From assembly GCA_963575745.1 (NCBI GenBank), contig CAUYUJ010000759.1, forward strand, positions 45,744-109,743: DNA of 64,000 nt, in the 5' to 3' direction. The position numbers and the translations under genes were made by a program. The notes under the pieces are model-generated. The model was given only the letters and a program-made list of their open reading frames with translations. It was not told the DNA's origin and ran no database searches. Origin of the DNA: Prorocentrum cordatum. Its lineage: Eukaryota > Sar > Dinophyceae > Prorocentrales > Prorocentraceae. Positions 1 through 64,000 of this stretch are shown piece by piece (positions within the stretch are counted from its first letter, which is position 1; each line of letters opens with the position of its first letter).

Positions 1-95
1 TTAGAGAATGGTGTAAGAGCTGGTTGGAACGCTACACAAAACGTGTTCCACGGCCATACAATGCCGTTTTATGCATTGATCAAAGCAACAGCCGA

Positions 96-1241
96 TCAGC
101 AGCATATCCTTCCAACCGTCGAGCACCACTTGAGTAGAATGTCAAGCACCGCCAATGTCCGAAGCACCACCCTGCAATACATCCTTATCTTGTCCAACCG
201 ACACAGACCCCCATCACGGCGCAAAGCCTCACAGAAACGTTGCAGAGCAGCCTGCTTCATGTAAAAATTTGCCCTTACTCGCGGTGGCCATATTATCCCA
301 TGCGTGGGAGGCTGCATCCGAATCAGCGTCCTCATCGCACTCTGATTGATAGTTATGCAACTCATCCACCTCCGTCTCCTTGTCGCCTTCGGGCAACAAG
401 GGCACAATTGGGGCGGGTAGAGCGGAAGAAACTGAATCGTGAAAGAGGACGGAGGTTGGGGAGGATCGCAAGTAGATTGATGGGCCGACTTTGACATAGA
501 AGAGCCAGTTAGAACTGCCTGAGCCTTCGCCCTTGCCCGCCTCCTGTTTCTGCGGTGCCTCTGGCCTTTCCCACGGCCAGCATCCTCCTCAGGAGTCGGC
601 GCCTCCTCGGGACTCTCAATTCCCATTCGAAGTTTGTATGCCTTGAGCACCTCGATCCGAGCATGAAACTCACCTTTCGGGAGCCGTTCGAATTCCCGCC
701 AAAGAGCAACTGCATCGTCATTGGCACGGGCCCAGTCCCTGGCAGCCTGACACTCAGATCGATTGCTCTGCAACTCATCTGAACAGAGCCAGAAAGAAGA
801 TGCACAGTTATCTTTACGCTGGTCAACTTCGCACTCTGCGTGGGTTTTCGAGGATGCCAACGGCAGCGCCTCGGGGCCTCCACCTTCCCTTTGCACTCGC
901 GAATAATCCAGAGGAACTGAGTGCAGAGAATAATCCAGAGGAGCTGAGTGCAGAGAATAATCCAAAGGAACTGAGCGCAGTACATCATCATTTGATTGAG
1001 AAGCAAGCGACGCTTCTTCAGCAGCAAGTCTGGGTCCTACATCCTGGAATCCTGAAGCGGCCGTATGGATCTCTGCACAATACGGATTCGCAGCAACTTT
1101 GGCAACCTGCGTATCCTCCATCGCCTCCTTCTCCTCAAACGTCCCCTCATTCTGAACACCAGAAACAGAGCCCAGTCTCGACTGCAGCCCACCATCTGGA
1201 GACTGCACCACATCTGGAGAATACGCAACCGATTGAGACAA
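96..1241 (-). CDS. Possible protein-coding fragment of unknown function
   Basis: A 381-codon minus-strand frame that I do not recognise. Seen: an acidic/polar N-terminal half, three copies of a 9-residue PLDYSLHSx repeat at about residues 90-117, a charged stretch (WREFERLPKGEFHARIEVLK), then an Arg/Lys-rich segment (residues about 225-245) resembling a nuclear or nucleic-acid-binding tail. From about position 480 down to 230 another minus-strand frame (229-471) looks more protein-like (acidic, DELHNYQSECDEDADSD), which suggests a frameshift or an intron. It is bounded upstream by the first mobile element at 1388. It could be a decayed retroelement gag/ORF1, a host exon or a pseudogene. No catalytic motif is visible. 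Confidence 0.3.
   Translation of the reverse strand: MSQSVAYSPDVVQSPDGGLQSRLGSVSGVQNEGTFEEKEAMEDTQVAKVAANPYCAEIHTAASGFQDVGPRLAAEEASLASQSNDDVLRSVPLDYSLHSAPLDYSLHSVPLDYSRVQREGGGPEALPLASSKTHAECEVDQRKDNCASSFWLCSDELQSNRSECQAARDWARANDDAVALWREFERLPKGEFHARIEVLKAYKLRMGIESPEEAPTPEEDAGRGKGQRHRRNRRRARAKAQAVLTGSSMSKSAHQSTCDPPQPPSSFTIQFLPLYPPQLCPCCPKATRRRRWMSCITINQSAMRTLIRMQPPTHGIIWPPRVRANFYMKQAALQRFCEALRRDGGLCRLDKIRMYCRVVLRTLAVLDILLKWCSTVGRICC
901..980. repeat. 27-bp tandem repeat, 3 copies
   Basis: Three near-identical 27-bp units (GAATAATCCAGAGGAACTGA plus GTGCAGA) inside the possible coding fragment. The unit is a multiple of three, so it keeps the minus-strand frame open and encodes the 9-residue repeat. 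Confidence 0.85.
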
Positions 1242-1387
1242 GAAAGTTTATCAACGATCAAACTGATCTGCTCCTTCGAGTTCCCCTGAAACGGGCATGG
1301 GCTTCGCGCACAATCATCGAGGCTATCAAACGAGCCAAATGCGGGGAAAGTATTCGCATCAGCCACAAAATATGATCTAGCATTAAA

Positions 1388-2405
1388 CTGGGCGCCGGCG
1401 GTAAACCGTCAACCTTGGTTACCGCCGGGAGACTCGTAGAACTTCCTAGCTAGACTTAAGTTGATAAAACCGACAGGGATTTTTTTTACCTCTGAATGCG
1501 ACAGGCGGACGTGTCTGATGTCTGCGAATCAACTCCTGTCATTACCAGCCCTGTAGCCCCGCTACGCCCGAGTTAAGTGGAGAAAACCGACAGCACCTCT
1601 CAGGATGACTCGAACAATACAGTAGTTTCGCAGACCTAATTCGGGCAGCAGACCGAGTTCTGAGCTCTGGATTCGACAGGCGGACGAGCCTGATGTCTTC
1701 AAATCGATTCCTGAGACAACCAGCACTGTAGCCACCCTAGCGCGAGTTGGGTGAAGAAAACCAAGAGCACTTCTTAAGATTACTCGACCAATACGAATAG
1801 TTTCGTGATTCTAGATCGGGCAGCAGACCGAGTTCAGAGCTCTGGATTCAACAAACAAACGCAACTGATGGTTCGGAATCGGTTTCTGTGAATATCAGCT
1901 CTGTGGCTGTCCTACAGCTCGAGTTAAGTACAGGAAACCGAGAGTTCCTGTCAAGATGACTCGAATACTACGAATAGGTTTGCGGACCTAGCTCGGCTAA
2001 CAGACCGAGTTCAGACCTCTGGATTCAACAGGCGAACGCGCCTAATCATTCTACATCGATTAGCTGTGCTCACCAGCTGCGTAGCTGTCCTGAAGCTCTA
2101 GTTATGTTCAGAAAACCGTCAGCGCGTATCAAGATGACTCAAAACGGCCGATCCTGCCACAGTGCTTTTCGATAGTAATATTCACCCGATCGAGCTGAGA
2201 TCGAGATGGCGAGCGGGAATAAGATCGAATATCACGGGAAAAAATACTAGAGCTCAAACGAATTGTTGAATTTCGAGAACATAATTTTCAACCGACCAAA
2301 AGTCACCAAAAGTTCCGTCGAGATTTTTCTTGCCAACTAGCTCTCCAGCGCGCCGGAATTACTCTTAAGCTTACAGCAACTAGCTTAGGAAAGCTCTACG
2401 AGTCA
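1388..2405 (+). mobile_element. T-family element, copy T1 (complete)
   Basis: 1018 bp. Starts CTGGGCGCC after an A, has the 5' hairpin (GCCGGCGGTAA paired with TTACCGCCGG) and the subterminal ACTCGTAGA motif, then several degenerate ~178-bp monomers. It ends with the conserved 3' block and a terminal hairpin finishing AAGCTCTACGAGTCA. It lies directly beside the possible coding fragment. No protein is encoded. Confidence 0.8.
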
Positions 2406-2577
2406 CTCCGTAACATCAAATACAGCTCCTCTACACTTGGTAGCGTCCAAAACCCGGAGAGCAAAGAGACACACACCGGAAAACTTCCTGGCAAGCCCAC
2501 GGAAGCTCGCGTGAAGCTCTTCTGGGGCTCTGGGGGCTCCCCGGCAGCGCTTCCGAGGCGCTGCCAGAAACGCGTGC

Positions 2578-2615
2578 TTCCACGCGTGCCTGCACGCGTG
2601 CGGGCACGCGTGGAA
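2578..2615. repeat. Near-perfect 38-bp palindrome in C element
   Basis: TTCCACGCGTGCCTGC at the left pairs with GCGGGCACGCGTGGAA at the right with one mismatch. Related ACGCGTGC palindromes recur in other C copies, near 3597, 9211, 53877, 54123 and 54409. Confidence 0.8.
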
Positions 2616-2711
2616 GCTTGCCGGAAGCTCGCCCGGACACGCTGCCGGGTCGAACGAACCGCTGCGGAGATTCTGGACCGGCGAAGATGGGCTGCTGGCG
2701 GGCACCACCAA

Positions 2712-3106
2712 CTGGGAACCAGCGGTAAACCGTCAACCAGGTTACCGCCGGGACCCTCGTAGAGCTCTGCATAGACCAGGTCGGTTCCGAGATAGCAGAA
2801 AAAAGCTTCTGCATACTAGCTTCAAACATAAAGACATCTTTTTTCGGTCGTACACAATGGTGGTTCCCCCTAGTCTTTCAATTGGAATAATGCAGCTAGG
2901 GCCCTGAGAACTGCACCATCGAAAGCGCCATGATTCACTGCATAGAATAAAAATTCGAATTTGCAAAACGAATTTCAAAATCTCTCGCCATCTTCGAAAA
3001 ACCGACCCAGGTCATCACATTGTCCGCCCGGGCCGGTTTGGCCAACTAGCTGCACCCCGCGCCGGAATTCCTCTAGCTCATCGATGCCGAAGAGCTCTAC
3101 GAGGTA
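2712..3106 (+). mobile_element. G-family element G1 (complete, nested in C1)
   Basis: 395 bp. Starts CTGGGAACC after an A, carries the 5' hairpin with CCTCGTAGAGCTCT, and ends in the hairpin CCTCTAGCTC..GAAGAGCTCTACGAGGTA. The body resembles other G copies, with a 'GTTCC..AGT.TTT' core and a GGCCAACTAGCT segment before the tip. Length matches copies at 33977 (396) and 54658 (397). Confidence 0.8.
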
Positions 3107-3159
3107 CGACCGGCTTCTTATCTTAAACCCTCTAGCTCTGAGCGAGCTCTCCGGGAAAA

Positions 3160-3971
3160 TTCCCGGAGAGCTCTCTGAGAGCTAGAGGGCTTGAGATTAG
3201 AAGCCGGGCGGTGGTGGCGCCCGCCAGCAGCCCACTGTCCAAAACAGAGCAGAGAGACCCTTTGGAAACGGGAAATCTTTCCTGGAGAGCTCTGGGAAGC
3301 TCCCCTGCAGCGCTGCCGAAGCGCTACCAGAAACGCTTCCACGCGTGCCTGCACGCGCGCAGGCTCGCGTGGGAGCTCGCGGGAAGCTCTCCCGGACCCG
3401 TTGCCAGTTCAGGCGAGTCGCTGCGTGGCCTGTGGAGCGACGGAAAGAAGATCCTGGGGGGCACCACCACCGTCCGGCTTCTAATCTTAAACCCTTTAGC
3501 TCTCAACGAGCTCTCCGGGAATCTCCGCCGCTCCACGATCCTCGCAGCACCTCGCCTGAGCCGGCAGCTGGTCCGGGAGTGCTTCCGGCAAGCGTCCACG
3601 CGTGCCTGCACGCGTGCAGGCACCCGAGTTCAGACCTCTGCATGCGACAGGCGCACGCGGCTGATGTCTCTGAATCGATTCCTGTGATTACCAGCCCTGC
3701 AGCCCCCCTACAGCCCGAGTCAAGTGCAGGAAACCGATAGCACCTCTCAGAATGACTCGAACAATACGAACAGCTTGGCGGACCTAGTTCGGGCAGCAGA
3801 CAGAGTTCGGAGCTCGTGATTCGGAAGGCACATGCGCCCGATGTCTCCGAATCGATTCCACTGATTACGAGCCATACAGCCACCCAAAAGCCCGAGTGAA
3901 GTGCAGAGAACGGACAGCATCTCTCAAGATGACTCAAGCAATACGAATAGTTTCGCGATTCTAGGTCTGAA
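3160..3971. mobile_element. C- and T-family fragments
   Basis: 3160-3237 is an inverted C 3' end, forming a large hairpin with the C1 end at 3107-3157. 3238-3521 is a C copy from GTCCAAAA to CTCTCCGGGAA. 3522-3627 is an inverted C fragment with the ACGCGTGC palindrome. 3628-3971 is T-family monomer sequence without a 5' hairpin. No gene seen. Confidence 0.55.
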
Positions 3972-5087
3972 CTGGGCGCCGGCGGTAAACCGTCAACCTT
4001 TCTTACCGCCGGGGGACTCGTAGAGCTTCCTGAAAATACATGATGTGGATAAAAATCCAGAGAACGAATAGTTTTTCAGCCCAAGCGATTTCAGACCTCT
4101 CAAGATGACTCTAACAAAAGAACGAACAGTTTGGCAACCCAGCTCGAGTATCAAACTGAGTTCAGACCTCTGAATGCGATAGGCGGACGCGTCTGATGTC
4201 TGCGGAACGACTCCTGTGATTACCAGCCCTGCAGCCCCCTACAGCCCGAGTTAAGTGCAGAAAACCGACAGCACCTCTCAGGATGACTCGAATAATACAA
4301 TAGTTGTGCAGACCTAGTTCGAGCAGCAGACCGAGTTCCGAGCTCTCGGTTCGACAGACGGGCGCGCCTGATGTCTCCGAATCGATTTCTGTGACCAGCA
4401 GCTCTGTAGCCCTTCCCCGGCACGAGTTAAGTGCGGAAAACCGAGAGCACTTCTCAAGATGACTCGAACAATACGAATAGTTTCGCGAACCTAGCTCGGG
4501 CAGCAGCCCGAGTTCAGGGCTCTGGATTCAACAGACGAACGCGCCTGATGATTCCCAATTGATTTCTATGACTATAAGCTCTGTAGCTGCCCTGTAGCTC
4601 GAGTTAAGTACAGAAAATCGAGAACGTCTGTCGAGATGACTCGAATAATACGAATAAGTTTGCGGAGCTAGCTCGGCTAGCAGACCGAGTTCAGACCTCT
4701 GGATTGAACAGGCGAACGCGCCTGATCATTCTGAATCGATTAGCTGTGCTTACCAGCTCTGTAGCTGTCCTGAAGCTCGAGTTATGTTCAGAAAACCATC
4801 ATCGCGTGTCAAGATGACTCGAAACGGCCGATCCCGCCTGCCTGCTTTTTGGCAGTAAAAGGTACCCGATCGAGCTGAGATTAAGATGGCGAGCGGGAAT
4901 AAGATCGAATATCATGGGAAAAATACTAGAGCTCTAACGAATGTTAAAATTTTAAGAACAAAACTTTCAACCGACCAAAAGTCAGCAAAAGGTCCGTCGA
5001 GATTTTTCTTGCCAACTAGCTCTCCAGCGCCCCGGAATTACTCTTAAGCTTCCAGCAATAACTTGCTAAGGGAAGCTCTACGAGTTA
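3972..5087 (+). mobile_element. T-family element T2 (complete), unit 1 of a tandem triplication
   Basis: 1116 bp, from CTGGGCGCC to GGAAGCTCTACGAGTTA. It is repeated nearly unchanged at +1197 and +2394. Contains ~178-bp monomers and the conserved 3' block near 4865. Confidence 0.85.
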
Positions 5088-5168
5088 CTTGGTCTGCTAG
5101 CCGAGCAAGGTCTGCCAACCTATTTGTACTATTTGAGGCATCTTCACAGATGCTTCCGGTTTTCTGTA

Positions 5169-6284
5169 CTGGGCGCCGGCGGTAAACCGTCAACCTTTCT
5201 TACCGCCGGGGGACTCGTAGAGCTTCCTGAAAATAAATGATGTGGATAAAAATCCAGAGAACGAAAAGTTTTTCAGCCCAAGCGATTTCAGACCTCTCAA
5301 GATGACTCTAACAAAAGAACGAACAGTTTGGCAACCCAGCTCGAGTATCAAACCGAGTTCAGACCTCTGAATGCGATAGGCGGACGCGTCTGATGTCTGC
5401 GGAACGACTCCTGTGATTACCAGCCCTGCAGCCCCCTACAGCCCGAGTTAAGTGCAGAAAACCGACAGCACCTCTCAGGATGACTCGAATAATACAATAG
5501 TTGTGCAGACCTAGTTCGAGCAGCAGACCGAGTTCCAAGCTCTCGGTTCGACAGACGGGCGCGTCTGATGTCTCCGAATCGATTTCTGTGACCAGCAGCT
5601 CTGTAGCCCTTCCCCGGCACGAGTTAAGTGCAGAAAAACCGAGAGCACTTCTCAAGATGACTCGAACAATACGAATAGTTTCGCGAACCTAGCTCGGGCA
5701 GCAGCCCGAGTTCAGGGCTCTGGATTCAACAGACGAACGCGCCTGATGATTCCCAACTGATTTCTATGACTATAAGCTCTGTAGCTGCCCTGTAGCTCGA
5801 GTTAAGTACAGAAAATCGAGAACGTCTGTCGAGATGACTCGAATAATACGAATAAGTTTGCGGAGCTAGCTCGGCTAGCAGACCGAGTTCAGACCTCTGG
5901 ATTCAACAGGCGCGCGCCTGATCATTCTGAACCGATTGGCTGTGCTCACCAGCTTTGTAGCTGTCCTGCAGCTCGAGTTATGTTCAGAAAACCATCATCG
6001 CGTGTCAAGATGACTCGAAACGGCCGATCCCGCCTGCCTGCTTTTTGGCAGTAAAAGGTACACGATCGAGCTGAGATTGAGATGGCGAGCGGGAATAAGA
6101 TCGAATATCATGGGAAAAAATACTAGAGCTCTAACGAATGTTCAAATTTTAAAAACAAAATTTTCAACCGACCAAAAGTCAGCAAAAGGTCCGTCGAGAT
6201 TTTTCTTGCCAACTAGCTCTCCAGCGCCCCGGAATTACTCTTAAGCTTCCAGCAATAACTTGCTAAGGGAAGCTCTACGAGTTA
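5169..6284 (+). mobile_element. T-family element T3 (complete), unit 2
   Basis: 1116 bp, same limits and features as T2, offset by exactly 1197 bp and followed by a second copy of the 81-bp linker (6285-6365). Confidence 0.85.
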
Positions 6285-7941
6285 CTTGGTCTGCTAGCCG
6301 AGCAAGGTCTGCCAACCTATTTGTACTATTTGAGGCATCTTCACAGATGCTTCCGGTTTTCTGTACTGGGCGCCGGCGGTAAACCGTCAACCTTTCTTAC
6401 CGCCGGGGGACTCGTAGAGCTTCCTGAAAATAAATGATGTGGATAAAAATCCAGAGAACGAAAAGTTTTTCAGCCCAAGCGATTTCAGACCTCTCAAGAT
6501 GACTCTAACAAAAGAACGAACAGTTTGGCAACCCAGCTCGAGTATCAAACCGAGTTCAGACCTCTGAATGCGATAGGCGGACGCGTCTGATGTCTGCGGA
6601 ACGACTCCTGTGATTACCAGCCCTGCAGCCCCCTACAGCCCGAGTTAAGTGCAGAAAACCGACAGCACCTCTCAGGATGACTCGAATAATACAATAGTTG
6701 TGCAGACCTAGTTCGAGCAGCAGACCGAGTTCCAAGCTCTCGGTTCGACAGACGGGCGCGTCTGATGTCTCCGAATCGATTTCTGTGACCAGCAGCTCTG
6801 TAGCCCTTCCCCGGCACGAGTTAAGTGCAGAAAAACCGAGAGCACTTCTCAAGATGACTCGAACAATACGAATAGCTTCGCGAACCTAGCTCGGGCAGCA
6901 GCCCGAGTTCAGGGCTCTGGATTCAACAGACGAACGCGCCTGATGATTCCCAATTGATTTCTATGACTATAAGCTCTGTAGCTGCCCTGTAGCTCGAGTT
7001 AAGTACAGAAAATCGAGAACGTCTGTCGAGATGACTCGAATAATACGAAAAAGTTTGCGGAGCTAGCTCGGCTAGCAGACCGAGTTCAGACCTCTGGATT
7101 CAACAGGCGCGCGCCTGATCATTCTGAACCGATTGGCTGTGCTTACCAGCTCTGTAGCTGTCCTGCAGCTCGAGTTATGTTCAGAAAACCATCATCGCGT
7201 GTCAAGATGACTCGAAACGGCCGATCCCGCCTGCCTGCTTTTTGGCAGTAAAAGGTACACGATCGAGCTGAGATTGAGATGGCGAGCGGGAATAAGATCG
7301 AATATCATGGGAAAAAAAACTAGAGCTCTAACGAATATTTAAACTTTAAGAACAAAATTTTCAAACGACCAAAAGTCAGCAAAAGGTCCGTCGAGATTTG
7401 TCTTGCCAACTAGCTCTCCAGCGCCCCGGAATTATGGGGCCGGCGGTAAACCGTCAACCTGGTTACCGCCGGGAACCTCGTAGAGCTCTTTTCTTGCACG
7501 GCGATCGTCGTCGGAACACATGAAGAAGTTTCTAGAGCGAGAAACAAAAAACTCGAAAAATCAATTTGTTCTGTTTTTATTCAACGTCGGTTCCCCCAAG
7601 TGTTTTGATAGTAATACTGCACCTACAGAATCGAAAATTTTACTGGCAGGCGCGGCATCACCCTGGCGCCGGCGATGAACCGCCAACCTCGTCACCGCCG
7701 GGAACCTCGTAGAGCTCTTAGCACGCGTAAGAGTGCTCAGCATCAAAAGAGAGGGCTTCTGGAAGCATTTCTAGGAAAAGAGCAAACATCATTTTTTCAT
7801 GTCGACATAAAGATGGTTCCTCCAAGTGTTTTTATAGTCAAAGTGCATCTAGAGAGCTCATATCAAGACGCAGAGGCCCTCGAAGTCGTTTACAGGTGCG
7901 AAATCTGCTTTCTCAAAATAAATGGTCAAATATCTTTCAAA

Positions 7942-8828
7942 CTGGGCGCCGGCGGTAAACCGTCAACCTTGGTTACCGCCGGGGGACTCGTAGAGCTTCC
8001 TAGATCGCCTTAAGTTGAGAAAACCGACAGCACCTACCAAGATTCTGACTTGAAGTGAAAATTTGTTGACCTCTGAATGCGACAGGCGGACGCGTATGAT
8101 GTCTACGAATCGACTTCTGTCATTACCAGCCCTGCAGCCCCCCTAGAGCCCGAGTTATGTGCAGAGAACCGACAGCACCTCTGAGAACGACTCGAACAAT
8201 ACGAATAGTTTTGCGGACCTAGTTCGGGCAGCAGACCGAGTTCAGAGCTCTGGACTCGACAGGCAGACGCGCCTGATGTCTTCAAATCGATTCCTGTGAC
8301 CACCGGCGCTTTAGCCCGCCTCAGCGCAAGTTGAGTAAAGAAAACCGAGAGCACTTCTCAAGCTGACTCGGCCAATACGAATAGTTTCGTGATTGTAGAT
8401 CGGGCAGCAGACCGAGTTCAGAGCTCTGAATTCGACAGACAGACGCCACTGATGATTCTGAATCGGTTTCCGTTATCAGATCTGTAGCTGTCCTACAGCT
8501 CGAGTTAAGTACAGAAAACCGAGAGTTCCTGTCAAGATGACTTGAATAATACGAATAGGTTTGCGGACCTTGCTCGGCTAGCAGACCGAGTTCAGGCCTC
8601 TGGATTCAACAGGCAACCGCGCCTGTTTATTCTACATCGATTAGCTGTGCTTACCAGCTCTGTAGCTGTCCTAGAGATCGAGTTATGTTCAGAAAACCGC
8701 CAGCGCGCATCAAGATGACTCAAAACGAACGATCCCGCCACAGTGCTTTTCGACAGTAATATTCATCCGATCGAGCTGAGATCAAGATGGCGAGCGGGAA
8801 TAAGATCGAATATCACGGGAAAAAATAT
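7942..8828 (+). mobile_element. T-family element T5, 3' truncated
   Basis: Has the normal 5' hairpin and monomers, and runs into the conserved 3' block (CCCGATCGAGCTGAG near 8768). It is cut at GGGAAAAAATATA by the 5' hairpin of T6. Confidence 0.7.
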
Positions 8829-10436
8829 AGGCGCCGGCGGTAAACCGTCAACCTTTCTTACCGCCGGGACTCGTAGAGCTTCCTGACAACATATAATGTA
8901 AATACACTGAAAAGATGGCTTTTCCAGCCCAAGCAATTTCAAATCTCTCGGATGCAACAGCCGAAGGCCTTATATGCTTCTGGAATGTTCACAGATAGCC
9001 TCGTGGGCTACGTAGGGTTGTTAGAGAAGGAGCCGGCTGGTGCGCGTACGCCGCCGCACCCTTCCGTCTACCGCTCCACGTGACCTTCCGTGAGGGTTCG
9101 GGTTCCGCAGCGTGTCCCGGGGCGTCTGTTTCAATACGTTCCCGTAGAACGTGCACCAGAGGCCTCGCGAACGTGCCCAGAGGCCTCGCGAAGCTTCCCC
9201 GGCAACGAGCGCCCACGCGTGCAGGCACGCGTGGAAGCGTCGCTCTCTGCCCTTCAGGGGCGCTTCAGGTGAGCTCTCCACCGCCACCACGCACGTTTGC
9301 TGCGCTTCAGGAGCGCTTCAGGCGAGCTGTCCACCGCCACCACGCACGTTTGCAAGTAGCTTTTGCAGCGCTTCAGAAGCTGGCACCTCTGCGCACGTCC
9401 AAGACGTGCACCCGGCCATGCGCACGCAGCGTGTGGGGCAGGCGAGCCCAGAGGCACGCGCGGCGCCAGGGGCACGGTCCAGGCCGCTGGCGCGACGAGA
9501 CCCGTGCGCGCGCGTCTCTCACTTGGCTATCCGGGCTTTGGAGAACATCAGGTCTTCTGCACGAGCTCTGTAGCTCTCCTATAGCAGCCCGAGTTTCGTG
9601 CGTAAATCGACAGCACCTCTCAAGATGACTCGAACAATACAAACAGTTTCGCAAACCTAGTTCGAGTATCGCGCCGAGATCAGACCTCTGCATGCCACAG
9701 GCGGACGCGTCTAATGTCTGTCAATCGATTCCTGTGATTACCAGCCCTGCAGCCCCCCTACAGCCCGAGTTTCGTGCAGGAAACCAACAGCACCTCTCAA
9801 CATTACTTGAACCATGCGAATAGTTTTGCGGACCTAGTTCGTGCAGCGGACAGAGGTCGGAGCTCTGGATTCGGAAGACGGGCGCGTCTGATGTTTCAAT
9901 CGAGTCCAGTGATTGGCAGCCATGCAGCCCCTACAACCGAGTCAAGTGCAGAGAACTGACAGCATCTTTCAAGATCACTCGAACGATACGAATAATTTGG
10001 CGATTCTAGATTAGGCAGCAGATCGATTTCAGAGCTCTGGATTCAACAGACAACGGCCACTGATGATTCGGAATCATATTCTGTACATATCAGCTATGTA
10101 GCTGTCCTGCAGCTCGAGTTAGGTACAGAAAACGGAGAGCGTCTGTCAAGATGACTCGAATAATACGAATAGGTTTGCGGACCTAGCTCGGCTAGCAGAC
10201 CGAGTTCAGACCTCTGGGTTCAACAGGCGAACGCGCCTGATCATTCTGAATCCATGAACTGTGCTGACCAGCTCTGTAGCTGCCTAACGAATTGTTGAAT
10301 TTTGAGAACAAAATTTTCAAGCGACCGAAAGGCACCAGAAGGTCCGTCGAGATTTTTCTTGCGAACTAGCTCTCCAGCGCCCCGGAATTACTCGTAGCGT
10401 CCAGCAATAACTTCTTAGTGGAAGCTATGCGAGTTA
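8829..10436 (+). mobile_element. T-family element T6 with nested C2
   Basis: 5' hairpin with a damaged start (GGCGCCGG), monomers, and a 3' tip TCCAGCAATAACTT..GCGAGTTA. A stretch of the conserved 3' block is missing near 10284, so an internal deletion or a T5/T6 recombination is likely. C2 is inserted at 8988-9552. Confidence 0.65.
8988..9552 (-). mobile_element. C-family element C2 (variant, nested in T6)
   Basis: 565 bp, inverted. Flanks CTTCTGGAATG and TCTTCTGCACGAG rejoin to match an uninterrupted T copy near 46855, so there is no target duplication. The ends carry GATAGCC and GGCTATC, complementary to each other but different from the GATAGCT/GCTATC version, so they covary. Contains a ~50-bp direct duplication at 9252-9300 and 9305-9352. 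The frames reading through this GC-rich DNA are not credible genes. Confidence 0.65.
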
Positions 10437-10703
10437 TATTCGCAAAAGCATCCAAAAGTTATCATATTGTCCGGCCGGGTCGGCAAACTAGCTCCACCCC
10501 GCGCCAGAATTCCTCTAGCTCATCGGCGTCGAAGAGCTCCACGAGGTAAACCGACCCCAAGTCGTCACCTTGTCTCTGACGGTCGGGTCGGCCAACTAGC
10601 TCCACCCTGCGCCCGAATTTCTCTAAGCTCATCTTGCCGACGAGCTCTACGAAGTACTCTTACACTTTCAGCAATAACCTGCTAAAGGAAGCTCTACGAG
10701 TTA

Positions 10704-10830
10704 CTTGACTCGAGCTACAGGGCGGCAACAGAGCTGATAAGCACTGAATCGAATTAAAAATAATGTTTGACTGTTCGTTCCCGGATAGCTCCTTGGAGAG
10801 CTGAGGGTTTGAGAGAAGAAGCCGGCGATC
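10704..10830. mobile_element. T and C fragments
   Basis: 10704-10784 includes an inverted monomer fragment (ACTCGAGCTACAGGGC) and AT-rich sequence. 10785-10830 is an inverted C 3' end (TTCCCGGATAGCTCCTTGG..GAAGCCGGC). No gene seen. Confidence 0.55.
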
Positions 10831-10871
10831 GTCCAAAACCCGGAAAGCGAAGCCAAGCGCGGAACGCCGCA

Positions 10872-13156
10872 CTGGGCGCCGGCGGTAAACCGTCAACCCT
10901 TGTTACCGCCGGGGGACTCGTAGAGCTTCCTGACAACATATACTGTCGGAAAAAATTGCAGAGAACTAATAGTTTTTCAGCCCAGCTCGAGTATCAGACC
11001 GAGTTCAAACCTCTGAATGCGACAGACGGACGCGTCTGATGTCGCCGAATCGATTACTGTGATTACCCTCCCTGCAGCCTCCCTACAGCCCGAATTGAGC
11101 GCAGAACGCCAAGAGTAGCTCTCAAGATGACTGGAAGAATACGAACAGTTTCGTGATTCTGGATCGCGCAACAGACCGAGTTCAGAGCTCTGGATTCAAC
11201 AGGCGAACGCGCCTGATGATTCTGAGTGCGGTAGGCGTGCTTACCAGCACTGTAGCTGCCCTACAGCTCGAGTTAAGTAGAAAATACCGACAACGCGTAT
11301 CAAGTTGACTCGAATAATACGAATAGGTTTGCGGACCTAGCTCGGCTAGTAGACCGAGTTTAGACCTATGGATTCAACAGGCGAACGCGTCTGCTCATTC
11401 TGAGTGCGATAGGAGTGCTTACCAGCACTGTGGCTGTCCTACAGCTCGAGTTAAGTAGAAAATGCCGACAACGCGTATAAAGTTGACTCGAATAATACAA
11501 ACAGGTTTGCGGACCTAGCTCGGCTGACAGACCGAGTTCAGACCTCTGGGTTCAACAGGCGAACGCGCCTGATCATTCTGCATGCGTTAGCTGTGCTTAC
11601 CAGCTCTGTAGCTGCCCTAGAGCTCGAGTTACGTTCAGAAAACCGTAAGCGCATATCAAGATGACTCGAAACGGCCGATCCCGCCAGAGTGCTTTTTGCC
11701 TTCAAAGTTACCCGATCGAGCTGAGATCAAGATGAAGAGCGGGAATAAGATCGAATATCACGGGAAAAAATACTAGAGCTCTAACGAATGTTCAAATTTC
11801 GAGAACGAAATTTTCAACTGAGCAAAAGTCACCAAAAGTTCCGTCGAGATTTTTCTTGCCAACTAGCTCTCCAGCGCGCCGGAACTGGACGCCGGCGGTA
11901 AACCGTCAACCTTAGTTACCGCCGGGAGACTCGTAGAGCTTCCAGCTCGACTGAAGTTGAGAACACCGAGGACCTACCAACATTCCGACTCTTGGTAAAT
12001 ATTTTGTGTCCTCTCAATGCGACAGGCGGACGCGTCTGATGTCTGCGAGTCGATTTCTATCATCACCAGCCCTGCAGCCCCCCTACAGCCCGAGTTCAGT
12101 GCAGAAAACTGACAGCACCTCTCAGGATGACTCCAACAATACAGTAGTTTCGCAGACCTAATTCGGGCAGCAGACGAGTTCCGAGCTCTGGTCTCCGCAG
12201 GCGGATGCGCCTGATGTCTCTAAATCGATTGCTGTCCCCAGCAGCACTGTAGCCTCCCCCCAGCACGAAATACCGACAGCACTTCTCAGGATGATTCGAA
12301 CAATACGAATAGTTTTCCGAACCTAGCTCGGACAGCAGACCAAGTTCAGTGCTCTCGAGTCAACGAACAAAGGCGTCTGGTGATTTCCAATAGATTTCTG
12401 TGACTACGAGCTCCGTAGCTGCCCTACGGCTCGAGTTAATTAAATACAGAAAACCGAGTGCGCCTATCAAGATGGCCCAAATAATACGAATAGGTTTGCG
12501 GACCTAGCTCGGCTAGCAGACCGACTTCAGACCTCTAGATTTAATAGGCGAACGCGCCTAATGATTCTGACTGCGATAGGTGTGTTTGCCAGCTCTGTAG
12601 CTGTCTTACAGCTCGAGTTAAGACCAGAAAACCGAGAGTTTCTGTCAAGATGACTTCGATAGTACGAACAGGTTTGCGGACCTAGCTCGGCTCACAGACC
12701 GAGTTCAGACCTCTGGGTTGAACAGGCGAACGCGCCTGATCATTCTGAATGCATTAGCTGTGCTTACCAGCTCTGTAGCTGCCCTAGAGCTCGAGTTATG
12801 TTCAGAAAACCGGCAGCGCGTATCAAGATGACTCGAAACGGGCGGGCGTTCCCGCCACAGTGCTTTTTAGCCTTCAAAGTTACCCGATCGAGCTGAGATC
12901 AAGATGGCGAGCGGGAATAAGATCGAATATCACGGGAAAAAATACTAGAGCTCTAACGAATGGTCAAATTTCGAGAACAAAATTTTCAACCGAGCAAAAG
13001 TCAGCAAAAGTTCCGTCGAGATTTTTCTTGCCAACTAGCTCTCCAGCGCTTCGGAAATTACTCTAAAGCTTCCAGCAATAACTTGCTAGGGGAAGCTCTA
13101 CGAGTTATTACTCTTAGCTTCCAGTTATAACTAGCTAAGGGAAGCTCTACGAGTTA
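10872..13156 (+). mobile_element. T-family element T7 with nested T8
   Basis: Own sequence is 10872-11884 plus 13108-13156 (1062 bp). The break at GCCGGAA|TTACTCTTAGC rejoins perfectly and is an A|T target. Ends GAGTTA. Confidence 0.85.
11885..13107 (+). mobile_element. T-family element T8 (complete, nested in T7)
   Basis: 1223 bp, starting CTGGACGCCGG after an A and ending GGAAGCTCTACGAGTTA. Contains the conserved 3' block near 12885. Confidence 0.85.
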
Positions 13157-14593
13157 CTGGGCGCCGGCGGTAAACCGTCAACCTTGGTTACCGCCGGGGA
13201 ACTCGTAGAGCTTCCAAGCTGAGAAAACCGAGAGCACCTACCAACATTCTGACTGATAGTGAATATTGTTGAACCTCTGAATGCGACAAGCGGACGCGTC
13301 TCATCAGACCGAGTTCAGACCTCTGAATGCGACAGGCGGGCGCGTCTGATATCTGCGAATCCACTCATGTGATTACCAGCCCTGCAGCCCCCCTACAGCC
13401 CGAGTTAAGTGCAGGAAACCGACAGCATCTCTCAGGATAACTCGAATAATATAATAGTTTCGCAGACCTGTTTCCAGCAGTAGACCAAGTTCTGAGCTCG
13501 CGAATCGACCAACGAACGCGCCTGATGTGTGCAAAAATTGATTTCTATGACCCGCAGCACTGTAGCCCTCCCGCAGCACGAGTTCAGTGCAGAAAATTGA
13601 GAGTAATGTTCACGATGATTCGACGAATAGTTTCGCGAACCAAGCTCGCACAGCAGGCCGAGTTCAGAGCTCTCGATACAACAGACAAAAGCGCCCGATA
13701 ATTCTCAATCGATTTATGTGGCTCTAGGCTCTCTAGCTGCCTACAGCTCGAGTAAAGTACAGAAAATACCGAGAGCGTTTGTGAAGATGACTCGAATAAT
13801 AAGAATAGATTTGCGGACCTAGCTCGGCTAGCAGACCGAGTTCAGACCTCTGGAGTCAAAAGGCGAACGCGTCTGATGATTCTGAGTGCGATAGCTGTGC
13901 TTACCAGCACTGTAGCTGCCCTGTAGCTCGGATTAAGTACAAAATACCCACCACGCGTATCAAGTTGAATCGAATAATACGAATAGGTTTGCGGACCTAG
14001 CTCGGCTAGCAGACCGAATTGGGATCTATGGATTCAACAGGCAAACGCGCCTAATGATTCTGAGTGCAATAGGTGTGCTTACTAGCACTGTAGCTGCCCC
14101 ACAGCTCGAGCTAAGTAGAAAATACCGACAACGCGTATTAAGTTGACTCGAATAATACGAATAGGTTTGCGGACCTAGCTCGGCTAGCAGAGCGAGTTCA
14201 GACCTCTGGATTCAACAGGCGAACGCGCCTGATGATTCTGAGTGCGATAGCTGTGCTTACCAGCTCTCTAGCTGTCCTACAGCTGGAGTTAAGTACAAAA
14301 TAACGACAACGCGTATTAAGATGACTCGAAACGGCCGTTCCCGCCAGTGTGCTTTTTGGCAGTAAAAGGTACCCGATCGAGCTGAGATCAAGATGGCGAG
14401 CGGGAATAAGATCGAATATCACGGGAAAAAATACTAGAGCTCAAACGAATTGTTGAATTTCGAGAACATAATTTTCAACCGACCAAAAGTTGTGAAAAGT
14501 TCAGTTTTTTTTTTCGAGCCAACTAGCTCTGCGGCGAGCCGGAATTACTCTTAGCTTCCAGCTATAAATAGCTAAGGGAAGCTCTACGAGTTA
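13157..14593 (+). mobile_element. T-family element T9 (complete)
   Basis: 1437 bp, with more monomers than T7. It begins immediately after the terminal A of T7 and ends GAGTTA at the point where C3 resumes, so it looks inserted exactly at the 3' end of T7. Its tip stem is AGCTA..TAGCT. Confidence 0.85.
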
Positions 14594-15670
14594 CGGGGAC
14601 CTCTGCCAGGCCGCCTGAAACGATGCGCGGGACGCTGGAAACCTCGCAGGAGACGCTTGCAGGGGCGCCGTTTACGTTGCGTGGGGCCCTGCAAAGCGCG
14701 CAAGGAAGATCTTCCTAGGAGCCTGGCTGAACTGCCGAAGCTCTTCCGAAGCTCTGCCGAAGCGCTTCGCGCACCCTTGAGCCACGCGTACTGGGAAACG
14801 CTAGGAAGCCACGCTCCTGGACCCTTTGCAAGCTCCGGCAGGGCGCTGCGAGAATCGTGGACCGGCGGAGGTGGGCGTGTGCTCCTCACCACCCACTGCC
14901 GGCTTCTTATCTGAAACCCTCAGCTCTCCAAGGAGCTAGATCTGAACTCGGTCTGCTAGCCGAGCTAGGTTCGCAAACCTATTCGTATTATTCGAGTTAT
15001 CTTGATAAACGCTCTCGTTTTCTGTACTTAACTCGAGCTGTAGGGCAGCTGCAGGGCTCATCGTGACATACATCGATGGGAAATCATCAGTCGCGTTCGT
15101 CTATTGAACAAAGAGCTCTGAACTCGGCCTGCTGCTCGAGCTAGGTTCGCGAAACTGTTCGTATTGTCCGAATGATCTTGAGACGTGCTCTGAATTTTCT
15201 GCACTCAAATCGTGCTGGGGGAGGGCTACAATGCTGCGGGTCACAGAACTCGATTTGCACACATGAGGCGCGTCTTTCGGTCGATTCCAGAGCTCGGAAC
15301 TCGGTCTGCTGCTCGAACTAGGTCCGCGAAACTATTATATTATTCGAGTCGATACTGTCGGTTTTCTGCACTTAACTCGCGCTGTAAGGGAGCTGCAGGG
15401 CTGGGAATCACATGAGTGGATTCGCAGACATCAGACGCGCCCGCCTGTCGCATGCAGAGGTCTGAACTCGGTTCGATACTCGAACTGGGTTGCGAAACTG
15501 TTTCGTTTTTTGGTTAGAGACATCTTGAGCGGTCTGAAATCGCTTGGGCTGAAACACTAGTCGTTCTCTGGATTTTTTCCCAACCATCCTGTGGTGTTGG
15601 GTCCTCGTTTTGAAGAGACGTCGCCCCGCGTTCCTTCCTTCCTTCCCGCTGCCCCCTCCCTCCTCCCATC

Positions 15671-15745
15671 TTCATCATCATCGTCATCATCCCCATCATC
15701 GTCATCGTCATCATCATCTGTCGTCATCATCATTATCACCACCCA
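15671..15745. repeat. TCA trinucleotide microsatellite
   Basis: Interrupted TCATCATCGTCATCATCC array directly before the minisatellite. Confidence 0.9.
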
Positions 15746-16770
15746 TGTCGGCACACCCCTCACACGTTTCGTGACCCCATAGGGAGCTCCACCGAAGGTC
15801 CCAGTGCGTGTGCCCGCATGCGTCCCGCACACTCATTTCGGCACACCCCTCACACGCTTCGTGGCCCCATAGGGAGCTCCACCGAAGGTCCCAGTGGGTG
15901 TGCCCGCATGCGTCCCGCACACCCATTTCGGCACACCCCTCATACGTTTCGTGGCCCCATAGGGACAAGGTCCCACCGCATGCAGGCACACCCTCACACG
16001 TTTCGTGGCCCCATAGGGAGCTCCACCGAAGGTCCCAGTGGGTGTGCCCGCATGCGTCCCGCACACCCATTTCGGCACACCCTCACACGTTTCGTGGCCC
16101 CATAGGGAGCTCCACCGAAGGTCCCAGTGGGTGTGCCCGCATGCGTCCCGCACACCCATTTCGGCACACCCCTCACACGTTTCGTGGCCCCATAGGGAGC
16201 TCCACCGAAGGTCCCAGTGGGTGTGCCCGCATGCGTCCCGCACACCCATTTCGGCACACCCCTCACACGTTCGTGGCCCCATAGGGAGCTCCACCGAAGG
16301 TCCCAGTGGGTGTGCCCGCATGCGTCCCGCACACCCATTTCGGCACACCCCTCACACGTTTCGTGGCCCCATAGGGAGCTCCACCGAAGGTCCCCAGTGG
16401 GTGTGCCCGCATGCGTCCCGCACACCCATTTCGGCACACCCCTCACACGTTTCGTGGCCCCATAGGGAGCTCCACCGAAGGTCCCAGTGGGTGTGCCCGC
16501 ATGCGTCCCGCACACCCATTTCGGCACACCCCTCACACGTTTCGTGGCCCCATAGGGAGCTCCACCGAAGGTCCCAGTGGGTGTGCCCGCATGCGTCCCG
16601 CACACCCATTTCGGCACACCCCTCACACGTTTCGTGGCCCCATAGGGAGCTCCATAAGGTCTCAGTGGGTGTGAAGGTCCCCCGCATGCGTCCCGCACAC
16701 CCATTCCGGCACATCCCTCACACGTTTCGTGGCCCCATAGGGAGCTCCACCGAAGGTCCCCGTGGCGCAG
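15746..16770. repeat. 90-bp minisatellite, about 11 units
   Basis: Units contain CACACGTTTCGTGGCCCCAT, AGGGAGCTCCACCGAAGGTC and GCCCGCATGCGTCCCGCACA. Spacing is 89-91 bp. One unit near 15965 has a deletion and the units near 16660-16750 are diverged. 90 is a multiple of three, so all the long frames here (up to 346 codons) are repeat artefacts. Confidence 0.95.
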
Positions 16771-16836
16771 TCCACATGCGTCTCCTTTGCCCAGTACAGC
16801 GTTACGTGGCCCCATATGGAGCCCCACCGCAGGTCC

Positions 16837-17103
16837 CAGCCAGCCAGCTAGCTCTCTTTGCTCCGCGCAGCGGGCGACCCGCGCGCGTCGCTGGGACTCC
16901 TCCGGGGCGACCTGCGCGCGTCGCGGGGGCTCCGTGCTGCGTTCCGCCCAGCGCCTCGCTCGCCCGTCGTCGCTCTGCCCAGCGGCAAGAGCCTTGCCCG
17001 CTATCAGCCAGCCAGCTAGCTCTCTTCGCTCCGCGCAGTGGACGACCCGCGCGCGTCGCTGGGACCCCTCCGGGGTGACCTGCGCGCGTCGCGGGGGCTC
17101 CGC
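16837..17103. repeat. 168-bp-spaced GC-rich direct duplication
   Basis: CAGCCAGCCAGCTAGCTCTC starts at 16837 and again at 17005, each followed by about 95 bp of near-identical sequence (GACCCGCGCGCGTCGCTGGG). Confidence 0.85.
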
Positions 17104-17600
17104 GCTGCGCTGCTCCCGCAGCCTTGGACTTTTGAGTGCGCGGGCAAAGAGGGAGTAAAGGAAGGGGAGGAAGCGGGCGCGATCCTCGCGGGGGGGCGCG
17201 CCGACATTGGCGTCGCGGCGCGCGGGCGATGCCGTCGGGGAGTCCCGGGGAAGCTCCTTGCGGCGGCCACGCCCAGCGTCACGAGTATTCAGAGGCAGTC
17301 GTTGTCAAACTATTGGCATTCATACACATTTGCACCACGCTTTGTCATATTCGCATTCATGCACGTAGACTCGCTCGCACGCAGATCATTCACAGTCAGA
17401 CGCACGCGCGCAGATTCACCCGCGCTCAGTCTCCCTACGTACTCAGATCAATCGTTTTCGTTCACTTTGTGTACCACGCCACTCATGTCGGCACGCCCCT
17501 AGCACGGTTCGTTGCCTCATAGGGATCGCCACCGAAAAAATGAATCACTATTGCGGTACTCGCACCTGCATATGGTTGGGTCCCTCGTCAGGCTAATTTT
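17104..17600. other. Intergenic, GC-rich then mixed, one remote 90-bp unit
   Basis: 17104-17290 is GC-rich and 17290-17480 mixed sequence without a recognisable gene. 17485-17540 (ATGTCGGCACGCCCC..GTTGCCTCATAGGGA) is a diverged, isolated copy of the 90-bp minisatellite unit. Confidence 0.5.
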
Positions 17601-17677
17601 TCACACTATATACTGTCAGGAAGCTCTACGAGTCCCCCGGCGGTAAGAAAGGTTGACGGTTTACCGCCGGCGCCCAG

Positions 17678-17975
17678 TCTGAAACCCTCAGCTCTCCAAG
17701 GAGCTATCCGGGAATGGGTGGTGAGCAGCACACGCCCACCCCCGCCGGTCCACGATTCTCGCAGGAACTTGCTGGAACCGGCAGCGGGTCCGGGGGCGTG
17801 GCTTCCTAGCGTTTCCCAATACGCGTGGCTCAAGGGTGCGCGAAGCGCTTCGGCAGAGCTTCGGAAGATCTTCGGCAGTTCGTCCAGGCTCCTAGGCAGA
17901 TCTTCCTTGCGTGTTTGCAGGGCCCCACGCATCGTAAACGGCGCCCCTGCAAGCGTCTCCTTGCTTACAAGTCAG
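17678..17975. mobile_element. C-family fragments in opposite orientations
   Basis: 17678-17715 is a forward C 3' end (CTCTCCAAGGAGCTATCCGG). 17716-17975 is an inverted C body (GGTGGTGAGCAGCACACG..). The inverted T10 5' end abuts the forward piece at CAGT|CTGAAACCC. Confidence 0.6.
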
Positions 17976-18665
17976 TTGAGTCGGCGCTCTGAACTCGATC
18001 TGCTGCCCAATCTAGAATGGAACTATTCGTATTGTTCGAGTCGTCTTGAGAGGTGCTGGTGTTCCCTGCACTTAACTCGGGCTGTCGGGGGGGCTGCATG
18101 GCTAGTAATTAGTGAAATCGATTCGGAGAGATCAGGCGCGTGTGCCTTTCGAATCGAGAGCTCCGAACTCTACCTGCTGCCCGAACTGGGTCCGCCAAAC
18201 TGTTTGCATTCTTTGAGTGATCCTGAGAGGTGCTGTCGGTTTCCTGCACTTTTGACTCAGGCTGAAGGGGAGGTGCAGGGCTGGTAATCGGAGGAATCGA
18301 TTCAGAGACATCAGACGCGTGCGCCTGTCGCCTGCAGAGGTCGGAACTCGGTCTGGCACTCGATCGAGCTAGATTTACCAAACCATTCGAATTGTTCGAA
18401 TCATCTTGAGAGGTGCTGAAGGAAGGCTACAGAGCTCGTACAGAAGACAATCCAGAAGCATCGCGAGCGTTCGGCTGTACCTCGCACAGCTCTTCGGCGT
18501 CGATGAGCTAGGGGAATTCCGGCGCGGGGTGGGGCTAGTACCTTGTACAGCTTCCCTTAGCAAGTCATACCTCGTTTAGCTCTTCGGCATCGATGAGCTA
18601 GAGGAATTCCAGCGCGGCGTAGCTAGTACCTCGTAGAGCTCTTCGGCATCGATGAGCTAGAGAAA
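17976..18665 (-). mobile_element. Inverted T monomers and three inverted G 3' ends
   Basis: 17976-18478 is inverted T monomer sequence. 18479-18665 holds three inverted G tips in a row (TACCTCG..AGAGCTCTTCGGC type), two of them damaged, suggesting repeated insertion at G ends. Confidence 0.6.
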
Positions 18666-20163
18666 CTGGGCGCCGGCGGTAAACCGCCAACCTTGGTTAC
18701 CGCCGGGGAACACGTAGAGCTTCCAAGCTCGACTTAAGATGAGAAAACCGAGAGCACCTACCAACATTCTGACTTATAGTGAATATGTTTTGACCTCTCA
18801 ATGCGACAAGCGGACGCGTCTGATCAGACCGAGTTCAGACCTCTCAATGCGACAGACGGACGCGTCTGATGTCTGCGAATCGACTCATGTGATTACCAGC
18901 CCTGCAGCCCCCCTACAGCCCGAGTTAAGTCCGACAGCATCTCTCAGGATAACTCGAATAATATAATAGCGCAGACCTGTTTCGAGCAGCAGACCAAGTT
19001 CTGAGCTCGCCTGGTGTGCACATCGATTTCTATGACCCGCAGCACCAGCACCAGAAAATTGAGAGCACTTTTCACGATGATTCGGACAATACGAATAGTT
19101 TCGCGAACCTAGCTCGGGCAGCAGGCCGAGTTCAGAGCTCTAGACAGACAAACGCGCCCGATAATTCTCAATCGGTTTCTGTGACTGTAGGCTCTGTAGC
19201 TGCCTACAGCTCGAGTTAAGTACAGAAAATACCGAGAGCGTTTGTCAAGATGACTCGAATAATACGAATAGGTTTGCGGACCTAGCTCGGCTAGCCGACC
19301 GAGTTCAGACCTATGGATTCAACAGGCGAACGCGCCTGATGATTCTGAGTGCCATAGGTGTGCTTACTAAAACTGTAGCTGCCCTGCAGATCGAGTTAAG
19401 TAGAAAATACCGACGACGCGTATAAAGTTGACTCGAATAATACGGATAGGTTTGCGGACCTAGCTCGGCTAGCAGACCGAGTTCAGACCTATGGATTCAA
19501 CAGGCGAACGCGCCTGATGATTCTGAGTGCGATAGGTGCGCTTACCCGCACTGTAGCTGCCCTACAGCTCGAGTTAAGTAGGAAATACCGACAACGCGTA
19601 CCAAGTTGACTCGAATAATACGAATAGGTTTGCAGACCTAGCTCGGCTAGCAGACCGAGTTCAGACCTATGGATTCAACAGCAAACGCGCCTGATAATTC
19701 TGAGTGCGATAGGTGTGCTTACCCGCACTGTAGCTGCCCTACAGCTCGAGTTAAGTAGGAAATACCGACAACGCGTATCAAGTTCACTCGAATAATACGA
19801 ATAGGTTCGCGAAGCTAGCTCGGCTAGCAGACCGAGTTCAGATCTATGTATTGAACAGGCGAACGCGCCTGATGATTCTGAGTGCGATAGCTGTGCTTAC
19901 CAGCTCTTTAGCTGTCCTAGAGCTCGAGTTAAGTACAAAATACCGACAACGTGTATCAAGATGACTCGAAACGGCCGATCCCGCCAGTGTGCTTTTTGGC
20001 AGTAAAAGGTACCCGATCGAGCTGAGCTCAAGATGGCGAGCGGGAATAAGATCGAATATCACGGGAAAAAATACTAGAGCTCCAACGAATGGTCAAATTT
20101 CGAGAACATAATTTTCAACCGACAAAAAGTTGTGAAAAATTCAGTTCTTTTTTTTCGAGCCAA
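18666..20163 (+). mobile_element. T-family element T11, cut near its 3' end
   Basis: 5' hairpin, then monomers with GAATAATACG landmarks at 19256, 19434, 19612 and 19789 (spacing 178, 178, 177) and the conserved 3' block near 20012. Interrupted at TTCGAGCCAA by the T12 hairpin. I could not find the remaining tip. Confidence 0.75.
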
Positions 20164-20223
20164 CTGGGCGCCGGCGGTAAACCGTCAACCTTGGTTACCG
20201 CCGGGAGACTCGTAGAGCTTCCT
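20164..20223 (+). mobile_element. T-family 5' end (T12)
   Basis: Intact 5' hairpin and GACTCGTAGAGCTTCC, followed at once by AT microsatellite DNA. The rest may be the degenerate T sequence that starts near 22895. Confidence 0.65.
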
Positions 20224-20349
20224 TACCAGATACATATTTATATGTATATATACATACATATATATATATATATGACTCGCATGCATGTGCAGAACCATTC
20301 TTCATTGCCATCTAGAGATAACACTATGACAGGGCACAGGAGGAGAGAG

Positions 20350-20384
<35 letters not shown>

Positions 20385-20423
20385 GAGAGAGAGGAAGAAA
20401 AAAGAAGAAGAAGAAAGAAGGAG

Positions 20424-20478
<55 letters not shown>

Positions 20479-20522
20479 GAACGGGAAATAGCAAAATAAG
20501 GACATCGGACGCCAGAAAGGAG

Positions 20523-20571
<49 letters not shown>

Positions 20572-20663
20572 GGGAGAGAGAGAAAGGAAGAGAATGAGAG
20601 ATAGGGAAACATGGAGAAATAAAAAAAAAATGAAGTAAAAAAAAACAAGAGAAGGAGCGACAG

Positions 20664-20706
<43 letters not shown>

Positions 20707-20745
20707 GAGAGAACCAAAAAGAGAAATATAAACAATTCCATATGC
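20224..20745. repeat. TA, poly(A) and GA microsatellites
   Basis: (TA)n tracts at 20255-20275 and 20355-20382, an A run of about 50 near 20427-20477, and (GA)n at 20525-20600 and 20668-20712. The frames here are homopolymer artefacts. Confidence 0.95.
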
Positions 20746-20930
20746 ATACCAACTGGGCCCCCGCGCTTCTCGCCCTAAAGAACGAGCTTCTCGGCGCGGA
20801 GTGGGCTAATGACCAGCCCCTGGAGGCAAGAGAGAATGAAACAGAGAGGGGGGGAGAAAGAAATCTGAAACGGAGCAAAACAATTCCATGCGCATATCAA
20901 GTGCGCCCCCCTGCTTCTGGGCACAGAATC
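20736..20930. repeat. Diverged direct duplication, about 143 bp apart
   Basis: AACAATTCCATATGCATACC near 20730 and AACAATTCCATGCGCATATC near 20879, each followed by related GCGCCCCC..GCTTCT sequence. Confidence 0.6.
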
Positions 20931-21129
20931 AACGTGTTCTCAGGTCCTCGAGCCTCGCTGCTCACTCCCGACCCGTCTTTAAGAGCCCAGGCCCGAAATG
21001 ACCAGGTCCTCCTCGCCTCCCCTTCATCCTCCTCACCCTTTTCCTCCTACTCGTGCAACTTACGCGTGAAGGTGACCCCGCATGGTTCGTCGCCCAGCTC
21101 GTCCGCGCGGCGGGGCGGCAAGCTGGGGC

Positions 21130-21600
21130 AGCATCACCATCATCACCAACATCATCATTATCATTATCATCATCGGGGCACCATCATCCTCAACATCATA
21201 ATTATCATCAACATCATCATCATCACCATCATCATCGGAACACCATCATCATCATCCTCATCATCATCGTCATCATCATCATCGGGACACCATCAACATA
21301 ATCATCATCATCACCATCGTCATCATCATCATCGGCGCGACATCAGCATCGTTATCATCATCATCAACAGAACCATCATGATCATCATCGTCCTCGTCAT
21401 CGGGACACCATCATCATCATCATCGACATCACCATCAACAGCAGCATCATCATCGGGACACCATCCTCAACATCCTATCAGCATCATGATCATCATCATC
21501 ATCATCAACATCATCATCATCACCAACATCAACATCACCATCATCATCCCCACCATCACCATCATCATCACCGTCATCATCATCATCATCGGGACACCGA
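21130..21600. repeat. CAT/ATC trinucleotide array
   Basis: About 470 bp of interrupted (ATC)n with occasional GGGACACC or GGAACACC spacers. The 410-codon frame across it is a microsatellite artefact. 21590-21760 continues with small GGGACACCGGCGG repeats. Confidence 0.95.
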
Positions 21601-21778
21601 CGGGAATCCACATCATCATCGGGACACGAACGGAACACCGACGGAACACCGGCGGGACACCGGCGGGACACCGCGCGGCACCGGCTGCCCTGTCAAGATT
21701 TTTTCCCTCCGGCCGCGCCTCAGCCACACGGGACGCCAGCGGGACACCGGCGGGAAACCGCGCTCTTTCTATGCAACC

Positions 21779-22165
21779 GTCGTATGGTGCGCTCTTTCTG
21801 CGTATTTACGCATTTCCCTTTAATACGGTCGCATTAGCGACGTCCGAAAGGTCCGGTCGGCGCGCGCGCCGGCCACCTGCGAAGACAAGTCTTGGCCTTG
21901 AGAACGGGTTTTTGTTTTCCCTAGGCCTGCGCTTGGAAAGCCCGCTTTGGGTAGATTGCACGGCGGTTCGCTAGGGCAGCGCTAGAGGTATTTCGCACGA
22001 CGGTCCACATGCACCAGTCGCCATAGAAACACATCGGAATCGCAAAAACCAGTTCTCAAGGCCAGCCTTTTTCGCTTCTCTAAACCGTCGTGTGGTGCGG
22101 TTTCCCTGCGTCTTCACGCAGTTTCCATGGGGCACGTTCGCATTAGCGACGTCTCGTCGCCGCGG
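21779..22165. repeat. Direct and inverted repeat pair
   Basis: An ~80-bp segment (CGTATGGTGCG..CGCATTAGCGACGTC) at 21779-21850 recurs diverged at 22086-22165. Between them GGCCTTGAGAACGGGTTTTTG's core at about 21893 has an inverted partner CAAAAACCAGTTCTCAAGGC near 22044. No gene recognised. Confidence 0.6.
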
Positions 22166-22368
22166 GTAGCAGCAGGATGAGTGGGGGGAGGTGGAGGAGG
22201 GATAGGAACTTCAATAGCAGCGAGAGCGCGGGGGAGAGCGAGAGGGGGGGGGGAACAAGACGCGCGGCGAGAGAGAGCGGGCGGGGCAATAAAATGTTGC
22301 GTGTACACTTGACACGCGTGAACCCTAACAAGCGGATCCGGTCGGGTCGGGCGGACTCTAGGTTTCGC

Positions 22369-22610
22369 GGCCGCCGCGCGCGTGTACCCTTTGTCGTATT
22401 TTTCTGCTGAGGAATATGAGCATGCACACATCTTGCAAGAGGAGAATGTTAAGTTTACAAAAAAAATACAATATGAAGCCCAGGTTTACATACGCGGCCG
22501 CCGCGCGCGCGTGCACTTTGTCGTAGTTTTTTGCAATGGAATATGAGCATAGACACATCTTGCAAGAACAGGATGTTAAGTTTGTACTACTTTCTACCAT
22601 AGAATACTCC
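22369..22610. repeat. About 125-bp tandem duplication
   Basis: GCGGCCGCCGCGCGCG, then a CTTTGTCGTA segment, GGAATATGAGCAT and CACATCTTGCAAGA occur near 22369 and again near 22494. 22620-22890 shows no gene. Confidence 0.75.
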
Positions 22611-22894
22611 GGTTTACATACCCGGTCGCAACCGGGGCCGGACACTTTGCATTTTAAAACAATGTTTTCTGATCGCATGAACCAGGATATACTATTTTTT
22701 TTGCAAGGGATGAGCCATGGACGCGACCGGAACCGGGCAAAATGTATTATAAAAAAACAGCTATATTTGAGCCCGGGATGCATAGCGACCGATTTAACCA
22801 GCTTCAGGGTTTATTAATTATAAGGATTAGAGATTTAAGGCTTCACTTAGCGCAGCGGCCGACAGTCCAGGCAGTGCTGCCCCCCTTCGGCAAG

Positions 22895-24861
22895 CTCATA
22901 GTTTCGCGGACCTAGCTCGAGCAGCAGACCGAGTTCAGATCTCTGGATGCAACAGACAAACACGCCTGATGATTCTGAATCAGTTTCTGTGAACATCAGC
23001 TCTATAGCTATCCTAGAGTTCGAATTATGTACAGAAAGCCGTCACCGCGCGTCAAGATGACCCGAAACCGCCGATCCCGCCTGTGTGCTTTTGGGGCGAT
23101 CGACCTGAGATACGGCGAGCGGGAATAAAATCAAATACCATATCAAGTTCAGGCCACTCGATGCAACAGATAAACGCTTCTGATGCGTCTGGATGAGTTT
23201 CTGTGCGTAGCAGCTCTGTAGCTCTCCTGACGTGCGAAAACCAACAGCACCTCTCAAGATGACTCGAACGATACGCATAGCTTCGCGGACCTAGCTCAAA
23301 TAGAAGACCGAGTTCAAACCTCTGGATATAACTGCCTGTCTATGATGATTACGAGCCATATAGCCCACCTGAAGCCCAAGTTAAGTACAGAAGACCGACA
23401 GCACCTAGTAGCTCTCCTATACCTCGAGCTAAGGCAGAAAAACGAGACAACGTCTCTGAACAATAGCTCGAACAATACAAATAGTTTGGCGGATCTACTT
23501 CGAATATCAGACCGAGTTCACCCCTCTGAATGCGACAGGCAGACGCGTCTGATGTCTACGAATCAGTTTCCGTGACTACCGGCCCTGTAGCCCCCTCTAC
23601 AGCCCGAGTTAAGTGCAGAAAACCGATAGCACCTCTCAAGATGACTCGAACGATACGAATATTTTTGCGAACCTAGCTCACAGATCATTCTGCAATGGTT
23701 CCTTCGCATATCAGCTCTGTATCTCCCCCAGAGCGAGTTGACTCAGACAGTCCCTGTCGAGCTGACTCGATACTAACAGTTTGCCAGACCTAGTTCGAGT
23801 ACCAGACCGAGTTCACCTCTACGTGCGAGAGGCAGACGTGCCTGAGTCTACCAATTAGTTTCTCTCATTAACAGCCATATACTCCACTTGAAGCCCGAGT
23901 TAAGTACAGAAAACCGACAGCATCTGTCAAGATGACTCGAACAATATGAATAGTTATGCGCACCTCCTCGCTCGAGCAGCAGACTGAGTTCAGACCTCTC
24001 GATGCAAGAGGCAAATACGACTGATAATTCCACGTCGATGCCCGTAAGTACTAGCTCTGGCGCTGTCCTATGGCCCGAATATCCAGAGAACGACTAGGTG
24101 TTTAGCCGAAGTGATTGCAGACCTCTCCAGACTACCCAGAAAAATGAACAATTTGGCAACCCAGCTCGAGTATCAAACCGAGTTGAGACCTCTGACTGCG
24201 ACAGGCGGACGCGTCTCATGTCTGCGGATCGACTCCATTAATTACCAGCCCTGCAGCCACCCTACAGCGCGAGTGAAGTGCAGAAAAGCGAGAGCAGCTC
24301 TCAGGATAACTCAAATAATACAACAGTTTTGCAGATCTAGTTTGAGTATACAGACCGACAGACGGACGCGCATGATGTTCCCGAATCCATTTCTGCAACC
24401 AGCAGCACTGTAGCGCTCCCCAGCACAAGTTCAGCGAAGGAAGCCGACAGCACTTGTCAAGATGATTCTAACAATACGAATAGTTTCGCAAACCTAGCTC
24501 GGGCAGCAGGCCGAGTTCAGAGCTCTGCATCGGACATACGAACGTGCCTGGTAATTTTCAACTGATTTTGTGATTATGAGCTCTGTAACTGCCCTGCAGC
24601 TCGAGGTAAGTACAGAAAACCGAGAGCATCTATCACGATGAGTCGAATAATACGAATAGGTTTGTGACCATAGCTCAGCTAGCAGACCGAGTTCAGACCT
24701 CTGGATTCAACAGGCGAACGCGTCTGATCATTCTGACTGCATTAGCTGTGCTGACCAGCTCTGTAGTTGTCCTGAAGCTCGAGATATCTTGAGAAAACAA
24801 ACAGCACGTATCAAGATGACTCGAAACGGTCGTTCCCGCCTGCCTGCTTTTTGGCCTTCAA
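22895..24861 (+). mobile_element. Degenerate T-family sequence (T13, left part)
   Basis: Diverged monomers (TAGCTCGAGCAGCAGACCG..), a decayed 3' block near 23093, then a second leader without hairpin near 24070 (CCAGAGAACGACTAGG). It runs to GGCCTTCAA at 24861, where T14 is inserted, and resumes at 32401. Confidence 0.6.
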
Positions 24862-27343
24862 CTGGGCGCCGGCGGTAAACCGTCAACCTTTCTTACCGCC
24901 GGGGGACTCGTAGAGCTTCCTGAAAGTATATAGTGTGGGAAAAAATCCAGAGAACGACTAGTTTTCAGCCTAATTTCAGACCTCTCAAGATGACTCTAAC
25001 AAAGAAACAAACAGTTTCGCAACCAAAATCGAGTATCAGGCGGACGTGTCTGATGTCTGCGAATCGACTCATGTGATTACCAGCCCTGCAGGCCCCTCCA
25101 CAGCCCGAGTTGAGTGCAGAAAACCGACAGCACCTCTCAGGATGCCTCGAATAATACAATAGTTTCGCGGACCTGATTCGAGCAGCAGACCAAGTTCTGA
25201 GCTCTCGAATCGACCAACGAACGCGCATGATGTGTACAAATCGATATCTATGACCCGCAGCACAGTAGCCCTCCCCAGCACGAGTTGAGTGCAGAAAATT
25301 CAGAACGCTTTTCACGATGATTCGGACAATACGAATAATTTCGCGAACCTAGCTCGGGCTGCAGGCCGAGTTCAGAGCTCTCGATACAACAGACAAACAC
25401 CCGATAATTCCCAATCGATTTCTGCAGCTGCCCTACAGCTGCCCTACAGCTCAAGTTGAGCTGCCCTACAGCTCGAGTTAAGTACAGAAAACCGAGAGCG
25501 TTTATAAAGCTGACTCGAATAATACGAATAGATGTGCGGAGCTAGCTCGGCTAGCAGACCGAGTTCAGGCCTCTGTAGTCGAGAGACGAACACGCCTGAT
25601 GATTCTGAATGCGATGAATGTGCTTACCAGCTCTGTAGCTGCCCTGCAGCTCGAATTGAATACAAAATACCCACCATGCGTATCAAGTTGACTCGAATAA
25701 TACGAATCGGTTTGCGGACCTAGCTCGGCTAGCAGACCGAGTTCAGACCTATGGATTCAACAAGCGAACGCGCCTGATGATTCTGAGTGCGATAGGTGTG
25801 TTTACCAGCACTGTAGCTGCCCTACAGCTCGAGATAAGTACAAAATACCGACAACGTGTATCAAGTTGACTCCAATAATACGAATAGGTTTGCGGACCTA
25901 GCTCGGCTAGCAGACCGAGTTCAGACCTATGGATTGAACAGGCGAACGCGCCTGATGATTCTGAGTGCGATAGCTGTGCTCACCAGCTCTGTAGCTGCCC
26001 TACAGCTCGAGTTAAGTAGAAAATACCGACAGCGTGTGTCAAGATGACTCGAAACGGCCGTTCCCGCCGGGACGCTTTTTGGCCTTCAAAGTTACCCGAT
26101 CGAGCTGAGATCAAGATGGTGAGCGGGAATAAGATCGAATATCATGGGAAAAGATACTAGAGCTCTAACGAATGGTCAAATTTTGAGAAGAAAATTTTCA
26201 ACCGACCAAAAGTCAGCAAAAGGTCCGTCGAGATTTTTCTTGCCAACTAGCTCTCCAGCGCCCCGGAATTACTGGGCGCCGGCGGTAAACAGTCAACCTT
26301 GGTTACCGCCGGGGGACTCGTGGAGCTTCCTAACTCGACTTAAGTTGAGAAAACAGACAGCACTTACCAAAAATCTCACTTATAGTGAATAATTTTTGAC
26401 CTCTAAATGCGACAGACGGACGCGTCTGATGTCTGCGAATCGACTCCTGTCATTACCAGCCCTGCAGCCACCCTACAGCCCGAATTAAGTGCAGAAACCC
26501 GACAGCACCTCTCAGAATGACTCGAACAATAGGAATAGTTTCGCGGACCTAGTTCGGGCAGCAGACATGCGGACGCGCCTGATGTCTTCAAATCGATCCA
26601 GTGATTACCAGCCATGCAGCCCCCCTACAGCCCGAGTTAAGTCCAGATAACCGACATCATCTCGCAAGCGACTCGAACGATACGAATAGTTTCGCGATTC
26701 TACATCAGGCAGCAGGCCGAGTTCAGAGCTCTGGAGTCGACAAACAAACGTAACTGCTGATTCTGAATTGGTGTCTCTGAATATCAGCTCTGTAGCTGTC
26801 CTACAGCTCGAGTTAAGTGCAGAAAACCGAGCGTTTCTGTCAAAATGACTCGAATAATACGAACAGGTTTGTGACCCTAGCTCGGCTAGCAGACCGAGTT
26901 CAGACCTCTGGATTCAACCGGCGAACGCGCCTGATCAGTCTGCATACATTAGCTGTGCTTATCAGCTCTGTAGCCGTCCTGAAGCTCGAGTTATGTTCAA
27001 AAAACCGACAGCGTGTGTCAAGATGACTCAAAACGGCAAATCCGGTCACAGTGCTTTTCGATAGTAATATTCACCCGATCGAGCTGAGATCAAGATGGCG
27101 AGCGGGAATAAGATCGAATATCACGGGAAAAAATACTAGAGCTCTAACGAATGGTCAAATTTTGAGAACAAAATTTTCAACCGAGCAAAAGTTGTCAAAA
27201 GTTCAGTCGAGATTTTTCGAGCCAACTAGCTGTGGGGCGCGCCGGAATTACTCTTAGCTTCCAGCAATAACTTGCTCAGGGAAGCTCTACGAGTCACTCT
27301 TAAGCTTCCAGCAATAACTTGCTAAGGGAAGCTCTACGAGTTA
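24862..27343 (+). mobile_element. T-family element T14 with nested T15
   Basis: Own sequence is 24862-26271 plus 27297-27343 (1457 bp). The break GGAATTA|CTCTTAAGC rejoins exactly. Inserted in T13, whose flanks GGCCTTCAA (24861) and AGTTACCCG (32401) also rejoin exactly across a block of several elements. Confidence 0.85.
26272..27296 (+). mobile_element. T-family element T15 (complete, nested in T14)
   Basis: 1025 bp, CTGGGCGCC to CTCTACGAGTCA, uninterrupted. Near-identical to T16 at an offset of 1084 bp, and so the uninterrupted reference for the nested insertions in T16. Confidence 0.9.
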
Positions 27344-28257
27344 TGAGCTCTACGACTGGGCGCCGGCGGTAAACCGTCAACCTTGGTTACCGCCGGGGGA
27401 CTCGTAGAGCTTCCTAACTCGACTTAAGTTGAGAAAACAGACAGCACTTACCAAAAATCTCACTTATAGTGAATATTTTTTGACCTCTAAATGCGACAGA
27501 CGGACGCGTCTGATGTCTGCGAATCGACTCCTGTCATTACCAGCCCTGCAGCCACCCTACAGCCCGAATTAAGTGCAGAAACCCGACAGCACCTCTCAGA
27601 ATGACTCGAACAATAGGAATAGTTTCGCGGACCTAGTTCGGGCAGCAGACATGCGGACGCGCCTGATGTCTTCAAATCGATCCAGTGATTACGAGCCATG
27701 CAGCCCCCCTACAGCCCGAGTTAAGTCCAGATAACCGACATCATCTCGCAAGCGACTCGAACGATACGAATAGTTTCGCGATTCTACATCAGGCAGCAGG
27801 CCGAGTTCAGAGCTCTGGAGTCGACAAACAAACGTAACTGCTGATTCTGAACTGGTGTCTCTGAATATCAGCTCTGTAGCTGTTCTACAGCTCGAGTTAA
27901 GTGCAGAAAACCGAGCGTTTCTGTCAAAATGACTCGAATAATACGAACAGGTTTGTGACCCGAGCTCGGCTAGCAGACCGAGTTCAGACCTCTGGATTCA
28001 ACCGGCGAACGCGCCTGATCAGTCTGCATACATTAGCTGTGCTTATCAGCTCTGTAGCCGTCCTGAAGCTCGAGTTATGTTCAAAAAACCGTCAACGCAG
28101 ATCAAGATGACTCAAAACGGCAAATCCGGTCACAGTGCTTTTCGATAGTAATATTCACCCGATCGAGCTGAGATCGAGATGGCGAGCGGGAATAAGATCG
28201 AATATCACGGGAAAAAATACTAGAGCTCTAACGAATGGTGAAATTTTGAGAACAAAA

Positions 28258-29551
28258 CTGGGCGCCGGCGGTAAACCGTCAACCTTTCTTACCGCCGGGG
28301 GACTCGTAGAGCTTCCTGAAAATACAAGAAGTGTGGGAAAAAACTCCAAAGAACGACTAGTTTTTCAGCCCAAGCGATTTCAGATCTCTCAAGATAACGC
28401 TAATAAAAACCAACCGGTTTCGCAACCCAGTTCGAGTATCAAACCGAGTTCAGACCTCTGAATGCGACAGGCGGCCGCGTCTGATGTCTGCGAATCCAGT
28501 CATGTGATTCCCAGCGCTGCAGCCCCCCTACAGCCCGAGTTAAGTGCAGAAAACCGACAGTATCGACTCGAATAATAGAATAGTTTTGCGGACCTAGTTC
28601 GAGCAGCAGACCGAGTTCCGAGCTCTGGAATCGACCGACAAACGCGCCTGATGTGTTCAAATCGATATGTGTGACCCGCAGCACTGTAGCCGGCCCCAAA
28701 CACGAGTTAAGTGCAGAAAACCGAGAGCACTTCTCAAGATGACTCGCACAATACGAATAGTTTCGCGAACCTAGCTCGGGCAGCAGACCGAGTTCAGAGC
28801 TCTTGGTTCAGTAGACGAACGCGGCTGATGATTTCCCATCGATGTCTGTGACAATGAGCCCTGTAGCTGCCCTACAGCTCGAGTTAAGTACAGAAAATCG
28901 AGAGCGTCTGTCAAGATGACTAGAATAATACGAATAGGTTTCCGGAGCTAGCTCGGCTAGCAGACCGAGTTCAGACCTATGGATTCAACAGACGAATGCG
29001 CCTGATGATTCTGAGGACGATAGATGTGCTTACCAGCACTGTGGCTGCCCTAAAGCTCGAGTTGAGTAGAGAATACCGACAAGACGTATGAAGTTCACTC
29101 GAATAATAGGAATAGGTTTGCGGACCTAGCTCGGCTAGCAGACCGAGTTGAGACCTCTGGATTCAACAGGCGAACGCGCCTGATGATTCTGAGTGCAATA
29201 GCTGTGCTTACCAGCACTGTAGCTGCCCTACAGCTCGAGTTAAGTATAAAATAAAATACCGACAACGCGTATCAAGATGACTCGAAACAGCCGTTCCCGC
29301 CTGCCTGCTTTTTGGCCTTCAAAGTTACCCGATCGAGCTGAGATCAAGATGGCGAGCGGGAATAAGATCGAATATCATAAGAAAAAATACTAGAGCTCAA
29401 ACGAATTGTCAAATTTCGAGAACAAAATTTTCCACCGACCACAAGTCACCAAAAGGTCCGTCGAGATTTTTGTTGCCAACTAGCTCTCCAGCTCCCCGGA
29501 ATTACTCTTAAGCTTCCAGCAATAACTTGCTAAGGGAAGCTCTACGAGTTA
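28258..29551 (+). mobile_element. T-family element T17 (complete, nested in T16)
   Basis: 1294 bp, CTGGGCGCC to GAGTTA, inserted between A and T. Conserved 3' block near 29327. Confidence 0.9.
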
Positions 29552-29648
29552 TTTTCAACCGAGCAAAAGTTGTCAAAAGTTCAGTCGAGATTTTTCGAGC
29601 CAACTAGCTGTGGGGCGCGCCGGAATTACTCTTAGCTTCCAGCAATAA

Positions 29649-30710
29649 CTGGGCGCCGGCGGTAAACCGTCAACCTTTGTTACCGCCGGGGGACTCGTAG
29701 AGCTTCCTGACAACATATACTGTCGAAAAAAAATTGCAGAGAACGAATAGTTTTTCAGCCCGAGTCGAGTATCAGACTCAGTGCAGACCTCTGAATGCAA
29801 CAGACGCACGCGTCTGATGTTTTTCCATCGATTCCTGTGATTACCCGCTGCAGCCTCTCTACAGCCCGAATGAAGTGCAGAACGCCGACAGTAGCTCTCA
29901 AGATGACTAGAAGAATACGAACAGTTTCGTGATTCTGGATCGCGCAACAGACCGAGTTCAGAGCTCTCGATTCAAAAGGCAAGCGCGCCTGATGATTCCG
30001 AGTGCGGTAGCTGTGCTTACCAGCACTGTAGCTGCCCTACAGCTCGAGTTAAGTGGAAAATATCGACAACGCGCATCAAGTTGACTCGAATAATACGAAT
30101 AGGTTTGCGGACCTAGCTCGGCTAGCAGACCGAGTTCAGACCTATGGATTCAACGGGCGAACGCGTCTGATGATTCTGAGTGCGATGGGAGTGCTTACCA
30201 ACACTGGAGCTGTCCTACAGCTCGAGTTAAGTAGAAATTACCGACAACGCGTATCAAGTTGACTCGAATAATACGAATAGGTTTGCGGACCTAGCTCGGC
30301 TAGCAGACCGAGTTCAGACCTCTGGGTTGAACAGGCGAACGCGCCTGATCATTCTGCATGGATTAGCTGTGTTCGCCAGCTCTGTAGCTGCCCTAGAGCT
30401 CGAGTTATGTTCAGAAAACCGTCAGCGCATATCAAGATGACTCAAAACGGCCGATCCCGCCACTGTGCTTTTCGATAGTAATATTCACCCGATCGAGCTG
30501 AGATCAAGATGGAGAGCGGGAATAAGATCGAATATCACGGGAAAAAATACTAGAGCTCTAACGAATTGTCAAATTTTGAGAACCAAATTTTCAACCGAGC
30601 AAAAGTCACCAAAAGTTCCGTCGAGATTTTTCTTGCCGACTAGCTCTCCAGCGCGCCGGAATTACTCTTAGCTTCCAGCTATAACTAGCTAAGGGAAGCT
30701 CTACGAGTTA
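29649..30710 (+). mobile_element. T-family element T18 (complete, nested in T16)
   Basis: 1062 bp, CTGGGCGCC to GAGTTA, inserted in the loop of the T16 3' hairpin between A and C. Tip stem of the AGCTA..TAGCT type. Confidence 0.9.
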
Positions 30711-30736
30711 CTTGCTCAGGGAAGCTCTACGAGTCA

Positions 30737-30780
30737 AGTTCCCGGCGGTAACCAGGTTGACGGTTCACCGCCGGCGCCAG
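30737..30780 (-). mobile_element. Solo inverted G-family 5' hairpin
   Basis: Reverse complement of the G start, ending GGCGCCAG and followed by T at 30781. No G body is attached. It lies between T16 and T19. Confidence 0.75.
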
Positions 30781-30782
30781 TA

Positions 30783-32400
30783 CTGGGCGCCGGCGGTAAA
30801 CCGTCAACCTTTCTTACCGCCGGGGGACTCGTAGAGCTTCCTGACAGTATATAGAGTGGGAAATAATCCAGAGAACGACTAGTTTCCATGACTCTAACAA
30901 AAAAACAAACAGTTTCGCAATCCAGTTCGTATCAGACCGAGTTCAGACCTCGCAATGCGACAGGCGGACGCGTCTGATGTCTGCGAATCGACTCATGTGA
31001 TTACCAGCCCTGCAGCCCCCGACAGCCCGAGTTAAGTGCAGAAACCGAGAGCATCTCTCAGAATGACTCGAATAATACAATTGTTTCGCGAATCTGTTTC
31101 GAGCAGCAAATCAAGTTCTGAGCTTTCGAATCGTCCAACGAACGCGTCTGATGTGTGCAAATCGATTTCTATGACCCGCAGCACTGTAGCCCTCCCCCAG
31201 CACGAGTTGAGTGCAGAAAATTGAGAGCACGTTGCACGATGATTCGGAGAATACGAATAGTTTCGCGAAGCTAGCTCGGGCAGCAGGCCGAGTTCAGAGC
31301 TCTCGATACAACAGACAAACGCGCCCGATGATTCCCAATCGATTTATGTGACTATAGGCTCTGTAACTGCCCTAAAGCTCGAGTTAAGTACAGAAAACCG
31401 AGAGCGTTTGTCAAGATGACTCGAATAATACGAATAGGTTTGCGGACCTAGCCCAGCTAGCAGACCGAGTTTAGACCTATGGATTTAACAGGCGAACGCG
31501 CCTGACGATTCTGAGTGCGATAGGTGTGCTTACCAGCACTGTAGCTGCCCTAGACCTCGAGTTAAGCAGAAAATACCGACAACGCGTATCAAGTTGACTC
31601 GAATAATACGAATAGGTTTGCGGACCTAGCTCGGCTAGCAGACCGAGTTCAGACCTCTGGATTCAACAGGCGAACGCGCCTGATGATTCTGAGTGCGATA
31701 GGTGTGCTTACCAGCACTGTAGCTGCCCTAGACCTCGAGTTAAGCAGAAAATACCGACAACGCGTATCAAGTTGACTCGAATAATACGAATAGGTTTGCG
31801 GACCTAGCTCGGCTAGCAGACCGAGTTCAGACCTCTGGATTCAACAGGCGAACGCGCCTGATGATTCTGAGTGCGATAGGTGTGCTTACCAGCACTGTAG
31901 CTGCCCTACAGCTCGAGTTAAGTAGAAAATACCGACAACGCGTATCAAGTTGACTCGAATAATACGAATAGATTTGCGGACCTAGCTCGGGTAGCAGACC
32001 GAGTTCAGACCTCTGGATTGAACAGGCGAACGCGCCTGATGATTCTGAGTGCGATAGCTGTGCTTACAGGCACTGTAGCTGCCCTACAGCTCGAGTTAAG
32101 TTGAAAATACCGACAGCCCGTAGCAAGATGACTCGAAACGGCCGTTCCCGCCACCGTGCTTTTTGGCCTTCAAAGTTACCCGATCGAGCTGAGATCAAGA
32201 TGGCGAGCGGGAATAAGATCGAATATCACGGGAAAAAATACTAGAGCTCTAACGAATGTCAAATTTCGAGAACAAAATTTTCAACCGAGCAAAAGTCACC
32301 AAAAGTTCCGTCGAGATTTTTCTTGCCAACTAGCTCTCCAGCGCGCCGGAATTACTCTTAGCTTCCAGCTATAACTAGCTAAGGGAAGCTCTACGAGTTA
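30783..32400 (+). mobile_element. T-family element T19 (complete, long)
   Basis: 1618 bp. The four cleanest monomers are here: the CGAATAATACGAATAG landmark falls at 31422, 31600, 31778 and 31956, exactly 178 bp apart. Ends GAGTTA, after which T13 resumes. Confidence 0.9.
31422..32133 (+). repeat. 178-bp tandem monomers
   Basis: Four consecutive units, period exactly 178 bp, high identity. Each contains potential stems CTCGGCTAGCAGACCGAG and AGGCGAACGCGCCT and a CAGC..ACAGCTC pairing. The same monomer, more degenerate, fills the body of every T copy. Confidence 0.95.
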
Positions 32401-32582
32401 AGTTACCCGATCGAGCTGAGATCAAGATGGCGAGCGGGAATAAGATCGAATATCATAGGAAAAAATACTAGAGCTCTAACGAATGGTCAAATTTTGAGAA
32501 CAAAATTTTCAACCGAGCAAAAGTCACCAAAAGGTCCGTCGAGATTTTTCTTGCCAACTAGCTCTCCAGCGCCCCGGAATTA
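32401..32582 (+). mobile_element. T13 remainder (conserved 3' block)
   Basis: Resumes AGTTACCCGATCGAGCTGAG and runs to CCCCGGAATTA, where T20 is inserted. Completes the sequence broken at 24861. Confidence 0.8.
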
Positions 32583-33520
32583 CTGGGCGCCGGCGGTAAA
32601 CCGTCAACCTTTGTCACCGCCGGGGGACTCGTAGAGCTTCCTGACAACATATACTGTCGGAAAAAATGCAGAGAACGAATAGTTTTGCAGCCCAACTCGA
32701 GTATCAGACCGAGTTCAGACCTCTGAATGCGACAGACGGACGCGTCTGATGACTCCGAATCGATTCCTGTGATTACCCGCACTGCAGCCTCCCTACAGCC
32801 CGAATTAAGTGTCAAGATGACTGGAAGAATACGAACAGTTTCGTGATTCTGGATCGCGCAACAGACCGAGTTCAGATCTGTATTCAACGGGCGAACGCGG
32901 CTGATGATTCTGAGTGCGGTAGGTGTGCTTACCAGCACTGTAGCTGCCCTAAAGCTCGAGTTAAGTAGAAAATACGAAAACCCGTCAAGTTGACTCGAAT
33001 AATATGAATAGGTTTGCGGACCTAGCTCGGCTAGCAGACCGAGTTTAGACCTATGGATTCAACAAGCGAACGCATCTGATCATTCTGAGTGCGATAGAAG
33101 TGCTTACCAGCACTCTAGCTGCCATACAGCTCGAATGAAGTAGTGAAAACCGACAACACGTATCAAGTTGACTCGAATAATGCAAACAGGTTTGCGGACC
33201 TAGCTCGGCTGACAGACCGAGTTCAGACCTCTGGGTTCAACAGGCGAGCGCCCCTGATCATTCTGCATGCATTAGCTGTGCTTACCAGCTCTGTAGCTGC
33301 CCTAGAGCTCGAGTCATGTTCAGAAAACCGTCAGCGCATATCAAGATGACTCGAAACGGCCGATCCCGCCACTGTGCTTTTTGGCCTTCAAAGTTACCCG
33401 ATCGAGCTGAGATCAAGATGGCGAGCGGGAATAAGATCGAATATCACGGGGAAATATACTAGAGCTCTAACGAATTGTGACATTTTGAGGACAAAATTTT
33501 CAACCGAGCAAAAGTCGTCA

Positions 33521-33923
33521 CTTGTAAGCGTCCAAAACCCGGATAGCGAAGCCAAGCGCGGAACGCCGCACAGGGACCTCTGCCAGGCCGCCTGAAATGA
33601 TGCGCGGGATGCTGGAAACCTCGCAGGAGACGCTTGTAGGGGGACCGTTTACGATGCGTGCGGTCCTGCAAAGCGCGCAAGGAAAATCTACCTAGGTGCC
33701 TGGAGGAACTGCCGAAGCTCTTTCGAAGCTCTGCCGAAGCGCTTCGCGCACCCTGGAGCCACGCGTATTGGGAAACGCCAGGAAGCCACGCTCCCGGACC
33801 CGCTGCAAGTTCCGACAACCTGCTGCGGGGATCGTGGACCGGCGGAGATGGGCGTGTCCTCCTCACCACCCACAGCCGGCTTCTTCTCTGAAACCCTCAG
33901 CTCTCCAAGGAGCTATCCGGGAA
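33521..33923 (+). mobile_element. C-family element C4 (complete, nested in T20)
   Basis: 403 bp, starting CTTGTAAGCGTCCAAAACCC after an A and ending CAAGGAGCTATCCGGGAA. Defines the C family's limits: 5' CCCGGATAGC is complementary to 3' GCTATCCGGG, and the tip forms a hairpin AGCTCTCC-AA-GGAGCT. Insertion left no target duplication. Confidence 0.85.
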
Positions 33924-33976
33924 AAAGTTCCGTCGAGATTTTTCTTGCCAACTAGCTCTCCAGCGCGCCGGAATTA

Positions 33977-34372
33977 CTGGCGCCGGCGGTGAACCGTCAA
34001 CCTGGTCACCGCCGGGAACCTCGTAGAGCTCCTCTCACTCGTATGAGTGTAGATTCGACATAGAGTGAAAAAATAGAGATTTTTCGAAAATCATGAAATT
34101 CGATTTTTTCGATGTTCATATTCGCTCAGATTCTGGAAGTCAACTCATGCAAAAATGCATCAAGAGTGCTGAGCTGCTGTCAGATAGCAGTTCATACCCC
34201 AGTGCTCGGCGTAAAAATCTGCTTTCTCAAAATGAATGGTAAAATTTCTTTCAAATTTTCGCAAAACCACCCAAAAGTTGTCACATTGTCCGCCTCGGCC
34301 GGCTGGGCCAACTAGCTCCAGCCCGCGCCGGAATCCTTCTAGCTCATTGATGTCGAAGGACTCTACGAGGTA
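33977..34372 (+). mobile_element. G-family element G4 (complete)
   Basis: 396 bp, CTGGCGCCGGCGGTGAACC to GACTCTACGAGGTA. The hairpin stem shows the GGTGA/TCACC version. The body shares GGCCAACTAGCTCCA with other G copies. Confidence 0.85.
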
Positions 34373-34441
34373 TTACTCTTAGCTTCCAGGTAACAAGCCA
34401 AGGAAAGCTCTACGAGTTATGTCCAAAACCCGGACTTGCTA

Positions 34442-34597
34442 TGTCCAAAACCCGGATAGCATTGGGCGCTCGAAACGTCCCAGCTGGTCGCAGCGGGGAT
34501 CGTCGAGCGCAGGGCGTGGGAGTGCGGCGATGCACGCGCACCCGCTGGCTTCTCCTCTAACAACCCTCTGCAGCCCAACAAAAGGGCTATCCGGGAA
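34442..34597 (+). mobile_element. Short C-family element C5
   Basis: 156 bp from TGTCCAAAACCCGGATAGC to AAAAGGGCTATCCGGGAA, both ends kept but the interior unlike other C copies: a deletion derivative or separate subfamily. 34420-34441 is another partial C start. Confidence 0.65.
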
Positions 34598-34626
34598 TAA
34601 CAAGCTCAGGGAAGCTTTACGAGTTA

Positions 34627-34986
34627 TGTCCAAAACCCGGATAGTTAGGCGCTCGAAACGTCGTCGAAGACGCCTGGAACGGCGCCGTGGACGATGCCTG
34701 GGGCGCTGCGCGAGGACCGCGCAAGCGCTGCGTAGGAGCTTGCGAGCGCCGTGACGGTGACTGCCTGGGAGCTTCCAAAGCTTTTCTGAAGCTCTGCCGA
34801 AGCGCTTCGCGCACCCTGGAGCCACGCGTATTGGGACACGCTAGGAAGCCACGCTCCCGGACACGCTGCGAATTCCGGCAGGGCGCTGCGAGAATCGTGA
34901 ACCGGCGGATGTGGGCGTGTGCTCCTCACCACCCACAGCCGGCTTCTTATCTGAAACCCTCAGCTCTCCAAGGAGCTATCCGGGAA
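34627..34986 (+). mobile_element. C-family element C6
   Basis: 360 bp from TGTCCAAAACCCGGATAG to GGAGCTATCCGGGAA. The 34598-34626 spacer is a T 3' tip remnant (AAGCTTTACGAGTTA). Confidence 0.7.
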
Positions 34987-35172
34987 TTGGTAGCGTCCAC
35001 TTGTAAGCGTCCAAAACCCGGATAGCGAAGCCAGGCGCGGAGCGCGAAGCGTTCCAAAACGCCGCACGGGGACCTCTGTCGTTCCGCTTGAAACGATGCG
35101 CGGGACGCTGGAAACTGGGCGCCGGCGGTAAACCGTCAACCTGGTTACCGCCGGGGACCTCGTAGAGCTCCT
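34987..35172 (+). mobile_element. C-family 5' fragment followed by a G-family 5' end
   Basis: 34987-35114 starts CTTGTAAGCGTCCAAAACCC and is cut at GACGCTGGAAA by CTGGGCGCC (35115) with CCTCGTAGAGCTC, i.e. a G start. Its matching G 3' end may be the one at 46571-46695, which would make the whole CA/LINE block part of its interior or of later insertions. Confidence 0.6.
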
Positions 35173-35470
35173 AGCCCCGTGTCATAAGTCCACGCGTATC
35201 TCTGGAGTGCGCACGGTGAAAATTTCCAATAATAAAAAGGACACACACATGCATGAGTTTTAGCGCGTCTTTCAGCGCACGAGAGCGATGCTGCCGCGAC
35301 AGCGAACATGTATGTAGACATGTACAGATGGACAAGTATGCGAAAAAACGATCGACGTCAGCAGGCGCGGCAACGCACCGGGCACGAGCGCGCGCACGCA
35401 CATGCGCGCGCACGCGAATACATACACAATCTCACGCGCGCACACACCCACAACCACGCGCGCTCACTCG
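35173..35470. other. Non-repetitive stretch, no gene seen
   Basis: Mixed sequence leading into the CA-rich block. Open frames crossing it are extensions of CA-tract frames. No motif recognised. Confidence 0.4.
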
Positions 35471-35503
35471 CGCGCGGGCACCCCCTCACGCACACACACA
35501 CAC

Positions 35504-35540
<37 letters not shown>

Positions 35541-35565
35541 AGCACACACACACACACACGCACCA

Positions 35566-35596
<31 letters not shown>

Positions 35597-35744
35597 GCGC
35601 GCGCATACAGACACGAACACAAACACAGACACAGACACACCCGCACGCACACGCACACACACACAAACACGACGACGCGGCCACACACACGCACACATAC
35701 ACACACCTGCCTGCCAGACAAACACACACAAACGCAAACATCTA

Positions 35745-36005
35745 CAGATACAGACGGACCGACGCCTTCGCACTCACAAACCGATCCCCCGCTGCTCAGC
35801 GCTCTCGTTCCCCCGCGAAATCCTCGCGCCCCCGCGCACCCCGCCCCCCCCCCCCTTCCCGCCGGCGCTCCGGAGGGGGGAGGCACCGCCCCATGTCGGG
35901 GCCGGCCCTCCCTCCACTCCAACCACTCCGCCCTCGCGGAGCGCTGAGGGGGGGGGGGTGGAGAGGGGGGGGGGGGGCGCGGGCGGCGCCTGCACCGCGC
36001 GCGCA
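35745..36005. repeat. GC-rich unit 1 in CA block
   Basis: Contains CCGGCGCTCCGGAGGGGGGA, then CCCCATGTCGGGGCCGGCCC and CTCCGCCCTCGCGGAGCG. Shared with units at 36250, 37455 and 41757. Confidence 0.85.
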
Positions 36006-36196
36006 CACGCACACAAACGCAGACACACACACACACACACACACAGTCACACACACACACACACACGCACGCACACACACACACACACACACACAAACAA
36101 ACGCAGGCACAGCCACACACACACACACGCACACGCGCGCCCACACACACCACCTGCCAGACACGCACACGCACACGCACACACGCACACACACAC

Positions 36197-36245
<49 letters not shown>

Positions 36246-36249
36246 ATCC

Positions 36250-36515
36250 ACAGACACGGACACACTGACGACGTCGCACTTACACACCCATCCCCACACT
36301 GGTCAGCGCCCTCCGCCCCCGCAACCCCCCTGCCGCCCCTGCGCGCCCCGCCCCCCCTGCTCTTCCCGCCGGCGCTCCGGAGGGGGGAGGCGCCGCCCCA
36401 TGTCGGGGCCGGCCCTCCAACCACTCCACCCACTCCGCCCTCGCGGAGCGCCGGGGGAAAGGGCGGAGGGGGAGGAGAGGAGGCGGGCGCAGGCGGCGCC
36501 AGCACCGCGCGCGCG
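36250..36515. repeat. GC-rich unit 2 in CA block
   Basis: Same order of motifs as unit 1, preceded by CGGACACACTGACGACGTCG and GGTCAGCGCCCTCCGCCCCC. It is uninterrupted and so serves as the reference for the LINE insertion site. Confidence 0.85.
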
Positions 36516-37390
36516 CGCACACACACACACACGCACACCCACGCACACACAAGCACACACACACACACACACGCACACACACACACATACACACACACAC
36601 GCGCACACGCACCCGATCACGCACAAACACACACGCACACGCAAGCAAGCACATGCGCATACACGCGCACGTAAACACGCACACACACACACACATATGC
36701 ACACACACGCAAACATAAACACACCCGCACACACACAGACGCGCACAAACACACACACACCCACATACACACACGCACAAACACACGCACACACACATAT
36801 ACGCACACACACGCACACAGACGCACACATACACACGCACACCCACGCACGCACACACACACACGCACACACGCACACACACACGCACACGCACCCGAAC
36901 ACGCACACACACACACACACACACGCAAGCACATGCGCATACACGCACGCGTAAACAAGCACAGACACACATGCACAGACATGCAAACATAAACACACAC
37001 GCACACACACAGACGCGCACAAGCACACACACACACACACGCGCAGACACACGCTCTCACACACACACATACACACACGCACACACACGCACTCACACGC
37101 GCACATGCACACGCAGACACACACACACACAGCGCGCGCACACACAAAACACACATACACACATACACACGCACACACACATGCACATCAACGCACACAA
37201 AGACAAGCACACACACACACATACGCACGCGCACACACACACACGCACGCACACAAACGCACACACACACACATACACGCACGCACACACACACATACAC
37301 ACGGACAAAGACAGACACAGACACACACACACACGCACACACACACGAGCACACAAACACCAGACGCACAACACACACACAGACACACAC

Positions 37391-37410
37391 AGACACACAC
37401 ACACAACAAG

Positions 37411-37451
<41 letters not shown>

Positions 37452-37454
37452 CCA
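37391..37454. repeat. AAC trinucleotide microsatellite
   Basis: (AAC)n run between the CA block and GC-rich unit 3. Confidence 0.9.
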
Positions 37455-37590
37455 CGGACACGGACACACTGATGACGTCGCACCTACGAACCGATCCCCA
37501 CGCTGGTCAGCGCTCTCCGCCCCCGCGCCCCTCTGCCGACTCTGCGCGCCCCGCCCCACCGCCCTCCCTGCCGGCGCTCCGGAGGGGGGA
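37455..37590. repeat. GC-rich unit 3, left part, interrupted by the LINE
   Basis: Follows unit 2 from CGGACACACTGATGACGTCG to GCGCTCCGGAGGGGGGAGG, then stops where the LINE 3' tail begins. Its right part is at 41757-41880. Confidence 0.85.
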
Positions 37591-37606
37591 GGCTGGCTGG
37601 CTGGCT
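37591..37606 (-). repeat. LINE 3' tail, (AGCC)4
   Basis: GGCTGGCTGGCTGGCT on the + strand. A short tandem repeat instead of poly(A) at the LINE 3' end, abutting the target. Confidence 0.75.
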
Positions 37607-37617
37607 ACGACTCTCAC

Positions 37618-37631
37618 GGGCCTGACGGCCC
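37618..37631 (-). promoter_or_regulatory. Putative LINE 3' stem-loop for RT recognition
   Basis: GGGCCGTCAGGCCC on the element strand, a 5-bp GGGCC/GGCCC stem with a 4-base loop, 11 bases before the AGCC tail. In stringent-type LINEs such a hairpin plus a short repeat is the RT template signal; function here is inferred. Confidence 0.5.
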
Positions 37632-37817
37632 AGTCGCAGTGTCCGTCTCGGCAGAGACTCTTATTTGCATGATCATGCGAGTCAAAACCGTGCCAAGCAC
37701 ACGGACAGATGACAAGAGCGAAGCTCATGAGATATCATCCGCGTCAAACACGCGGGCAGTACACGAGAAACCAAACTCTTATTCATCCGTGTGAGCACAA
37801 TCTTTCACAATCCACGA

Positions 37818-40800
37818 TCAAGTAAAGTAAGACTCAAACTCACCAAGCAAACGAACGATGTTGTGTACCGTACACTCTGCTGCGGATAATTCAGCCTGTG
37901 TGACTGTGCTCTCCGACGGAATCAACCATGCTTTTTCCCAGACGAGTTGCCAGGACACGGTCGAAAACTTTCCTTCGATCCTGTCGGACCTGGATATGAA
38001 CGCCGCCTCGAGCCATGCACCACATCCTACTCCATCCTCAGATTTACCGCCATCGAAGGACCCCCTCAATGCGATAGGTGTTATATGTCCATGTGTGTGT
38101 GTCATGCAAAAAGAGCGCTTCCATTCGTGTGATCTGCCCTCGCGGGCATCATGTGTGAGTCGATCCGCATGCTCATTTACTTCCCGAAACTCATGCTTAA
38201 AAGGATCCCTGCCATTCGAAGGTGCCCGAACTCCATAGATCTCCGTCAGACCGCTCATGATGTCAATGATATAGCCTATTCTTTTTCGATACGTGTAGTC
38301 AGTTATCGCCCACCTCCCTAGGAGCCAAGATATGACAAGAAGAGAATCCCCACAGATCTCCACTCCAAAACCATGTGTTTTGAAATCCCATTCTGTTGCT
38401 TTCATGTTTGTTATTGCTAAACGTCTGGCGATGATTTCATTCTGGACCTCCTCCTCCTTCCTCCTTCGTTTACGTGTTGCCTCATTTCCACCCTCCTCTT
38501 CCATATCATACGCAGTACGTCTCCCTCCTGATCCTTTAACATTTGATTGGAACAAGCTGAACTTCTCCTCACCCACCGTAGATATTGCAAACTCTCTCCA
38601 GCTATCAGGCTGGAAATCTCTCCACCACTGATCACCCCAATATTTTTCGAAAGGATAGTGCCATGTATGTAGACCCGTCGCGTCAATCCCTCTTTTCCTT
38701 TTGCGGTAGCTTCCCTCCTCTGACCGTTTTCTTTTTGAGTTATATCTGTGCATGATATCCCCAAAATTCTGCCGCCATTCATCATATCGGATTCCGTATG
38801 CAAGCATTGCCAACCTTGAGTCCCTCCATGCTCTGTCACTCTGCGGCATGTCATGAGGTAGATATTTTGCAAACGACACCACATCCAGTGCAAGCAACCA
38901 CTGACGATACAAGAATTTTTGCACCAGCGACTGATACCCATGATCATGAAAAGCTTTCCTACATCGGCTGTACTTCCGATGTGTATACTCGTCCCACGGC
39001 TCATCAGGAAGATGTCTCGTTCTCAATATTCTGAGCAAGCACTCTCCCTCAAACACATGAAGTCTCTCAATCGAACTTTCATCTGCTGCTACTCCATCTA
39101 ATCCATACAATACTGTCGACTGAACAAGCTGTTGATATCTAGAATACTTTTCCCCCAATGGTATACATCTGCTGGTATAGAACTTGATGTCAACATAGAA
39201 GGCCTGTCTTCCTTTGTCCAATCTGTACGCTACATCCGCATGATATCGAGGAAATATAGCCGGAATACAGACTCCTAGGAGATGAACCTCAGCCCTTCTG
39301 CGAAATCTCAATTCACGTTCTGGGTCCTGAAATCCTTTGATCACCAGGTCCATGGTCGGAACGATGTGTTCATTCTCATCATACTCTAGAGGTTCACCGA
39401 AAACTAAATACTCCAGAGACGCCTCTTTCCATCGCATACTGTATTTCTCAAGTGAGTGTGTCATTGCCAGCATCATCTGAGCCAAATCCGACGCCGAGTT
39501 CGCCAGGACAACGATGTTATCAGCCCATAAGGCATGATTCAAGTAAATCGACACCGTTTCGACGCTCCCGTTTTCGTCCCTCGCACTCGCTCGAAACTCG
39601 ACCCTATACCCCAACTTCTGTTCATCCCATTTCTCGAACAGTTCCCCCCACATCGCCACGGCAATACAATTAAAGGCAAACGGTCCTTCAGGTCCACCCG
39701 TACGTATACAGCGATCCCAGGACACCTTTGAGAACCGCTCGAAGTCGAGATTCTCACACGAGATCTCCACATCACTATAGACCAGGGACTCAATCATCGC
39801 ATGTTGGATAACATATGGTATACTACAATATGCCATGGCAGAACTGAAGTTAGCAACCGTACAATGATCAAAAGCTTGATAAACATCTGCGAGAGCAACA
39901 TGTAATTGATCATCTGCGTGCTGATATTTGCTAGCATGTTGACCTAAGTGTTTCAATGCAGTCGTAATCTCATATGGCCTCCGTCCTTTCACAAATCCAT
40001 ACACACCAAATCTCCGAAACATCCCCACCTCCTCCATATAATCCTCCGCTAACTTGACCACACACATAGAATAAAGTTTAGATAACGCGTTTTGAATACA
40101 CAGTAGTCTCGTTTCCTTTGCATCCGTGGTGTTTTGACTTTTAGGCATCACACTCACTATGATCTCCCTCCAGCAATCAGGGTACGGAATCTGTCTATGA
40201 AATACAGCCTCGAATATCCTTCGCACCTCTCTCAACGTTTTCCACGACAATCGAAGGAGCATCTCTGCAGGCACTCCATCAGTCCCCGTCGCGCGGTTAC
40301 GCTGCATTCTTCCCCTGCAGCAAAGCATATTCGCCAGCGTGATGGTGCATGGTGGAGCCTCCAGCTCCGCAGCCTGTCTGAGAGACTGCAGCACCTCTAG
40401 ATTGGCAACACGAGTCTGGGCACACGACACCTTATTCTTGAGCATCTGCCAGATAACTTTGTTCCATATCTCTCTATCCTCCACTCCTTCCAGGTTATAG
40501 AGACGGTTTCTCTTCCTTTTCCTTGACGGTGGTAATTCATACTCCAAACGAAGACGGCGGTATAGACGGCGATAGCCATTCAAAACTTTTGTGATCTGTT
40601 TTCTTTCTGGCCCAGGTGGGGTTCCCCTACGGAGTTCAATCAACCTCTGGAGTCTATAAGGGCGCACAGGCTGTTTAATACCATTGTCATCTCTTGTCTT
40701 ATATTCCACCTCATCCCGAGTAAAGCTCGATTTGATCTGTCGTGACAAACAGCTGGCCCCCAGAGGATTACCACTTACTGAGGAACACCTGGCATTGTCA

Positions 40801-41756
40801 ACAAACGAGTCCATCGAAGCTCTCGCGATCATCTCATCCGTGAACGTGTTTGGCTCATATCCCACATAGCTTTTATCACGGGGTTTAGCGGAGAAACGGG
40901 GACAATGGACGACAGGGGAACGAACACAAACTTCCAAGAGTTTATGATCACTCAGACGGGATCGCTGAGTCTTCCCTCCTCTATGCAAACGAAAGGATGC
41001 CTTACATTCAATAATTTCCCAACCATGAGGGACCAGAACATAATCTAATACTCGTGGCCGCAGCTCTGGTGCTCTAGCAAGGCGACAGTGTGCTCGCGCG
41101 TAGCTCTCCCACGTCACTGCACGGTCGCCGAAAGTGTTGGCAGCACAGAGCCCGTACGATTGCATAAAGCATTCCAGCGCATGCCTCATCCTCCATCTGT
41201 CGTTCTCCCTCCTCCTCTCCGCCGTGCTGTCGCCTCCTTCCTCCTTTCCATCCACACCACTTCCTGTCATAATATATTCAACTCCTCGATGAACTCCCGT
41301 ACTCCTCCCCACCAATTCCACATTAGCATCCACGCAAACAATGATGCAGGCACCTGGCAGCTTCGTGGCAACCATCTCCCTGAGGACCATATTGAGGTTG
41401 GTCAGGGTTTGCTGCCACATATCAAAAGCATTCGGGATCGAAACATCTGGAAGGTACATGCTGGTGATCACCAGCCTCGAAGTAGCAGTCTTGAAGCCTC
41501 CTACGACGAAACGAGGATACGAGCATACGAATTCTTTGATACAACATTTCCATGCATTGTCGAACACTAGGGCAGCTTTCCCACATGATGAAACTCTCTG
41601 GTCCCATCCTAGACGTGCAATCTCGGCTCTGGGAAGAAAATCACTCTCTTGCAATGCGAACAAGCCTCCGTGACAGCTACGAAGTTGTCCCAAAATCTCA
41701 GCTCCTCTACAGTTTCTCACTCCTGCCTTCTGGATATTCCAAGAAATGATAGTCAC
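37818..41756 (-). CDS. LINE polyprotein: endonuclease, reverse transcriptase, permuted RNase H
   Basis: Uninterrupted frame. The open frame extends upstream to 42266 only through GC-rich and GT-repeat DNA, so I start at GTG/Val (residue 171 of that frame); residue numbers follow the long frame. Endonuclease (EEP fold, target nicking), residues about 171-450: ISWNIQKAG (N177), ALQESD (E207), CVDANVE (D313, N315), SDH (D440, H441), all key residues present. RT, about 650-1000: TGTDGVP (D663), motif [10 protein letters not shown] (D793), motif [11 protein letters not shown] with Glu860 where Gln is usual, motif C LWADN (D916, N917) where ADD is usual. RNase H, about 1295-1482: motifs appear as GDS (D1307), NEHAD (D1368), then SFDGG (D1405) and AELSAAE (E1459), i.e. 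circularly permuted. No stop or frameshift, so the copy is young or selected. Acts on RNA/DNA at the insertion site (target-primed reverse transcription) by family analogy. Confidence 0.9.
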
Positions 41757-41872
41757 GGCTCCATTTCGGGGCCGGCCCTCCCTCCACTCCAACCACTCCG
41801 CCCTCGCGGAGCGCCAAGGAGAAGGGCGGAAGGGGAGGGGGGGGGGGGGCGCGGGCGGCGCCAGCGCCGCGA

Positions 41873-41880
<8 letters not shown>
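41757..41880. repeat. GC-rich unit 3, right part
   Basis: CCATTTCGGGGCCGGCCCTCC, CCGCCCTCGCGGAGCGCC and a G run, as in units 1 and 2, continuing into CA repeats. Completes the unit broken at 37590. Confidence 0.85.
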
Positions 41881-41936
<56 letters not shown>

Positions 41937-41980
41937 CCACAGACACACACACACACACACACACCGCCCACACACACACA

Positions 41981-42018
<38 letters not shown>

Positions 42019-42090
42019 CACACACACACAACACACACACGCACACGCACACACACACAACACAAACACACACATACACACACACACCCT
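41877..42090. repeat. (CA)n microsatellite
   Basis: Nearly pure CA with CG interruptions. Read through by the LINE frame on the minus strand but not part of the LINE. Confidence 0.95.
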
Positions 42091-42210
42091 TCATTCCCTC
42101 TTCGAAACCCAAAACCCCTGCCCAGCCCTGTCCTATCGGCCCGAATGCCAGGCGGACCCCGCCGACCGATCCAGCTCATTCCCCTGCATGTCCACAGCCA
42201 ACCCCCGGCC
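42091..42210. other. Short unique spacer, no gene seen
   Basis: Non-repetitive CT/C-rich sequence between the CA tract and the CACAGA satellite. Confidence 0.4.
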
Positions 42211-45200
42211 CGATGTCCACTGACACACAGACACACAGACACACAGACACACAGACACACAGACACACAGACACACAGTCACATACACACACAGACACAC
42301 TAACACACTGACACACTGACACACAGAAACACAGACACACAGACACACTCACACACGGACACACAGACACACAGGCAACCGGACACACAGATACACAGAC
42401 ACACAGACACACGGACACAAAGAAGACAGAAAAAAACATACACACAAGCACAGGGACACACAGACACACAGACACGCAGACGCACAGACACAGCGACCCA
42501 CAGACACACAGACACACAGGCACACAGACACACGGACACTCAGACACACAGACACACAGACATACAGACACACAGACACAAGGAAAGACAGAAAGACAGA
42601 AAACCAGGCTCAAAGACACACAGACACAGACACACATACACACAGACACACAGACACAGCGACCCACAGACACAGCGACCCACAGACACAGCGACCCACA
42701 GACACACAGACACACAGGCACACAGACACACAGACACAGACACACATACACACAGACACACAGACGAACGGACACACAGACACACAAACACACAGACACA
42801 CAGACACACACAGACTCATAGACACACAGACACGCAGACAAACAAACACACAGACATACAGACATGCAAATACACAAACACACAGACACACAGACACTCA
42901 GGCACACTGACACACACAGCACCAGGCACACAGACACACAGCCACTCAGACACACAGACGCACAGGCACACAGACACACAGACACACAGGCACACGCAGA
43001 CACGCAGAAACACCAACACACAGACACGCAGACACAAGGGAACACAGACACGCAGGCACAAAGCCACACAGACACACAGACACACAGACAAACAGATACA
43101 CAGACACACTGACACACTGACACACAGACACACAGACGCAACCCAAAAAAAAAAAAAACTGACACACAGACACTCAGACACACAGACACACAGACACACA
43201 GACACACGGACACCCAGACACCCAGACACACAGACACGCAGACACACAGACACACAGACACACAGACACACAGACACACAGCCACACAGCCACACAGACA
43301 CACAGACACACAGAGAGACAGAAACACAGGCACATACACACACAGACACACAGACACACAGACACACAGACACACAGACACACAGACACACAGACAAACA
43401 GACAGACAGACAGACAAACACACAGACAGACAGACCGACGGGGCTGCCAGCGCCACGCGCGCACACACAGACACTGACACACACACACGCGCACACACAC
43501 GCAAATACACGCGCACAGACAGACAGACAAGCACACACACACACACAGACGCACAGAAAGACAAACACACAGACAGATCCACAGACAGACAGACACACAG
43601 ACATACTGACATACAGACACGCAGACACACAGACACAAAGACACGCAGACACAAGGATACACAGACACACAGAAAACCAGTCACAAGGACACACAGACAC
43701 CCAGACACGCAGACACTCAGACACACAGACACACGGACACACAAACACACAGACATACAGACACACAGACACGGACACACGGACACACGGACACAAAAGA
43801 CACACGGACATACAGACACACAGACACACAGAAAAGACTGACAGACACACAGACACACAGACACACGGACACACGGACACGCAGACACACAGGCACACAG
43901 ACACACGGACACACACAGGGACACACAGACACACTGACACACAGACACACTGACACACAGACACACAGACACACCACACAATCACATACATAACAGACAC
44001 ACTAACACGCTGACACACTGACACATAGAAACACAGACACACAGACACACTCACACACGGACACACAGACACACAGACACACAGACACACGCACACACGG
44101 ACACAAAGAAAGACAGAAAAAAATAAAACAGACACACAAGCACAGGGACACACAGACACACAGACACGCAGACACACAGACACAGAGACCCACAGACACA
44201 CAGACACACAGACACACAGACACACGGACACTCAGACACACAGACACACAGACATACAGACACACAGACACAAGGAAAGACAGAAAGACAGAAAACCAGG
44301 CTCACAGACACACAGACACACAGACACACATACACACAGACACACAGACAAACGGACACACGGACACACAAACACACAGACACACAGACACACACACACA
44401 GACGCATAGGCAAACAAACACGCAGACAAACAAACACACAGACACAGACACTCAGGCATACTGACACACACAGCACCAGACACACAGACACACAGACACT
44501 CAGACACACAGACACACACACAGACACACAGACACACAGGCACACAGGCACACGCAGAAACGCCAACACAGAGACGCGCAGACACAAGGGCACACAGACA
44601 CGCAGGCACAAAGCCACACAGAGACACAGACACACAGACAAACAGATACACAGACACACGGACACACTGACACACAGACACACAGACGCAAAAAAACACT
44701 GACACACAGACACCTAGACCCACAGACACGCAGACACACAGACACACAGACACACAGACACACAGACACACAGACACACAGCCACACAGACACACAGACA
44801 CACAGAGAGACAGAAACACAGGCACACAGGCACACAGACACACGGAAACACAGACACACAGACACACAGACACACAGACACACAGACACACAGACAACAC
44901 AGACAGACAGACAAAGACACAGACAGACAGACCGACGGGGCTGCCAGCGCCACGCGCGCACACACAGACACTGACACACACACGCGCACACGCACACGCA
45001 AATACACGCGCACAGACAGACAGACAGGCACACACACACAGACGCACAGAAAGGCAGACACACAGACAGATCCACAGACAGACAGACACACAGACATACT
45101 GACATACAGACACGCAGACACACAGACACAAAGACACGCAGAAACAAGGATACACAGACACACAGAAAACCAGTCACAAGGACGCACAGACACCCAGACA

Positions 45201-46495
45201 CGCAGACACTCAGACACACAGACACACGGACACAAACACACAGACATACATACACAAAGACACGGACACACGGACACACGGACACAAAAGACACACGGAC
45301 ATACAGACACACAGACACACTGATACACAGACACACAGACACACAGACACACAGACACACAGACACACAGACACACGGACACACAGACAAACAGACACAC
45401 AGACATACAGACACACAGACAAACAGACACACAGACACGCGGACACACGGACACACTGACACCAACACACAGACACACAGACACACCAACACCAACACAC
45501 AAACACACAGACACACGGACACGCGGACATCCAGACAGAAAGTCACACAGACACACGGACACACACAGGGACACACGGACACACTGACACACAGACACAC
45601 AGACACACGGACACACGGACACGGAGACACACAGGCACACAAACACACGGACACGGGGACACACAGACACACTGAAACACAGACACGCAGACACACAGAC
45701 ACACAGACACACAGAAACACAGACACACAGACACACAGACAGACAGAGACACAGACATACAGACACATAGACACACAGACACACGGACACACGGACACAC
45801 TGACACCAACACACAGACACACAGACAGACCAACACCAACACACACAGATTGACAGACACCCAGATACACAGACACACGGACACACGGACACGCAGCCAC
45901 AGAGTCAGAGAGACATACGGACACACACAGGGACACACGGACAGACACACACACAGACACACAGACAATCAGAAACACAGATACACAGACACACAGACAC
46001 ACAGACACACGGACACACCGAAACACTGACACACAGAAACACAGACACATAGACACACTGACGCACGGACACACCGACACACACACAGATACACAGACAC
46101 ACAGACACACGGACACAAAGATTGACAGAAAGACAGACACAGAGGCACAGGGACACACAGACACACAGACACACAGACACACAGACACATAGACACAGAG
46201 ACCGACAGACACACAGACACACAGACACACAGACACACAGACACACAGACACACGGACAATCAGACACACAGACACACAGACACACAGACACACAGACAC
46301 AGAGACACACAGAAAGACAGAGAGACAGAAACACAGACACACAGACACACATACACACAGACACACAGACAGACACAGAGACACTCAGACACACAGACAC
46401 ACAGGCACATAAATACGCGGACAAACAAACACACAGACATACAGACACACAAATACACAAACACACAGACACACACGCACATACACTCAAGCACA
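42211..46495. repeat. CACACAGA-type satellite, 4.3 kb
   Basis: Made of CAGACACA/CACACAGA octamers with many small variants. A landmark CTGCCAGCGCCACGCGCG occurs at 43444 and 44941 (1497 bp apart) and neighbouring sequence is shared, so longer units have duplicated. Cys/Val-rich frames of up to 601 codons on the minus strand are artefacts. Confidence 0.95.
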
Positions 46496-46695
46496 CTGCT
46501 GGCGGCCACCACGACCGTCCAGCTTCTAATCTTAAACCCTCTAGCTCTCAGAGAGCTTTCCGGGAATATCTCTCAAATATTCGCAAAAGCATCCAAAAGC
46601 TGCCACGTTGTCCGCCTCGGCCGGGTGGGCCAACTGGCTCCACCCCGCGCCGGAATTCCCCTAGCTCATCGATGCCGAAGAGCTCTAACGAGGTA
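46496..46695 (+). mobile_element. C-family 3' end and G-family 3' end
   Basis: 46500-46568 is a C tip (CCACCACGACCGTCCAGC..GAGCTTTCCGGGAA). 46571-46695 is a G tail with TTCGCAAAAGCATCC, GGCCAACTGGCTCCA and a tip ending CTCTAACGAGGTA. This uninterrupted G tail is the reference for the G3 junction. Confidence 0.7.
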
Positions 46696-47759
46696 CTGGG
46701 CGCCGGCGGTAAACCGTCAACCTTTGTTACCGCCGGGGGACTCGTACAGCTTCCTGACAACATATAATGTTGGAAAAAATTACACCGAAAAAATAGTTTT
46801 TCAGCCAAAGCAATTTCAGACCTCTCGGATGGAACAGCCGAACGCCCCCGATGCTTCTGGATTGTCTTCTGCACGAGCTCTGTAGCTCTCCTACAGCCTG
46901 AGATACGTTCGTAAATCGACAGCACCTCTCAAGATGATTCGAACAATTCGAATAATTTGGGAAACCTAGCTCGAGTATCAGACCGAGTTCAGACCTCTGC
47001 ATGCGACAGGCGCACGCGTCTGATGTCTCTGAATCGATTCCTGTCATTACCAGCCCTACAGCCCCCCTACAGCCCGAGTCAAGTGCAGGAAACCGACAGC
47101 ACCTCTCAGGATCACTCGAACAATAAGAATAGTTTGGCGAACCTAGTACGGGCAGCAGACAGAGTTCCGAGCTCTGGATTCGAAACGCGGACGCGCCTGA
47201 TGTCTCCGAATCAATTTTACTGGTTACCAGCCATGCAGCCCCCCCGACAGCCCGAGTTAAGTGCAGAAAACGACAGCAGCTCTCAAGATGACTGAAACAA
47301 TAAGAATACTTTCGCGATTCTAGATCGGGCAGCAGACCGAGTTCAGAGCTCTGGATTCAACAGACAACGGCCACTGATGATTCTGAATCAGATTCTGTAC
47401 GCATCAGCTCTGTAGCCGCCCTGTAGCTCGAGTTAAGTACAGAAAACCGAAAGCGTTTGTCAAGATGACTCGAATAATACGAATACGTTTGCGGACCTTG
47501 CTCGGCTAGCAGACCGAGTTCAGACCTCTGGGTTCAACAGGCGAACGCGCCTGATCATTCTGAATCGATTAGCTGCGCTAACCAGCTCTGTAGCTGCCCT
47601 AAAGCTCGAGTTATCTTGAGAAACCGTCACCGCGTGACAAGATGACCCGAAACGGGTAATCCCGCCGCAGTGCTTTGATCGAGCTGAGATGAAGATGGCG
47701 AGCGGAAATGAGATCGAATATCACGGGAAAAAATACTAGAGCTCTAACGAATTGTTGCA
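46696..47759 (+). mobile_element. T-family element T21, 3' end missing
   Basis: 5' hairpin follows directly on the terminal A of the preceding G tip. Monomers and the 3' block (to ACGAATTGTTGCA), then the sequence changes to G-type interior. Confidence 0.7.
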
Positions 47760-48245
47760 TTAATGATTATGTATGGGTTTCTCTGCGTACCACCTCTGTA
47801 GCGGTGCTACAGCTAGAGTTAAGTGCAGAATACCGACAGCGCCTCTGAAGAGAACTTCAGAAATACGAATGGTGTTGTGGATCTAGCTCGACTAGCAGAA
47901 CGAGTTCAGGCCTCTCGATGCAACAGACGCAAGCGCCTGGTGATACTGAATCAGGTTATGTGCGTACCAGCTCTGTAGCTCCTCTAAATCTTGAGTTGAG
48001 TAAACAGGCATCACTGGTAAAGATGACTTTTACGGACCTAGCTCGAGTAGCAGACCGAGTTCAGGCCTCTGGATGCAACAGGCAAACGCGCCTGATTGTT
48101 CTGAATCGGTTTCTGGAGTATCAGCTCTGTAGCTCTCAAATTCTCGAGTTAAGTACAGAAAACCGTGAACGCGTGTTAAGATGACTCAGAACACAGTTGG
48201 TTCCAGCAAGTCTTTTGATAGTAATATTGCAGCTGCAGACCTGCA
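47760..48245 (+). mobile_element. G-family interior with monomer-like repeats
   Basis: Closely similar to 63005-63490 (TGATTATGTAT.GGTTTCT, ATACCGACAGCGCCTCT, GTTGGTTCCAGCAAGTCT in the same order). Lacks both ends here. Confidence 0.65.
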
Positions 48246-49192
48246 GCCCCCCTGGAGCCCGAGTTAAGTGCGGAAAACCGACAGCACCTCTCAGGATGAC
48301 TCGAGTAATACAGTAGTTTCGCAGACCTAATTCTGGCAGTAGACCGAGTTCTGAGCTCTCGATTCACAGACGGACGCGCCTGATGGCTTCGAATCGATTC
48401 CTGTGACCAGAAGCACTGTAGCCCCCCTCAGCGCGAGTTGAGTGAAGAAAACCGAGAGCACTTCTCAAGATCACTCGACCAATACGAAAGTGTTTCGCGA
48501 TTCGGGCAGCAGACCGAGTTCAGAGCTCTAGATTCGACAGACAAAAACAACTGATGATTCTGAATCAGTTTATGTAGACATCAGCTCTGTAGCTCTTCTA
48601 CTGCTCGAGTTAAGTACAGAATACCAAGAGTTCCTGTCAAGAACACTCGAATAATACGAATAGGTTTGCGGACCTAGCTCGGCTAACAGACCAAGTTCGA
48701 CCTCTGGATTGAACAGGTCAACGCGCCTGATCATTCTACATCGATTAGCTGTGCTTACCAGCTCTGTATGTAGCTGTCCTAAAGCTCGAGTTATGTTCAG
48801 AAAACCATCAGCGCGTATTAAGATGACACAAAACGGCCGATCCCGCCACCGTGCTTTTTGATAGTCATATTCACCCGATCGAGCTGAGATCAAGATGGCA
48901 AGCGGGAATAAGATCGAATATTATCAAAAGTTCCGTCGAGATTTTTCTTACCAACTGGCTCTCCAGCGCGCCGGAATTACCCTTAACTTCCAGCAATGAC
49001 TTGCTCAGGGAAGCTCTACGAGTTACTTGCGAAGGGAAGCTCTGTGAGTTACTTTGTCCGTTCTGGCCGGGTCGACCAACTGGCTCCGCCCCGAGCCGGA
49101 ATTCCTCTAGCTCATCGATAACGAAGAGCTCTACCAGGTAAGAGTTCTACGAGGTATAACTGAGAGCTCTACGAGGTACTATGCAGCGTCCA
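48246..49192 (+). mobile_element. T-family fragment, then stacked T and G 3' tips
   Basis: T monomers and 3' block without a 5' hairpin, ending GAGTTA at 49025. A second partial T tip ends 49051, a G tail ends CTACCAGGTA at 49140, and two short G tip remnants follow. Confidence 0.6.
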
Positions 49193-50695
49193 CTTGGTAG
49201 CACCAAAACTGGGCGCCGGCGGTAAACCGTCAACCTTGGTTACCGCCGGGGAACTCGTAGAGCTTCCAAGCTCGACTTAAGTTGAGAAAACCGACATCAC
49301 CTACCAACATTCCAACTTATAGTGAATATTTTTTGACCTCTGAATGCGACAAGCGGACGCGTCTCATGTCTGCGAATCGACTCCTGTCATTACCAGCCCC
49401 GCAGCCCCCCTACAGCCCGAGGTCAGTGCAGAAAACCGATAGCATCTCTCAGGATGACTCGAAAAATACAATAGTTTCGCGAACCTAGTTCGGGCAGCAG
49501 ACCGAGTTCCGAGCTCTGGATTCGACCGGCGGACGCGCATGATCTCTTTGAATCGATTCATATGACAACCAGCACTGTAGCCCCCTCTCAGCGGAAGTTC
49601 AGTGAAGAAAACCGAGAGCACTTCTCAAGATAACTCGACCAATACGAACAGTCTCGCGATTCTAGATCGGGCAGAAGACCGAGTTCAGAGCTCTGGATTC
49701 GACAGACAAAAACAAATGATGATTCTGAATCAGTTTAGGTAGATATCAGCTCTGTAGCTGTCTTACAGCTCGAGTTAAGTACAGAAAGCCGAGAGTTTCT
49801 GTCAAGATGACTTGAATAATACGAATAGGTTTGCGGACCTAGCTCGGCTCAGAGACCGAGTTCAGACCTCTAGATTCGACAGGCGAACGCGCCTAATCAT
49901 TATGCATCGATTAGCTGTGCTTACCAGCTCTGTAGATGTCCTAAAGCTCGAGTTATGTTGAGAAAACCGTCAGCGCGTATCAAGATGACTCGAAACGGCC
50001 GACCCCGCCAGAGTACTTTTTGGCCTTCAAGCTTACCCGATCGAGCTGAGATCAAGATGGCGAGCGGTAATAAGATCGAATATCACGGGAAAAAAGACTA
50101 GAGCTCTAACGAATGTTCAAATTTCGAGAACAAAATTTTCAACCGAGCAAAAGTCACCAAAAGTTCCGTCGAAATTGTTCTTGCCAACTAGCTCTCCAGC
50201 GCGCCGGAATTACTGGGAGCTGGCGGTAAACCGTCAACCAGGTTTCCACCGGGAGCCTCGTAGAGCTCTTCTCGTGCAGAGCTGCCCGCTAGACATTAGA
50301 GGGTTTTTTTTCCAGATATTGTGAATTCAATACAGAAAACGGACAACACTCGTCAAAATAACTTGAAGAATACGGATAGATTTGCGGACCTAGCTCGAGC
50401 AGCAGACCGAGTTCAGAGCTGTAGATCGAACAGAGGAACGTGCCTCATAATTTCGAATTGGTTTATGTAAGCATCAGCTCTGTAGATGTCCTATATCCCG
50501 AGATACGTACAGGAAAGCGCTAAAGCGAGTCGAGATCACTCGAAACGGCCGTCGGTTCCAGCAAGTGTTTTGATATTTATATTCCAGCTACCGACCTGAG
50601 AATTCAACAGGCAGGCGCGGAATAACCTACTGTACGTGATAAGAATACCCGTTCTCAAAACGAATTTTCATATTTTGTACAAAGACTGGGCGCCG

Positions 50696-51709
50696 GCGAT
50701 AAACCGTCAACCTTGGTTACCGCCGGGGAACTCGTAGAGCTTCCAAGCTCGACTTAAGTTGAGAAAACCGACAGCACCTACCAACATTCTGACTCATAGT
50801 GAATATTTTTTGACCTCTAAATGCGACAACCGGACGCGTCTGCTGTCTGCGAATCGATTCCTGTCATTACCAGCCCCGCAGCCCCCCAACAGCCCAAGGT
50901 CAGTGCAGAAAACCAACAGCATCTCTCAGAATAACTCGAACAATACAATGGTGTCGCGAACCTAGTTCGGGTAGCAGACCGAGTTCCGAGCTCTGGATTC
51001 GACAGGCGGACGCGCATCATCTCTCTTAAAATCGATTCATATGACAACCAGCACTGTAGACCCCCTCTCAGCGCAAGTTGAGTGAAGAAAACCGAGAGCA
51101 CTTCTCAAGATTACTCGAACAATACGAATAATTTCGCGATTCTGGATCGAGCAGAAGACCGAGTTCAGAGCTGTGGATTCGACGAACAAACGCAACTAAC
51201 GATTCTGAATCAGTTTCTGTAAATATCGGCTGTGTAGCTGTCGTACAGCTCGAGTTAAGTACAGAAAACCGAGAGTTTTTGTCAAGATGACTCGAATAAT
51301 ACGAACAGGTTTGCGGATCTAACTCGGCTCACAGACCGAGTTCAGACCTCTGGGTTCAACAGGCGAACGCGCCTGATCATTCTGCATGCATTAGCTGTGC
51401 TAACCAGCTCTGTAGCTGCCCTAGAGCTCGAGTTATGTTCATAAAATCGTCAGCGAATATCAAGATGACTCGAAACGGCCGATCCCGCCAGAGTGCTTTT
51501 TGGCCTTCAAAGTTACCCGATCGAGCTGAAATCAAGATGGCGAGCGGGAATAAGATCGAATATCACGGGAAAAAATACTAGAGCTCTAACGAATGTTCAA
51601 ATTTCGAGAACAAATTTTTCAACCGACCAAAAGTCAGCAAAAGTTCCGTCGAGATTTTTCTTGTACTCTTAAGCTTCCAGCAACTAGCTTAGGGAAGCTC
51701 TACGAGTCA
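50696..51709 (+). mobile_element. T-family element T23 (complete, nested in G5)
   Basis: 1014 bp, CTGGGCGCC to CTCTACGAGTCA, inserted between A and T. Tip loop AGCAACTAGCT. Confidence 0.85.
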
Positions 51710-51784
51710 TTAAAAACTCGACCCAAAGTTACCACATTGTCTCTTAATGCCCGGTCGGCCAACTAGCTCCACCCTGCGCCCGAA

Positions 51785-52362
51785 TGGGAGCCGGCGGTAA
51801 ACCGTCAACCAGGTTACCACCGGGAGCCTCGTAGAGCTTTCTTGCGCGGCGCTGCCCACTACACATTCATATTTTTTGTTCAAGATATCGCGAGTTGAGT
51901 ACAGAAAACGGACAACACTCGTCAAAATGACTCGAAGAATACAAATAAGTTTGCGAACCAGCTCGAGCAGCAGACCGAATTCAGAGTTGTAGATCGAACA
52001 GATGAACGCGCCTCATGATTCCCAATTCGTTTCTGTGAGCATCAGCTCTGCAGCTGTCCTATATCCCGAGATAAATACAGAAACCGTTAATGCGCGTCAA
52101 GGACTCGAAACGGCCGTCGGTTCCAGCAAGTGTTTTGATAGTAATATTGCAGCTGCGGACCTGAGAATTTAACTGGCAATCGCGGCATAACCTACTACAC
52201 GTGAGAAAAATATCCGTTCTCAAAACGAATTTTCAAATTTTGCACAAACATTAGAAACTCGACCCAAAGTTAACACATTGTCTCTTAATGCGCGGTCGGC
52301 CAACTAGCTCCACCCTGCGCCCGAATTCCTCTTAGCTCAGCTTCGAAGAGCTCTACGAGGTA
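51785..52362 (+). mobile_element. G-family element G6 (nested in G5)
   Basis: 578 bp, starting TGGGAGCCGGCGG (first C lost) after an A and ending GAGCTCTACGAGGTA. Inserted between A and T of the G5 tip (CGAA|TTCC). Confidence 0.8.
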
Positions 52363-52429
52363 TTCCTCTAAACTCAGCTTCGCAGAGCTCTGCGAGGTAC
52401 TCGTAAGCTTCCAGCAACTAGCTTAGGGA

Positions 52430-53417
52430 CTGGGCGCCGGCGGTAAACCGTCAACCTTGGTTACCGCCGGGAGACTCGTAGAGCTTCCTAACTCGACTTA
52501 AGTTGAGAAAACAGACAGCACTTACCAACAATCTGACTCATAGTGAAATTTTTGTTTGACCTCTGAATGCACCAGCCGAATAATAGGAATAGACCTCTGA
52601 ATTTTAGCGACAGCACCTCTCAGGATGACTCGAACAATAGGAATAGTTTCGCGGAGCAAGTTCGGGCAGCAGACAGAGTTCAGAGCTCTGTATTCGACAG
52701 GCGGACGCGCCTGATGTCTTGAAATCGATTCCAGTAATAACCAGCCATGCAGCCCCCCTACAGCCCGAGTTAAGTCCAGATAACCGACATTATCAAGCGA
52801 CTCGAACGATACGAATAGTTTCGCGATTCTAGATCTGGCAGCAGGCCGAGTTGAGAGCTCTGGAGTCGACAGACAAACGCAACTCATGATCTAAATTGTT
52901 GCCTGTAAATATCAGCTCTGTAGCTGTCCTACAGCTCAAGTTAAATGCAGAAAACCGAGAGTTTCTGTCAAGATCACTCGAATAATACGAACAGGTTTCT
53001 GGCCCAAGCTCGGCTAGCAGACCGAGTTCAGACGTCTGGGTTCAACAGGCGAACACGCCTGATCATTCTGCATGCATTAGCTGTGCTTACCAGCTCTGTA
53101 GCTGTCCTAGAGCTCGAGTTATGTTCAGAAAACCGTCAGCGCATATCAAGATGACTCAAAACGGCCGATCCCGCCACAGTGCTTTTCGATAGTAATATTC
53201 ACCCGATCGAGCTGAGATCAAGATGGCGAGCGGGAATAAGATCGAATATCACGGGAAAAATACTAGAGCTCAATGTCAAATTTTGAGAACAAAATTTTCA
53301 ACCCAGCAAAAGTTGTCAAAAATTCCGTCGAGTTTTTTCGAGCCAACTAGCTGTGGGGCGCGCCGGAATTACTCTTAGCTTCCAGCAATAACTTGCTAAA
53401 GGAAGCTCTACGAGTCA
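52430..53417 (+). mobile_element. T-family element T24 (complete, nested in T22)
   Basis: 988 bp, CTGGGCGCC to CTACGAGTCA, inserted in the T22 tip at AGGGA|AGCTC. Confidence 0.85.
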
Positions 53418-53460
53418 AGCTCTACGAGTCACCCGGAGAGTAAAGAGAACACACCGGACA

Positions 53461-53950
53461 TTGGTAGCGCCCAAAACCCGGAGAGCGAAGAGAATCTCGG
53501 GGACGGGAAATCTTTCCTGGGGAGCCTTGGGGAGCACCCCTGGAGCGCTGCGGATGCGCTGCCAAAAACACTGGCGCCGGCGGTGAACGGTCAACCTGAA
53601 CACCGCGGGGAACCTCGTAGAGCTCCTCTCACTAGTAAGAGCGCAGAGAATCGACACAGGATCAAAAAATGGAGATTTTTCGAAAATCTTGAAATTCGAT
53701 TTTTTCGATGTTGATATTCGCTCAGTTCCCGGAAGTCAACTTATACAAAAATCCATCGAGAGAGCTGAGCTGCTGTCAGAGAGGAGTTCATATGCCAATG
53801 CTCGGCGTCAACTAGCTCCACCCCGCGCCGGAATTCCTCTAGCTCATCGATGCCGAAGAGCTCGACGAGGTACTTCCATGCGTGCCTGCACGCACGCAGG
53901 CACGCGTGGAAGCTTGCCGGAAGCTCTCCTGGACACGTTTCCGGGCCGCC
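53461..53950 (+). mobile_element. C-family copy split by G7
   Basis: TTGGTAGCGCCCAAAACCCGG start; the break CCAAAAACA|CTTCCATGCG rejoins as in other C copies. Ends raggedly at GTTTCCGGGCCGCC, where inverted T/G tips begin. Confidence 0.65.
53571..53872 (+). mobile_element. Short G-family element G7 (complete ends)
   Basis: 302 bp, CTGGCGCCGGCGGTGAACG to CTCGACGAGGTA, nested in a C copy with no target duplication. Confidence 0.8.
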
Positions 53951-54066
53951 GGAGTAACTCGTAGAGCTTACCTTAGCAAGTTGTTGCTAGAAGCTGAAGA
54001 GTACCTCGCAGAGCTCTGGTATGAGAGATAGAGGAATTCGGCGACAGGCTGGAGCTAGTTGGCGAA
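53951..54066 (-). mobile_element. Inverted T and G 3' tips
   Basis: TAACTCGTAGAGCTTACC..AGAAGCTGAAGAG is an inverted T tip. TACCTCGCAGAGCTC..GGAATTCGGCG is an inverted G tip. Confidence 0.6.
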
Positions 54067-54657
54067 ATTTCGAAAGCTCTCGAGCGCTCTTCTGAAGCGC
54101 TCCTGAACCGCTGCCAGCGACGCCTGCACGCGTGCCTGCACGCGCAGGCACGCGTGGACGCGTGCCTGGAGCGCCCCCGGACCCGCTGCAACTTCCGGCA
54201 ACTCGCTGCGAGGATCGTGGACCGGCAGAAGTGGGCGTGTCCCTCTCACCACCCACCTCCGGCTTCTTCTTTGAAACCCTTAGCTCTCCAAGGAGCTATC
54301 CGGGAATTTGTCCTGGCGGACTTTCGGACGCTCTTGTGACTCTCGTCAACGCTACTGGAGCTCTGGGGGATCCCCGGCAGCGCTTCTGAAGCGCCGCCAG
54401 GAAAGTGCCCGCGCGTGCCTGCACGCGTGTAGGCCCGCGTGGAAGCATGCCAGGAGCTCTGCCGGACCCGCTGCGACGTTTCACAGATCCCTCCGGGGAT
54501 CGTGGACCGGCGAAGATGGGCTGCTGGCGGGCACCTCAACCGTCCGGCTTCTTATCTGAATCCCTGTAGCTCTCAGAGAGCTCCCCGGGAAAAACCCGGA
54601 GAGCAAAGAGAATCTCGGGGACGGGAACCTTGGTAGCACTCAAAAACCGGAGAGCAA
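54067..54657 (+). mobile_element. Two C-family 3' portions and C start fragments
   Basis: 54067-54307 ends AAGGAGCTATCCGGGAA; 54308-54592 ends AGAGAGCTCCCCGGGAA; both contain the ACGCGTGC palindrome and GATCGTGGACCGGCG. 54593-54657 has two partial C starts. Confidence 0.65.
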
Positions 54658-55054
54658 CTGGGAACCGGCGGTAAACCGTCAACCAAGTTACCGCCGGGCA
54701 CCTCGTAGAGCTCTCTTCTTACACAGCGCTCCTCCGAACACGTGAAGAAAGCTTCTGAAGCGAGAATCGAAAAAATCGAAAAATGACGATTTTTCGGTTT
54801 TCATACAGTGGGTTCCTCCAAGTGTTTTGATAGTAATACTGGACCTAGAGCCATAAAAAATTTACCAGCAGGTGCGCCATAGCTTACTACAGGGAATAAA
54901 AATCTCATTTCTAAAAACAAACTTCAAAATTTTGCGTAAAATGAAAAACACCGACCCCAGGTTACCACATTCTCTCTTTTCGTCGAACCGGCCAACTAGC
55001 TCCACCCTGCGCCCGAATTCCTCTTAGCTCTTTGCCGAAGAGCTCTACGAGGTA
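54658..55054 (+). mobile_element. G-family element G8 (complete)
   Basis: 397 bp, CTGGGAACCGGCGG to GAGCTCTACGAGGTA, splitting a C start at GAGAGCAA|AGAGAATAC. Nearly identical to G9, which follows 10 bp later. Confidence 0.85.
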
Positions 55055-55064
55055 AGAGAATACA

Positions 55065-55423
55065 CTGGGAACCGGCGGTAAACCGTCAACCAAGTTACCG
55101 CCGGGACCTCGTAGAGCTCTCTTCTTACACAGCGTTCCTCCGAACACGTGAAGGAAGCTTCTGAAGCGAGAGCCGAAAAAATTCAGAAATGACGATTTTT
55201 CGGTTTTCATACAGTGGGTTCCTCCAAGTGTTTTCATAGTAATACTGGACCTAGAGCCATGGAAAATTTACCAGCAGGTGCGCCATAGCTTACTACAGGG
55301 AATAAAAATCTCACTTCTAAAAACGAACTTCAGAATTTTACACAAAGTGAAAAACACCGACCCCAAGTTACCATATTCTCTCTTTTCGTCGGGCCGGCCA
55401 ACTAGCTCCACCCTGCGCCCGAA
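55065..55423 (+). mobile_element. G-family element G9, cut at its 3' tip
   Basis: Nearly identical to G8; broken at CTGCGCCCGAA by T25. Remainder not located. Confidence 0.75.
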
Positions 55424-56961
55424 CTGGGCGCCGGCGGTAAACCGTCAACCTTTCTTACCGCCGGGGGACTCGTAGAGCTTCCTGACAGTATATAGTGTGG
55501 GGAAAAATCCAGAGAACGACTAGTTTTCAGCTCAAGCGATTTCAGACCTCCAATGCGACAGGCGGGCGCGTCTGATGTCTGCGAATCGACCCATGTGACT
55601 ACCAGCCCTGGAGCCCTCCTACAGCCCCAGTTAAGTGCAGAAAACCGACAGCATCTCTCAGGATGTCGAATATTACAATAGGTTCGCGGACCTGTTTCGA
55701 GCAGCAGACCAAGTTCTGAGCTCTCGAATCGACCTACGAACGCGCCCGATGTGTGCAAATCGATCGCTATAACCCGCAGCACTGTAGCCCTCCCACAGCA
55801 CGAGTTGAGTGCAGAAAAAAGTGAGAGCAATTTTCACGATAATTCAGACAATCGAATAGTTTCGCGAACCTAGCTCGGGCAGCAGGCCGAGTTCAGAGCT
55901 CTCGATACAACAGACAAACGCGCCCGATAGTTCCCAGTCGATTTCTGTGACTATAGTCTCTGTAGCTGCCCTACGGCTCGAGTTGAGTACAAAAAACCGA
56001 GAGCGTTTGTCAAGATGACCCGAATAATACGAATAGTTTTGCGGACCTAGCTCGGCTAGCAGACCGAGTTCAGACTGTTGGAGTCAAGAGGCGAACGCGC
56101 CTGATGATTCTGACTGCAATGGATATACTTACCAGCTCTGGCTGTCCTGCATCTCGAATTGAGTACAAAATACCCACCGCGCGTATCAAGTTGACTCGAA
56201 TAGTAGGAATGGGTTTGCGAACCTAGCTCGGCTAACAGACCGAGTTCAGACCTATGGATTCAACAGGCGAGCGCGCCTGATGATTCTGATTGCGATAGCT
56301 GTGCTTACCAGCACTGTAGCTGCCCTAAAGATCGAGTTAAGTAGGAAATACTCGCCACGCGTATCAAGTTGACTCCAATAATAGGAATCGGTTTGCGGAC
56401 CTAGCTCGGCTAGCAGACCGAGTTCAGACCTATGGATTCAACAGGCGAATGCGCCTGATGATTCTGAATGCGATTAGCTGTGCTCACCAGCACTGTAGCT
56501 GCCCTACAGTTAGGCAGAAAATACGACAACGCGTATCAAGTTGATTCGAATAATACGAATAGGTTTGCGGACCTAGCTCGGCCAGCAGACCGAGTTCAGT
56601 CCTCTCGATTCAACAGGCGAACGCGCCTGATCATTCTGAGTGCGATAGGCGTGCTTACCACCACTATCGCTGCCCTACAGCTCGAGTTAAGTAGAAAATG
56701 CCGACAACGCGTATCAAGATGACTGGAAACGGCCGTTCCCGCCGGGACGCTTTTGGACAGTAAAAGGTACCCGATCGAGCTGAGGTCGCGAGCGGGAATA
56801 AGATCGAATATCACGGGAAAGAATACTGGAGCTCTAACGAATTGTCAAATTTTGAGAACAAAATGTTCAACCGACCAAAAGTCAGCAAAAGGTTCGTAGA
56901 GATTTTTCGTGCCAACTAGCTCTCCAGCGCTCCGGAATTACTCTTAAGCTTCCAGCAACAA
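55424..56961 (+). mobile_element. T-family element T25, cut in its tip loop
   Basis: 5' hairpin, monomers, the 3' block with a small deletion near 56785, then cut at TCCAGCAACAA by G10. Confidence 0.75.
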
Positions 56962-57337
56962 CTGGCGCCGGCGGTGAACCGTCAACCTGGCCACCGCCGG
57001 GAACCTCGTAGAGCTCATTTCACGCGTAAGAGTGCTCGGAGTCGAAAGAGAGAGCTTCTCGAAGCATTTCTCGGAAAACTGAAAGATTATTTTTTTCGTG
57101 TCGACATGAAGATGGTTCCGCCAGTGTTGTGATAATAAAACTGCGCCTACAGAGCTCATACTAAGACAGAGAGGCCCTCATAGTCGTTTACAGGTGCGAA
57201 AAATCTGCTTTCTCAAAATGAATTGTTTCAAAAAATCGCAAAACCATCAAAAGTTACCACTTTGTCCTTTCTGGCCGGGTCGACCAACTAGCTCCACCCC
57301 GGGCCGGAATTTCTCTAGCTCATCGATGCCGAAACAA
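56962..57337 (+). mobile_element. G-family element G10, cut in its tip
   Basis: CTGGCGCCGGCGGTGAACC start, GTCGACATGAAGATGGTTCC body shared with G3 and G11, cut at GATGCCGAAACAA by G11. Confidence 0.75.
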
Positions 57338-57566
57338 CTGGCGCCGGCGGTGAACCGTCAACCTGGTCACCGCCGGCAAGCTCGTAGAGCTCCTTGCACG
57401 CGTAGGAGTGCTCAGCATCAAAAGAGAGGGCTTCTGGAAGCATTTCTCGAAAAAGAGAAAACATGATTTTTTTCACGTCGATACGAAGATGGTTGCGCCA
57501 AGTGTTTTGATAGTAAAAGTGCGCCTAGAGAGCCCATATTGACAGAGAGGCCCTCATATTCGTTTA

Positions 57567-60478
57567 CTGGGCGCCGGCGGTAAACCGTCAACCTTTCTTA
57601 CCGCCGGGGGACTCGTAGAGCTTCCTGAAAATATAAAGTGTGGGAAAAAACTCCAAAGAACGACTAGTTTTTCAGCCCAAGCGATTCCAGACCTATCAAG
57701 ATAACGTTAACAAAAAACAAACAGTTTCGCAACCGAGTTCGGGTATCAAACCGAGTTCAGACCTCTGAATGCGACAGGCGGCCGCGTCTGATGTCTGCCA
57801 ATCCACTCATGTGATTCCCAGCCGTGCAGCCCCCCTACAGCCCGAGTTAAGTGCAGAAAACCGACAGTATCGACTCGAATAATAGAATAGTTTTCCCGAT
57901 CTAGTTCGAGCAGCAGACCGAGTTCCGAGCTCTGGAATCGATCGACAAACACGCCTGATGTGTGCAAATCGATATATGTGACCCGCAGCACTGTAGCCGG
58001 CCCAAACACGAGTTAAGTGCAGAAGACAGAGAGCACTTCTCAAGATCATTCAACAATACGAATAGTTTCGCAAATCTAGCTCGGGCAGCAGGCCGAGTTC
58101 AGAGCTCTCGGTTCAGTAGACGAACGCGACTGATGATTCCCCATCGATGTCTGTGACAATGAGCCCTCTAGCTGCCCTACAGCTCGAGTTAAGTACAGAA
58201 AACCGAGAGCGTCTGTCAAGATGACTCGAATAATACGAATAGGTTTGCGGACCTAGCTCGGATAGCAGACCGAGTTCAGACCTCTGGATTGAACAGGCGA
58301 ACGCGCCTGATGATTCTGAGTGCGATAGCTGTGCTTACCAGCACTGTAGCTGCCCTAGACCTCGAGTTAAGCAGAAAATACCGACAACACGTATCAAGTT
58401 GACTCGAATAATACGAATAGGTTTGCGGACCTAGCTCGGCTAGCAGACCGAGTTCAGACCTCTGGATTCGACAGGCGAACGCGCCTGATGATTCTGGGTG
58501 CGATAGGCGTGCTTACCAGCACTGTAGCTGCCCTACACCTCGAGTTAAGTACCTCGTAGAGCTCTTCGACGAGATGAGCTAAGAGGAATTCGGGCGCAGG
58601 GTGGAGCTAGTTGGCCGACCCGACCAAAAGAGACAATGTGTTAACCTGGGGTCGGTTTTTGGAACATTGTGCAAGATTTGACAATTCGTTTTCAGAAAAC
58701 GGATTTTTCTCACATACAGTAAGCTATGGCGCACCTGCTGGTAAAATTTTCAGGGCTCTAGGGGCAATATTACTGTCAAAAGACTTGCAGGAACCGACTT
58801 TGCCTGCAGTGCAGTTTGGCAGGTGACGGTGGTTGGCTTTACTTAACTCGAGCTGTCAGCAAGCTACAGACCTCTCACGCACACCAGTCGATGCAGAATG
58901 ATCTGGCGCGTCACACTGGAAGCTCGAGAGTTCCTAGAAATGGCTGAGTCAGGAGTTATGCTCGAAATACTGTCTCTATGTATGCGTGTTGCGAACGGTG
59001 TTTCGATGATAATTCGAGCTGAGTGCATGCTATGCATGCCAGGTACATTCCAATCGAAGTAGCGACATGCGAGACATCGAATGGGAGCCTCGAGAGTGCC
59101 CAAATTGATTAGAATTTTCAAAATCAATGAAAAATATCGATTTGTACAATTTTGTATTTTTTGTGTCGGATGATTTTTTTTCTAATTTATATCGATCTAT
59201 GGGTGACCTAGAGAGTTCTGGTGCATGTTTGTCGACGCAGAATGGTCTCGCGCTCTCACTGAGAGCGCGAGACTTCATATGAATAGCTTCGCTGGGAGTG
59301 AGAACTTTGGTCCAGCCGGCCGAGGCGGACAATGTGACAACTTTTGGGTGGTTTTGCAATTTTTTGAAAGATATTTGACAATTCATTTTGAAAAAGCAGA
59401 TTTTTACTCCGAGCATTGAGATATAAACTTCGTTCCCTGATCAGCTCGGCCATCTAGAGTCATTTTCAGTACCAGTTCACTTGAAGGAACCGACTTCATG
59501 TTGACTCCGAAAAAATCTCAACTTGAAGTTTTTGTAGAAAAGCTCCCAGAAGCTCCCGCTTTGATGCTGAGCTTTCTCACGGATTCAAGGAGCTCTACGA
59601 GGTTCCCGGCGGTGACCAGGTTGACGGTTCACCGCCGGCGCCAGTAGGAAATACCGACAACGCGTATCAAGTTGACTCGAATAATACGAATAGGTTTGCG
59701 GACCTAGCTCGAGTAGCAGACCGAGTTCAGACCTCTGGATTGAACAGGCGAACGCGCCTGATGATTCTGAGTGCGATAGCTGTGCTTACCAGCACTGTAG
59801 CTGCCCTAGACCTCGAGTTAGCAGAAAATACCGACAACGCTATCAAGTTGACTGGAATAACACGAATAGGTTTGCGACCCTAGCTCGGGTAGCAGACCGA
59901 GTTCGGACCTCTGGATTGAATAGGCGGACGCGCCTGATGATTCTGAGTGCGATAGGTGTGCTTACAGACACTGTGGCTGCCCTACAGCTCGGGTTAAGTA
60001 CAAAATACCGACAGCGCATATCAAGTTGACTCGAATAATACGAATAGGTTTGCGGACCTAGCTCGGGTAGCAGACCGAGTTCAGACCTCTGGATTGAACA
60101 GGCGAACGCGCCTAATGATTCTGAGTGCGATAGCTGTGCTTACCAGCACTGTAGCTGCCCTACAGCTCGACTTAAGTACAAAATACCGACAGCACGTATC
60201 AAGATGACTCGAAATGGCCGTTCCCGCCTGCCTGCTTTTTGGCCTTCAAAGTTACCCGATCGAGCTGAGATCAAGATGGCGAGCGGGAATAAGATCGAAT
60301 ATCATGGGAAAAAATACTAGAGCTCTAACGAATTGTCAAATTTCGAGAACGAAATTTTCAACCGAGCAAAAGTCAGCAAAAGGCCTGTCGAGATTTTTCT
60401 TGCCAACTAGCTCTCCAGCGCGCCGGAATTACTCTTAAGCTTCCAGCTATAACTAGCTAAGGGAAGCTCTACGAGTTA
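57567..60478 (+). mobile_element. T-family element T26 (longest), with inverted G12 nested
   Basis: Own sequence 57567-58549 plus 59645-60478 = 1817 bp, with the most monomers of any copy. The break CGAGTTAAG|TAGGAAATACC rejoins exactly to the usual monomer sequence. Ends GAGTTA. Confidence 0.85.
58550..59644 (-). mobile_element. Long G-family element G12 (complete, inverted)
   Basis: 1095 bp. On its own strand it starts CTGGCGCCGGCGGTGAACC after an A and ends CTCTACGAGGTA. Nearly identical to G13 in the opposite orientation. Small frames (64-128 codons) shared by both copies have no recognisable motif and occur on both strands, so I do not call genes. Confidence 0.85.
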
Positions 60479-60581
60479 CAGGTGCGAAACATCTGCTTTC
60501 TCAAAATGAATTGTCAAATATCTTTTAAAAAAATGGAAAACCACCCAAAAGTTGTTACATTGTCCGCCTCGGCCGGGTGGA

Positions 60582-60677
60582 CTTGTAAGCGTCCAAAACC
60601 CGGATAGCGAAGCCAAGCGCGGAACGCCGCACGGGGACCTCTGCCTGGCCTTCTGAAACGATGCGCGGGACGCTGGA
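60582..60677 (+). mobile_element. C-family 5' fragment
   Basis: CTTGTAAGCGTCCAAAACCC to CGCGGGACGCTGGA, cut by G13. Confidence 0.7.
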
Positions 60678-61766
60678 CTGGCGCCGGCGGTGAACCGTCA
60701 ACCTGGTCACCGCCAGGAACCTCGTAGAGCTCCTTGAATCCGTGAGAAAGCTCAGCATCAAAGCGGGAGCTTCTGGGAGCTTTTCTACAAAAACTTCAAG
60801 TTGAGATTTTTTCGGAGTCAACATGAAGTCGGTTCCTTCAAGTGAACTGGTACTGAAAATGACTCTAGATGGCCGAGCTGATCAGGGAACGAAGTTTATA
60901 TCTCAATGCTCGGAGTAAAAATCTGCTTTTTCAAAATGAATTGTCAAATATCTTTCAAAAAATTGCAAAACCACCCAAAAGTTGTCACATTGTCCGCCTC
61001 GGCCGGCTGGACCAAAGTTCTCACTCCCAGCGAAGCTATTCATATGAAGTCTCGCGCTCTCAGTGAGAGCGCGAGACCATTCTGCGTCGACAAACATGCA
61101 CCAGAACTCTCTAGGTCACCCATAGATCGATATAAATTAGAAAAAAATCATCCGACACAAAAAATACAAAATTGTACAAATCGATATTTTTCATTGATTT
61201 TGAAAATTCTAATCAATTTGGGCACTCTCGAGGCTCCCATTCGATGTCTCGCATGTCGCTACTTCGATTGGAATGTACCTGGCATGCATAGCATGCACTC
61301 AGCTCGAATTATCATCGAAACATCGTTCGCAACACGCATACATAGAGACGTATTTCGAGCATAACTCCTGACTCAGCCATTTCTAGGAACTCTCGAGCTT
61401 CCAGTTTGACGCGCCAGATCATTCTGCATCGACTGGCGTGAGAGGTCTGTAGCTTGCTGACAGCTCGAGTTAAGTAAAGCCAACCACCGTCACCCGCCAA
61501 ACTGCACTACAGGCAAAGTCGGTTCCTGCAAGTCTTTTGACAGTAATATTGCCCCTAGAGCCCTGAAAATTTTACCAGCAGATGCGCCATAGCTTATTGT
61601 AGGTAGGAAAAATCCAACTTATGAAAACGAATTGTCAAATCTTGCACAATGTTCCAAAAACCGACCCCAGGTTAACACATTGTCTCTTTTGGTCGGGTCG
61701 GCCAACTAGCTCCACCCTGCGCCCGAATTCCTCTTAGCTCATCTCGTCGAAGAGCTCTACGAGGTA
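60678..61766 (+). mobile_element. Long G-family element G13 (complete)
   Basis: 1089 bp, near-identical to the reverse complement of G12. Contains a palindrome CTCGCGCTCTCAGTGAGAGC-GCGAG (61051-61075), GCATGCATAGCATGC and long A/T runs. Ends GAGGTA, immediately followed by T27. Confidence 0.85.
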
Positions 61767-62637
61767 CTGGGCGCCGGCGGTAAACCGTCAACCTTTCTTA
61801 CCGCCGGGGGACTCGTAGAGCTTCCTGACAATATATAATGTGGAAAAGGATTTCAGAGAACGACTAGTTTTTCAGCCCATAGACCCCTCAAGATGACAGT
61901 TTTCCAATCGAGCTCGAGTATGAGACCGAGTTCAGATCTCTGAATGCGACAGGCGGACGCGTCTGATGTCTGCAGATCGATTCCTGTGATTACCAGCTCT
62001 GCAGCCACCAATACGGCATGAGTTAAGTGCAGAAAACCGAGAGCACCTCTCAGGATGACTCGAATAAGACAACAGTTTTGCGGATCTCGTTCGAGCAGGA
62101 GACCGAGTTCCGAGCTCTCAGTTCGGCGAACGGGCGCGCCTGATGTCTCGAAATCAGTTTCTCTGACCAGCAGCACTGTAGCCCCCCCCCCAGCACGATT
62201 TAAGTACAGAAAACCGAGAGCACTTCTCAAGATGACTCGAACAATACCAATAGGTTCGCGAACCTAGCTCGGGGAGCAGGCCGAGTTCAGAGCTCTTGAT
62301 TCAACAGACGAACGCGCCTGATAATTCTCAATCGATTTCTTGTGATTATCAGCTCTGTGCCTGCCCTACAGATCGAGTTAAGTACGAAAAACCGAGAGCG
62401 TCTACTACAATAATTCGAATAATACGAATAGGTTTGCGACCCTAGCTCGGCTAGCAGACCGAGTTCAGACCTCTGGATTCAACAGGCGAACGCGCCTGAT
62501 CATTCTGAATGCATTAGCTGTGCTCACCAGCTCTGTAGTTGTCCTGAAGCTCGAGTTATCTTGAGAAAACCGACAGCGCGTATCAAGATGACTCGAAACG
62601 GCCGTTCCCGCCGGGACGCTTTTTGGCTTTCAAAGTT

Positions 62638-62725
62638 ACCCGATCGAGCTGAGATCAAGATGGCGAGCGGGAATAAGATCGAATATCACGGGAAAAAATA
62701 CTAGAGCTCTAACGAATGGTCAAAT
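62638..62725 (+). promoter_or_regulatory. Conserved T-family 3' block (example)
   Basis: CCCGATCGAGCTGAGATCAA, then GATGGCGAGCGGGAATAAGA and ATATCACGGGAAAA, followed by TACTAGAGCTCTAACGAAT. This is the best conserved internal part of T copies, present just before the 3' end in over 20 places (e.g. near 4865, 12885, 20012, 27076, 32175, 53190). It could bind a mobilising factor or be a promoter; function unknown. Confidence 0.6.
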
Positions 62726-62812
62726 TTCGAGAACAAAATTTTCAACCGACCAAAAGTCACCAAAAGGTCCGTCGAGATTTTTCTTGCCAACTAGCTCTCC
62801 AGCGCTCCGGAA

Positions 62813-63696
62813 CTGGGCGCCGGCGGTAAACCGTCAACCTGGTTACCGCCGGGGACCTCGTAGAGCTCTTTTCTTGCCCAGCTCCTCGGAACACGTGAAG
62901 CAAGCTTAAGCGAGAGCCAAAAAACTCTAAAAAATCGATCGCATACAAATAGTTTTGCGGACTTAGCTCGAGAAGCAGACTCTGTTCAGAGCTCTAGATG
63001 CTTCAGCCAAACGCCCAGGATGATTATGTATCGGTTTCTGTGCGTACCACCTCTGTAGCTGTGCTACAGTTAAGTGCAGAATACCGACAGCGCCTCTAAA
63101 GAGAACTTGAGAAATACGAATAGTGTTGTGGACCTAGCTCGACTAGCAGAACGAGTTCAGGCCTCTCGATGCAACAGACGCAAGCGCCTGGTGATACTGA
63201 ATCAGTTTATGTGCGCACCAGCTCTGTAGCTCCTCTGAATCTTGAGTTGAGTACAGAAAACCGGCATCACTGGTGAAGATGACTTTTACGGACCTAGCTC
63301 GAGTAGCAGACCGAGTTCAGGCCTCTGGATGCAACAAGCGAACGCGCCTGATCATTCTGAATCGGTTTCTGTAAGTATCAGCTCTGTAGCTCTCGAATTC
63401 TCGAGTTAAGTACAGAAAACCGTGAACGCGTGTCAAGATGACTCGGAACGCAGTTGGTTCCAGCAAGTCTAATAATATTGCAGCTACGGACCTGAGAATT
63501 TAGCTGGCAGGCGCGGCATAACCCACTACACGTGAGAAAAACACCAGTCCTCAAAATGAATTGCCAAATATCTTTCAAATCAAAGCAAAACCGACCCAAG
63601 GTTATCACATTGTCTCTTTTGGTCGGGTCGGCCAACTAGCTCTACCCCGCGCCGGAATTCCTCTAGCTCATCGATGCCGAAGAGCTCTACGAGGTA
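62813..63696 (+). mobile_element. G-family element G14 carrying T-like monomers
   Basis: 884 bp, CTGGGCGCCGGCGGTAAACC with CCTCGTAGAGCTC, then about three ~178-bp-like monomers, then the normal G tail to GAGCTCTACGAGGTA. A G/T mosaic related to 47760-48245. Confidence 0.75.
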
Positions 63697-63961
63697 TTTT
63701 TGGACTGCCAACGTGAAGTCGGCCCCTGGCTTCGCTCGGGAGAATTTTTCGACGGAATGAACTAAGAATTTGTGAGGTAACTTCTGTAATGCCAAGCTTC
63801 GCTCTGCGCAAATAGCAGCCCAAACGAATTGTTAGAACTGCAAAATCGGCTGAGCCAGGCCGCGGAAGGTATGATCGCGTCCCTTTTCGACATTTCGCCA
63901 ACTAGCTCCACCCTGTCGCCGAATTCCTCTAGCTCTTCTACCATCAGAGCTCTACGAGGCA
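63697..63961 (+). mobile_element. G-family 3' part
   Basis: Different interior (GAAGTCGGCCCC..), then CCAACTAGCTCCACCC and a tip TCTACCATCAGAGCTCTACGAGGCA. It closes the insertion in T27; its own 5' end is not visible, so it may share the 5' end at 62813. Confidence 0.6.
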
Positions 63962-64000
63962 TTACTCTTAAGCTTCCAGCAATAACTTGCTAAGGGAAGC

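Follow-up and report, generated by a model that had tools for sequence, protein, structure and literature searches.

Nested, A-flanked repeats as probable non-autonomous Helitron2/Helentron-type transposons

What kind of mobile element inserts next to an A, with exact ends and no apparent duplication of its target? The question is raised by nested copies in a 64,000-nucleotide stretch of DNA (the window), in which the left end A|CTGG occurs 42 times, 39 times on the plus and 3 times on the minus strand. The base preceding the copies is A in 39 of the 42, against a window A content of 28.4% (p about 2 × 10−18); a preliminary description, which had counted an A before nearly all of about 38 starts, is borne out in this respect. 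Of the copies with no preceding A, the first bases are worn in those at 7434 and 8827, and the one at 7663 has an intact CTGGCG preceded by C. The element ends are TAACTCGTAGAGC.. and ..CGGCGCCCAG, the right ends fall into two families, GAGT(T/C)A and GAGG(T/C)A, and tandem repeats of about 178 bp lie inside copies. The copies at 3972, 5169 and 6366 are near-identical and spaced 1,197 bp apart, and the window is also rich in tandem repeats. Because the end structure on the other strand matches a described design, the copies are very probably non-autonomous Helitron2/Helentron-type (HINE-like) rolling-circle transposons, and the genome is presumed to be eukaryotic, at a guess that of a dinoflagellate or similar alga. 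The CTGGG first described as the 5′ end then becomes the Helitron 3′ end, read on the minus strand, on which the elements below lie unless stated otherwise.

Element boundaries and empty sites

The ends are seen most directly in a pair of near-twins. T15 (26272–27296) is a complete non-autonomous element of 1,025 bp with its Helitron 5′ end at 27296 and its 3′ end at 26272; its host site is the 5′ terminal region of 24862–27343, an element defined by its ends and split by T15, and the empty site is matched at 4981–5087 (100%). T16 (27356–30736), recognized by its identity to T15, carries two later insertions: T17 (28258–29551; 1,294 bp; site AAAA|TTTT; empty site 27114–27233, 99%) and T18 (29649–30710; 1,062 bp; within the 5′-terminal hairpin region of T16; empty site 27211–27296, 100%). 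With both removed, T16 measures 902 + 97 + 26 = 1,025 bp, both junctions read exactly like T15, as had been proposed, and 1,010 of 1,025 positions are identical in an ungapped comparison. T16 itself gave no gap-free empty site in the shift test described below; its join in the pairing test that preceded it was an 81% match. Together with a last element of 1,618 bp (30783–32400, defined by its ends), these copies form a cluster, 24862–32400, that begins with 24862–27343 and has a single clean empty site at 24861/32401 (60190–60309, 98%).

Among 223 left–right pairings tested across the window, 29 had a gap-free paralogous join. Of these, 15 were retained as boundaries of elements or clusters; the 14 dropped were mostly joins whose right flank was another element's start or lay after another copy's end, plus 27356–30736. 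Shifts of −10 to +10 were then scored for 19 pairs, namely the 15 kept, a corrected 51785–52362, and 27356–30736, 1388–2405 and 3972–5087. A gap-free paralogous empty site at zero shift was found for 16 of these 19 insertions or clusters and for 3 there was none, a rate that is biased because the pairs were picked after the first test. Zero shift was the top score in 16 of 16; several targets match at other shifts too, above all that of 59644–58550, which lies in a tandem repeat. These joins support the exact element ends named at the outset. Nine of ten zero-duplication joins listed earlier hold as written, and the tenth needs 50685 in place of 50695, the element starting at 50686. Four of them are compound: 24861/32401 and 10871/14594 each take in a row of elements, and further ends or copies lie within 7941/10437 and 57566/60479.

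The element at 10872–13156, defined by its ends, is 1,062 bp long without its insert, a 1,223-bp element (11885–13107; empty site 32292–32400, 99%) at CCGGAA|TTACTCTT; a 1,437-bp element (13157–14593) abuts its 5′ end with zero bases between, and the pair has a joint empty site at 10871/14594 (33529–33630, 96%). The 2,495-bp element 7942–10436 (empty site 34215–34320, 85%) contains another worn 3′ end, at 8827. Another element, 62813–63961 (1,149 bp), sits at TCCGGAA|TTACTCTTAA (empty site 4978–5076, 98%), and 52430–53417 (988 bp), in another copy's 5′ terminal region, has the weakest empty-site match (2360–2453, 79%). Members of the GAGG(T/C)A family are 2712–3106 (395 bp; empty site 54491–54593, 86%), 53571–53872 (302 bp; 3276–3395, 85%) and the span 50213–52399 (2302–2389, 95%), which surrounds the 1,024-bp element 50686–51709 (52191–52310, 91%) and a family member of 578 bp with a worn terminal base, 51785–52362 (58645–58548, 87%). 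The element 57567–60478 (57130–57226, 91%) encloses an opposite-strand copy, 58550–59644, a 1,095-bp GAGG(T/C)A element with its Helitron strand on plus (11337–11218, 97%) that sits in a 178-bp tandem repeat.

Satellite-like repeats might come to mimic clean joins with no transposition at all, through segmental duplication and recombination, as the near-identical copies 1,197 bp apart and the many tandem repeats could suggest. The 42 occurrences of one and the same end, however, mostly differ in their flanks, and the 16 empty sites are all best at zero shift, which leaves this explanation extremely improbable.

With the element taken as ending in A, none of the 19 tested pairs has a flanking repeat of 2–10 bp, and a 1-bp repeat is present in 3. 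With the element taken as ending before the A, all 19 show a 1-bp flanking repeat and one shows a 2-bp repeat. Absence of duplication and a 1-bp duplication of A are thus formally equivalent here, so that the earlier claim of insertion without target duplication stands for duplications of at least 2 bp and keeps a one-base ambiguity. On the Helitron strand, the target base preceding the insertion is G in 8, A in 6 and T in 2 of 16 cases and the following base is T, giving a target of N|T with T as the 3′ flank.

End structure and the class of the elements

Read on the minus strand, the copies start with T(A/G)(A/C)CTCG.. and close with a 3′ hairpin ending in ..CCAG (20 of 21 elements, the remaining one being worn). 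All 21 elements examined have asymmetric terminal inverted repeats with 13–17 of 17 positions paired, one repeat 1–2 nt from the 5′ end and its partner 43–45 nt from the 3′ end. The paired repeats covary by family, the mean number of pairs being 15.1 and 14.6 within families versus 12.5 and 10.8 between them. The 5′ repeat folds into a predicted 5′ hairpin, and the 3′ partner lies just upstream of a predicted 3′ hairpin, which is followed by the host T; in T15 the 5′-terminal hairpin region, which holds the 5′ repeat, spans 27242–27296 and the 3′-terminal hairpin, one example of 42, spans 26279–26312.

Folding of one 5′ end per family gave z-scores of −4.20 and −1.88, the second weak, and 3′ ends gave −1.83 and −3.16, with −3.05 for an end from a relative outside the window (L002, below); two of these five values lie above −2. 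The 3′ hairpin has a 10-bp stem 6–7 nt from the end, in which 91.3% of cells pair, versus 83.1% in shuffled and at most 53.8% in slid alignments. Stem cells changed on both sides number 13 versus 3.8 in shuffles; the stem pairs with double changes (3 versus 2.4, a count reached by 260 of 500 shuffles) and the pair types (8 versus 7.5; 266 of 500) do not exceed shuffles, and a slide of +3 yields 4 such pairs and 11 such cells. Hairpins with different stems share the loop GGTTGACGGTT. This parallels Helraiser, in which altering the loop had the same effect as losing the hairpin and a swapped stem kept about 90% activity (PMC4778049).

Two other transposition mechanisms have to be weighed against these ends. 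A cut-and-paste transposon that duplicates a single target base, the A, would account for the A-to-A flanks seen in 19 of 19 cases when the final A is counted as target sequence, but a T-specific target and a fixed terminal base explain the A equally well, and the placement of the inverted repeats, 1–2 nt from one end versus 43–45 nt from the other, makes such an element very unlikely. We regard as just as improbable a different HUH element (Y1, IS200/IS605-like), which would be cleaved at two sites that both end in A, insert on the 3′ side of a short target, carry subterminal hairpins and leave no target-site duplication (TSD). An A does end both flank and element, and hairpins are predicted at both ends; the Helitron2-like asymmetric inverted repeat and the tandem cargo of about 178 bp are, however, Helitron2/Helentron features, and we know of no abundant Y1 elements in eukaryotes.

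The element kind is already known, and its ends fit the Helitron2/Helentron class: the copies have asymmetric inverted repeats, predicted 5′ (second fold weak) and 3′ hairpins and, within the 1-bp A ambiguity, no TSD. They lack the TT or T-rich target of Helentrons and HINEs, and also the 5′ TC, 3′ CTRR and A|T target of canonical Helitron1. The early remark that such behaviour is rare among eukaryotic transposons overlooks Helitrons, notably Helitron2, Helentrons and HINEs, whose end structure matches. In a Helitron2/Helentron-type cycle, a RepHel protein supplied in trans would make a nick at the 5′ T. The strand displaced there would be carried round, possibly as a single-stranded or circular intermediate, the 3′ hairpin and the pairing of the two inverted repeats would serve as the end signal, and the single strand would be joined into the target directly 5′ of a T, which is A on the plus strand, with nothing duplicated.

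Comparison with known systems and search for relatives

In Helitron2, the 5′ repeat lies 0–2 bp from the 5′ T in a 5′ hairpin and the 3′ repeat upstream of the 3′ hairpin (PMC3627910). The Chlamydomonas element Helitron-1_CRe and its relatives share asymmetric inverted repeats, hairpins at both ends and the 5′ T with the present copies, and Helitron-1N1_CRe shares the absence of a TSD (PMC3627910); unlike here, insertion is between TTTT and T/C, the 3′ repeat lies about 20–30 bp from the end, and TSDs are frequent in the CRe-1, -2 and -3 families. In algae, TSDs of 7–19 bp are made by some Helitron2 families that carry Fanzor (PMC3627910), so that TSD absence is not universal there.

HINEs have repeats about 2–4 and 38–60 nt from their ends, possible tandem repeats and no target modification (PMC4067079). 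Drosophila DINE-1, mite HINE-Mo and oyster Cg_HINE resemble the present copies in having inverted repeats placed subterminally, one close to the 5′ end and its partner about 40–60 nt from the 3′ end, together with a 3′ palindrome, a T flank, no TSD and central tandem repeats, the oyster monomers being mostly 160–180 bp (PMC7492417). They differ in terminal sequences, in a TT or T-rich target rather than a single fixed T, and in the 3′ palindrome, about 8–35 nt from the end in mite HINEs versus 6–7 nt here. FoHeli1/2 of Fusarium oxysporum have asymmetric inverted repeats, two hairpins, a 5′ T and a comparable one-base end ambiguity, but ATTTT ends and a TNAT|T target. Canonical Helitron1 and Helraiser share a 3′ hairpin, a T at the 3′ flank and no TSD; they have TC...CTRR ends and mostly an A|T target, and have neither a 5′ hairpin nor an asymmetric repeat. 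Among the papers listed for Helitrons in dinoflagellates and protists, no title or abstract describes the present family.

A 3′-hairpin scan of genome contigs gave two loci. One, L001, shares the 20-mer but has no BLAST match to the window and was taken as chance. The other, L002, on a public metagenome-assembled genome (MAG) contig, retains the hairpin loop on an altered, compensated stem, and we take it as a real relative; it is filed as a Nitrospinota MAG, its longest ORF among those listed has 194 aa, and it is presumably mis-binned eukaryotic DNA. Two 3′-hairpin scans of viral contigs gave no match, and the window matched no Rfam entry at gathering thresholds.

No RepHel gene was found in the 12 ORFs scanned with Pfam, out of 157 stop-to-stop frames of at least 100 aa in the window. 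A 1,482-aa ORF among them matched a reverse transcriptase (E = 8.9 × 10−6, under Pfam's own cut-off), and the others matched nothing, or only weakly and under the cut-offs. One ORF compared with solved structures had a best E of 0.56, and a protein search with most (1,260 aa) of the LINE-like ORF gave one match at 47% identity among the 7,995 candidates, those sharing most words, that were scored.

Insertion into resident copies

Thirteen of the 42 insertions lie within the 5′-terminal 58 bp of another copy, versus 160 of 5,000 random A positions, and all 13 are co-oriented with the resident copy. A looser nesting test found 14 in the same orientation and 1 opposite, and given that one case we no longer claim that nested insertions match the resident in orientation without exception. 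Tentatively, the elements may target the extruded 5′ hairpin of residents, nearly always in co-orientation, which would build self-nested, co-oriented arrays; the sites would lie at the hairpin base (GGAA|TTA|CTCTT), inside the hairpin or exactly at its end. The one opposite-orientation case slightly lowers the odds of this possibility.

That elements land in the ends of earlier copies is less expected than the element class itself. The contig holds a compact natural record of what is very probably rolling-circle insertion, with many exact empty sites, a loop that is conserved on interchangeable stems, and a clustering of insertions in the terminal hairpin region of resident copies. If hairpin targeting is true, a single-stranded transposon's choice of target and orientation would become testable.

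Ends and empty sites of the elements

Using the hairpin core CCGGCGGT(A/G)AACCGTCAACC as query, with at most 3 mismatches, we located 42 left-type ends in the window (39 on the plus strand and 3 on the minus), which correspond to Helitron 3′ ends; right-type ends, corresponding to Helitron 5′ ends, were located with AGCTCTACGAG. The preliminary description had fixed the element boundaries by comparing T15 (26272–27296) with its near-twin T16 (27356–30736), which carries T17 (28258–29551) and T18 (29649–30710). This arithmetic is exact: both copies are 1025 bp long, identical at 1010 of 1025 positions and with identical junctions. Its observation that A precedes the left end also holds, in 39 of 42 copies.

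We then checked 223 pairings of the listed ends, 41–12,000 bp apart, against paralogous empty sites inside the window. A gap-free match across the junction was obtained for 29. We retained 15 of these and discarded 14, in most cases because the right flank either was an element start or followed the end of another copy. After 19 chosen pairs were re-examined with the right boundary moved by −10 to +10, 16 showed an empty site at zero shift, which was the best shift in all 16 (lowest identity, 79%, for 52430–53417). Several pairs gave weaker matches at non-zero shifts, above all 59644–58550, and window paralogs provided no empty site for 27356–30736, 1388–2405 and 3972–5087. For the 16 insertions with an empty site, the right end is followed by C in 8, T in 6, A in 2 and G in none, the absence of G carrying little weight at n = 16. 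The claim that no target is duplicated stands for flanking repeats of 2–10 bp, which are absent if the element ends in A, but a 1-bp duplication of A is possible; part of a Fusarium paper describes a similar one-base ambiguity (PMC5148889).

A conserved hairpin in a relative contig

Two genome contigs matched the 20-base hairpin core. One of these, L002, has six hairpins of left-end type together with right-type ends. All six retain the loop GGTTGACGGTT, and in five the stem is altered, with compensation, at two adjacent pairs. We aligned the six L002 hairpins with those of 10 of the 42 window ends, 16 in total. Paired cells reached 91.3% versus 83.1% after shuffling, double-change cells 13 versus 3.8 and the covariation score 0.269 versus 0.121, each value being reached by 0 of 500 shuffles. 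Neither the 3 pairs with double changes nor the 8 pair types in this alignment exceeded the shuffled values, and a control slid by +3 gave 4 pairs and 11 cells with double changes. Because the stem changes are common to related L002 copies, few events underlie them. A constant loop on an altered stem fits the excerpted results for Helraiser, in which a swapped stem kept ~90% activity and an altered loop had the same effect as hairpin deletion (PMC4778049). The L002 contig (1–5397), which carries these relatives, is filed under a Nitrospinota MAG, is eukaryotic in appearance and is likely mis-binned.

Insertion into the ends of other copies

Nine of the 42 left ends, one with a worn first base, lie within the right-end motif C(G/C)GAATT(A/C)C, at either of two positions, against 0.1 expected from the count of such sites among A positions. 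By BLAST with 28-base flanks, 13 of 42 insertions fall in another copy's last 58 bp, compared with 160 of 5000 random A positions, and all 13 share the orientation of the struck copy. This search misses 11885 and 62813, where the library-internal stretch is too short. Relaxing the criterion by three bases gives 15 of 42, of which 14 share the orientation of the struck copy and one (18666) opposes it, compared with 185 hits among 5000 random positions (100 co-oriented, 85 opposite); all these counts treat copies as independent, leaving dependence between them uncontrolled. Three elements (13157, 46696 and 61767) abut another copy's end with zero gap, and in L002 two right ends are followed by TTACTCTT, as in the window. 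A plain sequence preference, or a single event carrying several joined copies, could produce such end insertions. On the Helitron strand the insertion site, between GAGTAA and T, falls at the base of the 5′ hairpin in the predicted fold, and successive insertion at an extruded hairpin could also be responsible.

Across the window (1–64000), 39 of 42 copies share a strand (p = 5.6e-9). Omitting two tandem-duplicate copies leaves a split of 37 to 3, and omitting hot-spot and abutting copies as well leaves 24 to 3 (p = 4.9e-5); L002 hairpins are mixed, 4 to 2. The bias could be inherited from nesting, or be due to replication or transcription direction. Near-identical element starts at 3972, 5169 and 6366 (within 3972–7433), spaced by exactly 1197 bp, resemble the product of tandem duplication at this locus. 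Of these copies, the third is interrupted near 7434. A 90-bp tandem array occupies 15740–16765 (two blocks, about 11 units, 94–96% matches). A 1482-amino-acid ORF on the minus strand (37818–42266), with a weak reverse transcriptase match and flanked by long CA/TG microsatellites, is possibly a non-LTR retrotransposon targeting such repeats; a protein search among the 7995 candidates sharing most words found one relative, at 47% identity.

Structure and class of the elements

Both ends could be assigned for 21 elements, which we compared as read on the minus strand. They start with T(A/G)(A/C)CTCG, end in CCAG in 20 of 21 cases (the other is worn) and are followed by a host T in all 21. A repeat 1–2 nt from the 5′ end is predicted to fold with a partner further inward, and its inverted copy lies 43–45 nt from the 3′ end, immediately upstream of a 10-bp hairpin. 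Fifteen elements belong to a GAGT(T/C)A family and six to a GAGG(T/C)A family. The repeats differ between the families, and pairing of the 5′ and 3′ repeats is better within the own family (15.1 and 14.6 of 17) than with the other (12.5 and 10.8), as would be expected of repeats changing together. T16 apparently splits an isolated 3′ end at 27344–30782, which spans about 50 bp, lies on the opposite strand and belongs to the GAGG(T/C)A family.

Parts of the Helitron2 (PMC3627910) and HINE (PMC4067079) papers name these end features, and a portion of the oyster HINE study gives monomers of mostly 160–180 bp (PMC7492417), close to the ~178-bp monomers contained in the window copies. Because these features agree with published descriptions, the copies are placed, from their structure alone, in the Helitron2/HINE group, although they lack its TT or TTTT target. 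Together with the LINE-like ORF and the repeats, this class suggests that the host is a eukaryote. The exact joins first described are real and precise, but the behaviour, first described as rare among eukaryotic transposons, is typical of a class already known. Possible novelties are the family itself, its one-T target and its self-nesting.
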